Below, piece after piece: positions 1 through 64,000 of a stretch of DNA of 64,000 nt. This DNA is from Volvox africanus (Eukaryota > Chlorophyta > Chlorophyceae > Chlamydomonadales > Volvocaceae). Each line of letters begins with the position of its first letter. Position 1 is the stretch's first letter. The notes below the pieces were generated by a model. It was given only the letters and a program-made list of their open reading frames with translations. It was not told the origin of the DNA and did no database searches. A program made the translations under genes and the position numbers. The DNA is taken from positions 2,108,001 to 2,172,000 of the forward strand of contig BSDZ01000023.1 in NCBI GenBank assembly GCA_030268105.1. Direction: 5' to 3'.

Positions 1-3000
1 ATGATGAACACTGCCCGTACATACCCCAGGACACTTACAGCGGTCGCCTTGGTGGCGGTGTTTGCGGCGGTAGCCGTAGTGGTGTATGTGGCCGTGGTGG
101 CAGCGGTGGTGATGGTGGGAATGGGAACCTCTTTCCGTCCCTCCCTCCGTCCGCCACCGACGCCACCACCGACGCCGCCAAAGCACCACCATCATCGCCG
201 ACAAAGGGCGGGGGAGGGAGATGGGGAGGGCACACCGGAGCCCTATCATTATGATTCATATGATTCTTATGAATTTCATGATTATAAATAAATAAAAATA
301 GTAATTAAAATAATACTTATTATGCATAAAATTATTATGATAATTATAAATATAAATATTACGTTAATTATGTTAATTATGTTAATTATTATTATTACGT
401 TTATTATGTTTATTATGTTTATTATTATTATTATTTATATAAATATATTAATGTTTATAATAATTATTATTTTTAATTACTATTATTTTTATTTTTATTA
501 CTATTACTGTTATTGGCATTCGATGGTCACTGTTGCGGATAAGGAATTTCCGTACCTCGCAAGGGACAGCGGACCCGGACGCCTAGCATACTAAGCCCGT
601 CCCGGAATTGTGGCTGCCTACAAAGGCCCAATCGAAAATGTCAGTGGCAGTATATCGTAAATCCAAAACCAAGGGGAAGGGTCATTCACCACTCTAGAGC
701 GAAACATCCCTGCAAGGTAATCCCTCAGTCAGTCAAGGCATCAAGAAATACACATGTCACCTTTGAACTCGATCCCGTATCATATCTTACCCGTTTCGAT
801 TTCATGGGTGTAGTGACCCTGTTGTGTCCGCCTACGAAGGCCAAATCGGAGAATGTCAGTTTAAGATCCAATTATGAACACTGCCCGTACATACCCCAGG
901 ACACTTACAGTGGTCGCCTTGGTGGCGGTGTTTGCGGCGGTAGCCGTAGTGGTGTATGTGGCCGTGGTGGCAGCGGTGGCGATGGTGGGAATGGGAACCT
1001 CTCTCCGTCCCTCCCTCCGTCCGCCACCGACGCCACCACCGACGCCGCCAAAGCACCACCATCATCGCCGACAAAGGGCGGGGGAGGGAGATGGGGAGGG
1101 CACACCGGAGCCCTATCATTATGATTCATATGATTCTTATGAATCTCATGATTATAAATAAATAAAAATAGTAATTAAAATAATAATTATTATGATTAAA
1201 ATTATTATGATAATTATAAATATTAATATAACGTTAATTATGTTAATTATGTTAATTATTATTATTACGTTTATTATGTTTATTATGTTTATTATTATTA
1301 TTTATATATAAATATATTAATTTTTATAATAATAATCATTTTTATTACTATTATTTTTATTACTATTACTATTACTGTTATATGCATTTGATTGTCACTG
1401 TTGTGGATAAGGAATTTCCGTACCTCGCAAGGCACAGCGGACCCGGACGCCTAGCATACTAAGCCCGTCCTGGAATTGTGGCTGCCTACAAAGGCCCCAT
1501 CGGAAATGTCAGTGGCAGTATATCGTAAATCCAAAACCAAGGGGAAGGGTCATTCACCACTCTAGAGCGAAACATCCCTGCAAGGTAATCCCTCAGTCAG
1601 TCAAGGCATCAAGACATACACATGTCACCTTTGAACTCGATCCCGTATCATATCTTACCCGTTTCTATTTCATGGGTGTAGTGACCCTGTTGTGTCCGCC
1701 TACGAAGGCCAAATCGCAGAATGTCAGTTTAAGATCCACTTATGAACACTGCCCGTACATACCCCAGGATACTGTTGTGGATAAGGAATTTCCGTACCTC
1801 GCAAGGCACAGCGGACCCGGACGCCTAGCATACTAAGCCCGTCCTGGAATTGTGGCTGCCTACAAAGGCCCAATCGGAAATGTCAGTGGCAGTATATCGT
1901 AAATCCAAAACCAAGGGGAAGGGTCATTCACCACTCTAGAGCGAAACATCCCTGCAAGGTAATCCCTCAGTCAGTCAAGGCATCAAGACATACACATGTC
2001 ACCTTTGAAACTCGATCCCGTATCATATCTTACCTGTGACGATTTCATGGGTGTAGTGACCCTGTTGTCTCCGCCTACGAAGGCCCAATGGGAGAATGTC
2101 AGTTTAAGATCCAATGATGAACACTGCCCGTACATACCCCAGGACACTTACAGCGGTCGCCTTGGTGGCGGTGTTTGCGGCGGTAGCCGTAGTGTTGTAT
2201 GTGGCCGTGGTGGCAGCGGTGGTGATGGTGGGAATGGGAACCTCTTTCCGTCCCTCCCTCCGTCCGCCACCGACGCCACCACCGACGCCGCCAAAGCACC
2301 ACCATCATCGCCGACAAAGGGCGGGGGAGGGAGATGGGGAGGGCACACCGGAGCCCTATCATTATGATTCATATGATTCTTATGAATCTCATGATAATTA
2401 ATAAATAATAATAGTAATTAAAATAATAATAATAATTATTAAAATTATTATGATTATTATAAATATTAATATAACGTTAATTATGTTAATTATTATTATT
2501 ACGTTTATTATGTTTATTATGTTTATTATTATTATTTATATATAAATATATATATTTTTATAATAATAATTATTTTTATTACTATTATTTTTATTACTAT
2601 TACTATTACTGTTATTGGCATTTGATTGTCACTGTTGTGGATAAGGAATATTCGTACCTCGCAAGGCACAGCGGACCCGGACGCCTAGCATACTAAGCCC
2701 GTCCCGGAATTGTGGCTGCCTACAAAGGCCCAATCGAAAATGTCAGTGGCAGAATATCGTAAATCCAAAACCAAGGGGAAGGGTCATTCACCACTCTAGA
2801 GCGAAACATCCCTGCAAGGTAATCCCTCAGTCAGTCAAGGCATCAAGACATACACATGTCACCTTTGAAACTCGATCCCGTATCATATCTTACCCGTGAC
2901 GATTTCATGGGTGTAGTGACCCTGTTGTGTCCGCCTACGAAGGCCCAATGGGAGAATGTCAGTTTAAGATCCAATGATGAACACTGCCCGTACATACCCC

Positions 3001-6000
3001 AGGACACTTACAGCGGTCGCCTTGGTGGCGGTGTTTGCGGCGGTAGCCGTAGTGGTGTATGTGGCCGTGGTGGCAGCGGTGGCGATGGTGGGAATGGGAA
3101 CCTCTTTCCGTCCCTCCCTCCGTCCGCCACCGACGCCACCACCGACGCCGCCAAAGCACCACCATCATCGCCGACAAAGGGCGGGGGAGGGAGATGGGGA
3201 GGGCACACCGGAGCCCTATCATTATGATTCATATGATTCTTATGAATCTCATGATAATTAATAAATAATAATAGTAATTAAAAAAAAATAATTATTATAA
3301 AATTATTATGATAATTATAAATATTAATATTACATTAATTATGTTAATTGTTATTATTACGTTTATTACGTTTATTATGTTTATTATGTTTATTTATATA
3401 TAAATATATTAATTTTTATAATAATAATTATTTTTATTACTATTATTTTTATTACTATTACTATAACTGTTATTGGCATTTGATTGTCACTGTTGTGGAT
3501 AAGGAATATTCGTACCTCGCAAGGCACAGCGGACCCGGACGCCTAGCATACTAAGCCCGTCCTGGAATTGTGGCTGCCTACAAAGGCCCAATCGGAAATG
3601 TCAGTGGCAGTATATCGTAAATCCAAAACCAAGGGGAAGGGTCATTCACCACTCTAGAGCGAAACATCCCTGCAAGGTAATCCCTCAGTCAGTCAAGGCA
3701 TCAAGACATACACATGTCACCTTTGAAACTCGATCCCGTATCATATCTTACCCGTGACGATTTCATGGGTGTAGTGACCCTGTTGTGTCCGCCTACGAAG
3801 GCCCAATGGGAGAATGTCAGTTTAAGATCCAATGATGAACACTGCCCGTACATACCCCAGGACACTTACAGCGGTCGCCTTGGTGGCGGTGTTTGCGGCG
3901 GTAGCCGTAGTGGTGTATGTGGCCGTGGTGGCAGCGGTGGCGATGGTGGGAATGGGAACCTCTTTCCGTCCCTCCCTCCGTCCGCCACCGACGCCACCAC
4001 CGACGCCGCCAAAGCACCACCATCATCGCCGACAAAGGGCGGGGGAGGGAGATGGGGAGGGCACACCGGAGCCCTATCATTATGATTCATATGATTCTTA
4101 TGAATCTCATGATAATTAATAAATAATAATAGTAATTAAAATAATAATAATAATTATTAAAATTATTATGATTATTATAAATATTAATATAACGTTAATT
4201 ATGTTAATTATTATTATTACGTTTATTATGTTTATTATGTTTATTATTATTATTTATATATAAATATATTAATTTTTATAATAATAATTATTTTTATTAC
4301 TATTATTTTTATTACTATTACTATTACTGTTATTGGCATTTGATTGTTACTGTTGTGGATAAGGAATTTCCTCGCAAGGCACAGCGGACCCGGACGCCTA
4401 GCATACTAAGCCCGTCCTGGAATTGTGGCTGCCTACAAAGGCCCAATCGGAAATGTCAGTGGCAGTATATCGTAAATCCAAAACCAAGGGGAAGGGTCAT
4501 TCACCACTCTAGAGCGAAACATCCCTAGCATACTAAGCCCGTCCTGGAATTGTGGCTGCCTACAAAGGCCCAATCGGAAATGTCAGTGGCAGTATATCGT
4601 AAATCCAAAACCAAGGGGAAGGGTCATTCACCACTCTAGAGCGAAACATCCCTGCAAGGTAATCCCTCAGTCAGTCAAGGCATCAAGAAATACACATGTC
4701 ACCTTTGAAACTCGATCCCGTATCATATCTTACCCGTTTCGATTTCATGGGTGTAGTGACCCTGTTGTGTCCGCCTACGAAGGCCAAATCGGAGAATCTC
4801 AGTTTAAGATCCAATTATGAACACTGCCCGTACATACCCCAGGATACTGTTGCGGATAAGGAATTTCCGTACCTCGCAAGGCACAGCGGACCCGGACGCC
4901 TAGCATACTAAGCCCGTCCTGGAATTGTGGCTGCCTACAAAGGCCCAATCGGAAATGTCAGTGGCAGAATATCGTAAATCCAAAACCAAGGGGAAGGGTC
5001 ATTCACCACTCTAGAGCGAAACATCCCTGCAAGGTAATCCCTCAGTCAGTCAAGGCATCAAGACATACACATGTCACCTTTGAAACTCGATCCCGTATCA
5101 TATCTTACCCGTGACGATTTCATGGGTGTAGTGACCCTGTTGTGTCCGCCTACGAAGGCCCAATGGGAGAATGTCAGTTTAAGATCCAATGATGAACACT
5201 GCCCGTACATACCCCAGGACACTTACAGCGGTCGCCTTGGTGGCGGTGTTTGCGGCGGTAGCCGTAGTGTTGTATGTGGCCGTGGTGGCAGCGGTGGTGA
5301 TGGTGGGAATGGGAACCTCTTTCCGTCCCTCCCTCCGTCCGCCACCGACGCCACCACCGACGCCGCCAAAGCACCACCATCATCGCCGACAAAGGGCGGG
5401 GGAGGGAGATGGGGAGGGCACACCGGAGCCCTATCATTATGATTCATATGATTCTTATGAATCTCATGATAATTAATAAATAATAATAGTAATTAAAATA
5501 ATAATAATAATTATTAAAATTATTATGATTATTATAAATATTAATATAACGTTAATTATGTTAATTATTATTATTACGTTTATTATGTTTATTATGTTTA
5601 TTATAATTATTTATATATAAATATATTAACTTTTATAATAATAATTATTTTTATTACTATTATTTTTATTACTATTACTATTACTGTTATTGGCATTTGA
5701 TTGTCACTGTTGTGGATAAGGAATTTCCGTACCTCGCAAGGCACAGCGGACCCGGACGCCTAGCATACTAAGCCCGTCCTGGAATTGTGGCTGCCTACAA
5801 AGGCCCAATCGTAAATGTCAGTGGCAGTATATCGTAAATCCAAAACCAAGGGGAAGGGTCATTCACCACTCTAGAGCGAAACATCCCTGCAAGGTAATCC
5901 CTCAGTCAGTCAAGGCATCAAGACATACACATGTCACCTTTGAAACTCGATCCCGTATCATATCTTACCCGTTTCGATTTCATGGGTGTAGTGACCCTGT

Positions 6001-6158
6001 TGTGTCCGCCTACGAAGGCCAAATCGGAGAATGTCAGTTTAAGATCCAATTATGAACACTGCCCGTACATACCCCAGGACACTTACAGCGGTCGCCTTGG
6101 TGGCGGTGTTTGCGGCGGTAGCCGTAGTGTTGTATGTGGCCGTGGTGGCAGCGGTGGC
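1..6158. repeat. Satellite array, block 1 (long and short units)
   Basis: Using the anchor CACATGTCACCTTTG, units begin at 751, 1619, 1993, 2853, 3711, 4693, 5068 and 5928, giving lengths of 868, 374, 860, 858, 982, 375 and 860 bp. A long unit has three parts: a GC-rich segment of about 290 bp with GGTGGC/GCCACC-type triplets, an AT-rich segment of about 230 bp made of ATTATTA/TTTATTATG runs, and a mixed segment of about 350 bp. Short units lack the GC-rich and AT-rich parts and join CCAGGATAC directly to TGTTGTGGATAAGG. The 982-bp unit carries an extra partial copy of the mixed segment near 4371-4530. Several overlapping frames stay open through the GC-rich part on both strands; I treat them as low-complexity shadows, not genes. 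Confidence 0.95.
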
Positions 6159-6202
6159 GTCGGTGGCGGACGGAGGGAGGGACGGAAAGAGGTTCCCATT
6201 CC
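6159..6202 (-). repeat. Inverted snippet of the satellite GC-rich part
   Basis: This stretch is the reverse complement of the satellite motif around 120-165 (the FRPSLRPPPT-coding part). The array runs forward to about 6158, folds back for 44 bp, and then leaves the array. It marks a rearrangement breakpoint at the array edge. Confidence 0.85.
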
Positions 6203-6203
6203 T

Positions 6204-6267
6204 TCACCATTAAACAGCACGATGCCCGGTGCAAACCAGGAGACATGCTGCACACCCTTTAGCAGAG
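6204..6267 (-). pseudogene. Small fragment of a gypsy family A pol
   Basis: The stretch resembles the plus strand at about 28550-28610 of element A2, the part of Pol before the protease, with scattered mismatches. It is about 60 bp, untranslatable alone, and lies between the satellite fold-back and the copia LTR. It appears older and more diverged than copies A1 and A2. Confidence 0.6.
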
Positions 6268-6271
6268 CCTA

Positions 6272-6496
6272 TGTTATAAAATGGTATATCAGTTGGATAT
6301 AGCGATCCATACTAGCAACAATCCCGGCGGTAAGCTATCGACCCGCGTTCGTACTGTATGTAGTGGTATACGCGCAAGTATATGTGCCAACTCCAGAACG
6401 AACTATTCGGACTTCTTTATTATCAGATAATATGTAACGTATACTTTCTCGTTATTACGTCAGGCTTCCTAATGTCTGATAGTCTACGTCTCAATA
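6272..6496 (+). repeat. 5' LTR of a Ty1/copia element
   Basis: The stretch starts TGTTATAAAATGG, ends CTCAATA and is followed at once by a primer-binding-like sequence and then a copia Gag. A diverged, better-bounded copy lies inverted at 49530-49786 (TGTTGT...CTCAACA). Shared blocks include ATCAGTTGG, TAGCGATCC, GTGCCAACTCC, ATACTTTCTCGTTAT and ATGTCTGAT. The terminal CA has decayed to TA here. No matching 3' LTR remains because the element is truncated at 8021. Confidence 0.75.
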
Positions 6497-6511
6497 GGTT
6501 ATGAGCCCCGG
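6497..6511 (+). promoter_or_regulatory. Primer binding site of the copia element
   Basis: GGTTATGAGCCCCGG directly follows the LTR. It resembles the TGGTATCAGAGCC primer site of many plant copia elements, which pairs with the 3' end of initiator Met tRNA. The match is imperfect. Confidence 0.5.
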
Positions 6512-6583
6512 TCAACATTGACCGTGGAGCCTGACATCTTTTGTCCATTCTAGTGTTGATCTTCGAGTTTATAGGTCTTCACA

Positions 6584-8021
6584 ATGGGAAAGGATAGGCT
6601 GGACGAGCCGCTGGACCTACACAACTACTCAATTTGGAAACTACGATTCCAATTGTTGTGCTCGGAGCTTGGATACAGTCGCGCCCTGCTACAAGCACCA
6701 ATTGCAGAGGCGGATGTCATCATCTCCGACAAGTTCAAGAGTGTGATGGCCAAGAACGTAAAGAACCATCACCTCCAAACAATTGTTTGGGCGGCAAATG
6801 CGAAGGCCGCCTGGGACGCTTTGGCGGCTACGTTCGCATCAACCTGCAACACGAGAAAGGTAGCACTACGACAGGAGCTAAGTGATTTTAAAATGGCTAA
6901 TGGAGAGGAGCTGCCAATTTATATCAGCCGCGTGCGACAGCTACAGTCGGACTTGCTGGATGTGGGACACGCAGTCGCAGACACGGTGCTCTCTACAATT
7001 GTCATCAAAGGACTTCCGAGCAAGTGTCATGTGGTTACAACAGCCCTGACAATGCGTGAAGGAGAGCTGGACTTCTCGCAAGTGGTCGCGCGACTCATGG
7101 CGTATGTGATACCGGACGATGACAACAGGGAGTCATCATCCGCATACATCGCACACCGAAGTGGTGGCAACGCAAGCTCTACAGGCTGTAATCAACAAAG
7201 TAAGCAGAGGAGCAAGCCAAACGCTATCTGTCATTACTGCAGCAAGCCAGGACATTTTATCGGAGTATGCAATAAGCGCCTGGCAGACCAACAACAAAAT
7301 TATGGACGCGGCAGGGGCAACCTTCAGCGCAGGGGGCCCACAAAAATGGCGTATGCAGTTGGAAACGAGTCGCGGTCGAACGCCTGGCACCTGGACTCAG
7401 CGTCAGAATGGCATATCACCTACGACGCGACAGAGCTGGAGGACGTGAGAGCTGTGCAGCCAGAAGAAATGTTCACGGTGGTTGGCTACGATGGCTCCAG
7501 GTATAAGCCGACCCACGTGGGCCGTTACACCATGTGGAGTAACACCGTCAAGGGGCTGCAAATTGAGCTCAAGAACGTCTATGTGGTGCCCAAGGCGACA
7601 GTGAAGTTGATCTCAGCAGGGATTTTTGATGAGCGTGGCGCCACCATTCAGCTGGGCCACAACAAAGCACTCGTGCAAGCAAAGGGGAGGACGATCCTAC
7701 GCGCAGACAAAGTGGGACGCCTCTATGTTGTTCGCCATCACACAGCAGGGCGTTTAGCCAAGAAAGGCCGCTGTGGCATCGGCGCTTGGGGCATCTGGGC
7801 TACAAGAGCCTGGAACGTATGTGCCGGGAACACATGGTAACCGGCATGGATTTGGATCACGTGAGTCTGGAAGCAGCCAGGTCGCGGACCTGCGAGCCCT
7901 GCATTTATGCAAAGCAAATACGTGGACCATTCCCGTCCACTGGACACAAGGCGGCGAAACCTCTGGGCCTGATACACCTGGACGTCTGTGGACCTATGCC
8001 TGAGACTTCGATAGGTGGATC
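6584..8021 (+). pseudogene. Ty1/copia gag-pol, frameshifted and truncated
   Basis: The first frame, 6584-7840 (418 codons), holds a copia-type Gag. A zinc knuckle C-x2-C-x4-H-x4-C (CHYCSKPGHFIGVC) lies near residues 216-229. The protease region has DSAS near 271, where the usual motif is DSGA, so the catalytic triad is altered. Near 7768 the frame shifts: the pre-integrase motif LWHRRLGHLGYKSL and the integrase start (CEPCIYAK, then LIHLDVCGPM) are in the next frame, which runs to 8021. There the reading is cut by the LTR of gypsy copy A1. No copia integrase core, reverse transcriptase or RNase H follows in the window. The family assignment is clear; the copy is dead. Confidence 0.88.
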
Positions 8022-8739
8022 TGTTGTGCTACGGTTAGTTTCCCGCCGATGCGTAGGTCGATGTGATCCTACAAGGCGAAGTGCTATTGTGATGAACACA
8101 TTGCATATGAATGAATCTGCATGATATAAATGTATTCGTGTACATTTATATATGCATTTGGCATGTTGTCATTATCCATCGCGACATCGCATCATGGCAA
8201 ATCCGCCTAGCATGCATGAAAGCCCGAAGCATTGAAGTGCGCATTATGCTCGTGCTCGGACCCTTGCATCATGCGAATGCCGGAAAGGCTTATACGTTGT
8301 TATGCGTAGACATCACCTAGACGCAGTAGGGTTGTCACATCTAGGATCGGCCTCCTGATGTGAATCGTACGGCATTGCGATGCTGCGAGTATAACAGATG
8401 CGAGGACGGCTAAGCAAAATAAGACATTCGATACCGGAGAACACTTGTGTGTTCTACATTACTATTGCTATACGCTATTCTACTTAGCCCGAGCTAAGCC
8501 TGAACTTTGCTAATCACCGCCGTGTGATGATTGCTTGCTTCCGGCGCTGACGGCGATTTCGTCCATTGCATCGTTCCGGTCTGTAAAACTGTAAGTTATA
8601 TCTCTCTTCGTCTTGAAGTCTTCCGCTGTCTCTGTTTGCTCTCGCTTGCCTTGCTGTACTTGCAAGTGCTCGCGCATCGGTGTCGAAAGTCTCCAGACGT
8701 GCAGATACTTATGAGCAAACGCGAACGAGAGGTACAACA
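8022..8739 (+). repeat. 5' LTR of gypsy copy A1
   Basis: The LTR begins TGTTGTGCTACGG and ends GGTACAACA. It matches the 824-bp LTRs of A2 (24043-24866 and 33362-34185, inverted) but lacks about 106 bp in the middle, near 8258, which in A2 includes a hairpin with AAGTAAT/ATTACTT arms. It interrupts the copia integrase at 8021. No 3' LTR survives, because A1 is broken at 17361. Confidence 0.92.
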
Positions 8740-8742
8740 AAT

Positions 8743-8754
8743 TGGTATCGAGAC
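8743..8754 (+). promoter_or_regulatory. Primer binding site of A1
   Basis: TGGTATCGAGAC lies 3 bases after the LTR. The same 12 bases follow the 5' LTRs of B1, B2, B3 and A2, and the first 10 occur in element C. All three families therefore probably prime from a tRNA ending CTCGATACCA; the tRNA was not identified. Confidence 0.75.
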
Positions 8755-8806
8755 AGGTTCGTTGCCTAACTGTCTCTCTTTGTCTAATCGGAAGTAGGTT
8801 CTTTCT

Positions 8807-10057
8807 ATGGCGAGCTCCAGCGACGAACCACGAGGACCGCTAGATACTTTTGCCGAAGACCTAGGCCGCGCCGTTTTGTACTCTTGCCTTTGCGATAGAA
8901 GTCGGCTTCTATTACGCAAACCTAGGGTATCGTTTCGTGCTCCATGTCCGCGGAACACGACGATACGCCGCACACTAGCCTAGCTAGCCAACCCGATTTT
9001 GTTGTGGCTGCTAGAGCACCGGATAGAGGTCTTGAGGCTGTTGGCGCGCGAGCCACTCAAGAGCCCCTTTTCCTTCAGACCCCTGCTCACTTAATTGTGC
9101 CACATTCAGCAGTGAACATGAATATGGACAACACTGCTGGAACAAGGGTTCTGCCATTACCTCAAGCTCGAGGGCATGATGACATCCCTGAGGTGATGAG
9201 ATTGTCGATTCCCGTTCCTAGGCTCAATATTTCGCTGACCGACAAGACACCAGGGCATAGCATAGCCGATGCAACTCGTGCGTACGTGCGTGACGCTAAA
9301 AAGTATCTCCAGGCTGTTCATGGTGGCGATAATGACGGTATCAGGTGTGGTTCAAGCACGCGATGTGGAAGCTCGTAAGGTTTTGGCAGCCGGTAGCTAC
9401 CACATGCGTCGGGATGAGAATGTACCTGCGTACCAGTCACGCTTCGAAGCACTTGTGACTCCCATTGCTGACCTCACTGAATCCGAGCGTGTCTTTTGGT
9501 TTAGGTGAGGCCTGACGAAACTTTTGGCTAAATGGTGCGCTACTGACTTGGTTGGAGCGCAGATCAAGTCGTATGATGCTTTGGTCGCTTTTGCTAAGGG
9601 CACGGAGATACGACTCCTTGCCGGTGAGGAAGAAGTCAAGTCTGCCCCTCGTGCAAATGCCGTGCAAGTGCAGGATCCGCTTGGGGAAGCCGTAGCTCTT
9701 GACCAGGACTTCGGAGCGACCCGCCCCACGCCTACTGCCGCGACGCGACGCAGCAACCGGCAACGCCAGGCGCGCGGGGGCGCTAGCTCGGGTGTCCGTG
9801 GGTCAGGAGGAGCAGGTCCGAGCGCGGACCCGACTAAAAACAGGAAGCGTGGTGGTGCGCCGTCGACGGCAGCCGCACAGCGTTCCGACCCCAATGCGAA
9901 GCGGACTCACACGGACGACACGTATATGCCAAAATGGAATTGCAATCGTTCCGAATTCGAGCGTCGGAAATTGGCCAACGTTTGTCTACGGTGTGCGGAG
10001 AGTCATTCTACGAAGGATTGCCCTCTAATGCCGCCGTTTGTACCTCAGCCGAAATAG
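8807..10057 (+). pseudogene. Gypsy A1 gag, broken
   Basis: The ATG at 8807 starts the first gag exon (MASSSDEPRGP). Compared with A2, A1 has lost the rest of exon 1, intron 1 and exon 2, by a deletion between short TTTG repeats near 8877. The main gag frame begins at 8944 (MSAEHDDTPH). A deletion of about 155 bp near 9350 removes part of the capsid-like region and shifts the frame. A CGA-to-TGA change at about 9505 (FRRG in A2 becomes FR-stop) adds a nonsense codon. The 3' part, 9524-10057, still has the basic region and the zinc knuckle C-x2-C-x3-H-x4-C (CLRCAESHSTKDC) and ends at UAG. Gag would form the particle that packages element RNA. This copy cannot make it. Confidence 0.85.
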
Positions 10058-10802
10058 GGGCTTGCCCGGGTTCCTGAGGAGGGGGCACCACCTGGGATTT
10101 CTGAACTAACACGTGGTCGGTGGTCATCCTTACGGCCAGCCGTTAAGGCATTGTTGCCTTGTGTACTTGGACACATCGAGCGAGTCATTGCGTGACGCAT
10201 CACGCTTGACGGACGCACGGGACTTCTCTGCTTCGACCCGTTGTGTAATTTGTTTACACCTCGCCGTCCCCTGTCGTCTATCGATCTGTCTAACCACGTG
10301 GTTTTGTTCATCCCCTCATCTCTGCGTGAGATGTCGGAACAGTTGGCCATATACAGGAGGTGTAGGCGTCAATATCCAGGCACCGCCGCATGTGTATTAC
10401 TCCCTGCTTTCTGTCAGCGCAAGGCAGAGGCATCGTTAAGGGGTATGCGGTGTGTCCACCGGTTCGAGCCGGGCACCGTTTTGTTTAATGGTGTGGATCG
10501 GGAGGGTATGCTGGCTCCGTGGCCAGGGACATCCTACTCGGTTGACGTTTGGTACGAAGCTCCTGATGAGGGTTCCGTAAGTTATGGACCCGCCCTAGGT
10601 GGACCCGCGGAAGGTCGCCGTGGTTCGCGATTGGCCCGCGCCTCAGAACCTCACGGAGCTGCGTAAGTTCCTTGGCTTGACCAATTATTTCCGAACGTTC
10701 ATTGAAAAATATTCCATCATTGCGGCCCCGCTTACTAACTTAACTCGCAAAGGCGTTTTCGTTTGCTCGAGTCGTGGACGTCGCAATGCCAGCAGGCATT
10801 CA
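10058..10802 (+). pseudogene. Gypsy A1 pol, 5' remnant with a large deletion
   Basis: Reading continues in frame after the gag UAG into the domain that precedes the protease ([13 protein letters not shown], then [10 protein letters not shown]). A CGA-to-TGA change at about 10193 interrupts it (VIARR becomes VIA-stop). Near 10590 about 1.5 kb is missing: the protease and most of the reverse transcriptase are gone, and the sequence rejoins at [12 protein letters not shown] in the reverse transcriptase thumb/connection. A short GGACCCGC repeat lies at the breakpoint. The sequence is then cut by B1 at 10808 and resumes at 17013. The out-of-frame stretch [15 protein letters not shown] is shared with A2, so that frameshift predates both insertions. 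Confidence 0.85.
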
Positions 10803-10807
10803 AAGAG

Positions 10808-11230
10808 TGTTGTATATGGTACCCACGAAGGGTGGTATCAAAAGATACCGGTTGTTGTGCCAGAGCCCGATTAAGTAGAGCCGCCGACTAGGTCGTACTT
10901 GAGAGACCATAAGGCCTCGAACCGGGCGTGACCTTCAGAAATCACCACTACAACCGGAGATTCAGTGAACCAGGAACCAGATGTTCCACCATTTACCATT
11001 CAGGCGGTAAATGGCCCATTCCATACAGGTTATGGAGTAACCGACAGGTTCGGATGTTTCAGGAAGTCGGTTAGTATTGGTCGTCGACAGCCGAGACCAA
11101 ATCCACAAATCGAATGCCAGATGGAAACATGAAACAGTTAATATGATAATTAAATATATTATATTATAAAATAATAAACAGATAATTATTATATCTTAAT
11201 GAATTACCGAAATGCATTAAGGATACAACA
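10808..11230 (-). repeat. 3' LTR of B1
   Basis: The 423-bp LTR has ends TGTTGTAT...ATACAACA. Its sequence appears identical to 16590-17012, so insertion was recent. In element orientation this is the downstream LTR, next to the polypurine tract. A TTATATTATAAAATAATAAA stretch inside could serve as a TATA or poly(A) signal. Confidence 0.95.
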
Positions 11231-11246
11231 ATTGTTCCCCCTCTAG
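11231..11246 (-). promoter_or_regulatory. Polypurine tract of B1
   Basis: Read on the minus strand, CTAGAGGGGGAACAAT lies directly against the 3' LTR, as expected for the plus-strand primer of an LTR element. B2 has the same tract at 35257-35271. Confidence 0.85.
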
Positions 11247-11299
11247 ATGCAGCGTCCCGATGCATAAGAAGAGAGCAGACAGGTTGAAGTAGGACAGCG

Positions 11300-14200
11300 T
11301 CAGAGAGGTCCGTCCTTAGACTGTGCCCGCAGCCTAGCTTCATCAAGCAGGGGTTTCATGTCAGGGGTGAAGTTACGTGCCGGTTCCCAGCTATTGTGCT
11401 CAGATGAATACCCAGACCATTTAACCAGGTACTCATGCACATTGCGCTTACGCCTGCCCTTGCCAACACGTCGTGCACGATAATCTAGGATACGTTCGAC
11501 AGCATACAGGGTCTGCTTACCCGATAACCAGGTAGAGGGATTAGCTTCCGTAACAGGAGGGATGCTATCGTTAGCCTCAGGCAGAGTACCCCGATATGGA
11601 CGTACGAGAGATACATGAAATGTGGGATGAATGCGTAGGTCAGATGGGAGTTGTAACTCTACAGCCACCGACCCTACCATGCGTACGACAGGATAAGGCC
11701 CCACAAAGCGCGGTAATAACTTGCGAGACCCATCAGCCAGGGAACGAAGGTTCTTCGTGCTCAACATAACCAGCTGGTCCTTGGTGAACGTGACGTCCTT
11801 TTTGGACTTGTTATAATAGTCCATAGCCCGTTGCTGTGCAGCTTCCAGGCAAGCTTTAGCGTCAGTTAGTCGGGACACGAAAGACTTAGCAAACGTTTTT
11901 GCAGCTGGAACATTTACGTCCAACTCCCGCCAAACAGGCAAAGCAGGGTTAAAACCGTAATTCAGGAAAAACGGACTATTACCAACGGACCGGTTAGTAG
12001 CGTTATTAATGGCAAACTCAGCAGCGGCTAGGTAGGTATCCCATGCAGTAGGGGTGCGTCCTGCAAAGTTACGGAGCATATCACCCAGGACACGGTTAAC
12101 ACGCTCTGTTTGCCCATCAGATTGGGGGTGGTAGGCGGTGGACAGGTTCACCCGCATTCCTACCAGAGTCCCCAGGGCGCCCCAAAACTTACTTGCAAAT
12201 TGAGTGCCGCGGTCAGATACCACGGACTTGGGGACCCCATGCAAACGTACCACATTGTCGAAAAATAGACGGGCCGTTTGCTCAGCTGTGCAGGATGATG
12301 TCGTGGGGGCCAGGTGGACCATCTTGGTGAAACGGTCGACCAGGACCAGCACGGCATCGTATCCTCCCTCAGTTTTGGGCAGCGCAACAATAAAGTCCAT
12401 AGAGACGCTTTCCCACGGAGCGTCAGGAATAGGAAGAGGTTGGAGATGCCCATGTGCTTTACCAGACTGGGCCTTATTGCGCTGGCACAGGTCGCAACAG
12501 AGGACATAATTTTCGGTGTCCTTAGCCATGCGGGGCCACCAGAATTGACGCCGCAAAAGCTCTAGTAACCGCGTGCAGCCAGGATGCCCAGCAAGAGGGC
12601 CGTCATGAAAACGTGAGAGAAGTTCACGACGTAATGAATCGTCGTTAGGTACGACAATCTGACGGTGGGATCCTTCCGATCGAATCCATAAGCCATGCTC
12701 CTGTACCAAGTGCCCCGTGTTGTTGTGAATTGTGAACCACGGGTCGGCTGCATAAGCCTGTTTCAAGCGCTTGGTAAAATCGGAGGGCACGAAGTTAGGT
12801 TTTGCCTGAGACCTACTCCGTGTGCTTACCGCCAGAATGGCTGCATGCAGTGAGGGGTGCCTACTGAGAGCATCAGCTATGTTAAGTGAGCCGCTCAGGT
12901 ACTCCCAATCAAAGTTAAACCGTGCCAGGTATTCCATCCAGCGGGCCTGGCGTCGGTTAAGGGAGGGCACACCTTGCAGAAACGTAAGGGGTTTGTGATC
13001 AGTCTTGAGGGCAAAAGGCCGGCCCTCAAGGTAACATCGCCATTCCTTCAAGGCATGTAGGACCGCCAGAAATTCCTGTTCCCCAGTGGTATAACGGGTT
13101 TCAGCCCCCGAAAACTTCTTACTCGTGTATGCAATGGGGCGTCCCTGCTGCAACAGAACTGCCCCCGTCCCATGTATAGATGCATCAGTTATGACCTCTA
13201 CACGGAACGGCAATGAGTAGTCAGGGAAGTGCAGGATAATATCATCAGAGATAGCACGCTTCAAAGCATCAAAAGCTTCTTGGCATGCGGGGGTCCAGGC
13301 CTCAGGTGAAGAGAAGGCTCCCTTACGTGTGAGGTTTGTTAGCGGTGCAGCAATGACTGAGTAGCGCTCTATGAACTTACGAAAGTAGTTGGTCAGGCCC
13401 AAAAACTTACGCAGTTCCTGAAGGTTGGAGGGCACTGGCCAATCCCGAACAACAGCAGTTTTCCGGGGGTCCATCTGTATGCCACCCTGAGACACTATAT
13501 GCCCCAGATACTCCACCTGTGGTTGTGCCCAGTGGCACTTAGAACGCTTAGCATACAGCTGCTCACGCCGCAGAACCTCAAAGACCAGGCGGAGGTGTTG
13601 TATGTGCTCCTCACGGGTCTTTGAAAACACCAGGATATCGTCCAGATAACAGATGACGAATTTGTCGATGTATGGCCTGAAGATGCGGTCCATGACGGCT
13701 TGGAACGTTGCAGGGGCGTTCGTCAGTCCGAAACTAAGGACGGTATATTCAAAATGGCCAAACGGCGTACGGAAAGCCGTTTTAGGGATGTCAGATTCTG
13801 CTATACGAGTCTGATTATACCCCTGCTGGAGGTCAATAGAGCTAAAGAATGCAGAATCTTTTAGCTTATCCAGCAGATCATCGACACGTGGGAGGGGGTA
13901 ACGGTTCTTAACTGTTGCGGCATTTAACCCCCTATAGTCAATGCACATTCTCAGAGTCCCATCCTTCTTTCCCACAAACAGAATAGGGGCGGAGTATGGG
14001 GATGTGCTTGGCCGTATCATACCTTTTTTCAGCAGCTCAGTAACCTGTCGTTTGACCTCGTCCAGCTCCAAGGGGCTTAGCCGATACATGGGGCGGGAAA
14101 CGGGTACTGCACCAGGCACCAAAGGTATGGTGTGATCCACAGGCCGCATTGGAGGCTTACCAGTGACCTCCTGGAATATATCTGCATATTCCTGTAACAG

Positions 14201-15370
14201 GGCCTCAAGCTCAGGGTCAGTGGCATCAGCTGGGATAGAAGTTGCATTCAGGTGCAACTTGGGCCGTACTAGTAAAGCATGGGCCCCCTTGCGAATCATG
14301 CGAACTGCTGCTTTTCTGCCAACAACTTCAGGTTCAGTATGCTGACAGATAGCAGTGGTTGCATAATTAAAGCAAGGCGCAGGTGTCATCTGATCTGGTG
14401 GCTGTCCGGCAGTAGTAAAGGGTACCTTGCAGACTAGATTCCCCTTGCGCAGGCGCAAAGATTTAGCCTCATAGTCAAGGACAGCCCCATACTGTGCTAG
14501 CGTGGAAGAACCCAAGATATACGTGGCAGCGTCAGTTAGCTCAGGCAACACGTATGGGCGGACATTTAACCTTAAAGGACCTGCAGATAGACGAAGATTA
14601 ACCTGCCCCAAGATAGCCTGCTTACCCCCATCAGCAAGGGTAACTTCTGACCAGGAGCATGGGCTAGGTTTCAGGCCAAGCTGCGTAACCACTGAAGCCG
14701 AAATGAAATCATCACTGGCTCCAGAGTCAGCTAGGGCGGTGAACGTACGACCTGCCGTACTTACGGTGATCAGAGGTACGCCAGCACCTATCAGGGCAGC
14801 AGCTTTAGGCAAGCAGAGAACTGAAATACAGGGTTCAGTCTCAGGCAAGCCCTCCTGAACCGATTTAGGAGCAGCAAACCAGACGTCAACAGAGTATGGG
14901 CTTCCAGGGAGTTGAACAACCTCACCTGCCATATCAAGGCTATGGAAAAGAGCCGTCCCTGGATTAAACCTTAAGACCCGTTGCATTCCCGACAGAAAAG
15001 AAGGGTTGCGTCGGGACACATACTCAGGCAGCAAGATGCATGCTGAGGTATCAGGGTGTTGACGTTTGCATGCCCTAAAGAGAGCTAATTGCTTCTGTAG
15101 CTCGCAGAGTGAAGAGGGAGTGAACAAGATAGTATGCCCACCCAAGTTAGCGGAGGATAGGGGGCGACCTTGAGGCTCAAACAGATTACAAAAGCCATCA
15201 AAGCCGGCACGGACAGTTCGTGCATCAAAAGAAAAACGTCTCCCTATCACCTGCTCCACTTGGTTTAAAACAGAGGGCAAAAGAGCCCGTACTGCACGGC
15301 ACTTTGCTACCATCTGGCCCACAGCAAAGACCCCAGGTGGTGATCCCTCTATACCAGCCTGGGCAAGTTC
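11300..15370 (-). CDS. B1 Pol polyprotein (PR-RT-RH-IN-chromodomain), intact
   Basis: One open frame runs from the gag UAG at 15371-15373 to the stop at 11300. A GTG near 15322 is the first codon that could start it alone, so expression by readthrough from gag is more likely. Numbering from that GTG: an N-terminal domain of about 150 residues (GGHTILFTPSSL, ACILLPEYV, YSVDVWFAAP), aspartic protease ADSGASDDF near 199, reverse transcriptase from about 400 with YLDD near 559-562, RNase H near 680-800, an integrase HHCC finger (GHPGC near 911, CDLCQRN near 944), catalytic D, D and E near 976, 1037 and 1073, and a C-terminal chromodomain (YLVKWSGYSSEHNSWEP). Reverse transcriptase and RNase H make the DNA copy, integrase inserts it, and the chromodomain probably directs insertion by binding modified histones. 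All catalytic motifs I can see are present. Confidence 0.93.
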   Translation of the reverse strand, partial: ELAQAGIEGSPPGVFAVGQMVAKCRAVRALLPSVLNQVEQVIGRRFSFDARTVRAGFDGFCNLFEPQGRPLSSANLGGHTILFTPSSLCELQKQLALFRACKRQHPDTSACILLPEYVSRRNPSFLSGMQRVLRFNPGTALFHSLDMAGEVVQLPGSPYSVDVWFAAPKSVQEGLPETEPCISVLCLPKAAALIGAGVPLITVSTAGRTFTALADSGASDDFISASVVTQLGLKPSPCSWSEVTLADGGKQAILGQVNLRLSAGPLRLNVRPYVLPELTDAATYILGSSTLAQYGAVLDYEAKSLRLRKGNLVCKVPFTTAGQPPDQMTPAPCFNYATTAICQHTEPEVVGRKAAVRMIRKGAHALLVRPKLHLNATSIPADATDPELEALLQEYADIFQEVTGKPPMRPVDHTIPLVPGAVPVSRPMYRLSPLELDEVKRQVTELLKKGMIRPSTSPYSAPILFVGKKDGTLRMCIDYRGLNAATVKNRYPLPRVDDLLDKLKDSAFFSSIDLQQGYNQTRIAESDIPKTAFRTPFGHFEYTVLSFGLTNAPATFQAVMDRIFRPYIDKFVICYLDDILVFSKTREEHIQHLRLVFEVLRREQLYAKRSKCHWAQPQVEYLGHIVSQGGIQMDPRKTAVVRDWPVPSNLQELRKFLGLTNYFRKFIERYSVIAAPLTNLTRKGAFSSPEAWTPACQEAFDALKRAISDDIILHFPDYSLPFRVEVITDASIHGTGAVLLQQGRPIAYTSKKFSGAETRYTTGEQEFLAVLHALKEWRCYLEGRPFALKTDHKPLTFLQGVPSLNRRQARWMEYLARFNFDWEYLSGSLNIADALSRHPSLHAAILAVSTRSRSQAKPNFVPSDFTKRLKQAYAADPWFTIHNNTGHLVQEHGLWIRSEGSHRQIVVPNDDSLRRELLSRFHDGPLAGHPGCTRLLELLRRQFWWPRMAKDTENYVLCCDLCQRNKAQSGKAHGHLQPLPIPDAPWESVSMDFIVALPKTEGGYDAVLVLVDRFTKMVHLAPTTSSCTAEQTARLFFDNVVRLHGVPKSVVSDRGTQFASKFWGALGTLVGMRVNLSTAYHPQSDGQTERVNRVLGDMLRNFAGRTPTAWDTYLAAAEFAINNATNRSVGNSPFFLNYGFNPALPVWRELDVNVPAAKTFAKSFVSRLTDAKACLEAAQQRAMDYYNKSKKDVTFTKDQLVMLSTKNLRSLADGSRKLLPRFVGPYPVVRMVGSVAVELQLPSDLRIHPTFHVSLVRPYRGTLPEANDSIPPVTEANPSTWLSGKQTLYAVERILDYRARRVGKGRRKRNVHEYLVKWSGYSSEHNSWEPARNFTPDMKPLLDEARLRAQSKDGPL

Positions 15371-16442
15371 CTAGTGGTCCTTACCCTTATTTTTCTCCGC
15401 CCCCAGCATTGGGCAGGAGTCAACCCTATGTTGGTCGGAACCGCAACGGAGGCACATCCCATGTTGTTTACGGAAATGGAACTCCCGTCTAGTACATTTG
15501 AATGTGGTTAAATATTCCGCTAGGTTCTGCTTGGGCCCCTTCTTCTGCACGTGGCCCCCTTTTGGGGCCAAGTGCCTCCCCTGCTGTCCGCCGCCCCTCT
15601 TAGACTTACCGGCGCCCTTAACCTGCCGCGGCTGATCCTCGTGCCCGGTGATGCCTGGACGAACGGATGCAGCCCGCGGTTTTTTGGTCGGGGGCGCCGG
15701 GGTCTCCTCGTCAGGGTCGTCGCAGGCCATGTCCTCGTCCTCATGTCCAGTATGAGGAGGCCCAGGTGGCCTGGAAGAGGTGCCCGCAACAGCAGCACAA
15801 GTTGTTGCGGCAGCAGCGGGAGCCATCCCAGGAATATCCACGGGACCAGGTGTCAAATGGTTTGACACCAACGCTTGGATGCCTTCGATGAACTTCAAAA
15901 ATTTTGAAGTCCGCGCGTGAAGTTGATTTGCGATGGATCGGAGTGACTGGGCAGAGGTGCCGCTCCGAAGGGTCTGAGGTGTTGACACTGCAGAAGCACT
16001 CACGACGGTTGGAACAAACACATATACCTTTCAAGTAATAGAGATATATATGTATTAGTGAAAGCCGAAGTGAATTCACGAAGTCGACTCCTCGTTGGAT
16101 TCGATGCGAAGGTACTATCGAACCCGCAACTACAGGGATTCCTCAGCAAAACTGCAATACAAGTTCTAGATAGAAAGCAGTGTTGCAGGAAGATATTACC
16201 TAACAGAGAAGGCAGAATTGTCTAGGTCGCGAGCCACGTTGACCGCGACTAACTTAGAGATTGACTTTAACAGAAAGCACAGCCAAACTCACAGAGAGCA
16301 GGTTCTAAGTGTCACTAGACTAATTTCGTGAATATTACAGACCGGTGGTAGCCGCAGCGAAAATGGCGGCGCTCAGCTCCTCAGGCAATGTCTCCATGTC
16401 CAGAGGGATGTCGGCAGGAGGAAGATCGTGGTCGATGTCCAT
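15371..16442 (-). CDS. B1 gag, internally shortened
   Basis: The ATG at 16442 (MDIDHDLPPADIPLD) opens exon 1, which ends at 16343. A 355-bp GT...AG segment (16342-15988) follows, with a stop just after its start. Coding resumes at 15987 (STPQTLRSGTSAQS) and runs to UAG at 15371. Compared with B2 and B3, two blocks are absent exactly at GT/AG borders: between QAL and VSNHLTPG (junction 15867/15868) and between HEDE and DMACDDP (junction 15733/15734). Both removals keep the frame, yielding a Gag without its capsid-like core but with the proline/basic region and zinc knuckle C-x2-C-x4-H-x4-C (CLRCGSDQHRVDSC). The short Gag may be a regulatory isoform or simply a by-product of splicing. Confidence 0.82.
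15988..16342 (-). other. Gag intron 1, retained in B1 (355 bp)
   Basis: On the minus strand the segment starts GTCTGTAATATT and ends CTTCTGCAG. In B2 the flanking bases are joined directly (ACCACCG to TGTCAACACC, 19397/19398), exactly as splicing would join them. It introduces a stop soon after exon 1, so it must be removed to connect exon 1 with the rest of gag. The same 355 bp is present in B3 (32089-32443). Confidence 0.88.
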
Positions 16443-16574
16443 TTATAAAAGGGCAGCTTGAGTGGCTTGAGCGCGTTGCGCGGTTAGAGTGGCTTGAGCA
16501 GTTACCACAGAAAGACTTGAGAAGGCTTGAACGATTTCAGCGGAAGACTTGACGAGACGTCCCAGGGAGGAACG

Positions 16575-16586
16575 GTCTCGATACCA
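16575..16586 (-). promoter_or_regulatory. Primer binding site of B1
   Basis: On the minus strand this reads TGGTATCGAGAC, 3 bases inside the 5' LTR end (16590). It is identical to the sites in A1, A2 and B2. Confidence 0.78.
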
Positions 16587-16589
16587 GCT

Positions 16590-17012
16590 TGTTGTATATG
16601 GTACCCACGAAGGGTGGTATCAAAAGATACCGGTTGTTGTGCCAGAGCCCGATTAAGTAGAGCCGCCGACTAGGTCGTACTTGAGAGACCATAAGGCCTC
16701 GAACCGGGCGTGACCTTCAGAAATCACCACTACAACCGGAGATTCAGTGAACCAGGAACCAGATGTTCCACCATTTACCATTCAGGCGGTAAATGGCCCA
16801 TTCCATACAGGTTATGGAGTAACCGACAGGTTCGGATGTTTCAGGAAGTCGGTTAGTATTGGTCGTCGACAGCCGAGACCAAATCCACAAATCGAATGCC
16901 AGATGGAAACATGAAACAGTTAATATGATAATTAAATATATTATATTATAAAATAATAAACAGATAATTATTATATCTTAATGAATTACCGAAATGCATT
17001 AAGGATACAACA
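16590..17012 (-). repeat. 5' LTR of B1
   Basis: This is the upstream LTR in element orientation, 423 bp, identical by eye to 10808-11230. It should carry the element promoter. It ends against the target duplication AAGAG at 17013. Confidence 0.95.
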
Positions 17013-17361
17013 AAGAGCTCAAGCAAACCGTTGCCGAAGATGTCACCCTTGCATTCCCTGATTACTCGTTGCCGTTTCGTGTTGAGGTAGTGTCTGATGC
17101 CTCAATATTTGGAAGCGGCGCTGTATTGTTACAGGAAGGGCGACCGATCGCCTTCACGAGTAAGAAGTTTTCTGGTGCGGAGATTCGCTACACCACCAGG
17201 GAACAGGAGCTTCTGGCCGTGCTGCATGCTTTAAAGGAATGGCGCTGTTACCTCGAGGGACGCCCATTTACTTTAAAAACTGACCACAAGCCCCTAACGT
17301 TTTTGCAAAGTGTTCCGACGTTGAACCGCCGTCAGGCTAGGTGGATAGAATACCTAGCTAG
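17013..17361 (+). pseudogene. Gypsy A1 pol, RNase H remnant
   Basis: This continues A1 beyond the B1 insertion. It encodes the connection and RNase H region ([55 protein letters not shown]) and stops abruptly at WIEYLAR. At 17361 it joins satellite sequence in mid-unit, so the rest of A1, its 3' LTR and the remainder of the copia element are missing. A recombination or deletion with only a base or two of shared sequence explains the join. Confidence 0.88.
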
Positions 17362-18728
17362 ACATACACATGTCACCTTTGAAACTCGATCCCGTATCAT
17401 ATCTTACCTGTTTCGATTTCATGGGTGTAGTGACCCTGTTGTGTCTGCCTACGAAGGCCAAATCGGAGAATGTCAGTTTAAGATCCAATGATGAACACTG
17501 CCCGTACATACCCCAGGACACTTACAGTGGTCGCCTTGGTGGCGGTGTTTGCAGCGGTAGCCGTAGTGTTGTATGTGGCCGTGGTGGCAGCGGTGGCGAT
17601 GGTGGGAATGGGAACCTCTTTCCGTCCCTCCCTCCGTCCGCCACCGACGCCACCACCGACGCCGCCAAAGCACCACCATCATCGCCGACAAAGGGCGGGG
17701 GAGGGAGATGGGGAGGGCACACCGGAGCCCTATCATTATGATTCATATGATTCTTATGAATCTCATGATAATTAATAAATAATAATAGTAATTAAAATAA
17801 TAATAATTATTATTAAAATTATTATGATTATTATAAATATTAATATTACGTTAATTACGTTAATTATGTTAATTATTATTATTACGTTTATTATGTTTAT
17901 TATGTTTATTATTATTATTTATATATAAATATATTAATTTTTATAATAATAATTATTTTTATTACTATTATTTTTATTACTATTACTATTACTGTTATTG
18001 GCATTTGATTGTCACTGTTGTGGATAAGGAATTTCCGTACCTCGCAAGGCACAGCGGACCCGGATGCCTAGCATACTAAGCCCATCCTGGAATTGTGGCT
18101 GCCTACAAAGGCCCAATCGGAAATGTCAGTGGCAGTATATCGTAAATCCAAAACCAAGGGGAAGGGTCATTCACCACTCTAGAGCGAAACATCCCTGCAA
18201 GGTAATCCCTCAGTCAGTCAAGGCATCAAGACATACACATGTCACCTTTGAAACTCGATCCCGTATCATATCTTACCCGTTTCAATTTCATGGGTGTAGT
18301 GACCCTGTTGTGTCCGCCTACGAAGGCCAAATCGGAGAATGTCAGTTTAAGATCCACTTATGAACACTGCCCGTACATACCCCAGGATACTTACAGCGGT
18401 CGCCTTGGTGGCGGTGTTTGCGGCGGTAGTCGTAGTGGTGTATGTGGCCGTGGTGGCAGCGGTGGCGATGGTGGGAATGGGAACCTCTTTCCGTCCCTCC
18501 CTCCGTCCGCCACCGACGCCACCACCGACGCCGCCAAAGCACCACCATCATCGCCGACAAAGGGCGGGGGAGGGAGATGGGGAGGGCACACCGGAGCCCT
18601 ATCATTATGATTCATATGATTCTTATGAATCTCATGATTATTAATAAATAATAATAGTAATTAACATTATAATTATTATGATTAAAATTATTATGATTAT
18701 TATAAATACTAATATTACGTTAGTTATG
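17362..18728. repeat. Satellite array, block 2
   Basis: The array resumes in mid-unit (anchor at 17367), has one full 869-bp unit to 18235, and then a partial unit whose AT-rich part is interrupted at 18728 by B2. The interrupted AT-rich segment continues at 35694, so blocks 2 and 3 were contiguous before B2 inserted. Confidence 0.93.
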
Positions 18729-19150
18729 TGTTGTATCCTTAATGCATTTTGGTAATTCATTAAGTATAATAATTATCTGTTTAATATTTAATGATATAAT
18801 ATATTTAATTATCAGATTAACTGTTTCATGTTCCCATCTGGCATTCGATTTGTGGATTTGGTCTCGGCTGTCGACGACCAATACTAACCGATTTCCTGAA
18901 ACATCCGAACCTGTCGGTTACTCCATAACCTGTATGGAATGGGCCATTTACCGCCTGAATGGTAAATTGTGGAACATCTGGTTCCTGGTTCACTGAATCT
19001 CCGGTTGTAGTGGTGACTTCTGAAGGTCACGCCCGGTTCGAGGCCTTATGGTCTCTCAAGTACGACCTAGTCGGCGGCTCTACTTAATCGGGCTCTGGCA
19101 CAACAACCGGTATCTTTTGATACCACCCTTCGTGGGTACCATATACAACA
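18729..19150 (+). repeat. 5' LTR of B2
   Basis: The 422-bp LTR runs from TGTTGTATCC to ATACAACA. It differs from the 3' LTR at a handful of positions, for example AAGTACGACCTAGTCGGCGG here against CAGTACGACCTAGACGGTGG there. B2 is therefore older than B1. Confidence 0.95.
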
Positions 19151-19153
19151 AGC

Positions 19154-19165
19154 TGGTATCGAGAC
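19154..19165 (+). promoter_or_regulatory. Primer binding site of B2
   Basis: TGGTATCGAGAC lies 3 bases after the LTR, as in B1, A1 and A2. Confidence 0.78.
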
Positions 19166-19517
19166 TGTTCCTCCCTGGGACGTCTCATCAAGTCTTCCGC
19201 TGAAATCGTTCAAGCCTTCTCAAGTCTTTCTGTGGTAACTGCTCAAGCCACTCTAACCGTGCAACGTGCTCAAGCCACTCAAGCTGCCCTTTTATAAATG
19301 GACATCGACCACGATCTTCCTCCTGCCGACATCCCTCTGGACATGGAGACATTGCCTGAGGAGCTGAGCGCCGCCATTTTCGCTGCGGCTACCACCGTGT
19401 CAACACCTCAGACCCGTCGGAGCGGCACTTCTGCCCAGTCACTCCGATCCATCGCAAATCAACTTCACGCGCGGACTTCAAAATTTTTGAAGTTCATCGA
19501 AGGCATCCAAGCGTTGG

Positions 19518-19872
19518 GTAGGCCCTGGTCCTTGCCTTTGCTTTGCCTTTCGCCAGAACAGTCACTCGCAGTTCAATCTGTTAGGCTTTCAGGCATACAA
19601 TATGCAAGCCTCGAACTTAGCGAATGCTGTCTCGGCTCTTGCTGCCAACACCTTTCAGTTTGTTGGCCGGATTGCTGCTAATGCTAGCCAAGCGAATAGG
19701 TGGGAATGGCTCTCTAGGTTGACACAGCCACCAAATGCTGCTGTGGCAGGTGGTATCGACCTTCCGAACCAGCCTTCACCTATTCCCAGGCAAGGCGACA
19801 CAGCATCCCCTGAGGCACCTACATCACCTATTTATGCCCCATCCCCTTTTTATGTTCATGGCCCTGCTGTAG
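19518..19872 (+). other. Gag segment 2, removed in B1 at GT...AG borders
   Basis: The 355-bp segment begins GTAGGCCC and ends GCTGTAG. It is present in B2 and B3 (31614-31968) and exactly missing in B1. It contains a nearer acceptor (CTGTTAG at 19584). Use of the near site would give full-length Gag and use of the far site the B1 form. Family A has the same donor GTAGGC at the equivalent exon end (30309, minus strand). Confidence 0.85.
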
Positions 19873-20006
19873 TGTCAAACCATTTGACACCTGGTGCCGT
19901 GGATATTCCTGGGATGGCTCCCGCTGCTGCCGCAACGACTTGTGCTGCTGTTGCGGGCACCTCTTCCAGGCCACCTGGGCCTCCTCATACTGGACATGAG
20001 GACGAG

Positions 20007-20620
20007 GTGATAAAAATAGTGATCGCAGTGCCTAAGCTGAATATCCCTATGGATGTTAAGCTTTCTGATTTAGGACGAGTTGCTGCGCCTCTAATTTACG
20101 GGCCTTTGTCCATAATGTTAGGAACTACTTTGCCACAGCCCGTGGGGGTCAACAGGACTCTACGCGCCGTCTTTTCTTGGCCACTGCCTTTGAAGGCGCG
20201 GCAAGATTATGGCACGATCAATGGACTAACGCAAGGGATTCCTATACATCTGAGGAACTGCTAGAAGCACTGCTTGTCCGTTTTGCACCCCAGGTCCAGT
20301 CACGTGACACTGAGGCACGCCTGAAATTAAATGCTGGCAAATACCGCATGCGCCCTGGAGAAACTGTCTCTGCCTATCAGAGCCGCTTTGAGGCTCTTGT
20401 CACGCCCATTGCGGACCTGTCTGATAGTGAGCGTGTGTTTTGGTTTCAGCAGGGCCTCTCATCCGACCTTAGTGGGGACTGTGCAACTGACCTGTCGGGT
20501 AAAACCTTTAAGTCATATACAGACTTGGTTCAGTTCTCCTTGGGAGCTGAACTTAGGTTACTGGCCCGACGGGAATCTGAGAAACTGGCCCGTCCCAAAA
20601 TGAACATGCTGTCGGTACAG
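20007..20620 (+). other. Gag segment 3, removed in B1 at GT...AG borders
   Basis: The segment begins GTGATAAAAATAG and ends GTCGGTACAG. It is 614 bp here (including the 2-nt insertion) and 612 bp in B3 (30868-31479). It encodes the capsid-like core of Gag. B1 joins the flanks as GACGAG to GACATGGCC. The 612 bp are a multiple of three and the junction is in phase 0, so the shortened Gag stays in frame. Confidence 0.85.
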
Positions 20621-20983
20621 GACATGGCCTGCGACGACCCTGACGAGGAGACCCCAGCGCCCCCGACCAAAAAACCGCGGGCTGCATCCGTTCGTCCAGG
20701 CATCACCGGGCACGAGGATCAGCCGCGGCAGGTTAAGGGCGCCGGTAAGTCTAAGAGGGGCGGCGGACAGCAGGGGAGGCACTTGGCCCCAAAAGGGGGC
20801 CATGTGCAGAAGAAGGGGCCTAAGCAGAACCTGGTGGAGTATCTAACCACATTCAAATGTACTAGACGGGAGTTCCATTTTCGTAAACAACATGGGATGT
20901 GCCTCCGTTGCGGTTCCGACCAACATAGGGTCGACTCCTGCCCAATGCTGGGGGCGGAGAAAAATAAGGGTAAGGACCACTAG

Positions 20984-23900
20984 GAACTTGCCCAGGCTGG
21001 TATAGAGGGATCACCACCTGGGGTCTTTGTTGTGGGCCAGATGGTAGCAAAGTGCCGTTCAGTACGGGCTCTTTTGCCCTCTGTTTTAAACCAAGTGGAG
21101 CAGGTGATAGGGAGACGTTTTTCTTTTGATGCACGAACTATCCGTGCCGGCTTTGATGGCTTTTGTAATCTGTTTGAGCCTCAAGGTCGCCCCCTATCCT
21201 CCGCTAACTTGGGTGGGCATACTATCTTGTTCACTCCCTCTTCACTCTGCGAGCTACAGAAGCAATTAGCTCACTTTAGGGCATGCAAACGTCAACACCC
21301 TGATACCTCAGCATGCATCTTGCTGCCTGAGTATGTGTCCCGACGCAACCCTTCTTTTCTGTCGAGAATGCAACGGGTCTTAAGGTTTAATCCAGGGACG
21401 GCTCTTTTCCATAGCCTTGATATGGCAGGTGAGGTCGTTCAGCTCCCTGGAAGCCCATACTCTGTTGACGTCTGGTTTGCTGCTCCTAAACCGGTTCAGG
21501 AGGGCTTGCCTGAGACTGAACCCTGTATTTCAGTTCTCTGCTTGCCTAAAGCTGCTGCCCTGATAGGTGCTGGCGTACCTCTGATCACCATAAGTACGGC
21601 AGGTCGTACGTTCACCGCCCTAGCCGACTCTGGAGCCAGTGATGATTTCATTTCGGCATCAGTGGTTACGCAGCTTGGCCTGAAACCTAGCCCATGCTCC
21701 TGGTCAGAAGTTACCCTTGCTGATGGGGGTAAGCAGGCTATCTTGGGGCAGGTTAATCTTCGTCTATCTGCAGGTCCTTTAAGGTTAAATGTCCGCCCAT
21801 ACGTGTTGCCTGAGCTAACTGACGCTGCCACGTATATCTTGGGTTCTTCCACGCTAGCACAGTATGGGGCTGTCCTTGACTATGAGTCTAAATCTTTGCG
21901 CCTGCGCAAGGGGAATCTAGTCTGCAAGGTACCCTTTACTACTGCTGGACAGCCACCAGATCAGATGACACCTGCGCCTTGCTTTAATTATGCAACCACT
22001 GCTATCTGTCAGCACACTGAACCTGAAGTTGTTGGCAGAAAAGCAGCAGTTCGCATGATTCGCAAGGGGGCCCATGCTTTACTAGTACGGCCCAAGTTGT
22101 ACCTGAATGCAACTTCTATCCCAGCTGATGCCACTGACCCTGAGCTTGAGGCCCTGTTACAGGAATATGCAGATATATTCCAGGAGGTCCCTGGTAAGCC
22201 TCCAATGCGGCCTGTGGATCACACCATACCTTTGGTGCCTGGTGCAGTACCCGTTTCCCGCCCCATGTATCGGCTAAGCCCCTTGGAGCTGGACGAGGTC
22301 AAACGACAGGTTACTGAGCTGCTGAAAAAAGGTATGACACGGCCAAGCACATCCCCATACTCCGCCCCTATTCTGTTTGTGGGAAAGAAGGATGGGACTC
22401 TGAGAATGTGCATTGACTATAGGGGGTTAAATGCCGCAACAGTTAAGAACCGTTACCCCCTCCCACGTGTCGATGATCTGCTGGATAAGCTAAAAGATTC
22501 TGCATTCTTTAGCTCTATTGACCTCCAGCAGGGGTATAATCAGATTCGTATAGCAGAATCTGACATCCCTAAAACGGCTTTCCGTACGCCGTTTGGCCAT
22601 TTTGAATATACCGTCCTTAGTTTCGGACTGACGAACGCCCCTGCAACGTTCCAAGCCGTCATGGACCGCATCTTCAGGCCATACATCGACAAATTCGTCA
22701 TCTGTTATCTGGACGATATCCTGGTGTTTTCAAAGACCCGTGAGGAGCACATACAACACCTCCGCCTGGTCTTTGAGGTTCTGCGGCGTGAGCAGCTGTA
22801 TGCTAAGCGTTCTAAGTGCCACTGGGCACAACCACAGGTGGAGTATCTGGGGCATATAGTGTCTCAGGGTGGCATACGGATGGACCCCCGGAAAACTGCT
22901 GTTGTTCGGGATTGGTCAGTGCCCTCCAACCTTCAGGAACTGCGTAAGTTTTTGGGCCTGACCAACTACTTTCGTAAGTTCATAGAGCGCTACTCAGTCA
23001 TTGCTGCACCGCTAACAAACCTCACACGTAAGGGAGCCTTCTCTTCACCTGAGGCCTGGACCCCTGCATGCCAAGAAGCTTTTGATGCTTTGAAGCGTGC
23101 TATCTCTGATGATATTATCCTGCACTTCCCTGACTACTCATTGCCGTTCCGTGTAGAGGTCATAACTGATGCATCTATACATGGGACGGGGGCAGTTCTG
23201 TTGCAGCAGGGACGCCCCATTGCATACACGAGTAAGAAGTTTTCGGGGGCTGAAACCCGTTATACCACTGGGGAACAGGAATTTCTGGCGGTCCTACATG
23301 CCTTGAAGGAATGGCGATGTTACCTTGAGGGCCGGCCTTTTGCCCTCAAGACTGATCACAAACCCCTTACGTTTCTGCAAGGTGTGCCCTCCCTTAACCG
23401 ACGCCAGGCCCGCTGGATGGAATACCTGGCACGGTTTAACTTTGATTGGGAGTACCTGAGTGGCTCACTTAACATAGCTGATGCTCTCAGTAGGCACCCC
23501 TCACTGCATGCAGCCATTCTGGCGGTAAGCACACGGAGTAGGTCTCAGGCAAAACCTAACTTCGTGCCCTCCGATTTTACCAAGCGCTTGAAACAGGCTT
23601 ATGCAGCTGACCCGTGGTTCACAATTCACAACAACACGGGGCACTTGGTACAGGAGCATGGCTTATGGATCCGATCGGAAGGATCCCACCGTCAGATTGT
23701 CGTACCTAACGACGATTCATTACGTCGTGAACTTCTCTCACGTTTTCATGACGGCCCTCTTGCTGGGCATCCTGGCTGCACGCGGTTACTAGGGCTTTTG
23801 CGGCGTCAATTCTGGTGGCCCCGCATGGCTAAGGACACCGAAAATTATGTCCTCTGTTGCGACCTGTGCCAGTGCAATAAGGCCCAGTCTGGTAAAGCAC

Positions 23901-24042
23901 ATGGGCATCTCCAACCTCTTCCTATTCCTGACGCTCCGTGGGAAAGCGTCTCTATGGACTTTATTGTTGCGCTGCCCAAAACTGAGGAAGGATACGATGC
24001 CGTGCTGGTCCTGGTCGACCGTTTCACCAAGATGGTCCACCT
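20984..24042 (+). CDS. B2 Pol, 5' part (PR, RT, RH, integrase start)
   Basis: The frame is open directly from the gag UAG (20981-20983) to 24042, where A2 inserted. It contains the extra N-terminal domain, protease ADSGASDDF, reverse transcriptase with YLDD, RNase H and the integrase HHCC finger, in which one Arg is Cys relative to B1 (CDLCQCNKAQ). It stops after TKMVHL in the integrase core. The rest (HLAPTTSSCTAEQT onward) is at 34186-35202 in the same orientation. The two parts are not joined by any recognisable splicing, so the copy is dead since A2 inserted. No other frameshift or stop is visible in this part. Confidence 0.92.
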
Positions 24043-24866
24043 TGTTGTACCTCTCGTTCGCGTTTGCTCATAAGTATCTGCACGTCTGGAGACTTTCGAC
24101 ACCGATGCGCAAGCACTTGCAAGTACAGCAAGGCAAGCAAGAGCAAACAGAGACAGCGGAAGACTTCAAGACGAAGAGAGATATAACTTACAGTTTTACA
24201 GATTGGAACGATGGATTGGACGAAATCGCCGTCAGCGCCGGAAGCAAGCAATCATCACGCGGCGGTGATTAGCGAAGTTCAGGCTTAGCTCGGGCTAAGT
24301 AGAATAGCGTATGGCAATAGTAATGTAGAACACACATGTGTTCTCCGGTATCGAATGTCTTATTTTGCTTAGCCGTCCTCGCATCTGTTATACTCGCAGC
24401 ATCGCAATGCCGTATGATTCACATCAGGAGGCCGATCCTAGATGTGACAACACTACTGCGTCTAGGCGATGTCTACGCATAACAACGTATAAGCCTTTCC
24501 GGCATTCGCATGATGCAAGGGTCCGGATAACGATATCCGGTTGCAGGGCATGTATCACGACGAGTGCGGCGCTCTCAACGTGTGCTTTAATGAAGTAATA
24601 TTATATCAGATAACATTACTTATCGTTTTGTAGCACGAGCATAATGCGCACTTCAATGCTTCGGGCTTTCATGCATGCTAGGCGGATTTGCCATGATGCG
24701 ATGTCGCGATGGATAATGACAACATGCCAAATGCATATATAAATGTACACGAATACATTTATAACATGCAGATTCATTCATATGCAATGTGTTCATCACA
24801 ATAGCACTTCGCCTTGTAGGATCACATCGACCTACGCATCGGCGGGAAACTAACCGTAGCACAACA
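24043..24866 (-). repeat. 3' LTR of A2
   Basis: The 824-bp LTR begins TGTTGTACC on the plus strand (the LTR 3' end in element orientation) and ends GCACAACA. It is next to the polypurine tract. Confidence 0.95.
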
Positions 24867-24881
24867 ATTATCCCCCCTCCC
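24867..24881 (-). promoter_or_regulatory. Polypurine tract of A2
   Basis: GGGAGGGGGGATAAT on the minus strand directly abuts the 3' LTR. Confidence 0.85.
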
Positions 24882-24925
24882 GTATGCAGCGTCCTCGCTG
24901 CATCATACAGCATCGACTGCAGGGG

Positions 24926-27900
24926 TCATTGGGCTTGCGTGGCATGTTTGCGGGCTTCTTCGAGCAGGGGCTTCATGTCCTGTGAGAAGTTGCATGCCGG
25001 TTCCCATGAGATGTGCTCGTCGGTATACCCTGTCCACTTAACCAAGTACTCGTGTACTGTCCGCTTACGTCGGTGTCGGCCCACACGACGCGCGTGATAA
25101 TCTAACACCCGCTCCACATCGTAAAACTTCTGTTTACCAGCGATCCAGGTCTCGGGAACTGGTTCGATCGCTGCGGGGGTGTTAGCAGGCTCAGGGACGG
25201 GTTCCGTACCACGATACGGACGAACAAGCGATACGTGAAACATGGGGTGAATGGTCATATCAGCGGGCAATGCAAGCTCCACAGCCACATGCCCAACCAT
25301 GCGCACGACAGGATACGGACCAATCCAGCGGGGTAAAAGTTTTCGGGATCCGTCGGCCAAGGAACGCAAGTTCTTGGTGCTTAGCAACACGAGTTGCCCT
25401 TCCGAAAACGTCACATCCTGCTTATATTTGTTATAGTATTCCGTCGTTTGTTGCTGCGCCGCGTCCAAACACGACTTCGCGTCTGTGATTCGGGACATAA
25501 AAGACTTGGCAAAAAGTTTAGCAGCAGGCACGTTCACTTCCAACTCACGCCACACGGGTAGTGCGGGATGAAATCCGTAGTTGAGAAAGAATGGACTTTT
25601 GCCTGTAGAGCGGTTAACAGCATTGTTAAGCGCAAATTCTGCCGCAGTCAAATACGTATCCCAAACGAGTGATGTGCGACCAGCATAATTGCGCAACATA
25701 TCACCCAACGTGCGGTTTGTGCGTTCGGTTTGACCATCAGTCTGCGGGTGATATGCCGTGCTCAGGTTGACGCGCATGCCAACTAGTTTGCAGAGCGCTT
25801 CCCAAAACTTAGACGTGAACTGCCCACCGCGGTCCGAAATCACATTCTTGGGAACCCCGTGTAACCGAACCACATTATCGAAAAACAAACGTGCGGTTTG
25901 CTCAGCCGTGCAGGATGATGTGCATGGTGCTAGGTGAACCATCTTAGTGAGACGATCGACCATTACGAACACCGCATCGTATCCCCCCTCAGCTTTGGGC
26001 AGCGCGACTACGAAGTCCATGGAAACACTTTCCCAAGGCGCATCCGGGACAGGCAACGGTTGCAACAACCCCTGGCCCTTACCGGACAAAGCCTTATTGC
26101 GCTGGCACAGACTGCATGTCTGGACGAAGTTCGCCGCATCCTTAGCCAAACGAGGCCACCAAAAGGAACGTTGCACCAAATCGATCAATCACTTGCTACC
26201 AGGGTGTCCTGCTAACGGGTCCTCGTGGAACCGCGCAAGGATGTCGTAGCGTAGCGCGTCGTCGTTCGGAACGACGATTTGCGTAGCTGCACCCTCCGTC
26301 CGTAGCCAAAGGCCATTCTGCTTGCGAAGGTTTTCTACATTAGCCGGGTCCGTGAACCAGGCGTCTGCGTTGTAGGCAACCTTCAACCGCTCCGCGAGGT
26401 CCGTCGCGATCGGTACCTCCTCGCTACGCGGCCGCACGACGGGCGCTGCCAAAATTGCAGTGTGTAGCGACGGATGTCGACTGAGAGCATCGGCAATATT
26501 CAATTTACCAGAAATATACTCCCAGGTGCAGTCGAACCTAGCTAGGTATTCCATCCACCTAGCCTGACGGCGGTTCAACGTCGGAACGCTTTGCAAAAAC
26601 GTTAGGGGCTTATGGTCAGTCTTTAAAGTAAACGGGCGTCCCTCAAGGTAACAGCGCCATTCCTTTAAAGCATGCAGCACGGCCAGAAGCTCCTGTTCCC
26701 CGGTGGTGTAGCGAATCTCCGCACCAGAAAACTTCTTACTCGTGAAGGCGATCGGTCGCCCTTCCTGTAACAATACAGCGCCGCTTCCAAATATTGAGGC
26801 ATCAGACACTACCTCAACACGAAATGGCAACGAGTAATCAGGGAATGCAAGGGTGACATCTTCGGCAACGATTCATTTGAGCTCTTTGAATGCCTGCTGG
26901 CATTGCGACGTCCACGACTCGAGCAAACGAAAATGCCTTTGCGAGTTAAGTTAGTAAGCGGGGCCGCAATGATGGAATATTTTTCAATGAACTTTCGGAA
27001 ATAATTGGTCAAGCCAAGGAACTTACGCAGCTCCGTGAGGTTCCGAGGCGCGGGCCAATCGCGAACCACGGCGACCTTCCGCGGGTCCATCTTCACACCG
27101 GTGGCCGACACAATGTGGCCCAAATATTCCACCTGAGGCTGCGCCCAAAAGCATTTGGCGCGTTTAGCAAACAATTGCTCCCGCCTCATAACGTCGAGCA
27201 CGAGCCGAAGATGCTCCAAGTGCTCCTCGCGCGTCTTAGAATATACCAAGATGTCATCCAGGTAGCAAACAACGAACCTGTCGATAAACGGCCTAAACAT
27301 TCGGTCCATAACCGCCTGAAACGTCGCAGGGGCATTAGTCAAACCAAACGATAGGACCGTATACTCAAAGTGACCGAAGGGCGTCCGAAAAGCGGTTTTC
27401 AGGATATCAGAGGCAGCGATGCGAATCTGATTGTAGCCCTGTTGTAAGTCAATTGAGGAAAAATAAGCCGAGCCCTTCAGCTTATCCAACAGGTCGTCGA
27501 CGCGTGGCAAAGGGTAGCGATTTTTCACCGTATTCGCATTTAACCCCCGGTAATCAATGCACATGCGCAAGGTCCCATCCTTCTTACCGACAAACAAAAT
27601 CGGTGCAGAATACGGGGATGTGCTGGGGCGTATCATACCCTTCACGAGCAAATCCGTCACCTGGCGCTTCACCTCGTCGAGCTCCAATGGACTCAACCTG
27701 TACATTGGCCGGGCCGTAGGCTGCGCTCCAGGCACGAGAGGGATTGTGTGATCAACAGGACGCATAGGTGGTAGGCCAGGGATATCTTTAAAGACGTCCT
27801 CATACTGCGACATTAGGGCCTCAACCTCAGGATCTGCAGAAATCTGCGTGGTGGTGACACAACAGCTCACCCGCGGCCTTAAAAGCAGTCCGTGGGCACC

Positions 27901-28986
27901 CTTCCGTAACAAACGGACGGCCTCCTTACGCCCGACTAGCTCTGGTTCGATTCGCGCGGCCATTGCGGTCACAGCGAAATTAACCATAGGCACCGCCTCA
28001 GTTTCGCCCTCCTTTGGTGTGACATGTTTGAACGACAGGAAAGGTACCTTAATCGACAGAGCACCCTTGCACATATGCAGGGTTGCGGTCTCCATGTCGA
28101 TGCGCGCGCGGTACTGCCGTAATGTCGACGACCCCATTATGTACGGTGCAGTCTCTGCTAAGCCCTGCAGCACGTACGGCCAGGTCACAACACGCAAAGG
28201 GCCTATCGATAGGCTAAGGGTAATCCTGCCCACGATGGGATGCTTACCCCCGTCAGCAAGGGTAACCTGTGGACAATCAGACGACTCTGGGGACAACCCC
28301 AGCGCATTCACCTCTGCGACAGAGATGAAGTCGTCGCTGGCACCGGTGTCAACAAGTGCCTTCAGAGTACGGCCATTCAAACCGATCTGAACCACAGGGA
28401 CACGGTTATCTATGAGCGACTGCCCAGCAGACAACGTCAGTGCACTTAGGGCGGGTCCGTAACCTACGGCACCCCCGTCAGGAGCTTCGTACCAAACGTC
28501 AACCGAGTAGGATGTGCTTGGCCACGGAGCCAGCGTACCCTCCCGATCCACACCATTAAACAAAACGGTGCCCGGCTCGAACCGGTGGACATGCCGCATA
28601 CCCCTTAACGATGCCTCTGCCTTGCGCCGACAGAAAGCGGGGAGTAAAACACATGCGGCGGTGCCTGGATATTGACGCCTACACCTCCTGTATATGGCCA
28701 ACTGTTCCGACATCTCACGCAGAGATGAGGGGATGAACAAAACCACGTGGTTAGACAGATCGATAGACGACAGGGGACGGCGAGGTGTAAACAAATTACA
28801 CAACGGGTCGAAGCAGAGAAGTCCCGTGCGTCCGTCAAGCGTGATGCGTCGCGCAATGACTCGCTCGATGTGTCCAAGTACACAAGGCAACAATGCCTTA
28901 ACGGCTGGCCGTAAGGATGACCACCGACCACGCGTTAGTTCAGAAATCCCAGGTGGTGCCCCCTCCGCAGGAACCCGGGCAAGCCC
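24926..28986 (-). pseudogene. A2 Pol (PR-RT-RH-IN-chromodomain), two lesions
   Basis: The frame opens directly after the gag UAG (28987-28989). It has the extra N-terminal domain ([22 protein letters not shown]), protease [12 protein letters not shown], reverse transcriptase with [10 protein letters not shown], RNase H, integrase (SMDFVVALPK, VISDRGGQFTS, GQTERTNR) and a chromodomain (YLVKWTGYTDEHISWEP), ending at 24926. Lesion one is a frameshift near 26935, after NLTRKGIFV, shared with A1. Lesion two is an in-frame TGA near 26189, between GHPGSK and LIDLVQRSFWWP, consistent with CGA to TGA. It shares domain order with B1 but differs clearly in sequence, so A and B are separate families. It would be active only if both lesions were absent. 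Confidence 0.92.
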
Positions 28987-30222
28987 CTATTTCGGCTGAG
29001 GTACAAACGGCGGCATTAGAGGGCAATCCTTCGTAGAATGACTCTCCGCACACCGTAGACAAACGTTGGCCAATTTCCGACGCTCGAATTCGGAACGATT
29101 GCAATTCCATTTTGGCATATACGTGTTGTCCGTGCGAGTCCGCTTCGCATTGGGGTCGGAACGCTGTGGGGCTGCCGTCGACGGCGCACCACCACGCTTC
29201 CTGTTTTTAGCCGGGTCCGCGCTCGGACCTGCTCCTCCTGACCCACGGACACCCGAGCTAGCGCCCCCGCGCGCCTGGCGTTGCCGGTTGCTGCGTCGCG
29301 TCGCGGCAGTAGGCGTGGGGCGGGTCGCTCCAAAGTCCTGGTCAAGAGCTACGGCTTCCCCAAGCGGATCCTGCACTTGCACGGCATTTGCATGAGGGGC
29401 AGACTTGACTTCTTCCTCACCGGCAAGGAGTCGTATCTCCGTGCCCTTAGCAAAAGCGACCAAAGCATCATACGACTTGATCTGCGCTCCAACCAAGTCA
29501 GTAGCGCACCATTTAGCCAAAAGTTTCGTCAGGCCTCGCCTAAACCAAAAGACACGCTCGGATTCAGTGAGGTCAGCAATGGGAGTCACAAGTGCTTCGA
29601 AGCGTGACTGGTACGCAGGTACATTCTCATCCCGACGCATGTGGTAGCTACCGGCTGCCAAATCCTTACGAGCTTCCACATCGCGTGCTTGAACCTCAGT
29701 AGCGAATCGTGCGAGCAAAGCGGCGACCAACTCGTCAAAAGTATAGTTGTCCCGGGCGTTGGTCCAATTGCGATACCAGTCCTTCGCTGAGCCCTCGAGG
29801 GTGTTACCAACGAAGAGACACCTGATACCGTCATTATCGCCACCATGAACAGCCTGGAGATACTTTTTAGCGTCACGCATGTACGCACGAGTTGCATCGG
29901 CTATGCTATGCCCTGGTGTCTTGTCGGTCAGCGAAATATTGAGCCTAGGAACGGGAATCGACAATCTCATCACCTCAGGGATGTCATCATGCCCTCGAGC
30001 TTGAGGTAATGGCAGAACCCTTGTTCCAGCAGTGTTGTCCATATTCGTGTTCACTGCTGAATGTGGCACAATTAAGTGAGCAGGGGTCTGAAGGAAAAGG
30101 GGCTCTTGAGTGGCTCGCGCGCCAACAGCCTCAAGACCTCTATCCGGTGCTCTAGCAGCCACAACAAAATCGGGTTGGCTAGCTAGGCTAGTGTGCGGCG
30201 TATCGTCGTGTTCCGCGGACAT
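28987..30222 (-). CDS. A2 Gag, main exon
   Basis: The frame is open from ATG at 30222 (MSAEHDDTPHTSL) for 411 codons to a UAG in frame with pol. The central part (YQSRFEALVTPIADLTESERVF is the recognisable stretch, split here: YQSRFEALVT and PIADLTESERVF) matches family B Gag. The C-terminal part is Arg/Gly/Ala-rich with a zinc knuckle C-x2-C-x3-H-x4-C (CLRCAESHSTKDC), which binds element RNA. Upstream exons probably exist: exon 1 at 33294-33207 and exon 2 ending at 30310. The splice acceptor for this exon could not be fixed, so the ATG at 30222 is a minimum start. Confidence 0.85.
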   Translation of the reverse strand: MSAEHDDTPHTSLASQPDFVVAARAPDRGLEAVGARATQEPLFLQTPAHLIVPHSAVNTNMDNTAGTRVLPLPQARGHDDIPEVMRLSIPVPRLNISLTDKTPGHSIADATRAYMRDAKKYLQAVHGGDNDGIRCLFVGNTLEGSAKDWYRNWTNARDNYTFDELVAALLARFATEVQARDVEARKDLAAGSYHMRRDENVPAYQSRFEALVTPIADLTESERVFWFRRGLTKLLAKWCATDLVGAQIKSYDALVAFAKGTEIRLLAGEEEVKSAPHANAVQVQDPLGEAVALDQDFGATRPTPTAATRRSNRQRQARGGASSGVRGSGGAGPSADPAKNRKRGGAPSTAAPQRSDPNAKRTRTDNTYMPKWNCNRSEFERRKLANVCLRCAESHSTKDCPLMPPFVPQPK

Positions 30223-30309
30223 GGAGCACGAAATGATACCCTAGGTTTGCGTAATAGAAGCCGACTTCTATCGCAAAGGCAAGAGTACAAAGCGATTCGG
30301 TGAGCCTAC

Positions 30310-30439
30310 CGACAGTACTCTTGAGAAGATTCAGTAAACTCAGCAAGTACTTGCCCAGCTGAGTCCTGATCTCTGTAGTTTGGGAAATGAGAGTCGCCAA
30401 CTGGTCCGGACGAAAGCCGGTCTCAGTCGCCGCAGCAAG
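30310..30439 (-). CDS. A2 gag exon 2, 3' part
   Basis: The frame LAAATETGFRPDQLATLI, QLGKYLLSLLNLLKSTVG ends at a donor GTAGGC (30309), the same hexamer and phase as in family B. Its 5' part lies beyond the chimeric insertion (33119-33136) and joins exon 1 in phase through a 70-bp intron. The helical, Leu-rich character matches the corresponding B exon (LHARTSKFLKFIEGIQALG). Confidence 0.6.
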
Positions 30440-30444
30440 CAATG

Positions 30445-30548
30445 TGTTGTATCTCTGTTGTGTCGGCCAACAAAGGCCCGATCGGAAGGATGACCATCTA
30501 AGGTCCAGGATCCTTTGACACTGCCCGTAGATACCCCAGGATACTACA
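30445..30548 (-). repeat. Complete LTR of short element C
   Basis: The 104-bp repeat has TG...CA ends (TGTTGTATCTC...GGATACTACA on the plus strand). Its last 48 bp in element orientation recur at 30740-30787. It resembles about 100 bp of every satellite unit (for example 809-909), sharing CTGTTGTGTC, AAGGCC, CACTGCCCGTA and ATACCCCAGGA. Confidence 0.8.
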
Positions 30549-30739
30549 AGTATTCCCCCTCAGATAGGGTGCGTCCTCGCATCCTACAGTCTAAGGGCCA
30601 GCCCTCACCCTAGTCTGTAGTCAGACGATTCGATCCCTCACGGCCTGGTGACGGTTTCCCAAGCCATCTACCAGTCAGAACCGCCCTCACCATCCCGTAG
30701 GTGGGGGGATTCGAACCCGGACAACCTGCTCGATACCAA
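30549..30739 (-). mobile_element. Non-coding interior of element C
   Basis: The interior is 191 bp. At the left end a CTGAGGGGGAATACT polypurine tract (minus strand) abuts LTR-C. At the right end TGGTATCGAG (30729-30738, minus strand) is the shortened primer site. There is no open frame of note. GGGTTCGAATCCCC at about 30710-30723 (minus strand) matches an RNA polymerase III B box. The size fits a TRIM (terminal-repeat retrotransposon in miniature). Confidence 0.7.
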
Positions 30740-30787
30740 TGTTGTATCTCTGTTGTGTCGGCCAACAAAGGCCCGATCGGAAGGATG
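30740..30787 (-). repeat. Partial LTR-C at the chimera junction
   Basis: This repeats the last 48 bp (element orientation) of LTR-C next to the primer site, ending at GATG, where sequence becomes family B gag. The truncation point may mark the 5' end of the C transcript. Confidence 0.75.
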
Positions 30788-32543
30788 CCTGGACGAACGG
30801 ATGCAGCCCGCGGTTTTTTGGTCGGGGGCGCCGGGGTCTCCTCGTCAGGGTCGTCGCAGGCCATGTCCTGTACCGACAGCATGTTCATTTTGGGACGGGC
30901 CAGTTTGTCAGATTCCCGTCGGGCCAGTAACCTAAGTTCAGCTCCCAGGGAGAACTGAACCAAGTCTGTATATGACTTAAAGGTTTTACCCGACAGGTCA
31001 GTTGCACAGTCCCCACTAAGGTCGGATGAGAGGCCCTGCTGAAACCAAAACACACGCTCACTATCAGACAGGTCCGCAATGGGCGTGACAAGAGCCTCAA
31101 AGCGGCTCTGATAGGCAGAGACAGTTTCTCCAGGGCGCATGCGATATTTGCCAGCATTTAATTTCAGGCGTGCCTCAGTGTCACGTGACTGGACCTGGGG
31201 TGCAAAACGGACAAGCAGTGCTTCTAGCAGTTCCTCAGATGTATAAGAATCCCTTGCGTTAGTCCATTGATCGTGCCATAATCTTGCCGCGCCTTCAAAG
31301 GCAGTGGCCAAGAAAAGACGGCGCGTAGAGTCCTGTTGACCCCCACGGGCTGTGGCAAAGTAGTTCCTAACATTACGGACAAAGGCCCGTGTTAGAGGCG
31401 CAGCAACTCGTCCTAAATCAGAAAGCTTAACATCCATAGGGATATTCAGCTTAGGCACTGCGATCGCTATTTTTATCACCTCGTCCTCATGTCCAGTATG
31501 AGGAGGCCCAGGTGGCCTGGAAGAGGTGCCCGCAACAGCAGCACAAGTTGTTGCGGCAGCAGCGGGAGCCATCCCAGGAATATCCACGGGACCAGGTGTC
31601 AAATGGTTTGACACTACAGCAGGGCCATGAACATAAAAAGGGGATGGGGCATAAATAGGTGATGTAGGTGCCTCAGGGGATGCTGTGCCGCCTTGCCTGG
31701 GAATAGGTGAAGGCTGGTTCGGAAGGTCGATACCACCTGCCACAGCAGCATTTGGTGGCTGTGTCAACCTAGAGAGCCATTCCCACCTATTCACTTGGCT
31801 AGCATTAGCAGCAATCCGGCCAACAAACTGAAAGGTGTTGGCAGCAAGAGCCGAGACAGCATTCGCTAAGTTCGAGGCTTGCATATTGTATGCCTGAAAG
31901 CCTAACAGGTCGAACTGCGAGTGACTGTTCTGGCGAAAGGCAAAGCAAAGGCAAGGACCAGGGCCTACCCAACGCTTGGATGCCTTCGATGAACTTCAAA
32001 AATTTTGAAGTCCGCGCGTGAAGTTGATTTGCGATGGATCGGAGTGACTGGGCAGAGGTGCCGCTCCGAAGGGTCTGAGGTGTTGACACTGCAGAAGCAC
32101 TCACGACGGTTGGAACAAACACATATACCTTTCAAGTAATAGAGATATATATGTATTAGTGAAAGCCGAAGTGAATTCACGAAGTCGACTCCTCGTTGGA
32201 TTCGATGCAAAGGTACTATCGAACCCGCAACTACAGGGATTCCTCAGCAAAACTGCAATACAAGTTCTAGATAGAAAGCAGTGTTGCAGGAAGATATTAC
32301 CTAACAGAGAAGGCAGAATTGTCTAGGTCGCGAGCCACGTTGACCGCGACTAACTTAGAGATTGACTTTAACAGAAAGCACAGCCAAACTCACAGAGAGC
32401 AGGTTCTAAGTGTCACTAGACTAATTTCGTGAATATTACAGACCGGTGGTAGCCGCAGCGAAAATGGCGGCGCTCAGCTCCTCAGGCAATGTCTCCATGT
32501 CCAGAGGGATGTCGGCAGGAGGAAGATCGTGGTCGATGTCCAT
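30785..32543 (-). pseudogene. B3 gag, unspliced and 3'-truncated
   Basis: The ATG at 32543 opens exon 1 (to 32444). Intron 1 (32443-32089), segment 2 (31968-31614) and segment 3 (31479-30868) are all present, so this copy is the unspliced reference for family B gag. The main frame includes MQASNLANAVSALAANTFQF, VIKIAIAVPKLNIPMDV, RAFVRNVRNYFATARGG and YQSRFEALVTPIADLSD, without the 2-nt insertion of B2. It ends in the basic region (KKPRAASVRPG) at the switch into element C. The zinc knuckle and all of pol are absent, so it could move only with proteins supplied in trans. Confidence 0.85.
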
Positions 32544-32690
32544 TTATAAAAGGGCAGCTTGAGTGGCTTGAGCGCGTTGCGCGGTTAGAGTGGCTTGAGC
32601 AGTTACCACAGAAAGACTTGAGAAGGCTTGAACGATTTCAGCGGAAGACTTGACGAGACGTCCCAGGGAGGAACGGTCTCGATACCAGCT

Positions 32691-33113
32691 TGTTGTATAT
32701 GGTACCCACGAAGGGTGGTATCAAAAGATGCCGGTTGTTGTGCCAGAGCCCGATTAAGTAGAGCCGCCGACTAGGTCGTACTTGAGAGACCATAAGGCCT
32801 CGAACCGGGCGTGACCTTCAGAAGTCACCACTACAACCGGAGATTCAGTGAACCAGGAACCAGATGTTCCACCATTTACCATTCAGGCGGTAAATGGCCC
32901 ATTCCATACAGGTTATGGAGTAACCGACAGGTTCGGATGTTTCAGGAAGTCGGTTAGTATTGGTCGTCGACAGCCGAGACCAAATCCACAAATCGAATGC
33001 CAGATGGAAACATGAAACAGTTAATATGATAATTAAATATATTATATTATAAAATAATAAACAGATAATTATTATATCTTAATGAATTACCGAAATGCAT
33101 TAAGGATACAACA
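32691..33113 (-). repeat. 5' LTR of the B3 part of the chimera
   Basis: This 423-bp LTR is nearly identical to the B1 LTRs, with AAAAGATGCCGG for AAAAGATACCGG and CAGAAGTCACC for CAGAAATCACC. The adjoining primer site reads TGGTATCGAGAC at 32676-32687. No B LTR exists at the other end of the insertion. Confidence 0.93.
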
Positions 33114-33136
33114 CAATGCCGGTGCACTGAGATTAC

Positions 33137-33206
33137 CTGCGACTCAGAGCGTACACTTACACACAAGTGCAGCAATCTAAGTAGAAGCAATTAAACAATT
33201 ACAAAC
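33137..33206 (-). other. Predicted gag intron 1 of family A (70 bp)
   Basis: On the minus strand exon 1 ends GCTTCCG, the intron begins GTTTGTAATTG and ends GAGTCGCAG, and the next exon reads GTAATCTCAGTGCACC in frame with exon 2. The donor (CCG/GTTTGTAAT) parallels that of family B (CCG/GTCTGTAAT) at the same protein position and phase, although the B intron is 355 bp. No spliced copy of A is present to prove it. Confidence 0.6.
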
Positions 33207-33294
33207 CGGAAGCAGCGGCGTCCAAAACGGCGCGGCCTAGGTCTTCGGCAAAAGTATCTAGCCATCCTCGTGGTTCGTCGCTGGAGCTCGCCAT
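33207..33294 (-). CDS. A2 gag exon 1
   Basis: The ATG at 33294 starts MASSSDEPRGWLDTFAEDLG, continuing RAVLDAAAS to the donor at 33206. It is 88 nt long and resembles exon 1 of family B (METLPEELSAAIFAAATT). In A1 the same exon begins at 8807. It lies about 50 bases downstream of the primer site. Confidence 0.65.
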
Positions 33295-33346
33295 AGAAAG
33301 AACCTACTTCCGATTAGACAAAGAGAGACAGTTAGGCAACGAACCT

Positions 33347-33358
33347 GTCTCGATACCA
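33347..33358 (-). promoter_or_regulatory. Primer binding site of A2
   Basis: On the minus strand this reads TGGTATCGAGAC, 3 bases from the 5' LTR end at 33362. Confidence 0.78.
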
Positions 33359-33361
33359 ATT

Positions 33362-34185
33362 TGTTGTACCTCTCGTTCGCGTTTGCTCATAAGTATCTGC
33401 ACGTCTGGAGACTTTTGACACCGATGCGCGAGCACTTGCAAGTACAGCAAGGCAAGCGAGAGCAAACAGAGACAGCGGAAGACTTCAAGACGAAGAGAGA
33501 TATAACTTACAGTTTTACAGACCGGAACGATGCAATGGACGAAATCGCCGTCAGCGCCGGAAGCAAGCAATCATCACACGGCGGTGATTAGCGAAGTTCA
33601 GGCTTAGCTCGGGCTAAGTAGAATAGCGTATAGCAATAGTAATGTAGAACACACAAGTGTTCTCCGGTATCGAATGTCTTATTTTGCTTAGCCGTCCTCA
33701 CATCTGTTATACTCGCAGCATCGCAATGCCGTACGATTCACATCAGGAGGCCGATCCTAGATGTGACAACCCTACTGCGTCTAGGCGATGTCTACGCATA
33801 ACAACGTATAAGCCTTTCCGGCATTCGCATGATGCAAGGGTCCGGATAACGATATCCGGTTGCAGGGCATGTATCACGACGAGTGCGGCGCTCTCAACGT
33901 GTGCTTTAATGAAGTAATATTATATCAGATAACATTACTTATCGTTTTGTAGCACGAGCATAATGCGCACTTCAATGCTTCGGGCTTTCATGCATGCTAG
34001 GCGGATTTGCCATGATGCGATGTCGCGATGGATAATGACAACATGCCAAATGCATATATAAATGTACACGAATACATTTATATCATGCAGATTCATTCAT
34101 ATGCAATGTGTTCATCACAATAGCACTTCGCCTTGTAGGATCACATCGACCTACGCATCGGCGGGAAACTAACCGTAGCACAACA
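33362..34185 (-). repeat. 5' LTR of A2
   Basis: The 824-bp LTR pairs with 24043-24866. It ends GCACAACA against the CACCT target duplication at 34186-34190. It includes the 106-bp stretch missing from the A1 LTR. Confidence 0.95.
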
Positions 34186-35202
34186 CACCTGGCCCCCACG
34201 ACATCATCCTGCACAGCTGAGCAAACGGCCCGTCTATTTTTCGACAATGTGGTACGTTTGCATGGGGTCCCCAAGTCCGTGGTATCTGACCGCGGCACTC
34301 AATTTGCAAGTAAGTTTTGGGGCGCCCTGGGGACTCTGGTAGGAATGCGGGTGAACCTGTCCACCGCCTACCACCCCCAATCTGATGGGCAAACAGAGCG
34401 TGTTAACCGTGTCCTGGGTGATATGCTCCGTAACTTTGCAGGACGCACCCCTACTGCATGGGATACCTACCTAACCGCTGCTGAGTTTGCCATTAATAAT
34501 GCTACTAACCGGTCCGTTGGTAATAGTCCGTTTTTCCTGAATTACGGTTTTAACCCTGCTTTGCCTGTTTGGCGGGAGTTGGACGTAAATGTTCCAGCTG
34601 CAAAAACGTTTGCTAAGTCTTTTGTGTCCCGTCTAACTGACGCTAAAGCTTGCCTGGAAGCTGCACAGCAACGGGCTATGGACTATTATAACAAGTCCAA
34701 AAAGGACGTCACGTTCACTAAGGGCCAGCTGGTTATGTTGAGCACGAAGAACCTTCGTTCCCTGGCTGATGGGTCTCGCAAGTTATTACCGCGCTTTGTG
34801 GGGCCTTATCCTGTCGTACGCATGGTAGGGTCGGTGGCTGTAGAGTTACAACTCCCATCTGACCTACACATTCATCCCACATTTCATGTATCTCTCGTAC
34901 GTCCATATCGGGGTACTCTGCCTGAGGCTAACGATAGCATCCCTCCTGTTACGGAAGCTAATCCCTCTACCTGGTTATCGGGTAAGCAGACCCTGTATGC
35001 TGTCGAACGTATCCTGGATTACCGTGCACGACGTGTTGGCAAAGGCAGGCGTAAGCGTAACGTACATGAGTACCTGGTTAAGTGGTCTGGATATTCGTCT
35101 GAGCACAATAGCTGGGAACCGGCACGTAACTTCACCCCTGACATGAAACCCCTGCTTGATGAAGCTAGGCTGCGGGCACAGTCTAAGGACGGACCTCTCT
35201 GA
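34186..35202 (+). CDS. B2 Pol, 3' part (integrase core and chromodomain)
   Basis: This resumes the B2 frame beyond A2, from the target duplication. It contains the integrase core after the first catalytic Asp (VVSDRGTQFASKFWG, DGQTERVNRV), the C-terminal integrase region (LRSLADGSRKLLPRFVGPYP) and the chromodomain (YLVKWSGYSSEHNSWEP), ending at the stop near 35202. It differs from B1 at only a few residues. No start of its own is evident; the ATG at 34108 lies in the A2 LTR. Confidence 0.92.
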   Translation, partial: HLAPTTSSCTAEQTARLFFDNVVRLHGVPKSVVSDRGTQFASKFWGALGTLVGMRVNLSTAYHPQSDGQTERVNRVLGDMLRNFAGRTPTAWDTYLTAAEFAINNATNRSVGNSPFFLNYGFNPALPVWRELDVNVPAAKTFAKSFVSRLTDAKACLEAAQQRAMDYYNKSKKDVTFTKGQLVMLSTKNLRSLADGSRKLLPRFVGPYPVVRMVGSVAVELQLPSDLHIHPTFHVSLVRPYRGTLPEANDSIPPVTEANPSTWLSGKQTLYAVERILDYRARRVGKGRRKRNVHEYLVKWSGYSSEHNSWEPARNFTPDMKPLLDEARLRAQSKDGPL

Positions 35203-35256
35203 CGCTGTCCTACCTCAACCTGTCTGCTCTCGTTTCATGCATCGGGACGCTGCATC

Positions 35257-35271
35257 TAGAGGGGGAACAAT
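35257..35271 (+). promoter_or_regulatory. Polypurine tract of B2
   Basis: TAGAGGGGGAACAAT directly precedes the 3' LTR. Confidence 0.85.
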
Positions 35272-35693
35272 TGTTGTATCCTTAATGCATTTTGGTAATT
35301 CATTAAGTATAATAATTATCTGTTTAATATTTAATGATATAATATATTTAATTATCAGATTAACTGTTTCATGTTCCCATCTGGCATTCGATTTGTGGAT
35401 TTGGTCTCGGCTGTCGACGACCAATACTAACCGATTTCCTGAAACATCCGAACCTGTCGGTTACTCCATAACCTGTATGGAATGGGCCATTTACCGCCTG
35501 AATGGTAAATTGTGGAACATCTGGTTCCTGGTTCACTGAATCTCCGGTTGTAGTGGTGACTTCTGAAGGTCACGCCCGGTTCGAGGCCTTATGGTCTCTC
35601 CAGTACGACCTAGACGGTGGCTCTACTTAATCGGGCTCTGGCACAACAACCGGTATCTTTTGATACCACCCTTCGTGGGTACCATATACAAGA
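35272..35693 (+). repeat. 3' LTR of B2
   Basis: The 422-bp LTR ends ATACAAGA where ATACAACA is expected, a single C-to-G change in the terminal CA, followed by the TTATG duplication. Confidence 0.93.
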
Positions 35694-37275
35694 TTATGTT
35701 TATAATGTTTATTATGTTTATTATTTATAAAAATATATTAATTTTTATAATAATTATTATTTTTATTACTATTATTTTTATTACTGTTATTGGCATTCGA
35801 TTGTCACTGTTGCGGATAAGGAATTTCCGTACCTCGCATGGCACAGCGGACCCGGACGCCTAGCATACTAAGCCCGTCCTGGAATTGTGGCTGCCTACAA
35901 AGGCCCAATCGGAAATGTCAGTGGCAGTATATCGTAAATCCAAAACCAAGGGGAAGGGTCATTCACCACTCTAGAGCGAAACATCCCTGCAAGGTAATCC
36001 CTCAGTCAGTCAAGGCATCAAGACATACACATGTCACCTTTGAAACTCAATCCCGTATCATATCTTACCCGTTTCGATTTCATGGGTGTAGTGACCCTGT
36101 TGTGTCCGCCTACGAAGGCCAAATCGGAGAATGTCAGTTTAAGATCCAATTATGAACACTGCCCGTACATACCCCAGGACACTTACAGCGGTCGCCTTGG
36201 TGGCGGTGTTTGCGGCGGTAGTCGTAGTGGTGTATGTGGCCGTGGTGGCAGCGGTGGCGATGGTGGGAATGGGAACCTCTTTCCGTCCCTCCCTCCGTCC
36301 GCCACCGACGCCACCACCGACGCCGCCAAAGCACCACCATCATCGCCGACAAAGGGCGGGGGAGGGAGATGGGGAGGGCACACCGGAGCCCTATCATTAT
36401 GATTCATATGATTCTTATGAATCTCATGATAATTAATGAATAATAATAGTAATTAAAATAATAATTATTATGATTAAAATTATTATGATTATTATAAATA
36501 TTAATATTACGTTAATTTTGTTAATTTTGTTAATTTTGTTTATTATTTATATAAATATTAATTTTAATTTTTATAATAATTATTATTTTTATTACTATTA
36601 TTTTTATTTTTATTACTATTACTGTTATTGGCATTCGATTGTCACTGTTGCGGATAAGGAATTTCCGTACCTCGCATGGCACAGCGGACCCGGACGCCTA
36701 GCATACTAAGCCCGTCCTGGAATTGTGGCTGCCTACAAAGGCCCAATCGGAAATGTCAGTGGCAGTATATCGTAAATCCAAAACCAAGGGGAAGGGTCAT
36801 TCACCACTCTAGAGCGAAACATCCCTGCAAGGTAATCCCTCAGTCAGTCAAGGCATCAAGACATACACATGTCACCTTTGAAACTCGATCCCGTATCATA
36901 TCTTACCCGTGACGATTTCATGGGTGTAGTGACCCTGTTGTGTCCGCCTACGAAGGCCAAATCGGAGAATGTCAGTTTAAGATCCAATTATGAACACTGC
37001 CCGTACATACCCCAGGACACTTACAGCGGTCGCCTTGGTGGCGGTGTTTGCGGCGGTAGTCGTAGTGGTGTATGTGGCCGTGGTGGCAGCGGTGGCGATG
37101 GTGGGAATGGGAACCTCTCTCCGTCCCTCCCTCCGTCCGCCACCGACGCCACCACCGAGGCCGCCAAAGCACCACCATCATCGCCGACAAAGGGCGGGGG
37201 AGGGAGATGGGGAGGGCACACCGGAGCCCTATCATTATGATTCATATGATTCTTATGAATCTCATGATTATTGAT
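35694..37275. repeat. Satellite array, block 3
   Basis: It starts inside the AT-rich part cut by B2, then has anchors at 36028 and 36866 (unit length 838 bp). The last unit ends in the GC-rich part near 37262 and dissolves into diverged AT-rich sequence. It marks the right edge of the array. Confidence 0.93.
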
Positions 37276-37566
37276 AAATTATTATAATTATAATAAATAT
37301 TATGATTTTTATGATTATGAGTATTACGATTAATTTGATTATTATTATATCATGTTTATTATCATTAGTATTATTATTTATATAAATATATTAATTTTAA
37401 TCATTTATTATAATATCATTAGTATTGATTATATTTATATATTTTTTTTATTTTTATAATAATTATTTTTTTTATTACTAACTATTACCCCGCGAGGCAC
37501 AGCGGACCCGGACGCCTTGCATATTGAGCCCGATCTGGAAGGTTCATCTGAGACAACTAGGCTATG
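37276..37566. other. Diverged AT-rich edge of the array
   Basis: The AT-rich ATTATTATT-type sequence is less regular than in the array. It is followed at 37491-37530 by a decayed satellite motif (GAGGCACAGCGGACCCGGACGCC, given here as two parts: GAGGCACAGCGG and ACCCGGACGCC). No gene is seen. Confidence 0.8.
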
Positions 37567-38073
37567 CTGAGGATTAAGTTGTTATCAAATACTACAAATC
37601 TGACACATTTTTCAATGGTTTTCGATTACAGGGTCCTTACCTTCGTATGCAGTTGTGGATGTTGCCTGAACGCTTCAAAATGGCTAAAGTCCGACAACGC
37701 AGTTTGGCTCTTTCTGGCGCTTCTGCGCCATTCGCGCTGTTACAGGTTGCCACGCTCTCCTTGAATGACTGCTTCTAATGTCTGATTGAGCTACTCCAAT
37801 TATGAGGATAAAGTTGTTATCAAAGACTACAAATCTCACACACTATTTAAAGGTTATCGATTACAGGGATCTTACCTTTGCATGCAGTTGTTGATGTTGC
37901 CTGAACGCTTCAGGTTGCCACGCTCTCCTTGCATGACTGCTTCTAATGTCTGACTGAGCTACTCCAATTATCCGCGGCATTTCCTTGGCGTTGGTGTCAG
38001 TTGCCGTAGCATTCGGAGCGGACACATTGCGAGGCATCCTCGGTGATTCATCAGAGCTTATCGGGGTACTCAT
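37567..38073 (-). pseudogene. Repeated 5' exon ending in a splice donor (two adjacent copies)
   Basis: On the minus strand the ATG at 38070 gives MSTPISSDESPRMPRNVSAP, then IIGVAQSDIRSSHARRAWQP and a donor GTAAGATCCCTG near 37880. A diverged copy of the exon end lies directly beside it (about 37567-37800), and a third copy is at 62327-62545 on the plus strand. The coding pattern and the donor are conserved between copies, which suggests a real first exon of an unidentified gene or transposon protein. Confidence 0.55.
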
Positions 38074-38640
38074 ATTCGATTACTAGTAATTATTCTGAAG
38101 CCAGGGCGCTTAGGCGCCAAACGCCTTAGTCCGCCGTGCAAGCTGCGTCGCAAGCTGCGTCTGGAATGGGAAAGATATATAAGCTGTATGACTCGTATCA
38201 GAATAGCAGAAGTTTATGTATCATATCGAAATGGGCAATAAGGTATTCAGCATTTATAGCGTTGCGTGATGGACATAAAAGTCTTAGCTATACGCTTTAT
38301 CACCAGCTTCGCATGATGCATACTTTCTTTCTAAACGTATTAATGATTATATTTTCTGTCTTGGTTTTGGAATTTTCCATCTTTTTAAAGATGACATAGC
38401 GTTTGGCAAGCGCTATTCTATATCGTACCGTCGTACCCCCAGACAACTGAAGTAACGAGAATCCGTCAAGGGTCAAGCCACCACGCATATTCTCTACTTT
38501 GTAGAAGTCCACATTTTACTCCCTGATATATGGTTGCGTCCCGGCTGAGCTTAGAGATAACTGCGAACGCCTCCTGCATCCACTTTGCGAATAGTTTGCC
38601 GAGGGCAGAGAAAGAACTGTTTGCTCTTTATCTTTTAATC
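37880..38640 (-). repeat. Left member of an inverted duplication with 61790-62545
   Basis: About 750 bp match the reverse complement of 61790-62545 with moderate divergence. Shared blocks include CGCCTCCTGCATCCACTTTG, TCACCGAGGATGCCTCGCAA and GCTTAGGCGCC. The pair comprises the repeated exon and the sequence upstream of it, probably its promoter, where the other copy reads CAGTATAATTACTAG. Confidence 0.8.
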
Positions 38641-38777
38641 TTAGATGCAGAACGCTATTTAACATTCCCGTGCAACGAATGTAGTCAGCCGCACTATCAG
38701 CCCCTTTAAGGACTTTGCCTAATCAGGATGTTTTAGGTCGGAAGGGCGCCTGGCCGTCGAGGTTGGGCAAGATGTCA

Positions 38778-38985
38778 TCATGCAGATGGCTGGGGGCAGG
38801 ACAGGAGGGTAAGCACGTGAAAGAGCTTATCCACTCGTTGCAGAGCTGTTCGGTAGGCCCCCTCCCCCACCGTTAGCGCCTGCAGCGCCGCCTCGAAGAG
38901 GTGAAGCCTTTCCGGCTGGGGAAAGCCCGAAAGGTAGCGACCCAACGGCACTGACAGCTCCTTCATCAACAATCCAAGCGCCGGG
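38778..38985 (-). pseudogene. Exon of a NOG1-type GTP-binding protein (N-terminal region)
   Basis: On the minus strand, after an AG at about 38996, the frame reads LLMKELSVPLGRYLSGFPQP, ERLHLFEAALQALTVGEGAY, RTALQRVDKL, then a possible donor. The pattern KELSVPL...F...LH.FE..L..LT.GEG.Y...L..VD.L is the N-terminal part of plant and algal NOG1-related GTPases of the chloroplast type, thought to act in ribosome assembly. Only this exon is present. The GTPase P-loop part of a related gene is at about 50840-50985 on the same strand, but not in a readable arrangement, so I treat both as gene fragments. Confidence 0.6.
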
Positions 38986-39184
38986 CGGCGCGGCTGCGAG
39001 TCTTCTCCGCCTCATTATTGATGCCTGGCGATTCCCGGGGCGCCCGGGAGGGGGGAAAGAACGGGGGAAGTGAGGGCACACGGGGGAGAAAAGGAGGGCG
39101 AGAGGAAGGCAAAGAAAACGTTAAGTAGGGAGGAATGGAAGGGCAAACAACGAAGTTGAGGAAGGTGTCTGCGAGCCTCAACCT

Positions 39185-39340
39185 TAGCGCGGCATCTCAG
39201 TACCACGAAAATTTTCCTTGAACGTAAATCACGAAAACCCAAAGATGCGATGGTTAGGTGGTGCAGTGTGCCCTGTATACGTCCTCCCTGCCAGACAGCG
39301 ACATGCCAGTCATACCTGCGGAGGGCGTCACCCGGCTGGC
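39185..39340 (+). repeat. Direct duplicate of 58263-58414
   Basis: About 150 bp are nearly identical at both places, including AGCGCGGCATCTCAGTACCA and GACAGCGACATGCCAGTCAT. Here the plus strand continues as an open stretch (RLARFLALCKCSWERIIFMG, DTLPEDAGHRNAVGG) that I do not recognise. At the other site sequence diverges after the shared part. Confidence 0.8.
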
Positions 39341-39739
39341 TCGCTTCCTTGCGCTCTGCAAGTGCTCCTGGGAACGTATCATTTTCATGGGAGACACCCT
39401 GCCTGAGGACGCGGGTCACAGAAACGCCGTCGGAGGGTTAGCAAACAATAGCGAAGAGGAATCGAAGTCTCGCGCCCCCAAAATATTTTCACCGCCTTTC
39501 GCCAAAAAGAGCTGTCCGCGATTTGACCCAAGCACGAGGTAAGAAAACGTACGAGGATAAGGAATATCGAACACGAACGTGCGTCATTTGGAGGATGCAG
39601 GGGAAGATGGGGATTCGAGTGAGAGCAGAGAAAGCGCCAGAGAACTGAAGGGGTGACGGGCGTGGGCATGGGCTCAATACCCGACCGAAGTCGCCATGCC
39701 GGGCCTCTTCGTCTCCGGGCTTCCGTTGCACTCGCAATG

Positions 39740-40195
39740 CCCCATGCACCGTCCGTCCGCGTCAGGGCCTTCATGGCCATTTCGCCAGGAAGCCAGGGAC
39801 AGACAGCGCGACGTACCGTATCGCAGCAGGAGGCGGGGGGCCCCGGGAAGATTAGGCGCCGGACGTGTAGCCGCTAGATCCCACGTCAGGTTGAATAACT
39901 GCCCTTCTCGCAACAATTCCAGTATCTAACTTGAACGTTTCTTAATCCATTCTCTTTTGCGTGGATGCCTTGGGCAATGGAAGGTGGGCCTTCGTAAAAC
40001 AATGGCGGAAGCGTAGGTGCCGCTAGCATGCGAACAGTAGGATGAATTCCCATCCAGAGCGACTCGCAGAGCGACAATAGCCCACACAGGCGCGCACCCA
40101 AACACACATGCACACGCACGCACGCACCTACAATCCGGCGCCGCTGCTCCTCAGCCCGCTGCTGCTCCTCTGCGTCCTCCTCCTCCATTGCAAAT
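39740..40195. repeat. Direct duplicate of 57235-57700
   Basis: A block of about 450 bp is shared with several small indels. Common stretches include GCGCGACGTACCGTATCGCA, GGCGCCGGACGTGTAGCCGC, CAGAGCGACTCGCAG and the CACACGCACGCACGC run. The copy at 57.2 kb has an expanded CA repeat. Confidence 0.85.
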
Positions 40196-40677
40196 GTATC
40201 ACTCGCCGACCGACCGGTGCTCCTGGGTAATTCAGCAGGCTGCGAAAATCTTTTGAAGCGAGGTTGCACAGCCGCGGTAATGGTGGCAGACCGAGGTGGC
40301 CGTGCGGGACTTGCAGAAGCTGCAGGGCGAGCCGCCGCCAGGACATCATGCGCGGCTGCGGCGGCGCTCTCTAGAGCCGTCATCCGGCGGTGGCCGGCAC
40401 GGACGCGGAGAGCCAGCACTGAGGTTTGCGCCACAGTAGAAGCTGCTGTAGAGCTACCGGCTGTATTTCATGACGTGCCACTAAGCTCGTTGATCGAGGT
40501 AAATGTTGGGGCGTCGCTAGAGCTGCCTGAAGCGGCAGCAGCCGACCAGGTGCGACGGTCTAAATGAACTGGTGAAGGACACAGGAAGGCCCTTTCATAC
40601 ACGTTGCGGCTGGCGTAGAAATGGAGCCGCATACTCCAGAGGGGTACCAGTGTTTTAACAACATCCAGAGTGTTCAT
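40140..40677 (-). pseudogene. Unidentified protein, frame broken by one UGA
   Basis: One minus-strand frame runs from about 40677 to a probable donor GTAGGTGCGTGCG near 40130, with a single TGA near 40468 (INELSGTS, stop, NTAGSSTAASTVAQTS). The product is Ala/Ser/Pro-rich (AASASPARPPRSATITAAVQ) and ends in an acidic, coiled-coil-like stretch (FAMEEEDAEEQQRAEEQRRR). That exon end recurs at about 57600-57660 (TLAMEEEDAERAE), so it was coding in an ancestor. Function is unknown; no domain was recognised. Confidence 0.5.
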
Positions 40678-41149
40678 AAATATTTTCGACGTTAAGTGGC
40701 TTGGCGTTTCTGGTTATGAAGTCCTTACAGCTCAGGCTGTCAAGCAGCAGTGACCTGCCAGTGCTTGCAGATCACGTTTTAGGTATAGGTCACCACGTTA
40801 TAAAATCGTTCGAATTTGCTCTTCCACGATTTTGCGTGATAAGGAATGGTGCAGCAAAGCAAGTCCTGGCAACAACGGAACGCGAAGGCTCGTCTCACGA
40901 CACCCTGTGAGACGCTTTTGAAAACAAAAGTTCAGGGTGTGACTATCAATTGTGGTTTATGTCGAAGCGAGGGTCCAAAATACGCGCCTTAGCTAGGGTT
41001 CCTGTGAACCAGGGGTCACTCTGCTGTGAGCCCCTGCTGTGAACCATGGGCCTATTCTGGTACTTTTCAGTCAGGGGCTTGGGTATCTGTGCCGGGGCAG
41101 AATTTGCAGTAAGAATAATGATGGGCGCGGTGCTGGAAATCAAGGTTAA

Positions 41150-41400
41150 GCAAACCTAGAGACATACTAGTTAGATGTAATACCTTATAGCTTGAAAGCC
41201 TGTGATGGAGTGTTGGATGGCTGGGCAGATTTTACCGAAACGTCGTGGAGGGCGTGGAGGCATGATCATAGCGTTATAGCCGTTGGAGCTGCCGTACAAG
41301 CCCATATTGGCGCGAATTACGATCGAAAAGATATGTTTCCACCACTGAATGTCCCTGGTGATGTTATCCTCTGTGTACTATAAGCCCTCCTAAGCTTTGT
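41150..41400 (+). repeat. Inverted duplicate of 56930-57165
   Basis: About 240 bp match the reverse complement of 56930-57165 at roughly 90 percent or more by eye, with small indels. Shared blocks include GTGATGGAGTGTTGGATGGC, GTCGTGGAGGGCGTGGAGGC and ATTGGCGCGAATTACGATC. Short frames differ between the copies, so coding is not supported. Confidence 0.85.
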
Positions 41401-42329
41401 GATCTCACAACAAGTATATATTTCCTAAGTGTGATTGTACCTGACTCTTTGCGAAGCTGTCCGCATACAATCATCCTTTGGCAACCGCTCTACCTTGCAA
41501 GTATTATTGAGGGCTTAGGGGTTAGCACGGCTTGGCGAAGAAGAAACTCGCTGATCTGACTGCCATTAGTTTTGTGAACCTCAGGACGAAAGACAGTTAA
41601 GATGTTTTGCCTAGGACAGTGACACCGACTTCATCAAACATGTTCTACTCGCACGACCTCCTTGGCAGGAAGTCTCCTCTGGGTGCTATCTGGTAGGAAG
41701 TGCCTGACAGAGTATTTACCGTTCGCGCAAGATAGACTGCGCCAATCGCTCACAGAGACGCCACCGAGCTGCGCGGCTTTGGTTCAAAAAGCCATATAAC
41801 TAATTTAGGCTTACATATGGAAGTGGGACGCGGACACATGCAGGACGATGGCTCATGGCAAGAAGCTCAGCAAACTTAAAATCCTTGGCATAAATGTCTC
41901 CGATGTTTGGTGGAGACATTTAAAAAAACAGCCCCAGTATACATGAGCTATTTCTTATTGACTTGGGTTGCCTTCATAATTAAGAATGTGCGAATTCTTA
42001 TATTAAGGCATAGACCATGGTACACAAGGAGCACTGACCCGTGGGTCAGCACAACTGGGTCTTTGGTTCTCCTATACGCAGTATATATAGCGAGAGTCCC
42101 ATCGTTGAGGAAATCCAGTCAACTGCCTGAACCATGAAGTGCGGCTTCCGATGCCAATCTGCGCTACACTGCCACGCGAAGATTGAAGCAATCTTTTAGA
42201 AAACCAAACCAACGGCCAACCAGCAACGACCCAACTATTAAACCGCTGAAGTTACATAACACAGCGATAATCCCTCCGACAAGCCACATACCTGATTAGT
42301 CCGTGTGAGTTGGGAAACCTTACTTGAAT
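41401..42329. other. No gene seen
   Basis: Sequence is mixed, with short unrelated open frames only. I found no repeat, motif or splice-supported coding. Confidence 0.6.
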
Positions 42330-42600
42330 GAACCCCTGGGCCCATGATATGCGGTGCAGTGGCGGAAATGCTGGCGGCAGGCCACGTTGCCGCGGCGTCC
42401 GATGCGGTAAGGCACGGAGCGGCGGCAATGTTGAACACCTGGTGCGTCCGGTGGCGATGGCGGCGGAGGCGGACGAGGTGGTGGAGGACGTTGAGGAGGA
42501 TGTTGATGGCCGCGTCAACGGAGCGCCAAGGCGGCGAGCTGCTGCCGTGGGAGAGCCGGGTGGGTGTTTGGGGTCTGGTGGTATTGTGGAATTCCCCAAG
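42330..42600. other. GC-rich island, possible exon remnant
   Basis: This 270-bp stretch is much richer in GC than its surroundings and is open in several frames on both strands. Two plus-strand frames look protein-like (MAAEADEVVEDVEEDVDGRV and CGAVAEMLAAGHVAAASDAV). I cannot choose between them and recognise no domain. Confidence 0.35.
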
Positions 42601-45600
42601 GATATTTTGGTTGTGCACTACCTTTCCTTAGAATGATATCGGCCTTCTAGAAGACGGAGCTAGGAGTTCGTGTTTGCCGTAGCGCTAGCATGTAGGCCAC
42701 TTTAAAGCCCTCGGCGAATTTCGGGTTCACTGAGAAGACTGGGCGAATTCCTCGCATGCGGAACGTACTACAAATTAACTTTCGTGCGCCCAGCGTCGCT
42801 AAATCCGCTGCTCAACCATCAATGAGCAGCCTTTTCATAACATCGACTTACACAGTAGTGAAATCGGGCGTCTGTAATAATGGCGGGTTTAATGCCTGTG
42901 TAGCTGCTTCTACCGATCTCCCGGTACGAGCCGCATCTTGCTCGTACCAGCTGTATAGCTCATGTTGTCATGGACGGATATATGTTATGTTCTCAGGTGT
43001 CTGGTACTAAGGTTTTGGTGTCCTTCTTTCTTCTAAGTACTTCAAAAAACTTTGAGGCGGGTGAAACGGACTGAGCCGTGTGCTTCACGTGTATGCGTTG
43101 CACAGCCATCACCGTCATTGGGGACGGTTCCCCTTTCCTTCTGGTACTCGGTATCTTAATGACCACGTCAACCACCGCAACCCCATCCGCCATATCCGCA
43201 AGCGCAAATCGATGCGTCCTCCAACACTGTACACTGTACATCAGGTCAGGGGTTTGCCTGGATGGCGGTCTTTAGGTCCCTCAGCAGCCGCAATGTGCCT
43301 AAATAAAACCGGAACATGGTACGGCGAATGCCAATTGGGACGTACGGCGCCTTGAGAAAGTGCCACAGCATAAGGTACATACTCCATACAAACTTCTAGT
43401 GAAAAGCGGATGTCACTCACTGCTTCCTCGGAAGGATACCCTCACATACAGTTAGGTGTCTGGACTGGACGAGTACCCTGCTGCTCAACACACTCATCTT
43501 AACGAAGTACCTCATCTACTCATGTTTGTACGCATATACTACTTTGTTTTGTATAAGCGTCGGTGAGCGTAAGTTAATTCAATTACCAACGCTTTTTCCC
43601 TGACACAAACACACACACAGGCCTATAAGCAAATAGGGCTCATATCCTGTCTTCTGATAGAGGCGCAACGGAGAGACAAAGCTGTAAGGAGTTCTTCAGG
43701 AGTTCTACAAGAGGCAAGCGCGACTGACACTACTAGCTGGGACTGTGTCAGATAATTTCCGATAGAAGGTCATCGCAGGTCAACGCGCCCGTACCTTCGT
43801 TCGGCGTACACATATTGGCGCGCGTTTGCCTATGTGCACCTCAAGAATGAGTCAGTTAGTTTGCACAGACTAACAATATGTCTGCAAATATCGTTATGTC
43901 ATCACGCCCCCTCGAACCGAACTGACTACTATCCAAGAGCGGGCGCTTGTCCCTCCCTGGAGGCGACACACGGCACCAATAGAACACCCTGCGGCGTCGC
44001 TTCGATGACTTGCATACTCGTTGTGCAAACTTCATATGCAGGCTTACCTTCGGTGTCACATCACTACATACAACATTAGGAGGCAGCACAAGTCTCAACT
44101 CCTGGAGCCCACACGTTTCATAGCGCTACGTCCATAAAGCGCTATGCGCATCGGACCAATCATGCAACGGATGTATAATCTACTTCTGCTGCTGCAGCTA
44201 ACAGCACCTGGCGGTTGGTGAGGGTACGAGAAATAGACCCAATCCAGCAATAGTGTACGGCATTTCAACATGGTCGTGTGTGGTGTGATGGTGATGGTGA
44301 TGATGTCATCGACACGGTTAGCCTTACAAAGGGAGTTTCTGCTTTAAAAGGGGGGAAAGGTTTGAAGAGGAGAAGGACGGGGCCCGACATATTGTCGTGG
44401 CCGCTGCGCCATGAGGAAGGAAGGTGCCAGGGAAGGCTCGGCGGCTCTTCTTGTGCGCATTCCGAGGTGGTGGTTCGAATCTGTCTCTAATTCATCCCTA
44501 TCAGTGAGCCAACCGTACGGCTCATTGGTAGGGTGCGCTGCTCTCTGACCCTCGTTTCTTTGAATATGAATACGTTCGGCCATATTGCTCAAACAGGTGT
44601 GGGCCGCTGTCTCGTGGCCGCACCTTCCATTCGGGGCCATGCCCACCGATAATATCCAATCCATACACATACGTAGATCGAAGATGACAGATGCACTTCA
44701 GCCATTAACCTTTTACCGGTATACTAGGCCCCAGCCACAGCAAGGCCTTGTCCTTCCCTCACCACGCAATAGAACGTAATCTATTTCCGTGTCCATATAA
44801 ACCAGGACAACCGCATCCATCCCTTGTAGCATGTAAGAGCCACATGTTAGCTGCCAACCTCCAGGTTCGGCTGTAGCATTGCCTATTTAGGTTTACGCCT
44901 CTAAACTTTACTGCCTTAATAAGCAAAATCCAGGTAGATTAGACCCAACCTCGATACCTCCAGCCAATATAAAACCCTGAGCTCACAAAACGAACAGGAA
45001 GGATCTCCGTCACAGAGATGAAATCATAACAATGCTTTGTTTGGGAGCCACCAGAAAGCGGCATTTCCCAAACCTTATGGATATAGCCAACTCCCCACGG
45101 ACAGGTGCTCCCCATTCTGTTTCCTTTATCGCGCAATACCAGTCCCATGCCTGTCTCCATACAATGCCGCCGCCACAGCTACGTAGCGTTGACAAAACAA
45201 CTCATCATGCAAATCGCCACCATTGACAATCGCGACTAAAGCACCACAGCCTGCGGATATGCGCCTCCACCCGACACATCCATGTGCCAGCATAGGAATG
45301 CACCAGAATCACATCAAGGAGCGATAATATATATACAAAACGTTCAAACCACTATACAAACACCAACAACTCCTTTTCAAAACGGGTACCAAACAGAAAG
45401 TCAAAACCTACCATTTACACCAAGTGCCGTGCCAACCTGACGGGCGTACTGTCGCTCTCCTTCCCATCTCTCTCGTCCCGTTCGCCGCCATTGACAGGCA
45501 GGGCGGCCCCACCCTAGACCCCACTACAGGCTGAGGAACCACCCAGCTGCCAAGCACATGTCGCGTAAAGCCCAGCTGCGGTGTTCCCCCTCAATCGTGG

Positions 45601-47162
45601 GGGCGGGGCTATCGGGCTATCCTGGCAACAAGCCCATTCGGCGACCTTTCACCGCTCACCGGATGGACATCTGCCGCTCTATCGCCTCCGCCAGAGGGTG
45701 GAGGTCAACATTGTGTGTGGCGAGGTATCGGGGCGTTGCCTGCCATATTTGGCGCTCGCTAGCCTTGCCATGAGGCGAATTCTCTACACATCGGAACCTA
45801 GACGGATAGGAATTCACCATTGCGCGTGCTGCGATCCGGGCATTTCCTAGAACATGATGTTTAGGCAACCAATAATTTTAACAATGAATGCATCATTCGC
45901 AGGTCATGAAAAACGAAAGCCATGCGCGTAAAATGCGCAGGTGCAAACCGCTCATGCACACAACTAGACAGACCATGCCCCCCAAAGACAAACCAAATGA
46001 AGGGGGTTTGCGGTTCCAGAGGCTGCATGAGCAAAACCGTTTTAATGCATGCGGCCATTCACTGCCAGGAAGGCGTTTCTCACGCACCTGCGCTGGCCTC
46101 ACGTGCAATAAAGATGGAGCTCGTGGTTTGTTCTGACCTATGACTGACCTTTACTATTACCCTTAGCTAGTCTCACTGCCACTGCTCCACAATCAAACAA
46201 TGAACCAAATAACCAGTCAAACCTAGAGACCATAGATGATTCCTACACGACAGACAAGCTCATACCACACAGAGAACACGTAAACTAAATTGCCGAACCA
46301 GATAAACAACAAACGAGTCCAGACACGAAAACTGAACAATAAGCGGAAACGGTATCAAGCAGGCAACAGCAGTGGCGGCAGAAGGGCCAATGACGGACAT
46401 CTTCTTAAGCTCTCTACTTACAAAGCCGTAATGTCCGTAGATATCCTCTCCCTTAAGACACTACCCCACAGTTAGGTACAAACCAGGAGTTGACTCCCTG
46501 ACCCCCAACAAAAACATCCGCACAGCAGCCCGATGGATGCTACCGGTATATAATATAGACTGGCCCAAACACCTTTCACTGCCGCCAACTGGGGCGCAAT
46601 ACACCACCGAACGATTGATCACTGAGGACAACAGAAGACTGAGAAATGTACAGGTTACCTCCAGGCAACGTCGCGTCGATGACCAATAGCCAAAACATCA
46701 AAGGTTCCTGTGTAATGGGCTGTCAATGGCACGTCACCCTGTGTGGATTCCGTCACACTCAATGGCAGGGGCAATTCATCTACCGGCTGAGAGTTGATAA
46801 AGGCCCGTACCCATAATCATAGGCCCGAGCTTTTGTCTGACATGAGATCAACAAACATCGCTCTTGTGTAAGCACCTCAAGGCTGAACAAGCTGCATACA
46901 CTCGAAGAGGAACCACCACCCGCTGTCCTGTCGCCTTTCCAGTTGGCCGCGCCTTAAAAACATCACATTTCCCTGCCAAAAGCAAGTTTGCTGTCTGTTG
47001 GAATGGAACTGGCACAGTTGCCCAAGGAGCGGGATAACGGTGCCATGCACCCGTCAGGCAACTGAATTTCAAGAAGTTCAAACTCCCAGGCGTAATAAGA
47101 GCTCTCAGCTCAAAACGCTATACAAGATCCCTAGCTCATTAGCCAAGGAGTTGCAGTGGCCC
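42601..47162. other. Long stretch without a supported gene
   Basis: Only short frames are present. The most gene-like is a minus-strand piece at about 45663-45770 (PRYLATHNVDLHPLAEAIER, then QMSIR) that ends at a good donor GTGAGCGG, possibly one exon of an unrecognised gene. I saw no element ends, RNA genes or strong repeats elsewhere here. Confidence 0.5.
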
Positions 47163-48476
47163 TTACGCCACACCAAGGCTAGCAAGGCAGGAGTACAGGC
47201 GGCGGCAGCATTCTACGCCTGAATTCTCATCAGTGCGGCTTAGGGATGCGTGCAGGAACTCCAGCACCTGGTGGTCATCTCGTGCCGCCACATGACGCAG
47301 TGTCAGGCCGTTGCGTGCAGGCGGCTGCGCCCCTGCCACTAGTAGCGCCAGCACCACGCAGCCATGCCCCGCTGCTGCCGCTTCTACCAGTGCACGGCTG
47401 CCGTCCACCCGCGGGTCCGCACCTGACGCAAGCAGCTCCAGAACCAACGTCAGGTGGCCGCCGCGTGCAGCCTCCACCAAGGCGCTGCTGGCCGCCGCGC
47501 GTGGATCAGCGCCGTGGTGCAATAGAAGACGAGCCGCCGCCACCCTGCCCTCGCGGCATGCAGCCCGCAATGGCATGCCGTTCTCGGCACGTGCGCTGAC
47601 ACCAGCACGGAGGAGCAACTCCATAACAGCCACGTGCCCCGCGGCGCTAGCAGCCACTAGCGACCGCCCACCACAGCTGCTGGCGTTCACTCCTGCGCGC
47701 AGCAGCGTCCGGACGACCAAGGTGTCGCCGGCAGCCGCCGCAGCGGTTAGCAGGAAGCGTTCCTACACGTAGACAAGCAGGATAAGAAGGGTAGCATGCC
47801 TTGTCGCCGTATAGAGGACGCACGGTATAGAGAAGGAACGATTGAGCAAAGGAACGCCCCGGGTAGGCAGTTCGCCCCCTGGTGCTGTGCCCAGTACCAC
47901 CGATGTTTCACATCTGAGAACAGTTGGGTTCGTGGCTTGCAGATGCATGGGAGAAAACTCTGAATTACAAGGGGAACAAATCCCGGCTCAGCAGGTGCAC
48001 AACAACGCATCAGTTGCAATTCCAAACAAAAAAACTACCGGCATATGAGGGATACCGAGGAAGCCATAAATTTTAGTGGTTGTAAACCCGGTTACCTGGA
48101 CTCTCGGAGAGGCGCCCATTCGCAACAACTCGCGGACAAGCTTGTTGGTAACGTTATCTTGGTCTGTTCCGTCGTGTACCCCAGACAATAGAGAATACCG
48201 CGGTTGAGATGTATTGTATACATGAAACAATGCAGTATTAGGTCCATATCGCTTTATGAGGAAGATGGCGGCCAGTTCAGGACAGGCAAATGCGCATTGA
48301 AATGCTTTCCTGAGTGCTGCGCATGAGCAGGCCCCTCCTGAGCCTCCCGAAGACGCAACTATAAGCTGCAAGATAGGTTCTGGTAAGTCAAGAAGCCCCG
48401 GCGTTGACACTGTGGCGTACCGTCCAACGCCCAAAACAGTGTGCGACGAGTTAATGTCATCACACAGAAAAATCAT
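47163..48476 (-). CDS. Ankyrin-repeat protein with F-box-like head, two exons
   Basis: Exon 1 is 48476-48096 and exon 2 is 47762-47163. The intron 48095-47763 begins GTAACCGGG and ends CTACGTGTAG in phase 0, joining SPRVQ to ERFLLTAAA. The product is about 326 residues from ATG 48476. The head (LLDLPEPILQLIVASSGG, then CSCAALRKAFQCAFACPELA) looks like a degenerate F-box. It is followed by KRYGPNTALFHVYN and about five ankyrin repeats (LVAASAAGHVAVMELLLRAG, ARLLLHHGADPRAAA, LVEAARGGHLTLVLELLASG, LVEAAAAGHGCVVLALLVAG). Ankyrin repeats bind other proteins, and the head may link to a ubiquitin ligase; both roles are inference. The style matches a large chlorophyte family. Neighbouring DNA is gene-poor and no promoter motif was identified. 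Confidence 0.78.
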
Positions 48477-49529
48477 GCCTTCGAACCCAAATGTAAAAGT
48501 TAAGAAGGTCTTGTTCGGCTGGAGTCTATAGGTTAAGGCTTACTGCTGTGATATGCTCAAAGGCAGGAGGCCGGTGGCACGGGGGAACTAGCAGACAACT
48601 ATATATGCCTGCGAAACTCTTACTGCTCGGAGTGCTCGCGCAGACCTAAACGTGTTGGTGTCTGACAGGCCAACTGTTGCAGTGTTAAGGTAACAATGAC
48701 GAAATGTAACGAAGCGGCACCTATATAAAACATTCTGCAGAAAATCTCGACGGCATTCGTACATATCTACGTTGTGCCGAGGGCATCTCGATATTCTGAT
48801 CGTACTACGACATGAATCGCCGTTGATTTCGGCAGACAGACACTTTTGAAAGAGGAAGCACTCAAGATTTCTTGTTTCTCGGTCAATTACTTTGGTATTC
48901 CTATATCTTTTCTAGCTCTATTTTGTTTGTTCTCGAGTTCTCGCGGTCCTTTGAGCCTCCTGGCTCGTTTTGGCCTTACCAGCTCATGAAGCATATTAAC
49001 AATCAACAATAACCAAGATGCGGAATCTGCATATCGACTGATTGTCAATGTTTTGGTATGATAGCAATCTATCTTTAACCTTTATAAATGCTATTCTCTG
49101 TATTAGAATGACGATATTCTTCGTGGGTCGACGCTTCTAGTCGTGTCCTTTGCCATCAGTGACCATGCGTGGTCGTGTCATATAGTGGGCTTTTATTTCA
49201 TTATCTTTGAAGCACAACCAAACTATCCTTCATGGTGCATGGGATCTTGGCATATCGTGTGGTCAAGCAAGCGATCACAATGTTATGCGCCCAGCTGCAT
49301 CGATGAATTGTTAAGGGAGCGACTGGGACAGACAAGCAAAATGTGACCGTTCATGCATTGCTTCGGGTACCAGAGGAAAAATGTATCAGCGTGTATTTAC
49401 GTGAAGTACGTATCCACCTTAACGGTTGGATACTGGACGATAATGGTGTTAAGAGGGACGGCTTAATGACGCCTGTACGAGTACGTGCGAATGCCCCTAT
49501 GCACCTTACACCCTAAGCTAAGAAGTATT
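48477..49529. other. No gene seen
   Basis: This is the sequence upstream of the ankyrin gene and presumably holds its promoter. I saw only short frames and no repeat. Confidence 0.5.
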
Positions 49530-49786
49530 TGTTGAGATGTAGACAATCAGACATAAGGAAGCCCGACGTTATAACGAGAAAGTATATGTTACACAGTGTC
49601 CAATATTTAAGAGATGACTTAATTTTTCGCTCCGGAGTTGGCACAAATACTCGCGCGTTTAGCACTACAAATTGGACGAGCGCAGGTTGATAGTGATAGT
49701 GTACTGCCGGGTACAGCTACAACAAGACAATTGTTGCTAGAACGGATCGCTATATATCCCAACTGATACACGATTTCTTAACAACA
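49530..49786 (-). repeat. Solo LTR of the copia family
   Basis: On the minus strand it starts TGTTGTTAAGAAATCG and ends CATCTCAACA, 257 bp. It is homologous to 6272-6496 with clear divergence. No primer site, gag or second LTR adjoins it, so it is probably the product of LTR-LTR recombination. I found no convincing target duplication. Confidence 0.78.
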
Positions 49787-49989
49787 TTACATCTCCATCG
49801 CCGTGTCCAGACAACCCAGAGCCGGCTGAATGAGTTGCTCCATCCGGTTGCGCTGGGCATCGGGCCACTGCAGCAATGCGGGCGTGTCCGTCACCTATAG
49901 GGCGCGGTAGGTGTGCTTTGCCGACTCGACGATTAAAATACCGCCTGCGGGACACCCCCATCCCCGGGTTCATGCCATGCTAATCGGGT

Positions 49990-50360
49990 GGAAATCGACA
50001 AACAAAGCTGCTCAAAGCACAACTTACACACAACTACATCCGTGTGCTGCCTTCAAAACGACTCAACGTCAAGGCGGGCCACTACGCACGGAGACAACAG
50101 TGAAAAAGCTCAAGAGCTGCTGGATTTGGTGCATCACTCGAGTACCCTATACCGGATGCATACATACATGCATACCCCACACGGACGTAGCCGGGCGGAC
50201 CGCACCGCAACTGGTGTTTATAAGGGTCCAAATAGAAGTGACCCATTTTTATGGAGCGGGTGGTCAAGGGGTAGATGAACACCTGGGCAAGAAGGGGAGA
50301 GGGGATCAAGGACCGTGGGAGGCGGAAGAGAGCTTGAGGGAGGCCCCCAGGATAAAGAAG
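49990..50360. repeat. Direct duplicate of 61430-61760
   Basis: About 330 bp are shared, with substitutions and small indels. Common blocks include CTTCAAAACGACTCAACGTC, GTGCATCACTCGAGTA, GACGTAGCCGGGCGGACCGC and ACCTGGGCAAGAAGGGGAGA. Both strands stay open in both copies, so no coding strand can be picked. It is likely a dispersed repeat. Confidence 0.82.
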
Positions 50361-50839
50361 AGGGCACGAAGGGGAGGGGAGGGGCTCCTCCGGCAGCAAG
50401 CAGGGAAAGAGAAGGCACAGGGTGTATGTGAAAAAAGCAGAGGAAAGTGAGAGAAGAGAGAGAGAGACAAACGGGGATTTAGGGGGTGAGTGGGTAAAGA
50501 TTGCGTCACGTCTTTGCATGTAATGGTTTTGTAAGCTAAAGTGCCCCTTGGACCCCTCTCAGTTTCGCCTGTCACCTTCGATTTCTCTAGGGCTGCCTCG
50601 CCGAAAGCAACTCTCTGCCGTAGGCACCGTAATATCAACTCGCAAATTCTGTACAGCTTGGCCCAAAGGAACAACACCACGGCATCATGACACGGCCGAG
50701 ACGGAAGCACATTCCCCACCCACCGTTTCATCCTACACTGTTCCACCCGTTGTGTATTGCGCAACGCACCTGGCAACTACACATGCGCAAAAAAGCTCGT
50801 TCTACTCTTTGCACCAGTCCCAACCCCAGTCGCAACCCC

Positions 50840-50985
50840 AGTCGCCGGCTACTTTCCGCACCTTGAGGGTGCCGCTGGACGAGACTGCTCTTGCCAACGT
50901 TGGGAGCCCCCACTAGCGCCAAGGTAGGCAACGATGTGTCTAGGGCAACGATCTCAGCTTTTTAGCAATCTCTTTGAGCGCGTCT
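50840..50985 (-). pseudogene. NOG1-type GTPase fragment with the P-loop, frameshifted
   Basis: On the minus strand the stretch before the G domain (ALKEIAKKLRSLP) is followed, in a different frame and after a TAG, by TSLPTLALVGAPNVGKSSLV, which holds the G1 motif GAPNVGKSS. After SSLV the frame is lost again, with SGTLKV in another frame where SGTPEV is common in this family. At least two small indels break it. The match to plant and algal NOG1-related chloroplast GTPases is good, and the copy is dead. Upstream (to 51155) the frame continues with a hydrophobic stretch that does not fit the family and may be intronic. Confidence 0.62.
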
Positions 50986-51159
50986 ATGTGTTTGGCAGGC
51001 ATGGCGAACAGGTACACCATAGCCCCAGTCACAACCCCAACCCCATATTTTCTTATTTGCGTTCCTAGGCCCCAACGTGTTTCATATTGGACTGCATCGG
51101 CTGGCAGTATGTAACGGCTCCCCATAAAGGTTACATGCGCTCCTTGTAACGCCATGCCT

Positions 51160-52969
51160 GCTCCACGCAGCAGCCCATTATATTGTCAAGATACATCTAT
51201 CTACCGTTCTAACATCGGCAAGTGCGTACTTAGTGATAAAAATTAACCGGTCAGCCCTGCATAGAATTCCTAGCAGGAAATCTATCATGGCTGCCAGTGG
51301 TTCACCCCCACAGTCAGCCTGCTGATCAATCTTGCTTATCCCCAGAAATAAACTGCAAATAATACATAACGTAGATCAACCATTTTATTAACAGAATAAC
51401 CAGAAGAATCGCTGGTCCCAGAGAAACGGACTCGTGGAAAGGAAGGGTGTGGCGGCAGGTTATGGCTCAGTAGCCGTACAACACAAAACGCGCGCTACAG
51501 TTTTGATACTGCCTATGTACAGTAGTACGATCACCTAATTTTGTACGACCGCAATTCATGTCAATTAAAGCCTATCATCATGACTTTCAACGTTTAACGT
51601 TCTTACTAAGACATAAGCTGCTGCGGTGTTTTTGTGGAATGAATGGTGGTAAGTGAGGGCTGCGGTGAGCTGCATTCACGGTCCATGCTTGACCTGTACC
51701 GGGTGCGGCGGTATCCCCCACACGACTACACAAGGATAACAAATGGCGCACGTGTGAAAGCATGAGTGCGTTACACATCATTGTGAGTACAGCATCAGGG
51801 ATCCTTCCCACATTAGCAACTATACCCGCTTTCACCACACCGACGGCTCCACCATCCAGTGCCATGCACTACCGTGTGTCCCACATGCCTCGTGCCCAAC
51901 ACAAGCCTTAAGAACGGCACCTGGTCCCCGTCCGCCGGGATATGCCCGTTTGCCAGTGGTCGGTGAAGGTGCGACAAACACCGCACCCTACAACCACGAT
52001 ATCACCCTGAACAGGATGGACGGAATACTGGGAATGAAGCCTTCCAGGCTACCCATATCTGCAGCTAAGAGACCTCGGAATGACTCGGACCGAATGAAGC
52101 CCGAAGCAGACGGACCCGCACTGGACCAATGTAAAACATTGTGCCTTCCATATCACACAAACTTAGGAACAGCACAATTCAGTTAAGCCAGGCCAAGCAG
52201 GTCGGAGACGACTGCACTCCGCTGTAGGCTGCCGAACTTGAAAACAAACTTGAACAAACAACAGGACATCACCATATCCCAATCACCGACTTGGGCAGAT
52301 CAGATGGGCAAAAGTCCGCACGCTTTTCTCCCGCTACTTTGGCGTTACTACTGCGGTTCGTCTGGTTGCCTCACATGTACTGCACGCAGAAAAATATATA
52401 ACTAATGCTGTGGGCAAATGAAAGGGATGCGACGAAACAGGTCCCCTCATGCCCCCATCGGCAAGCCCAGCACAGTTGTTGCAATGGCGCTGTTGTGGTG
52501 TGCGCTCGCTGAGGCTATGGAAGCGTGGTTTGCCCCGCAAACCAATAAGCCAACCTCTAGCGTTAGCCGCCATCGGCAGATTAATCGTTGCAAACACCGT
52601 GGAACGAATTTTTCGCTGTCCCAAATCAAATACACATATTTATTTCAATCAGATACTTATTCAAGAACCTATCCTAAAACCCATAGACCTCCAAATTGAT
52701 GCATAAAAAAGTAGACCTCAACCTTGTTTCCCAGATTTGGTATCGGCTCAAACCGTATTCAACTCGCGTCAATGCTCTCAACTTGGCTTTAGTTTACGCA
52801 ACTAATACAATTGCTTAGCAATTACCACGCCATTTGCAACCTGTTTGGCTGGCTGAGGGCGACGAAGCTACCACCTCGCAAAGTGACCATCCCATCCAGA
52901 CCGCCCAGACGCTTAAGGGGACATCCCCAACCCTCCCCCCAACCAAGCTCTCAACCATGTGTGCACTTC
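51160..52969. other. No supported gene
   Basis: The only protein-like frame is on the minus strand at 51587-51865 (MALDGGAVGVVKAGIVANVG, RIPDAVLTMMCNALMLSHV), without recognised homology or splice support. The rest holds short frames only. Confidence 0.45.
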
Positions 52970-54259
52970 CTACCGTGGCAGGGTTAGCGCATTGCCGGCC
53001 GTCACTGTCCCCGCCATCTCGCCCGCCCATTTCATACTGGCCCTCCTGATTCCCCCGGCCATACTCCCCAGCGCGGCCCTGCTGCGTCTCGGGCACCTTC
53101 GAAACACTTTTTGAAGCTTCACAGGGCACCACAGGAATGCTCGCGGCATACCCCACTGACAAAATGCCCACGTCTCGAGGTGCGAGCGGCAAATTTGGCA
53201 ATAGCCTGGCAGGCGGCGCCACCATGGGGCGCTGCATCTCGCTCCCCTGATCCAGGCAGCGTGAACCAGTGGCCCCCTCTCTGCTGGAGCCTTCACGCTG
53301 AAACTGGAGCTCCTGTGCGGCGGCGGAGATGCTGGGCGCTGTAGACGGCCAGCTGTTCGGCAGCGATTCAGATGGGAAAAGCGTCTCCTCACTTCCTCCA
53401 GCGCGGCCATCACCCGTCGGCGACCAGCCGCGGCACGAGCCAGCGCCAAAGCGTGAACTGAATCCGTGCATAACAAACCACCCTCTGAGCTGAAAGCTGC
53501 CACGGGAGGGATAAGCCAGGATAATGGAGATACAAGACGGTACTTCTGCTTAACATGTCCGCCCACAGGTTGGCCAGACTTCGGCGCTACCGTTAAAAAA
53601 GGAGTATTGCCCGCAAAGGATGTGATGAAAGAGCTGGAGGGGCAACAACCAGATGCATCGCTAATGGAAGCGTCCGTTTCCATTGTGCAGACTGCCAAAT
53701 CAGCATTAGCGATGGGCGCTGGAGCTATTGCACCACCCGAAATGCAACATGACGCCAAGGAAGCTGGTGTGACCGGAAGAGGGGGCGTGCCTGCAGCCAT
53801 CAGACCCAGCACGTCCACAGTAGCCGCAGAACAGATAATTGCGCCGCTTGTTTGAAACGTCACACTCTTGGCCTTGCAACGACCTTCACAGGTTGCCTTC
53901 GGCTGCGAAAGAGCAGAGCGCCTTGGCCGGAGCTGCCCACGGGGTGGGTCGAGTATCATAAAGGACGGAGTATGAATGCTAAGCGGGTTATGAAGGCTGC
54001 ACGGCTCATAACCGCCTACAAGTCGGTCATCGTCGCTCCAGTCTGAACTACTGGGAAAGCACCTGCCGTCGCTGTCTCTATCACTGTCGGCGTGTGAGCT
54101 GCTTTGACTGCTGGAGGCGCTGCCCCCGGCGCTGCACGTGGAGCCCATATCGCCGCGCTCATCGACCAGACGGCAAGTACTACTACTAATGTAGCTGCAG
54201 AGATAACTCAAATTACGGTTGCAGATCATAGTGCCATGCGCGCCACCTAGCGCTGGCAC
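52970..54259 (-). CDS. Hypothetical Ser-rich protein, 429-codon open frame
   Basis: This is the longest frame outside the transposons. The first codon is GTG; the ATG for MICNRNLSYLCSY (about 54229) or for MGSTCSAGGSASSSQSSS are likelier starts. The N-terminal half is Ser/Asp-rich and looks disordered. Near 53385 the coding character appears to move to another minus-strand frame (SEETLFPSESLPNSWPSTAP, ILSVGYAASIPVVPCEASKS), which runs to 52815. A 1-nt slip at LEE/GSEE would join them. The gene may therefore be frameshifted, or the tail of this frame is spurious. I recognise no domain and propose no function. Confidence 0.4.
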   Translation of the reverse strand: MPALGGAHGTMICNRNLSYLCSYISSSTCRLVDERGDMGSTCSAGGSASSSQSSSHADSDRDSDGRCFPSSSDWSDDDRLVGGYEPCSLHNPLSIHTPSFMILDPPRGQLRPRRSALSQPKATCEGRCKAKSVTFQTSGAIICSAATVDVLGLMAAGTPPLPVTPASLASCCISGGAIAPAPIANADLAVCTMETDASISDASGCCPSSSFITSFAGNTPFLTVAPKSGQPVGGHVKQKYRLVSPLSWLIPPVAAFSSEGGLLCTDSVHALALARAAAGRRRVMAALEEVRRRFSHLNRCRTAGRLQRPASPPPHRSSSFSVKAPAERGPLVHAAWIRGARCSAPWWRRLPGYCQICRSHLETWAFCQWGMPRAFLWCPVKLQKVFRRCPRRSRAALGSMAGGIRRASMKWAGEMAGTVTAGNALTLPR

Positions 54260-55396
54260 GTGGCATGTTGATGGCGAGGCCGGAACAATGGGCTGTGGTG
54301 CTGCTGCAACGTCTAAATGCTCGTTATAATACTGTCGTTGACTAGGGACATGTATTAAGCGCTTACATCTGCGGCGAAGAGCACGAAATTAGCAGCATCC
54401 CATCACGTACATAACGATAAAGAGGGCAGCCAGGCATATGTATACTGAAGCTAATAATCAAGACGACATCAAACACATTACATCTTCGTCCCTGAAGATT
54501 ACATCGCCACCAACGGGACGCCGACACCCCTTGACTCACCCGTGTGCTCTAATCCCTAGGCGCTGACATATGATGTTATGAATATAGGTCAATACAGTCC
54601 AAATGAAGCACAGTAATAATGTATTGGTAAGATTTATACCGCCTATCCGCCTCCTGCAGCCAACAGCTCACCATGTAATAACAATGATGTTAAGGTTCAT
54701 TTAGCTCAAGTTGGAATGAATAGGGTTATTAGTGTTACATCATCATTGCGCCCAGGATGTGGGAGGTGATCGCAAAGCTCAAAAAGGTAATATCGTGCTC
54801 AGTGAGCGTATCAAACGGCGTTATTCATGGATAATCAAAAGATGACCTTCCGACACATTTTCTATTCGAGAACGAAATTAATTTAAAAGGAGGTCTATCC
54901 CAATCCATCACATCGTACCATGTCGTAAATCCCATTGAAATTATGGAAAGTTGTAACAGACCTAAAATTAGGCAATAAAAACAACGCTCTATGCCGCACG
55001 TTCGCCTGTGAAAGTCTACTGCGAAAATTTTCATTTCGACGGCCGCTTCTTATGATACACACTTGATATTTTGCCGCCTAGCACCATATCATCACGTAAT
55101 GTGCTGCACCTTAAACCGATGACTGAAAGATCACAGAGGATGATGCCGTTTTAGCATTCCGTACATGCGCAAACAGCGCCTTCCCAAAGGCATGGCTGCT
55201 ACGACCTGGCAGGTAGAGTCCCTGTTGTCCGCCATATGTAGCTTGACACGGCCAACCCGGGGGAGCAAAGTCCTAAGCCGCGCGCTTGCTCGATCCTGCA
55301 GTCCAAGCGAATCCACAGAACGACGTTGGTTGAATTCGTCCTTAATCGGGCGTAACTAACAAAACAAAGGATGCGATGGCTCAGTCAGTGAGATCG
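54260..55396. other. No gene seen
   Basis: Mixed sequence with only short frames and no recognised repeats. Confidence 0.5.
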
Positions 55397-55993
55397 TCAC
55401 TTTTCTCTGCCACCAAATACCGCGGTATATATAAACGACCAAACCGTCCCTCGTGCCCACAACATAATGCTTTTAAATAGGCAATGGCCTTTGACCGTGC
55501 AGATTGCTTTATCCAAATCCCTTCCCTTTTGTAACAACCAGCGCAATGTTGCACATACCTGGAAATCCGCCACTCGCATCAACGGCACGCCTCTCTCCTC
55601 CGCCATAAAGCTCGCTGCCACGCAGCCCCACGCCCCCGCCAGCCGCAAGTCCCCGCTTTGGACCCAAGTCGGGGGCGGGTCCTGCTTCCCATTCCAGTCC
55701 AAGGCGCTGCCGGAGTCAAACTCGGTCGTGCTTATAATCGACTCTACCCCGGGTACCGATGCTGACACCCTAGTATGGTCAGCGTGACCAGATGTAGCCC
55801 CATCCTTACCACCAAACCCAACATCACCATTTCCGTTGTACAGAGCTGCCTGGAAAGGAAGCCCCCACAAAAGGCGATTCCACATCCCTTCACATCCGCC
55901 ACAGCTGGGACCTGACCTAGGTAACCATGCCGTGTGGGGATTCATGCTATACAAAGGGCTGAGCACGGCATCACAGCAGGCTGAGCACAGCAC
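55397..55993 (-). CDS. Hypothetical protein fragment
   Basis: A 198-codon minus-strand frame runs through this stretch. The first part overlaps a duplicated repeat (see 55870-55950). The part from about 55860 down looks coding (ALYNGNGDVGFGGKDGATSG, VESIISTTEFDSGSALDWNG, GDLRLAGAWGCVAASFMAEE, RGVPLMRVADFQVCATLRWL). I recognise no family. The frame has no good start (GTG first), so it may be an internal or terminal exon. Confidence 0.4.
   Translation of the reverse strand: MLCSACCDAVLSPLYSMNPHTAWLPRSGPSCGGCEGMWNRLLWGLPFQAALYNGNGDVGFGGKDGATSGHADHTRVSASVPGVESIISTTEFDSGSALDWNGKQDPPPTWVQSGDLRLAGAWGCVAASFMAEERGVPLMRVADFQVCATLRWLLQKGRDLDKAICTVKGHCLFKSIMLWARGTVWSFIYTAVFGGREK
55870..55950. repeat. 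Direct duplicate of 56825-56915
   Basis: The two share TTCCACATCCC, CCGCCACAGCTGGGACCTGA and CTAGGTAACCATGCCGTG. The second copy has a 12-bp insertion. Confidence 0.75.
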
Positions 55994-56064
55994 ACTCGGC
56001 GTAAATCACAGGGCTGTTGTAGTACCGAAAGCAAGGGTTCGAATGTGAATGTTGGGTTAGTGTT

Positions 56065-56089
56065 ATATATATACATTTATATATAGGGT

Positions 56090-56117
<28 letters not shown>
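56065..56117. repeat. TA-rich microsatellite
   Basis: Runs of (TA)n are broken once by TACATTTATATATAGGGT. A shorter relative is at about 56467-56490. Confidence 0.95.
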
Positions 56118-56120
<3 letters not shown>

Positions 56121-56689
56121 TTGTTCAGGCACGACTGTTATGGCACGACTAATATGCCCCTGGGGTTCCAGGTTCTACCCCGACCGAGAGTGGGCCAAAG
56201 ACACAAAGTTAAGGGCAGGGTGCCCCCATGCGGATGGACGGTGACGACCCCAATTAAAGTGACCTGCGAGCTGACCAGTGGCGGAGTTGACGCCTTAGTT
56301 GATTCGGCAGATTCCGCTGGATGCTGGTGGTGGGTGCTGAACCTGGGAAAACCATTGATTTCGGAGAAGTCGGCATGGGAGACTGGATGAGGGTGCCCCG
56401 AAACACCGGGGAAGGTAGGGACTGCCAGGTTAGTGGCCACGGGTAATGTACCCCCCTATCCTACACACATATATATATAATATAATATAAGGTTCACATC
56501 TTCACCCACGAGCAATTTTCTTCATTACCTTTGCTCGTTGCCCCTTGCGTTCATCCTGCCCTTTCGCTTGAGGTATTCCAATGTACGGGTGAATGAACAA
56601 ACATCTATCCAGCGTCCGCTGCTGAACTCCCCACTCCTCTCACTTGCGGCCCCAGCACGCCTCACCCGGTAGGCCTCAACCACTTCATT
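56118..56689. other. Unclassified sequence after the TA repeat
   Basis: A plus-strand frame at 56121-56390 (VTCELTSGGVDALVDSADSA, GCWWWVLNLGKPL) is open but without splice or family support. The surrounding text could be a decayed interspersed element. I could not classify it. Confidence 0.35.
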
Positions 56690-56836
56690 CTCCTCCCCTT
56701 CCAGCCCTCCAGCCTCCGCAACAGTTATTCTGTCCTTATGCCATGGGGCACCAGCACACAGCTCCAGCTGCAGCTTCTGACCCTGCTGCGGCTCCCTTGG
56801 CGCCCTGCGGCGCGCCACCACAGTAGGCGTTTCCAC
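56690..56836 (-). pseudogene. Unidentified exon, copy 1
   Basis: A minus-strand frame (RRAPREPQQGQKLQLELCAG, APWHKDRITVAEAGGLEGEE) is shared base for base over about 126 bp with 57753-57878. Here the upstream part is replaced. The gene is unknown. Confidence 0.45.
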
Positions 56837-56929
56837 ATCCCGTCACATCCATCACGGCGGTATCCGCCACAGCTGGGACCTGACCTAGGTAACCATGCCG
56901 TGGGGGGATTCAGGTACAATCACACTGTT

Positions 56930-57165
56930 GATGATCACAAAGCTTAGGAAGGCTTATGGTACACAAAGGATAACATCACCAGGGGCATTGAGTGGGGAAA
57001 CATATCTTTTTGATCGTAATTCGCGCCAATATGTGCTTGTACGGCACCTCCAACGCTATAACGCTATGATCATGCCTCCACGCCCTCCACGACGTTTCGG
57101 TAAATCTGCCCAGCCATCCAACACTCCATCACATGCTTTCAAGTTATAAGGTATTACATCTAACC
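56930..57165 (-). repeat. Right member of the inverted duplicate with 41150-41400
   Basis: See the left member; this copy lacks a few single bases present there. Confidence 0.85.
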
Positions 57166-57234
57166 ACTAACAACCACCGCAGAAGGCATACAGCCGCAGC
57201 AAACACGCAGAGGAAGCATGGGGCCTAAAGCCCC

Positions 57235-57700
57235 CATGCACCGGCCGTCCGCGTCAGGGCCTTCATGGCCAATCCACCAGGAAGCCAGGGACAGACAGCG
57301 CGACGTACCGTATCGCAGCAGGAGGCAGGGGGCCCCGGGAAGATTAGGCGCCGGACGTGTAGCCGCTAGATCCCTCGTCATGTTGAATAACTGCCCTTCT
57401 CGCAACACTTCCAGTATCTATCTCTTGGGCAATGGAGGGTGGGCCTTTGTAAAACAATGGCGGGAGCGTACGTGGCGCTAGCATGCGAACAGCAGGATGA
57501 ATTCCCATCCAGAGCGACTCGCAGCCACAATAGCCCACAGAGGCGCGCACCCATGCACACACACACACACACACACACATGCACACGCACGCACGCACGC
57601 ACCTACAGACCGGCGCCGCTTCCCTCAGCCCGCTCTGCGTCCTCCTCTTCCATCGCCAAGGTATCACTATCATTCGCCGACCGAACGGTGGAACCCCCGT
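57235..57700. repeat. Right member of the direct duplicate with 39740-40195
   Basis: It includes a (CA)n run at about 57554-57580 followed by GCACGCACGC. The unidentified acidic exon end (TLAMEEEDAERAE, minus strand) sits at about 57620-57670. Confidence 0.85.
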
Positions 57701-57964
57701 GATCCCCCAGGATCCCTCAGAACCCCCCAGCGCGGGGGGCAGACTGGCCTCCTCCCCTTCCAGCCCTCCAGCCTCCGCAACAGTTATTCTGTCCTTATGC
57801 CATGGGGCACCAGCACACAGCTCCAGCTGCAGCTTCTGACCCTGCTGCGGCTCCCTTGGCGCCCTGCGGCGCGCCACCAGGACTCCTTCGGGACCACACC
57901 GCACGACGACGAGGTCTGCACCGCCTGGCGGTGACAATGTGAGCAGCCGCTGCGCCAACTCCAC
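57695..57964 (-). pseudogene. Fused exon pieces: unidentified exon copy 2 plus an LRR exon piece
   Basis: On the minus strand the frame reads RLLTLSPPGGADLVVVRCGP, EGVLVARRRAPREPQQGQKL, then the part shared with 56690-56836. It then runs without a splice site into ASLPPALGGSEGSWGITG, which belongs to the LRR exon at about 58450-58525. The LVVVRCGPEGVLVA motif faintly resembles pfkB-type sugar kinases, but this is weak. The join shows exon-scale shuffling by duplication. Confidence 0.5.
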
Positions 57965-58262
57965 GGGGCGGCCTGTGCACCACCGAGGAGCGCGACCCGG
58001 GCGCGGAGAGAAGCCCCAGCCCGTTCAGCAGAGGCGGTTCCGACACGCCATGTCGGTTCCACGGGGGGACCGTTTGGATAGATAAGGCCGATGGTCCTAT
58101 AAAGATCCGCCGTAACAGGCAAATACAATTGAGCTTTTTATTTAAGAGGGCCCGGTGGTCCCTTAACTTCCCGTAGGACGTTACTGGGCCCACGATGGAC
58201 ACAGTCTCCGCCTCATTTGGGGCAAACAACGAAGTTGAGGAGGGTGTCTGCGAGCCTCAACC

Positions 58263-58414
58263 TTAGCGCGGCATCTCAGTACCACGAAAATTTTCCTTAA
58301 ACGTAAGGCACGAAAACCCAAAGATGCGATGGCTAGGTGGTGCAGTGTGCCCTGTATACGTCCTCCCTGCCAGACAGCGACATGCCAGTCATACCTGCGG
58401 AGGGCGTCACCCGT
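58263..58414 (-). repeat. Right member of the direct duplicate with 39185-39340
   Basis: Nearly identical to the left member over about 150 bp. Here it lies immediately downstream, in minus-strand sense, of the LRR exon. Confidence 0.8.
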
Positions 58415-58449
58415 CTGGCTCCCCCGTGATCCCCCAGGATCCCTCAGAA

Positions 58450-58868
58450 CCCCCCAGCGCGGGGGGCAGACTGGCCAGGCGGTTGAAGGAGAGGTTGAGC
58501 ACACCCAGATGCTGGGGGGTGATGCCTGCGGGGCAGGACGGGAAAGGGTACCGCATACAGGTCCGAGGGATACGACTGTCATCATTCGGGCCTCAGGATG
58601 AGCGCTGATCGAACGGATGCACCTGTGTGTGTGAATTTGTGGATGTGCCGCAGCAGGAAGATGAGGGTGCACACAATGGGGAGTGGCGGACCCCAAACTG
58701 CCAAAAGAAGAGACTTCTCTCACCCTCTGCTAACGTCTCAATGTCGTTGTCGGACGCATTAAATACCACCAGGCCATCCAGTTTGAGCACCTCGGCCGGT
58801 ACGGAACTCCAGCCATTGTGCCACACATCCGCCACATAGACAGCCTGGCACGGGCTGAGACGGAACAA
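58450..58868 (-). pseudogene. Leucine-rich-repeat gene fragment, two exons
   Basis: Exon a (about 58850-58724, minus) encodes QAVYVADVWHNGWSSVPAEV, LKLDGLVVFNASDNDIETLAE. The intron 58723-58526 starts GTGAGAGAAG and ends CCCGCAG and joins in phase 1 to ITPQHLGVLNLSFNRLASLP, PALGG. Together they form consecutive leucine-rich repeats (LxxLxxLxLxxNxL pattern), which mediate protein binding. Only about 70 codons remain, and the flanks run into duplicated blocks, so the gene is partial here. The 3' piece is also copied at 57695-57755. Confidence 0.6.
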
Positions 58869-58921
58869 CGGTGGAGAAGAGGCTGAGAGTGAAACCCCGC
58901 TTTACCCTTCCCCACCCACCC

Positions 58922-58942
58922 ATTGTGTGTGTGTGTGTGTGT
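58922..58942. repeat. (TG)n microsatellite
   Basis: A short GTGTGT run is followed by a G run (CTCGGGGGGGGGCG). Confidence 0.95.
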
Positions 58943-59349
58943 CTCGGGGGGGGGGCGAGAGAGGAGTAAGGGGGTTATGCGACCCCGTGATCCAGTTCCT
59001 ATCCCCGCAGTTCCTATACTCCTGCGCTTCTGGGCTTCACAACATGTACATGCATACAACCCTGAAACCCTATCCTTAAGGCCCCTGAGAATGTCACACA
59101 TGAGAATCTTACCTGAACGTCCGCAACAACTTGTCGTACGGCTACGACGCTGCGTAAAAATCCTGAAGTTCGTTGTCGCCGCTCGGCTGCTCACGGATGC
59201 AGTAGCGATAAGTGTACGCCAGCGCCGATACCCGGACAAGTAAGGGGGCCCGGGCACAAGGAGGAGATTGCCGACACTGCAACGTGACGTGAGCAAGGGG
59301 TAAAGCACTCAGGATCCGCTGTCAAAGCGTACAGAAAGCCCTCAACTAG

Positions 59350-59890
59350 CGTATGGCTACCACTGACATCTCGGTATCATCGTCCGCGCTCGAAGCGGAC
59401 CAGGGCTCCGTGTGGCTCACCAGGGCCTCCCCAAGGTTGTCCAGGGTGACACGACCGCCTGTGCGACGACGTCGACGTGGTCTCTCGCGCTCCCTCTGTT
59501 TCCGCTTCCGCTGGCCGGCTTCGCCAGTCGCATTAGCGTCGTCTTGCGCGCATGCAGTGCTGTAATCGATTTTAACGATATATTGTTATTGCTCGCGTCC
59601 TCACCTCCATCCGGCGCCGCCAGTTGCTCCCGGTGCTGATCGGTTACCGCCAGCAGCGAACTGTTTGCCTCACTGGCGCTATCGTTGCCTTCATCAGAGT
59701 ACCGCCGTCGCTTGCGACCGAACATATCAGTGGACGTTGCTGCGGTCGATGCGTCTCGGCCGAAAACCGAAAACCAACTCACCGAACGCCAGGAAAAAAC
59801 CGCTACCCTCGTCGTCATCATCTTCCAACAGGACCCGTACATCGGGGGCTTCAAAAACCTCATCGTCGTTGCTGATCATGCACGGGACGG
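59350..59890 (-). CDS. Hypothetical basic protein, possible spliced gene
   Basis: Minus-strand frames in order: SNDDEVFEAPDVRVLLEDDD (about 59870-59810); MFGRKRRRYSDEGNDSASEA, LLAVTDQHREQLAAPDG (about 59728-59605); and, in another frame, ACAQDDANATGEAGQRKRKQ, RVTLDNLGEALVSHTEPWSA, DDDTEMSVVAIR then stop near 59353. The Lys/Arg-rich run suggests a nuclear protein. The order and the clean stop look genic, but I could not settle the splice sites; a 45-nt GTGAGG...TACAG stretch near 59570-59614 keeps a different frame. Family unknown. Confidence 0.35.
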
Positions 59891-59899
59891 GTAGGAAAG

Positions 59900-60761
59900 A
59901 GAAAGAAGAGAACGAAAACGATATGGAACCCATAACGGGAGGTACCGCATGATAGCAGCAGGTTGTGAAGAAGGCAGGGTGTACAAATAATTCGGCGTGC
60001 GTGGATGCATTCAGTTTAAAGTTTTCTTTTGGGTGGACGCATAGATGTGTGCCCTGGTACCAGTAGTAGCAGGTGGGCCGGCTGATTGGCGTTGTTATTT
60101 TTGCAGCGGGCAGGAGCCAGTAGGGGTGGGGGACGCAAAAGCAGTCCACGGTGCATCCTTGCGTATATGGTCTGTCCCCTTCGCTCCTAGTGGAACGCAT
60201 CTAGCATTGCGTGAGAGACAGGGGCAAGGACAAGTGAGCGATTACACGCTTATCACAAATGCTTACATCCATTTCCTTCATTGTAATTTACCCCATTATG
60301 GATGACACGCGTATCATATAATTCATGCTGTTAACTTCATATTAAAATCAGAATTCCTGCGTGGTAAAGCCCCAACCGGCCCGACTCTTGATGGGCCTTA
60401 TCTAGCGCTGCGTATCTATACATGCATGGCAGCCGAGGGTTCCACTGCACTAAAAAGCGCCGCCCTCTTATCCATCCCAACTTACAGGTCACGAGGGACT
60501 TGGTTTGATGGCCCAGCTGCACCTCTGACCCGACCCCCTCCTGGCGCCTCCTCCCCGCTGAGCGCCTCCTGAAGGGGGCGTGGGCATGATGGACATCACA
60601 ACGTTGAACTGGAGGGTGGCAGCTTAACATGATGGGCAGTTTAGTTGAGCCGTGGATATTAGCCGCTTCCCTAAGAGGACGGGTCATGTCGGGCGTGCTT
60701 CCATGTCCGCCCTCAAATATCTCCCTTGTCCGTATTCCGATATGCGAATCAGTCGGTGTTG
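59900..60761. other. No supported gene
   Basis: A minus-strand frame at 60337-60687 (LVTCKLGWIRGRRFLVQWNP) is open for 116 codons without other support. Nothing else was recognised. Confidence 0.4.
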
Positions 60762-61058
60762 TTATTCGGCGTCGTGTGCCATAGGCCTTATCCCTATGCG
60801 TGGTTTCCTGTAGGCCTTATTGCTCGTGTCCCCTTCGGTTTCCTCAAAATGCTCATGTGGGTCAGCAAGCCCTCCCTGACGCTTCAGCGGCTCAAGTAGA
60901 GCTCCAAATCGCCCAGATCTTCGATCTGACCCAGAACGTGGGATGACATCATCATCATCATCATATCTGGGACCGTATCTTCCACCAAAGTAATGGCTTC
61001 CACCCTGCGAAACCAATGAACACACTGCCGGTGCTGGTGCAATTGTGGTAAGGGCCAT
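60762..61058 (-). CDS. Small hypothetical protein, 98 codons
   Basis: The frame runs from ATG 61058 to a stop at 60762. It encodes a run of five Asp (from an ATC/GAT triplet repeat near 60950), then RSGRFGALLEPLKRQGGLAD, PHEHFEETEGDTSNKAYRKP, IGIRPMAHDAE. It is plausible as a small gene or last exon. No family was recognised. Confidence 0.35.
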   Translation of the reverse strand: MALTTIAPAPAVCSLVSQGGSHYFGGRYGPRYDDDDDVIPRSGSDRRSGRFGALLEPLKRQGGLADPHEHFEETEGDTSNKAYRKPRIGIRPMAHDAE

Positions 61059-61429
61059 AAACAGCCATGCCAGCGTGTCAAGGATGACAAATTACAATGC
61101 ATACACATCGTCCTCCATCTGCCCACTATCTGATTCCCCGATACCCACACGTCTACTTGCAACCTCACGGCCACTGCCCAAGCCGGCCAGAGGCGCCGAA
61201 ATCTTATTTTTTCGCTAGGGCTCCCTCAATCAATTCCACTCCAGGGTGTTAAGGCCGACCCAGATGGAGATATGGGCGTCCGTGTGCTGAGAGTTTAGCC
61301 AGCCTGACGGATCGCCTGCTGTAAAGGCGAGCAGCACGCACCAATTGTTGGACATGACAACGAATGAAGCCGTCATACACGCTGCTGGCAAGCGCTAAAT
61401 GGAATAACAAAAAGACGGGCCCATGCTGC

Positions 61430-61760
61430 CGGCACACAATTACATCCGTATGCTGCCTTCAAAACGACTCAACGTCAAGGCGGGCCACTTTGCACGGAAA
61501 CAACAGTGCGTTAGCGAACAAGCTCAAGAGCTGCTGAATTTGGTGCATCACTCGAGTACGCTATGCCGGATGCATATATACATGCATAACCCACCCGGAC
61601 GTAGCCGGGCGGACCGCACCGCAACTGGTGTTTATGAGGTTCCAAATATAAGTGACCCATTTTTGGGAGCGGGTGGTAGTTGCACACCTGGGCAAGAAGG
61701 GGAGAGGGGATCAAGGACCGCGGGAGGCGCAAGACAGCGTGAGGGAGGCCCCGGGTACAA
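61430..61760. repeat. Right member of the direct duplicate with 49990-50360
   Basis: See the left member. Here it is followed closely by the inverted duplicate 61790-62545. Confidence 0.82.
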
Positions 61761-61789
61761 CCGTCGGCCGTGCATGTTTCCGCACTGAA

Positions 61790-62545
61790 GCAAACAGTTC
61801 TTCCTCTGCCCTCGGCAAACTATTCCCAAAGTGGATGCAGGAGGCGTTCGCAGTTATCGCTTAGCTCAGCCGCGACGCAACCATGTACCAAGGAGGAAAA
61901 TGGACTTCCAAAAATTAAAGAATATGCGTGGCAGCTTGACCCTTGAAGGATTCTCCTTACTTCAGTTGTCCAAGCTGCCTGGGGGTACGACGGTACGATT
62001 AACATTAGCGTTTGCCACAAAGATGGAAAATGCCAAAACCAAGACGAGAAAATAATAATATCATTAATTCGTTTACAAAGAAAGTATACATGCGAAGCTG
62101 GTGATAAAGCGTATAGCCTGAGACTTTCATGTCCATCATGCAAACCTATAAATGCTGAATACCTTATTGACCATTTCGATATAATAAATCAACTTCTGCT
62201 ATTATAATACGAGTCATACAGCTTTTTATATCTTTCCCATTTGAGACGCAGCTTGCTAACAGCACGGCGGACTAAGGCGTTTGGTGCCTAAGCGCCCTGG
62301 CTTCAGTATAATTACTAGAAATCGAATATGAGTACCCCGGAAAGCTCTGATGAATCACCGAGGATGCCTCGCAATGTGTCCGCTACGAATGCTACGGCAA
62401 CTGACATCACCGCCAAGGAAATGCCGCGGATGATTGGAGTAGCTCAATCAGACATTAGAAGCAGTCATGCAAGGAGAGCGTGACAACATGAAGCGTTCAG
62501 GCAACATCAACAACTGCATGCAACATCAACTGCAAAGGTAAGGTC
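61790..62545 (+). repeat. Right member of the inverted duplicate with 37880-38640
   Basis: It contains a promoter-like stretch CAGTATAATTACTAG followed by the repeated exon. A further diverged copy of this stretch lies at about 62740-62790 (CGCCTAAGGGCCC, TAGTATAATT, AATCGAATACG). Confidence 0.8.
62327..62545 (+). pseudogene. Repeated 5' exon, right copy
   Basis: ATG 62327 gives MSTPESSDESPRMPRNVSAT, then MIGVAQSDIRSSHARRA and a TGA at about 62481, where the left copy reads through (RRAWQPEAF). The donor GTAAGGTCCCTG near 62539 is conserved. This copy is broken by the stop. The protein is unidentified. Confidence 0.55.
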
Positions 62546-62895
62546 CCTGTAATCGGTAAATTTATACGGCCAACTCTCACCTGCGCCTTGGTCGTCCTTT
62601 CAATTATTGTTTACACTTTCCAGGCAGAACCCAGCAAATCCCTGTAACTCCTTCCTGCAAGACCTGAAACTCTTGATGGCCAATTTACAGCAATTACACA
62701 TGAAGCCAGTTGTTGTTTTCCAGTCTGGGTTATTTGCGCCTAAGGGCCCTACTTTTAGTATAATTGCAACTAATCGAATACGGGTAAGCTGAAAAGGAAA
62801 GCTGAAAACCCAAATACACTCAAGCGATGCTTTCAAGCATTAACCCATAGCCGCAACTTGTTCTCATCAATTCAGTTCAGGAGGTGAAAACATCG
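62546..62895. other. Mostly unassigned sequence
   Basis: A plus-strand stretch after CACTTTCCAG (about 62624) reads AEPSKSL in one frame and RQNPANPCNSFLQDLKLLMA in another. It could be an exon following the repeated first exon, but frames and borders are uncertain. Confidence 0.3.
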
Positions 62896-62899
62896 GCCA

Positions 62900-63130
62900 C
62901 TACGGCAACGACCACCACGAACGCCACCGCCACCAATGCCACCAACGCCACCAACGCCGTCACCGCCATCACCGCTACCACCGCTACCGCCTAAACTACC
63001 GCCACCACGGCGACCGACGCCAAGACCGCCAACACCGCCTCCATCGCCGCCGAACCGCCATGTCCGCCACCACAGCCATCGTCGACACCAACGCTGTAAG
63101 TATCGTGGGGTATCTACGGGTAGTGCTCAT
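62900..63130 (-). repeat. Diverged inverted copy of the satellite GC-rich segment
   Basis: On the minus strand this reads AATGAGCACTACCCGTAGAT, ACCCCACGATACTTACAGCG, followed by GGTGGCGG-type triplets. The order is the same as in the satellite (AATGATGAACACTGCCCGTA, ATACCCCAGGACACTTACAG). It lies 25 kb from the array and is well diverged. Confidence 0.75.
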
Positions 63131-63423
63131 TATTGGACCTAGAAAAATAAAATGCCTTTATAGCCTTTTAAGTAAGTTTGTAAATATCAAAGAAAATGCA
63201 AGTTTGGCAAAGTCTCCAACTAGGCCCTATACCTTCGATTTGACCAGAATACATTGCAGATAAATGCAGACTATCTTTATTAATTTGATGCCAATATTAC
63301 GAACTTCTGACAACTTATATTTAGACATAACAAGTTACCTCTACGAAGTTCTTTGGGCAAAATGCGCAAAAGCCTGCGCTTTAACTTTCGTGTCGCAATA
63401 TCGGAAAAACATGCGTCCTTCAC

Positions 63424-63482
63424 CACCGCCACTACGGCGACCGATGCCAAGACCCCGCCAACACCGTCTCCATCGTCGCCGT
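63424..63482 (-). repeat. Second small copy of the GC-rich triplet segment
   Basis: It resembles 62998-63056 (CACTACGGCGACCGATGCCA against CACCACGGCGACCGACGCCA), a direct repeat about 426 bp away. Confidence 0.75.
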
Positions 63483-63523
63483 ACCTTTGCCTTTTTGCCG
63501 CCAGCAAAAAGTCATAAGACAGA

Positions 63524-63948
63524 TCAGACGATAAGATAGAGGCTTAACTGCGCTGCAAGAGTAGTATCAGTGCTTTCTTCTATCTTAGTTAAAAACGCTT
63601 CTTTTTGCCGTTTTATAATTTCATCGTTGCTTATATTGGCTCTAATCCTGAAAGCTCTATTACTGATTTTTACAGCATCTCGCTTTTCGTAAGTTAAGGC
63701 CTTAGCCATATAGTTCATGAAAGCCTTTTTGCTTTTGAAGAAGCGATCTGTTAATCGTTAAGCAGTATTTCGTTAATGGCAGTGCCTGAAAACCCCCGAC
63801 CGCATAATGCTTGTAGTTTTGCGGCCTCGGATTGACTTAAAGGGTAAAAAGAAGCAAGGCTAAAACCTCTTACAGGTAACACAGCTGTTGTTTGAATAGG
63901 TTTTTCTTCTGCAAAGGAATTTTTGCAAAAATTAGATTCATGCGCACG
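63524..63948 (-). pseudogene. Bacterial-type plasmid replication-like protein, frameshifted
   Basis: The minus strand is AT-rich and uses codons unlike the rest of the window. From about 63948 it reads KPIQTTAVLPVRGFSLASFY, PLSQSEAAKLQALCGRGFSG, TAINEILLN. A 1-nt slip near 63757 is needed to continue as LTDRFFKSKKAFMNYMAKAL, TYEKRDAVKISNRAFRIRAN, ISNDEIIKRQKEAFLTKIEE, to a stop at 63524. The pattern FYPLS...LQ...GR.F....IN.ILL...YMAKAL.YE.RDAVK is one I associate, from memory, with plasmid replication-type proteins of Rickettsiales and related intracellular bacteria. It has no algal features. A stop lies just upstream (63949), so the true start is unclear. It may be a lateral transfer now decaying, or a misassembled bacterial read. 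Confidence 0.55.
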
Positions 63949-64000
63949 TTAGATCTATTTTTTTTTATAAAAATTGTTTTTGTACTTATTTGAGCACCGA

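Follow-up and report, generated by a model that had tools for sequence, protein, structure and literature searches.

Splice isoforms of a Volvox chromovirus appear to be preserved in the genome as integrated DNA copies

Introduction

The window analysed here, a 64,000-nt stretch of Volvox africanus contig BSDZ01000023.1, holds three copies of one LTR retrotransposon family (family B) whose gag regions differ by whole segments, and the question it raises is whether these differences are deletions of DNA or the imprint of RNA splicing. Integration of spliced retroviral RNA is already known: the spliced-donor-associated retroelement (SDARE) of MLV, produced from the SD' donor, is reported in PMC10496198 to be packaged, reverse transcribed and integrated. 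According to PMC1868081, HIV-1 spliced RNAs keep the primer site and both ends, and their reverse transcription is about equal to that of genomic RNA. For LTR retrotransposons, PMC3735527 describes alternative splicing near gag in barley BARE1/BARE2, with a gag-deficient partner packaged in BARE particles, names Drosophila copia and plant Ogre and CRR as further elements with spliced RNA, and states that the packaging and integration of spliced RNA is something retrotransposons have to prevent. We consider it very probable (roughly 0.93) that family B RNA is alternatively spliced and that many of its splice states have been reverse transcribed and integrated as complete elements. On this sequence evidence, the genome seems to have stored the different RNA forms of family B, some of them without the shell-protein core.

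Results

Pfam domains in the pol ORF of copy B1, together with Gag domains, identify family B as a Ty3/gypsy chromovirus. The pol domains run in the order PF13975, PF00078, PF17917, PF17921, PF00665, PF00385 (protease, reverse transcriptase, RNase H, integrase and a C-terminal chromodomain), and the Gag capsid domain PF03732 is present in the 442-aa Gag of another copy (L046). A CCHC motif is visible by eye in Gag, and the UniRef name of the gene model P0003 is CCHC-type; Pfam zinc-knuckle matches among the scanned V. africanus proteins were zero, as were Rfam and tRNA matches in the window. The features of the window are as follows.

10808..17012, minus strand: B1, complete element, 6205 bp; I1 kept, I2 and I3 lost; LTRs of 424 bp with 0 differences; 5-bp target duplication CTCTT
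11300..15322, minus strand: pol ORF of B1 (domain scan)
15733..15734, minus strand: joined junction J3 in B1 (exon 3/exon 4), capsid-coding I3 gone
15867..15868, minus strand: joined junction J2 in B1 (exon 2/exon 3)
15988..16342, minus strand: I1 in B1, 355 bp, GTCTGT...CTGCAG
18729..24042, plus strand: 5' part of B2; I1 lost, I2 and I3 kept
19298..19397, plus strand: coding part of exon 1 in B2, with the ATG of the MDID N-terminus
19397..19398, plus strand: joined junction J1 in B2 (exon 1/exon 2)
19518..19872, plus strand: I2 in B2, 355 bp; a Gag start alternative to MDID, MQAS..., lies at 19602
20007..20620, plus strand: I3 in B2, capsid-coding, 614 bp; the 612-bp version in B3 can be taken out in frame
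20981..20983, plus strand: gag stop TAG in B2, in frame with the downstream pol ORF (listed from 21032)
24043..34185, strand not given: element A, also a chromovirus, inserted within B2 and with B3 inside it; target duplication CACCT, read by eye
30784..33113, minus strand: B3, 3'-truncated, with I1 (32089-32443), I2 (31614-31968) and I3 (30868-31479) all present
34186..35693, plus strand: 3' part of B2 with the 3' LTR; target duplication TTATG; 3 substitutions plus 1 gap between the LTRs over 420

Alignment of the three copies bears out the preliminary description of this DNA, which had reported three gag segments beginning with GT and ending with AG: I1 is the only segment missing from B2, only I2 and I3 are missing from B1, and B3 has all three. 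Each segment can be removed base-exactly as GT...AG, at G/GTCTGT...CTGCAG/T for I1 (355 bp, slip of one base), G/GTAGGC...CTGTAG/T for I2 (355 bp, slip of one base) and AG/GTGATA...GTACAG/G for I3 (612 bp in B3, slip of three bases), and B2 carries 2 bp more than B3 within I3. The base-exact joins and the two element lengths given earlier were likewise recovered, the 6817 bp of B2 after subtraction of element A and of the 5-bp duplication it made. The statement that the second and third segments both keep the frame holds for I3, whose 612 bp are a multiple of three, but not for the 355 bp of I2.

The same joins recur across the genome. At up to three mismatches, joined junctions number 40 for J1, 22 for J2 and 26 for J3, and retained donors 159 for I1, 184 for I2 and 184 for I3, with no match to reversed-pattern controls. 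The joined share in these pattern counts, which include duplicated copies, is about one fifth at J1, one ninth at J2 and one eighth at J3, so that the genome seems to record splice isoforms of family B; the retained-pattern counts are whole, and the 20 all-retained copies entered as rows are a sample among the first 100 matches listed for each of the commoner patterns. At least one joined junction occurs at 48 loci, in 8 pattern-based combinations, and triple losses were observed 13 times, compared with 0.57 predicted under independent losses. In two copies, one young and one old (~83%), one of them among the 48 loci, the I2 donor is joined to the I3 acceptor, skipping exon 3; a search for exon-2 skipping at up to two mismatches returned no match. 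Loss of I3 alone is indicated by pattern in one old locus, where I1 proves on reading to be lost too. Exon identity to the reference is 96-100% in most typed copies, and joined junctions are also found in diverged copies (L100, ~82% identical to the reference; L101, ~90%). These recurrent exact losses in unlinked copies were what the preliminary description had proposed to look for, and with exon-3 skipping they support its suggestion that alternatively spliced RNAs were reverse transcribed.

Spliced copies sit in the genome as complete insertions. The 5' flank could be read in 58 copies, which occupy 47 distinct insertion sites. Both ends were read in nine spliced copies, B1, B2 and seven others, and all nine have 5-bp target duplications and LTRs 0-3 substitutions apart. 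The seven come from eight fetched 3' ends and show matching 5-bp duplications by eye, with LTRs 0-2 substitutions apart and, in one pair, 2 gaps as well; the 3' piece of the eighth (L096) did not reach the LTR end. The copies combine DNA whose joins fall precisely on a splice donor and an acceptor, as in SDAREs, with the paired LTRs and short target duplication of an LTR-retrotransposon insertion, which indicates ordinary retrotransposition of spliced RNA.

To place the splice states on the history of the copies, we used a tree built from exons only, with 64 rows (90 loci less 27 second views of copies already used, 63, plus B3). Five of the 48 junction loci lie outside it (C114:108392, C117:104956, C10:357080, C9:2502911 and C76:5497771), three of which were later read in part (L091 and L102; L101; L100), leaving C114:108392 and C10:357080 unread. 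The tree requires 30 state changes, and 15, 16 and 14 changes for I1, I2 and I3; well-supported branches alone require at least five changes to or from the I1-only state and at least four involving the triple state. Triple-state copies are scattered as shuffled labels would be (12 changes, shuffled mean 12.0), whereas all nine classes together need 30 changes against a shuffled mean of 38.4, a value that none of 200 shuffles reached; states are therefore more clustered than shuffled labels, and the pattern is partly one of inheritance.

An alternative reading that draws on this clustering is that reverse transcription captured few splicing events and that the states then spread through transposition of spliced copies and through gene conversion or template switching, so that most spliced loci would not stem from splicing events of their own. 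Switching of templates could pass a splice state from copy to copy with no further splicing, recombination would be easy at the exon identities found, and many branches are weak (29 of 50 left open). Seven copies of the aBc class in the C10/C20/C48 arrays fall on one side of a branch (support 91/76), six of them sharing a single 5' flank, and two triple-state copies at different insertion sites (L036 and L065) have identical exons. A transferred triple state would, however, carry along exons 2 and 3, which lie between the junctions. These were compared in 61 of the 64 rows, three being dropped for an incompletely read exon 2 or 3, and the 13 triple-state copies present 8 exon 2+3 haplotypes, three of them identical to those of all-intron copies. 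The several combinations, the two exon-3 skips and the old spliced copies also argue for several events over time, and we regard spread from few events as unlikely. Two copies of different state (L011 and L029) show no difference over 924 compared exon sites. B1 and B3 alone among the 61 share one exon-3 base, so that the most likely origin of B1 is splicing of RNA from a parent resembling B3.

Loss by ordinary deletion, or by reverse-transcriptase jumping at short repeats, is very improbable. Each join does carry 1-3 bases of repeat, and genuine non-splice deletions occur, at two gag intervals in 3 of 64 copies (L088; L032/L033), two of the three copies sharing one insertion site, and as three gaps in copy A' of family A. 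But 84 of 87 gag deletion occurrences of at least 15 nt are exact GT...AG, whereas only 0.57% of random 50-1200 nt intervals of the gag region can be so placed, and identical endpoints recur in diverged copies and in the exon-3 skips. The count by distinct interval downstream of the exon-1 ATG in the 64 copies is four of six (P about 1.6e-8, assuming independence, although the exon-3 skip reuses two sites); truncations were excluded from the tally, in which most all-retained copies are read to about three quarters of I3. Mainly scattered non-GT/AG deletions, the pattern named beforehand as contrary to splicing, were thus not found in gag. Family A copy A' was considered as a case of the same phenomenon and rejected, its three internal gaps not being placeable by eye as GT...AG.

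Gain of introns by an originally intronless element, to which intronless copies and the equal length of two segments might point, is also very improbable, given that I1 and I2 have no meaningful similarity (which also led us to reject them as related mobile introns), that L013 and L088, the oldest rows of the tree, contain I1, that distant relatives, P0002 among them, carry the I3 capsid sequence, and that the start of the I2 reading frame resembles P0002 and P0007, if weakly.

The segments also bear on the protein. I2 contains one Gag start ATG (MQAS...) and exon 1 another (MDID...), which is open once I1 is also removed; both enter the same exon 3 frame, so that loss of I2 exchanges one Gag start for the other and is not a frame-preserving deletion within one protein. 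A 67-nt intron within I2, predicted as an alternative that would connect the two frames, gave no match in the search. Amino-acid changes in the MDID frame are below expectation (N/S 53/40, p 0.005), compared with 79/35 (p 0.48) for I1 and 66/25 (p 0.71) for a shifted frame; for the I2 frame the figures are 6/6 (p 0.11), and the test of the I3 frame weakens once the two oldest copies are removed (28/14). I3 encodes the capsid domain; the I3-less ORF of L036 lacks PF03732, and such copies exist as inserted elements.

Discussion

We infer the RNA steps, namely splicing, packaging, supply in trans and the roles of the isoforms, from DNA copies. The host spliceosome would alternatively splice family B RNA at three introns in and around gag, giving unspliced, several partial, fully spliced and exon-3-skipped forms, all of which would retain the LTR-derived ends, the leader and pol. 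Copies with full coding capacity would supply the Gag for the particles in which RNAs of all these forms are packaged, and reverse transcription and integration would then turn them into complete elements. The protein output would depend on splicing too, with the MQAS start used when I2 is retained and the MDID start when I1 and I2 are removed, and removal of I3 would delete the capsid in frame while leaving the N-terminus and the zinc-knuckle nucleocapsid. Movement of the capsid-less copies by means of Gag from sister copies would be consistent with their insertion, and may amount to a dependence like that of BARE2.

MLV SDARE is integrated spliced RNA, as the joined family B copies very probably are, and what appears unusual here is the scale and the combinatorial range: SDARE, as described in PMC10496198, concerns an animal retrovirus, one such RNA and cell infection, whereas family B is an algal chromovirus with three introns plus exon skipping and dozens of copies in one assembly. 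HIV-1 spliced RNAs were measured as cDNA in infection (PMC1868081), and those of family B would be represented by genomic copies. As described in PMC3735527, BARE is likewise an LTR element spliced near gag, but a separate unspliced pool is packaged and barley DNA yielded no amplifiable DNA copies of the spliced RNA, whereas spliced DNA copies are common in family B; in the descriptions given there, copia removes pol, CRR removes the reverse transcriptase and Ogre splices between ORFs, so that capsid is not the part removed, unlike I3. Among the matches listed in a search of open-licence literature, we found no report on family B or on a comparable integrated splice-isoform set in an LTR retrotransposon.

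More tentatively, and with the odds against it, packaging may not sort spliced from unspliced RNA and the element may exploit this: regulated splicing may yield four Gag forms (two N-termini, with or without capsid), the capsid-less forms, one of them matched by a V. reticuliferus protein model, may act in particles or against assembly, and their DNA copies may be constantly renewed dependent elements. In family B, the choice of genomic RNA by an LTR element, the origin of dependent copies and the possible usefulness of a capsid-less Gag can be addressed directly.

Four gene models bear on spliced RNA (P0003, P0009, P0010 and P0011). The V. africanus models are transcriptome-assisted, and the evidence behind the I3 junction of P0003 is not visible in them. 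P0003 (VaNZ11_017084) leaves out I3 exactly; the copy in C117 that has the diagnostic residue of this model still contains I3, which the predictor could have bypassed to avoid a stop. P0011 of V. reticuliferus corresponds to the triple-spliced protein form, with 57% identity over the full length.

Structure of family B and its gag segments

Comparison within the window identified two complete copies and one truncated copy of the LTR element family B.

Family B copies in the window
10808-17012, minus strand: B1, complete (within-window comparison)
18729-24042 and 34186-35693, plus strand: B2, complete, interrupted by nested element A
30784-33113, minus strand: B3, truncated, sits within element A

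Because Pfam domains of protease, RT, RNase H and integrase follow one another in the B1 pol ORF, with a chromodomain at its C-terminus, family B is classified from its sequence as a Ty3/gypsy chromovirus, and Volvox africanus VaNZ11 Gag-like proteins match it with 98% identity over part of their length. The gag ORF of B2 ends in TAG at 20981. Pol lies downstream in frame with gag, with no further stop before its listed start at 21032, which suggests that Gag-Pol may be made through stop read-through (window 20981-21032). The elements are flanked by a tandem satellite with a period of roughly 860 bp (window 1-6000, 17360-18729 and 35693-37540), next to which an ORF matches a copia-type gag domain (PF14223) and Pol_BBD (window 6584-7840).

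Alignment of B1, B2 and B3 bore out the preliminary description of three removable gag segments, I1, I2 and I3, of 355, 355 and 612 bp, each placeable as GT...AG. I1 contains stop codons in all frames, I2 holds one open frame whose ATG (MQASNLANAV...) continues into exon 3, and I3 carries the in-frame coding sequence of the capsid domain. Loss of I2 had been described as keeping the frame; instead, it swaps the Gag start. With I1 and I2 removed, the exon-1 ATG (MDIDHDL...) opens a frame that runs across exons 1-3 and I3 into the nucleocapsid part, as in genomic copy L046, which lacks both segments and has a 442-aa ORF from this MDID start, while L036, lacking all three, has a 238-aa ORF without capsid. 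Relative to B3, the B2 gag frame is broken within I3. By eye, deposited models P0001 and P0010 seem to join other points of I2 to the same I2 acceptor, and these models hint that there are perhaps further donors inside I2. Single-copy insertions, roughly 375 and 300 bp long, occur in L010 (I1) and L042 (near the I2 end), and in L048 about 126 bp of exon 4 are directly duplicated immediately after J3, the joined I3 junction.

Joined junctions across the genome

Pattern searches of 126 of the 129 contigs returned 214 matches to exon 1. Allowing up to 3 mismatches, joined junctions against retained donors numbered 40 vs 159 for J1, 22 vs 184 for J2 and 26 vs 184 for J3, and reversed-pattern controls for the junction searches gave no matches genome-wide. 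Grouped by position, these matches define 48 loci at which one or more junctions are joined.

Segments lost at the 48 loci, by pattern
I1 only: 16
All three: 13
I1 and I3: 8
I2 and I3: 4
I2 only: 3
I1 and I2: 2
I1 with exon-3 skip: 1
I3 only: 1

Losses of all three segments, at 13 loci by pattern, exceed the 0.57 loci expected under independent losses. On inspection of the sequence, a single C9 locus assigned to I1 and I3 (about 90% identical to the reference) has lost all three segments. The sole I3-only locus (about 82% identical) has also lost I1 and is irregular in the I2 region, so that no pure I3-only state was confirmed among the 48 loci. L013 (~83% identical, not among the 48) joins the I2 donor to the I3 acceptor with I1 present.

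Deletions of at least 15 nt were surveyed in 64 typed copies. Six distinct intervals lie downstream of the exon-1 ATG, of which four are exact GT...AG segments (in 36, 22, 24 and 2 copies) and two, in 3 copies, are not; only 0.57% of randomly drawn intervals are placeable in this way. Upstream, the LTR and leader contain four intervals of 17-27 nt (12 occurrences), none GT...AG, and in family A copy A' (window 8022-10807) none of three internal gaps, all at short repeats, is placeable as GT...AG.

Recurrence and inheritance of segment loss

On a tree computed from the exons alone (1324 columns in 64 rows), the nine state classes require 30 changes; taken singly, I1, I2 and I3 require 15, 16 and 14. 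Weak branches (29 of 50 open) make single placements less reliable; well-supported branches alone require minima of 3 changes for the all-retained, 5 for the I1-only and 4 for the triple state, while I2+I3, I2-only and I1+I2 need at least 2 apiece. Shuffled labels gave a mean of 38.4 changes, and none of 200 shuffles as few as 30. Since the nine classes together cluster more than shuffled labels, part of the states is, on this tree, inherited, most plainly in the clade of array copies lacking I1 and I3. The triple state alone is unclustered (12 changes vs a shuffled mean of 12.0). Copies L011 and L029 differ in state with 0 exon differences over 924 compared sites, exon 4 being read in only one. 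B1 is likely a spliced product of a B3-like parent, because the two share an exon-3 base absent from all others of the 61 copies read there.

Alternatively, one founder triple state could have been moved between copies by recombination, and some spread in this manner is possible. The 13 triple-state rows, however, carry 8 haplotypes of exons 2 and 3, which the junctions enclose, and 3 of these are identical to haplotypes in all-retained copies, which argues against a single recombination-moved founder.

Arrays at C10:3301-61645, C20:2534800-2564448 and C48:14340-179829 of the assembly (G000) repeat all-retained and I1+I3-less copies, partly at even spacing (about 18.3 kb on C10), a pattern pointing to segmental amplification following insertion.

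Insertion of spliced copies

By eye, matching 5 bases flank both sides in seven of the eight spliced copies with fetched 3' ends, the eighth stopping short of the LTR end. Each of these seven LTR pairs shows 0-2 substitutions in 405-425 aligned bases, with 2 gaps in one pair. B1 and B2 carry target duplications as well; their LTR pairs show no difference over 424 bases in B1, and 3 substitutions plus 1 gap over 420 in B2. The 5' flank could be read in 58 copies, which occupy 47 distinct insertion sites. These features give the spliced copies the appearance of complete elements inserted by the usual integrase route, some of them recently.

Read by eye, the leader includes a likely primer site, and every isoform keeps the leader because it lies upstream of the first donor. 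Since DNA copies of them exist, spliced isoforms can presumably be packaged, perhaps in particles whose Gag comes from full-coding copies.

Protein models and selection

The strain 1101-NZ-11 genome report describes 141.0 Mb in 129 contigs, with transcriptome-assisted gene prediction (PMC10291315). Deposited model P0003 (VaNZ11_017084) begins with MQAS and skips I3 precisely; in the C117 copy that carries the model's diagnostic residue, I3 is present in the DNA and holds a stop. Models P0009 and P0010 omit I3 too. From V. reticuliferus, P0011 is 57% identical to the triple-spliced protein over its whole length, with joins at the same places, either as a spliced model or as the product of an intronless copy, and P0004 retains the capsid. 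Distant relatives P0002 and P0007 have an MQA start.

Substitutions among copies reveal constraint on the MDID frame (N/S 53/40, expected 2.36, p 0.005) and nucleocapsid (44/45, p 7e-6), with none detected in I1 (79/35, p 0.48) or the shifted frame (66/25, p 0.71). In the frame starting at MQAS the counts are 6/6 (p 0.11). For I3, N/S is 43/34 (p 0.005) with two old copies and 28/14 without them, the deficit then being largely gone.

Comparison with known systems

Among the open-licence papers listed by the literature searches, none dealt with this element or with a similar series of integrated splice isoforms from an LTR retrotransposon. Barley BARE reportedly draws its packaged RNA from a separate unspliced pool, and DNA copies of its spliced RNA could not be amplified from barley (Chang et al., PMC3735527). 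The principle of copying spliced RNA is already known in retroviruses: MLV SD' RNA is reportedly packaged, reverse transcribed and integrated (PMC10496198) and spliced HIV-1 RNA reportedly reverse transcribed (PMC1868081). Family B differs from these two retroviruses in host group, intron number, the many combinations, exon skipping, a removable capsid and genomic copy number.
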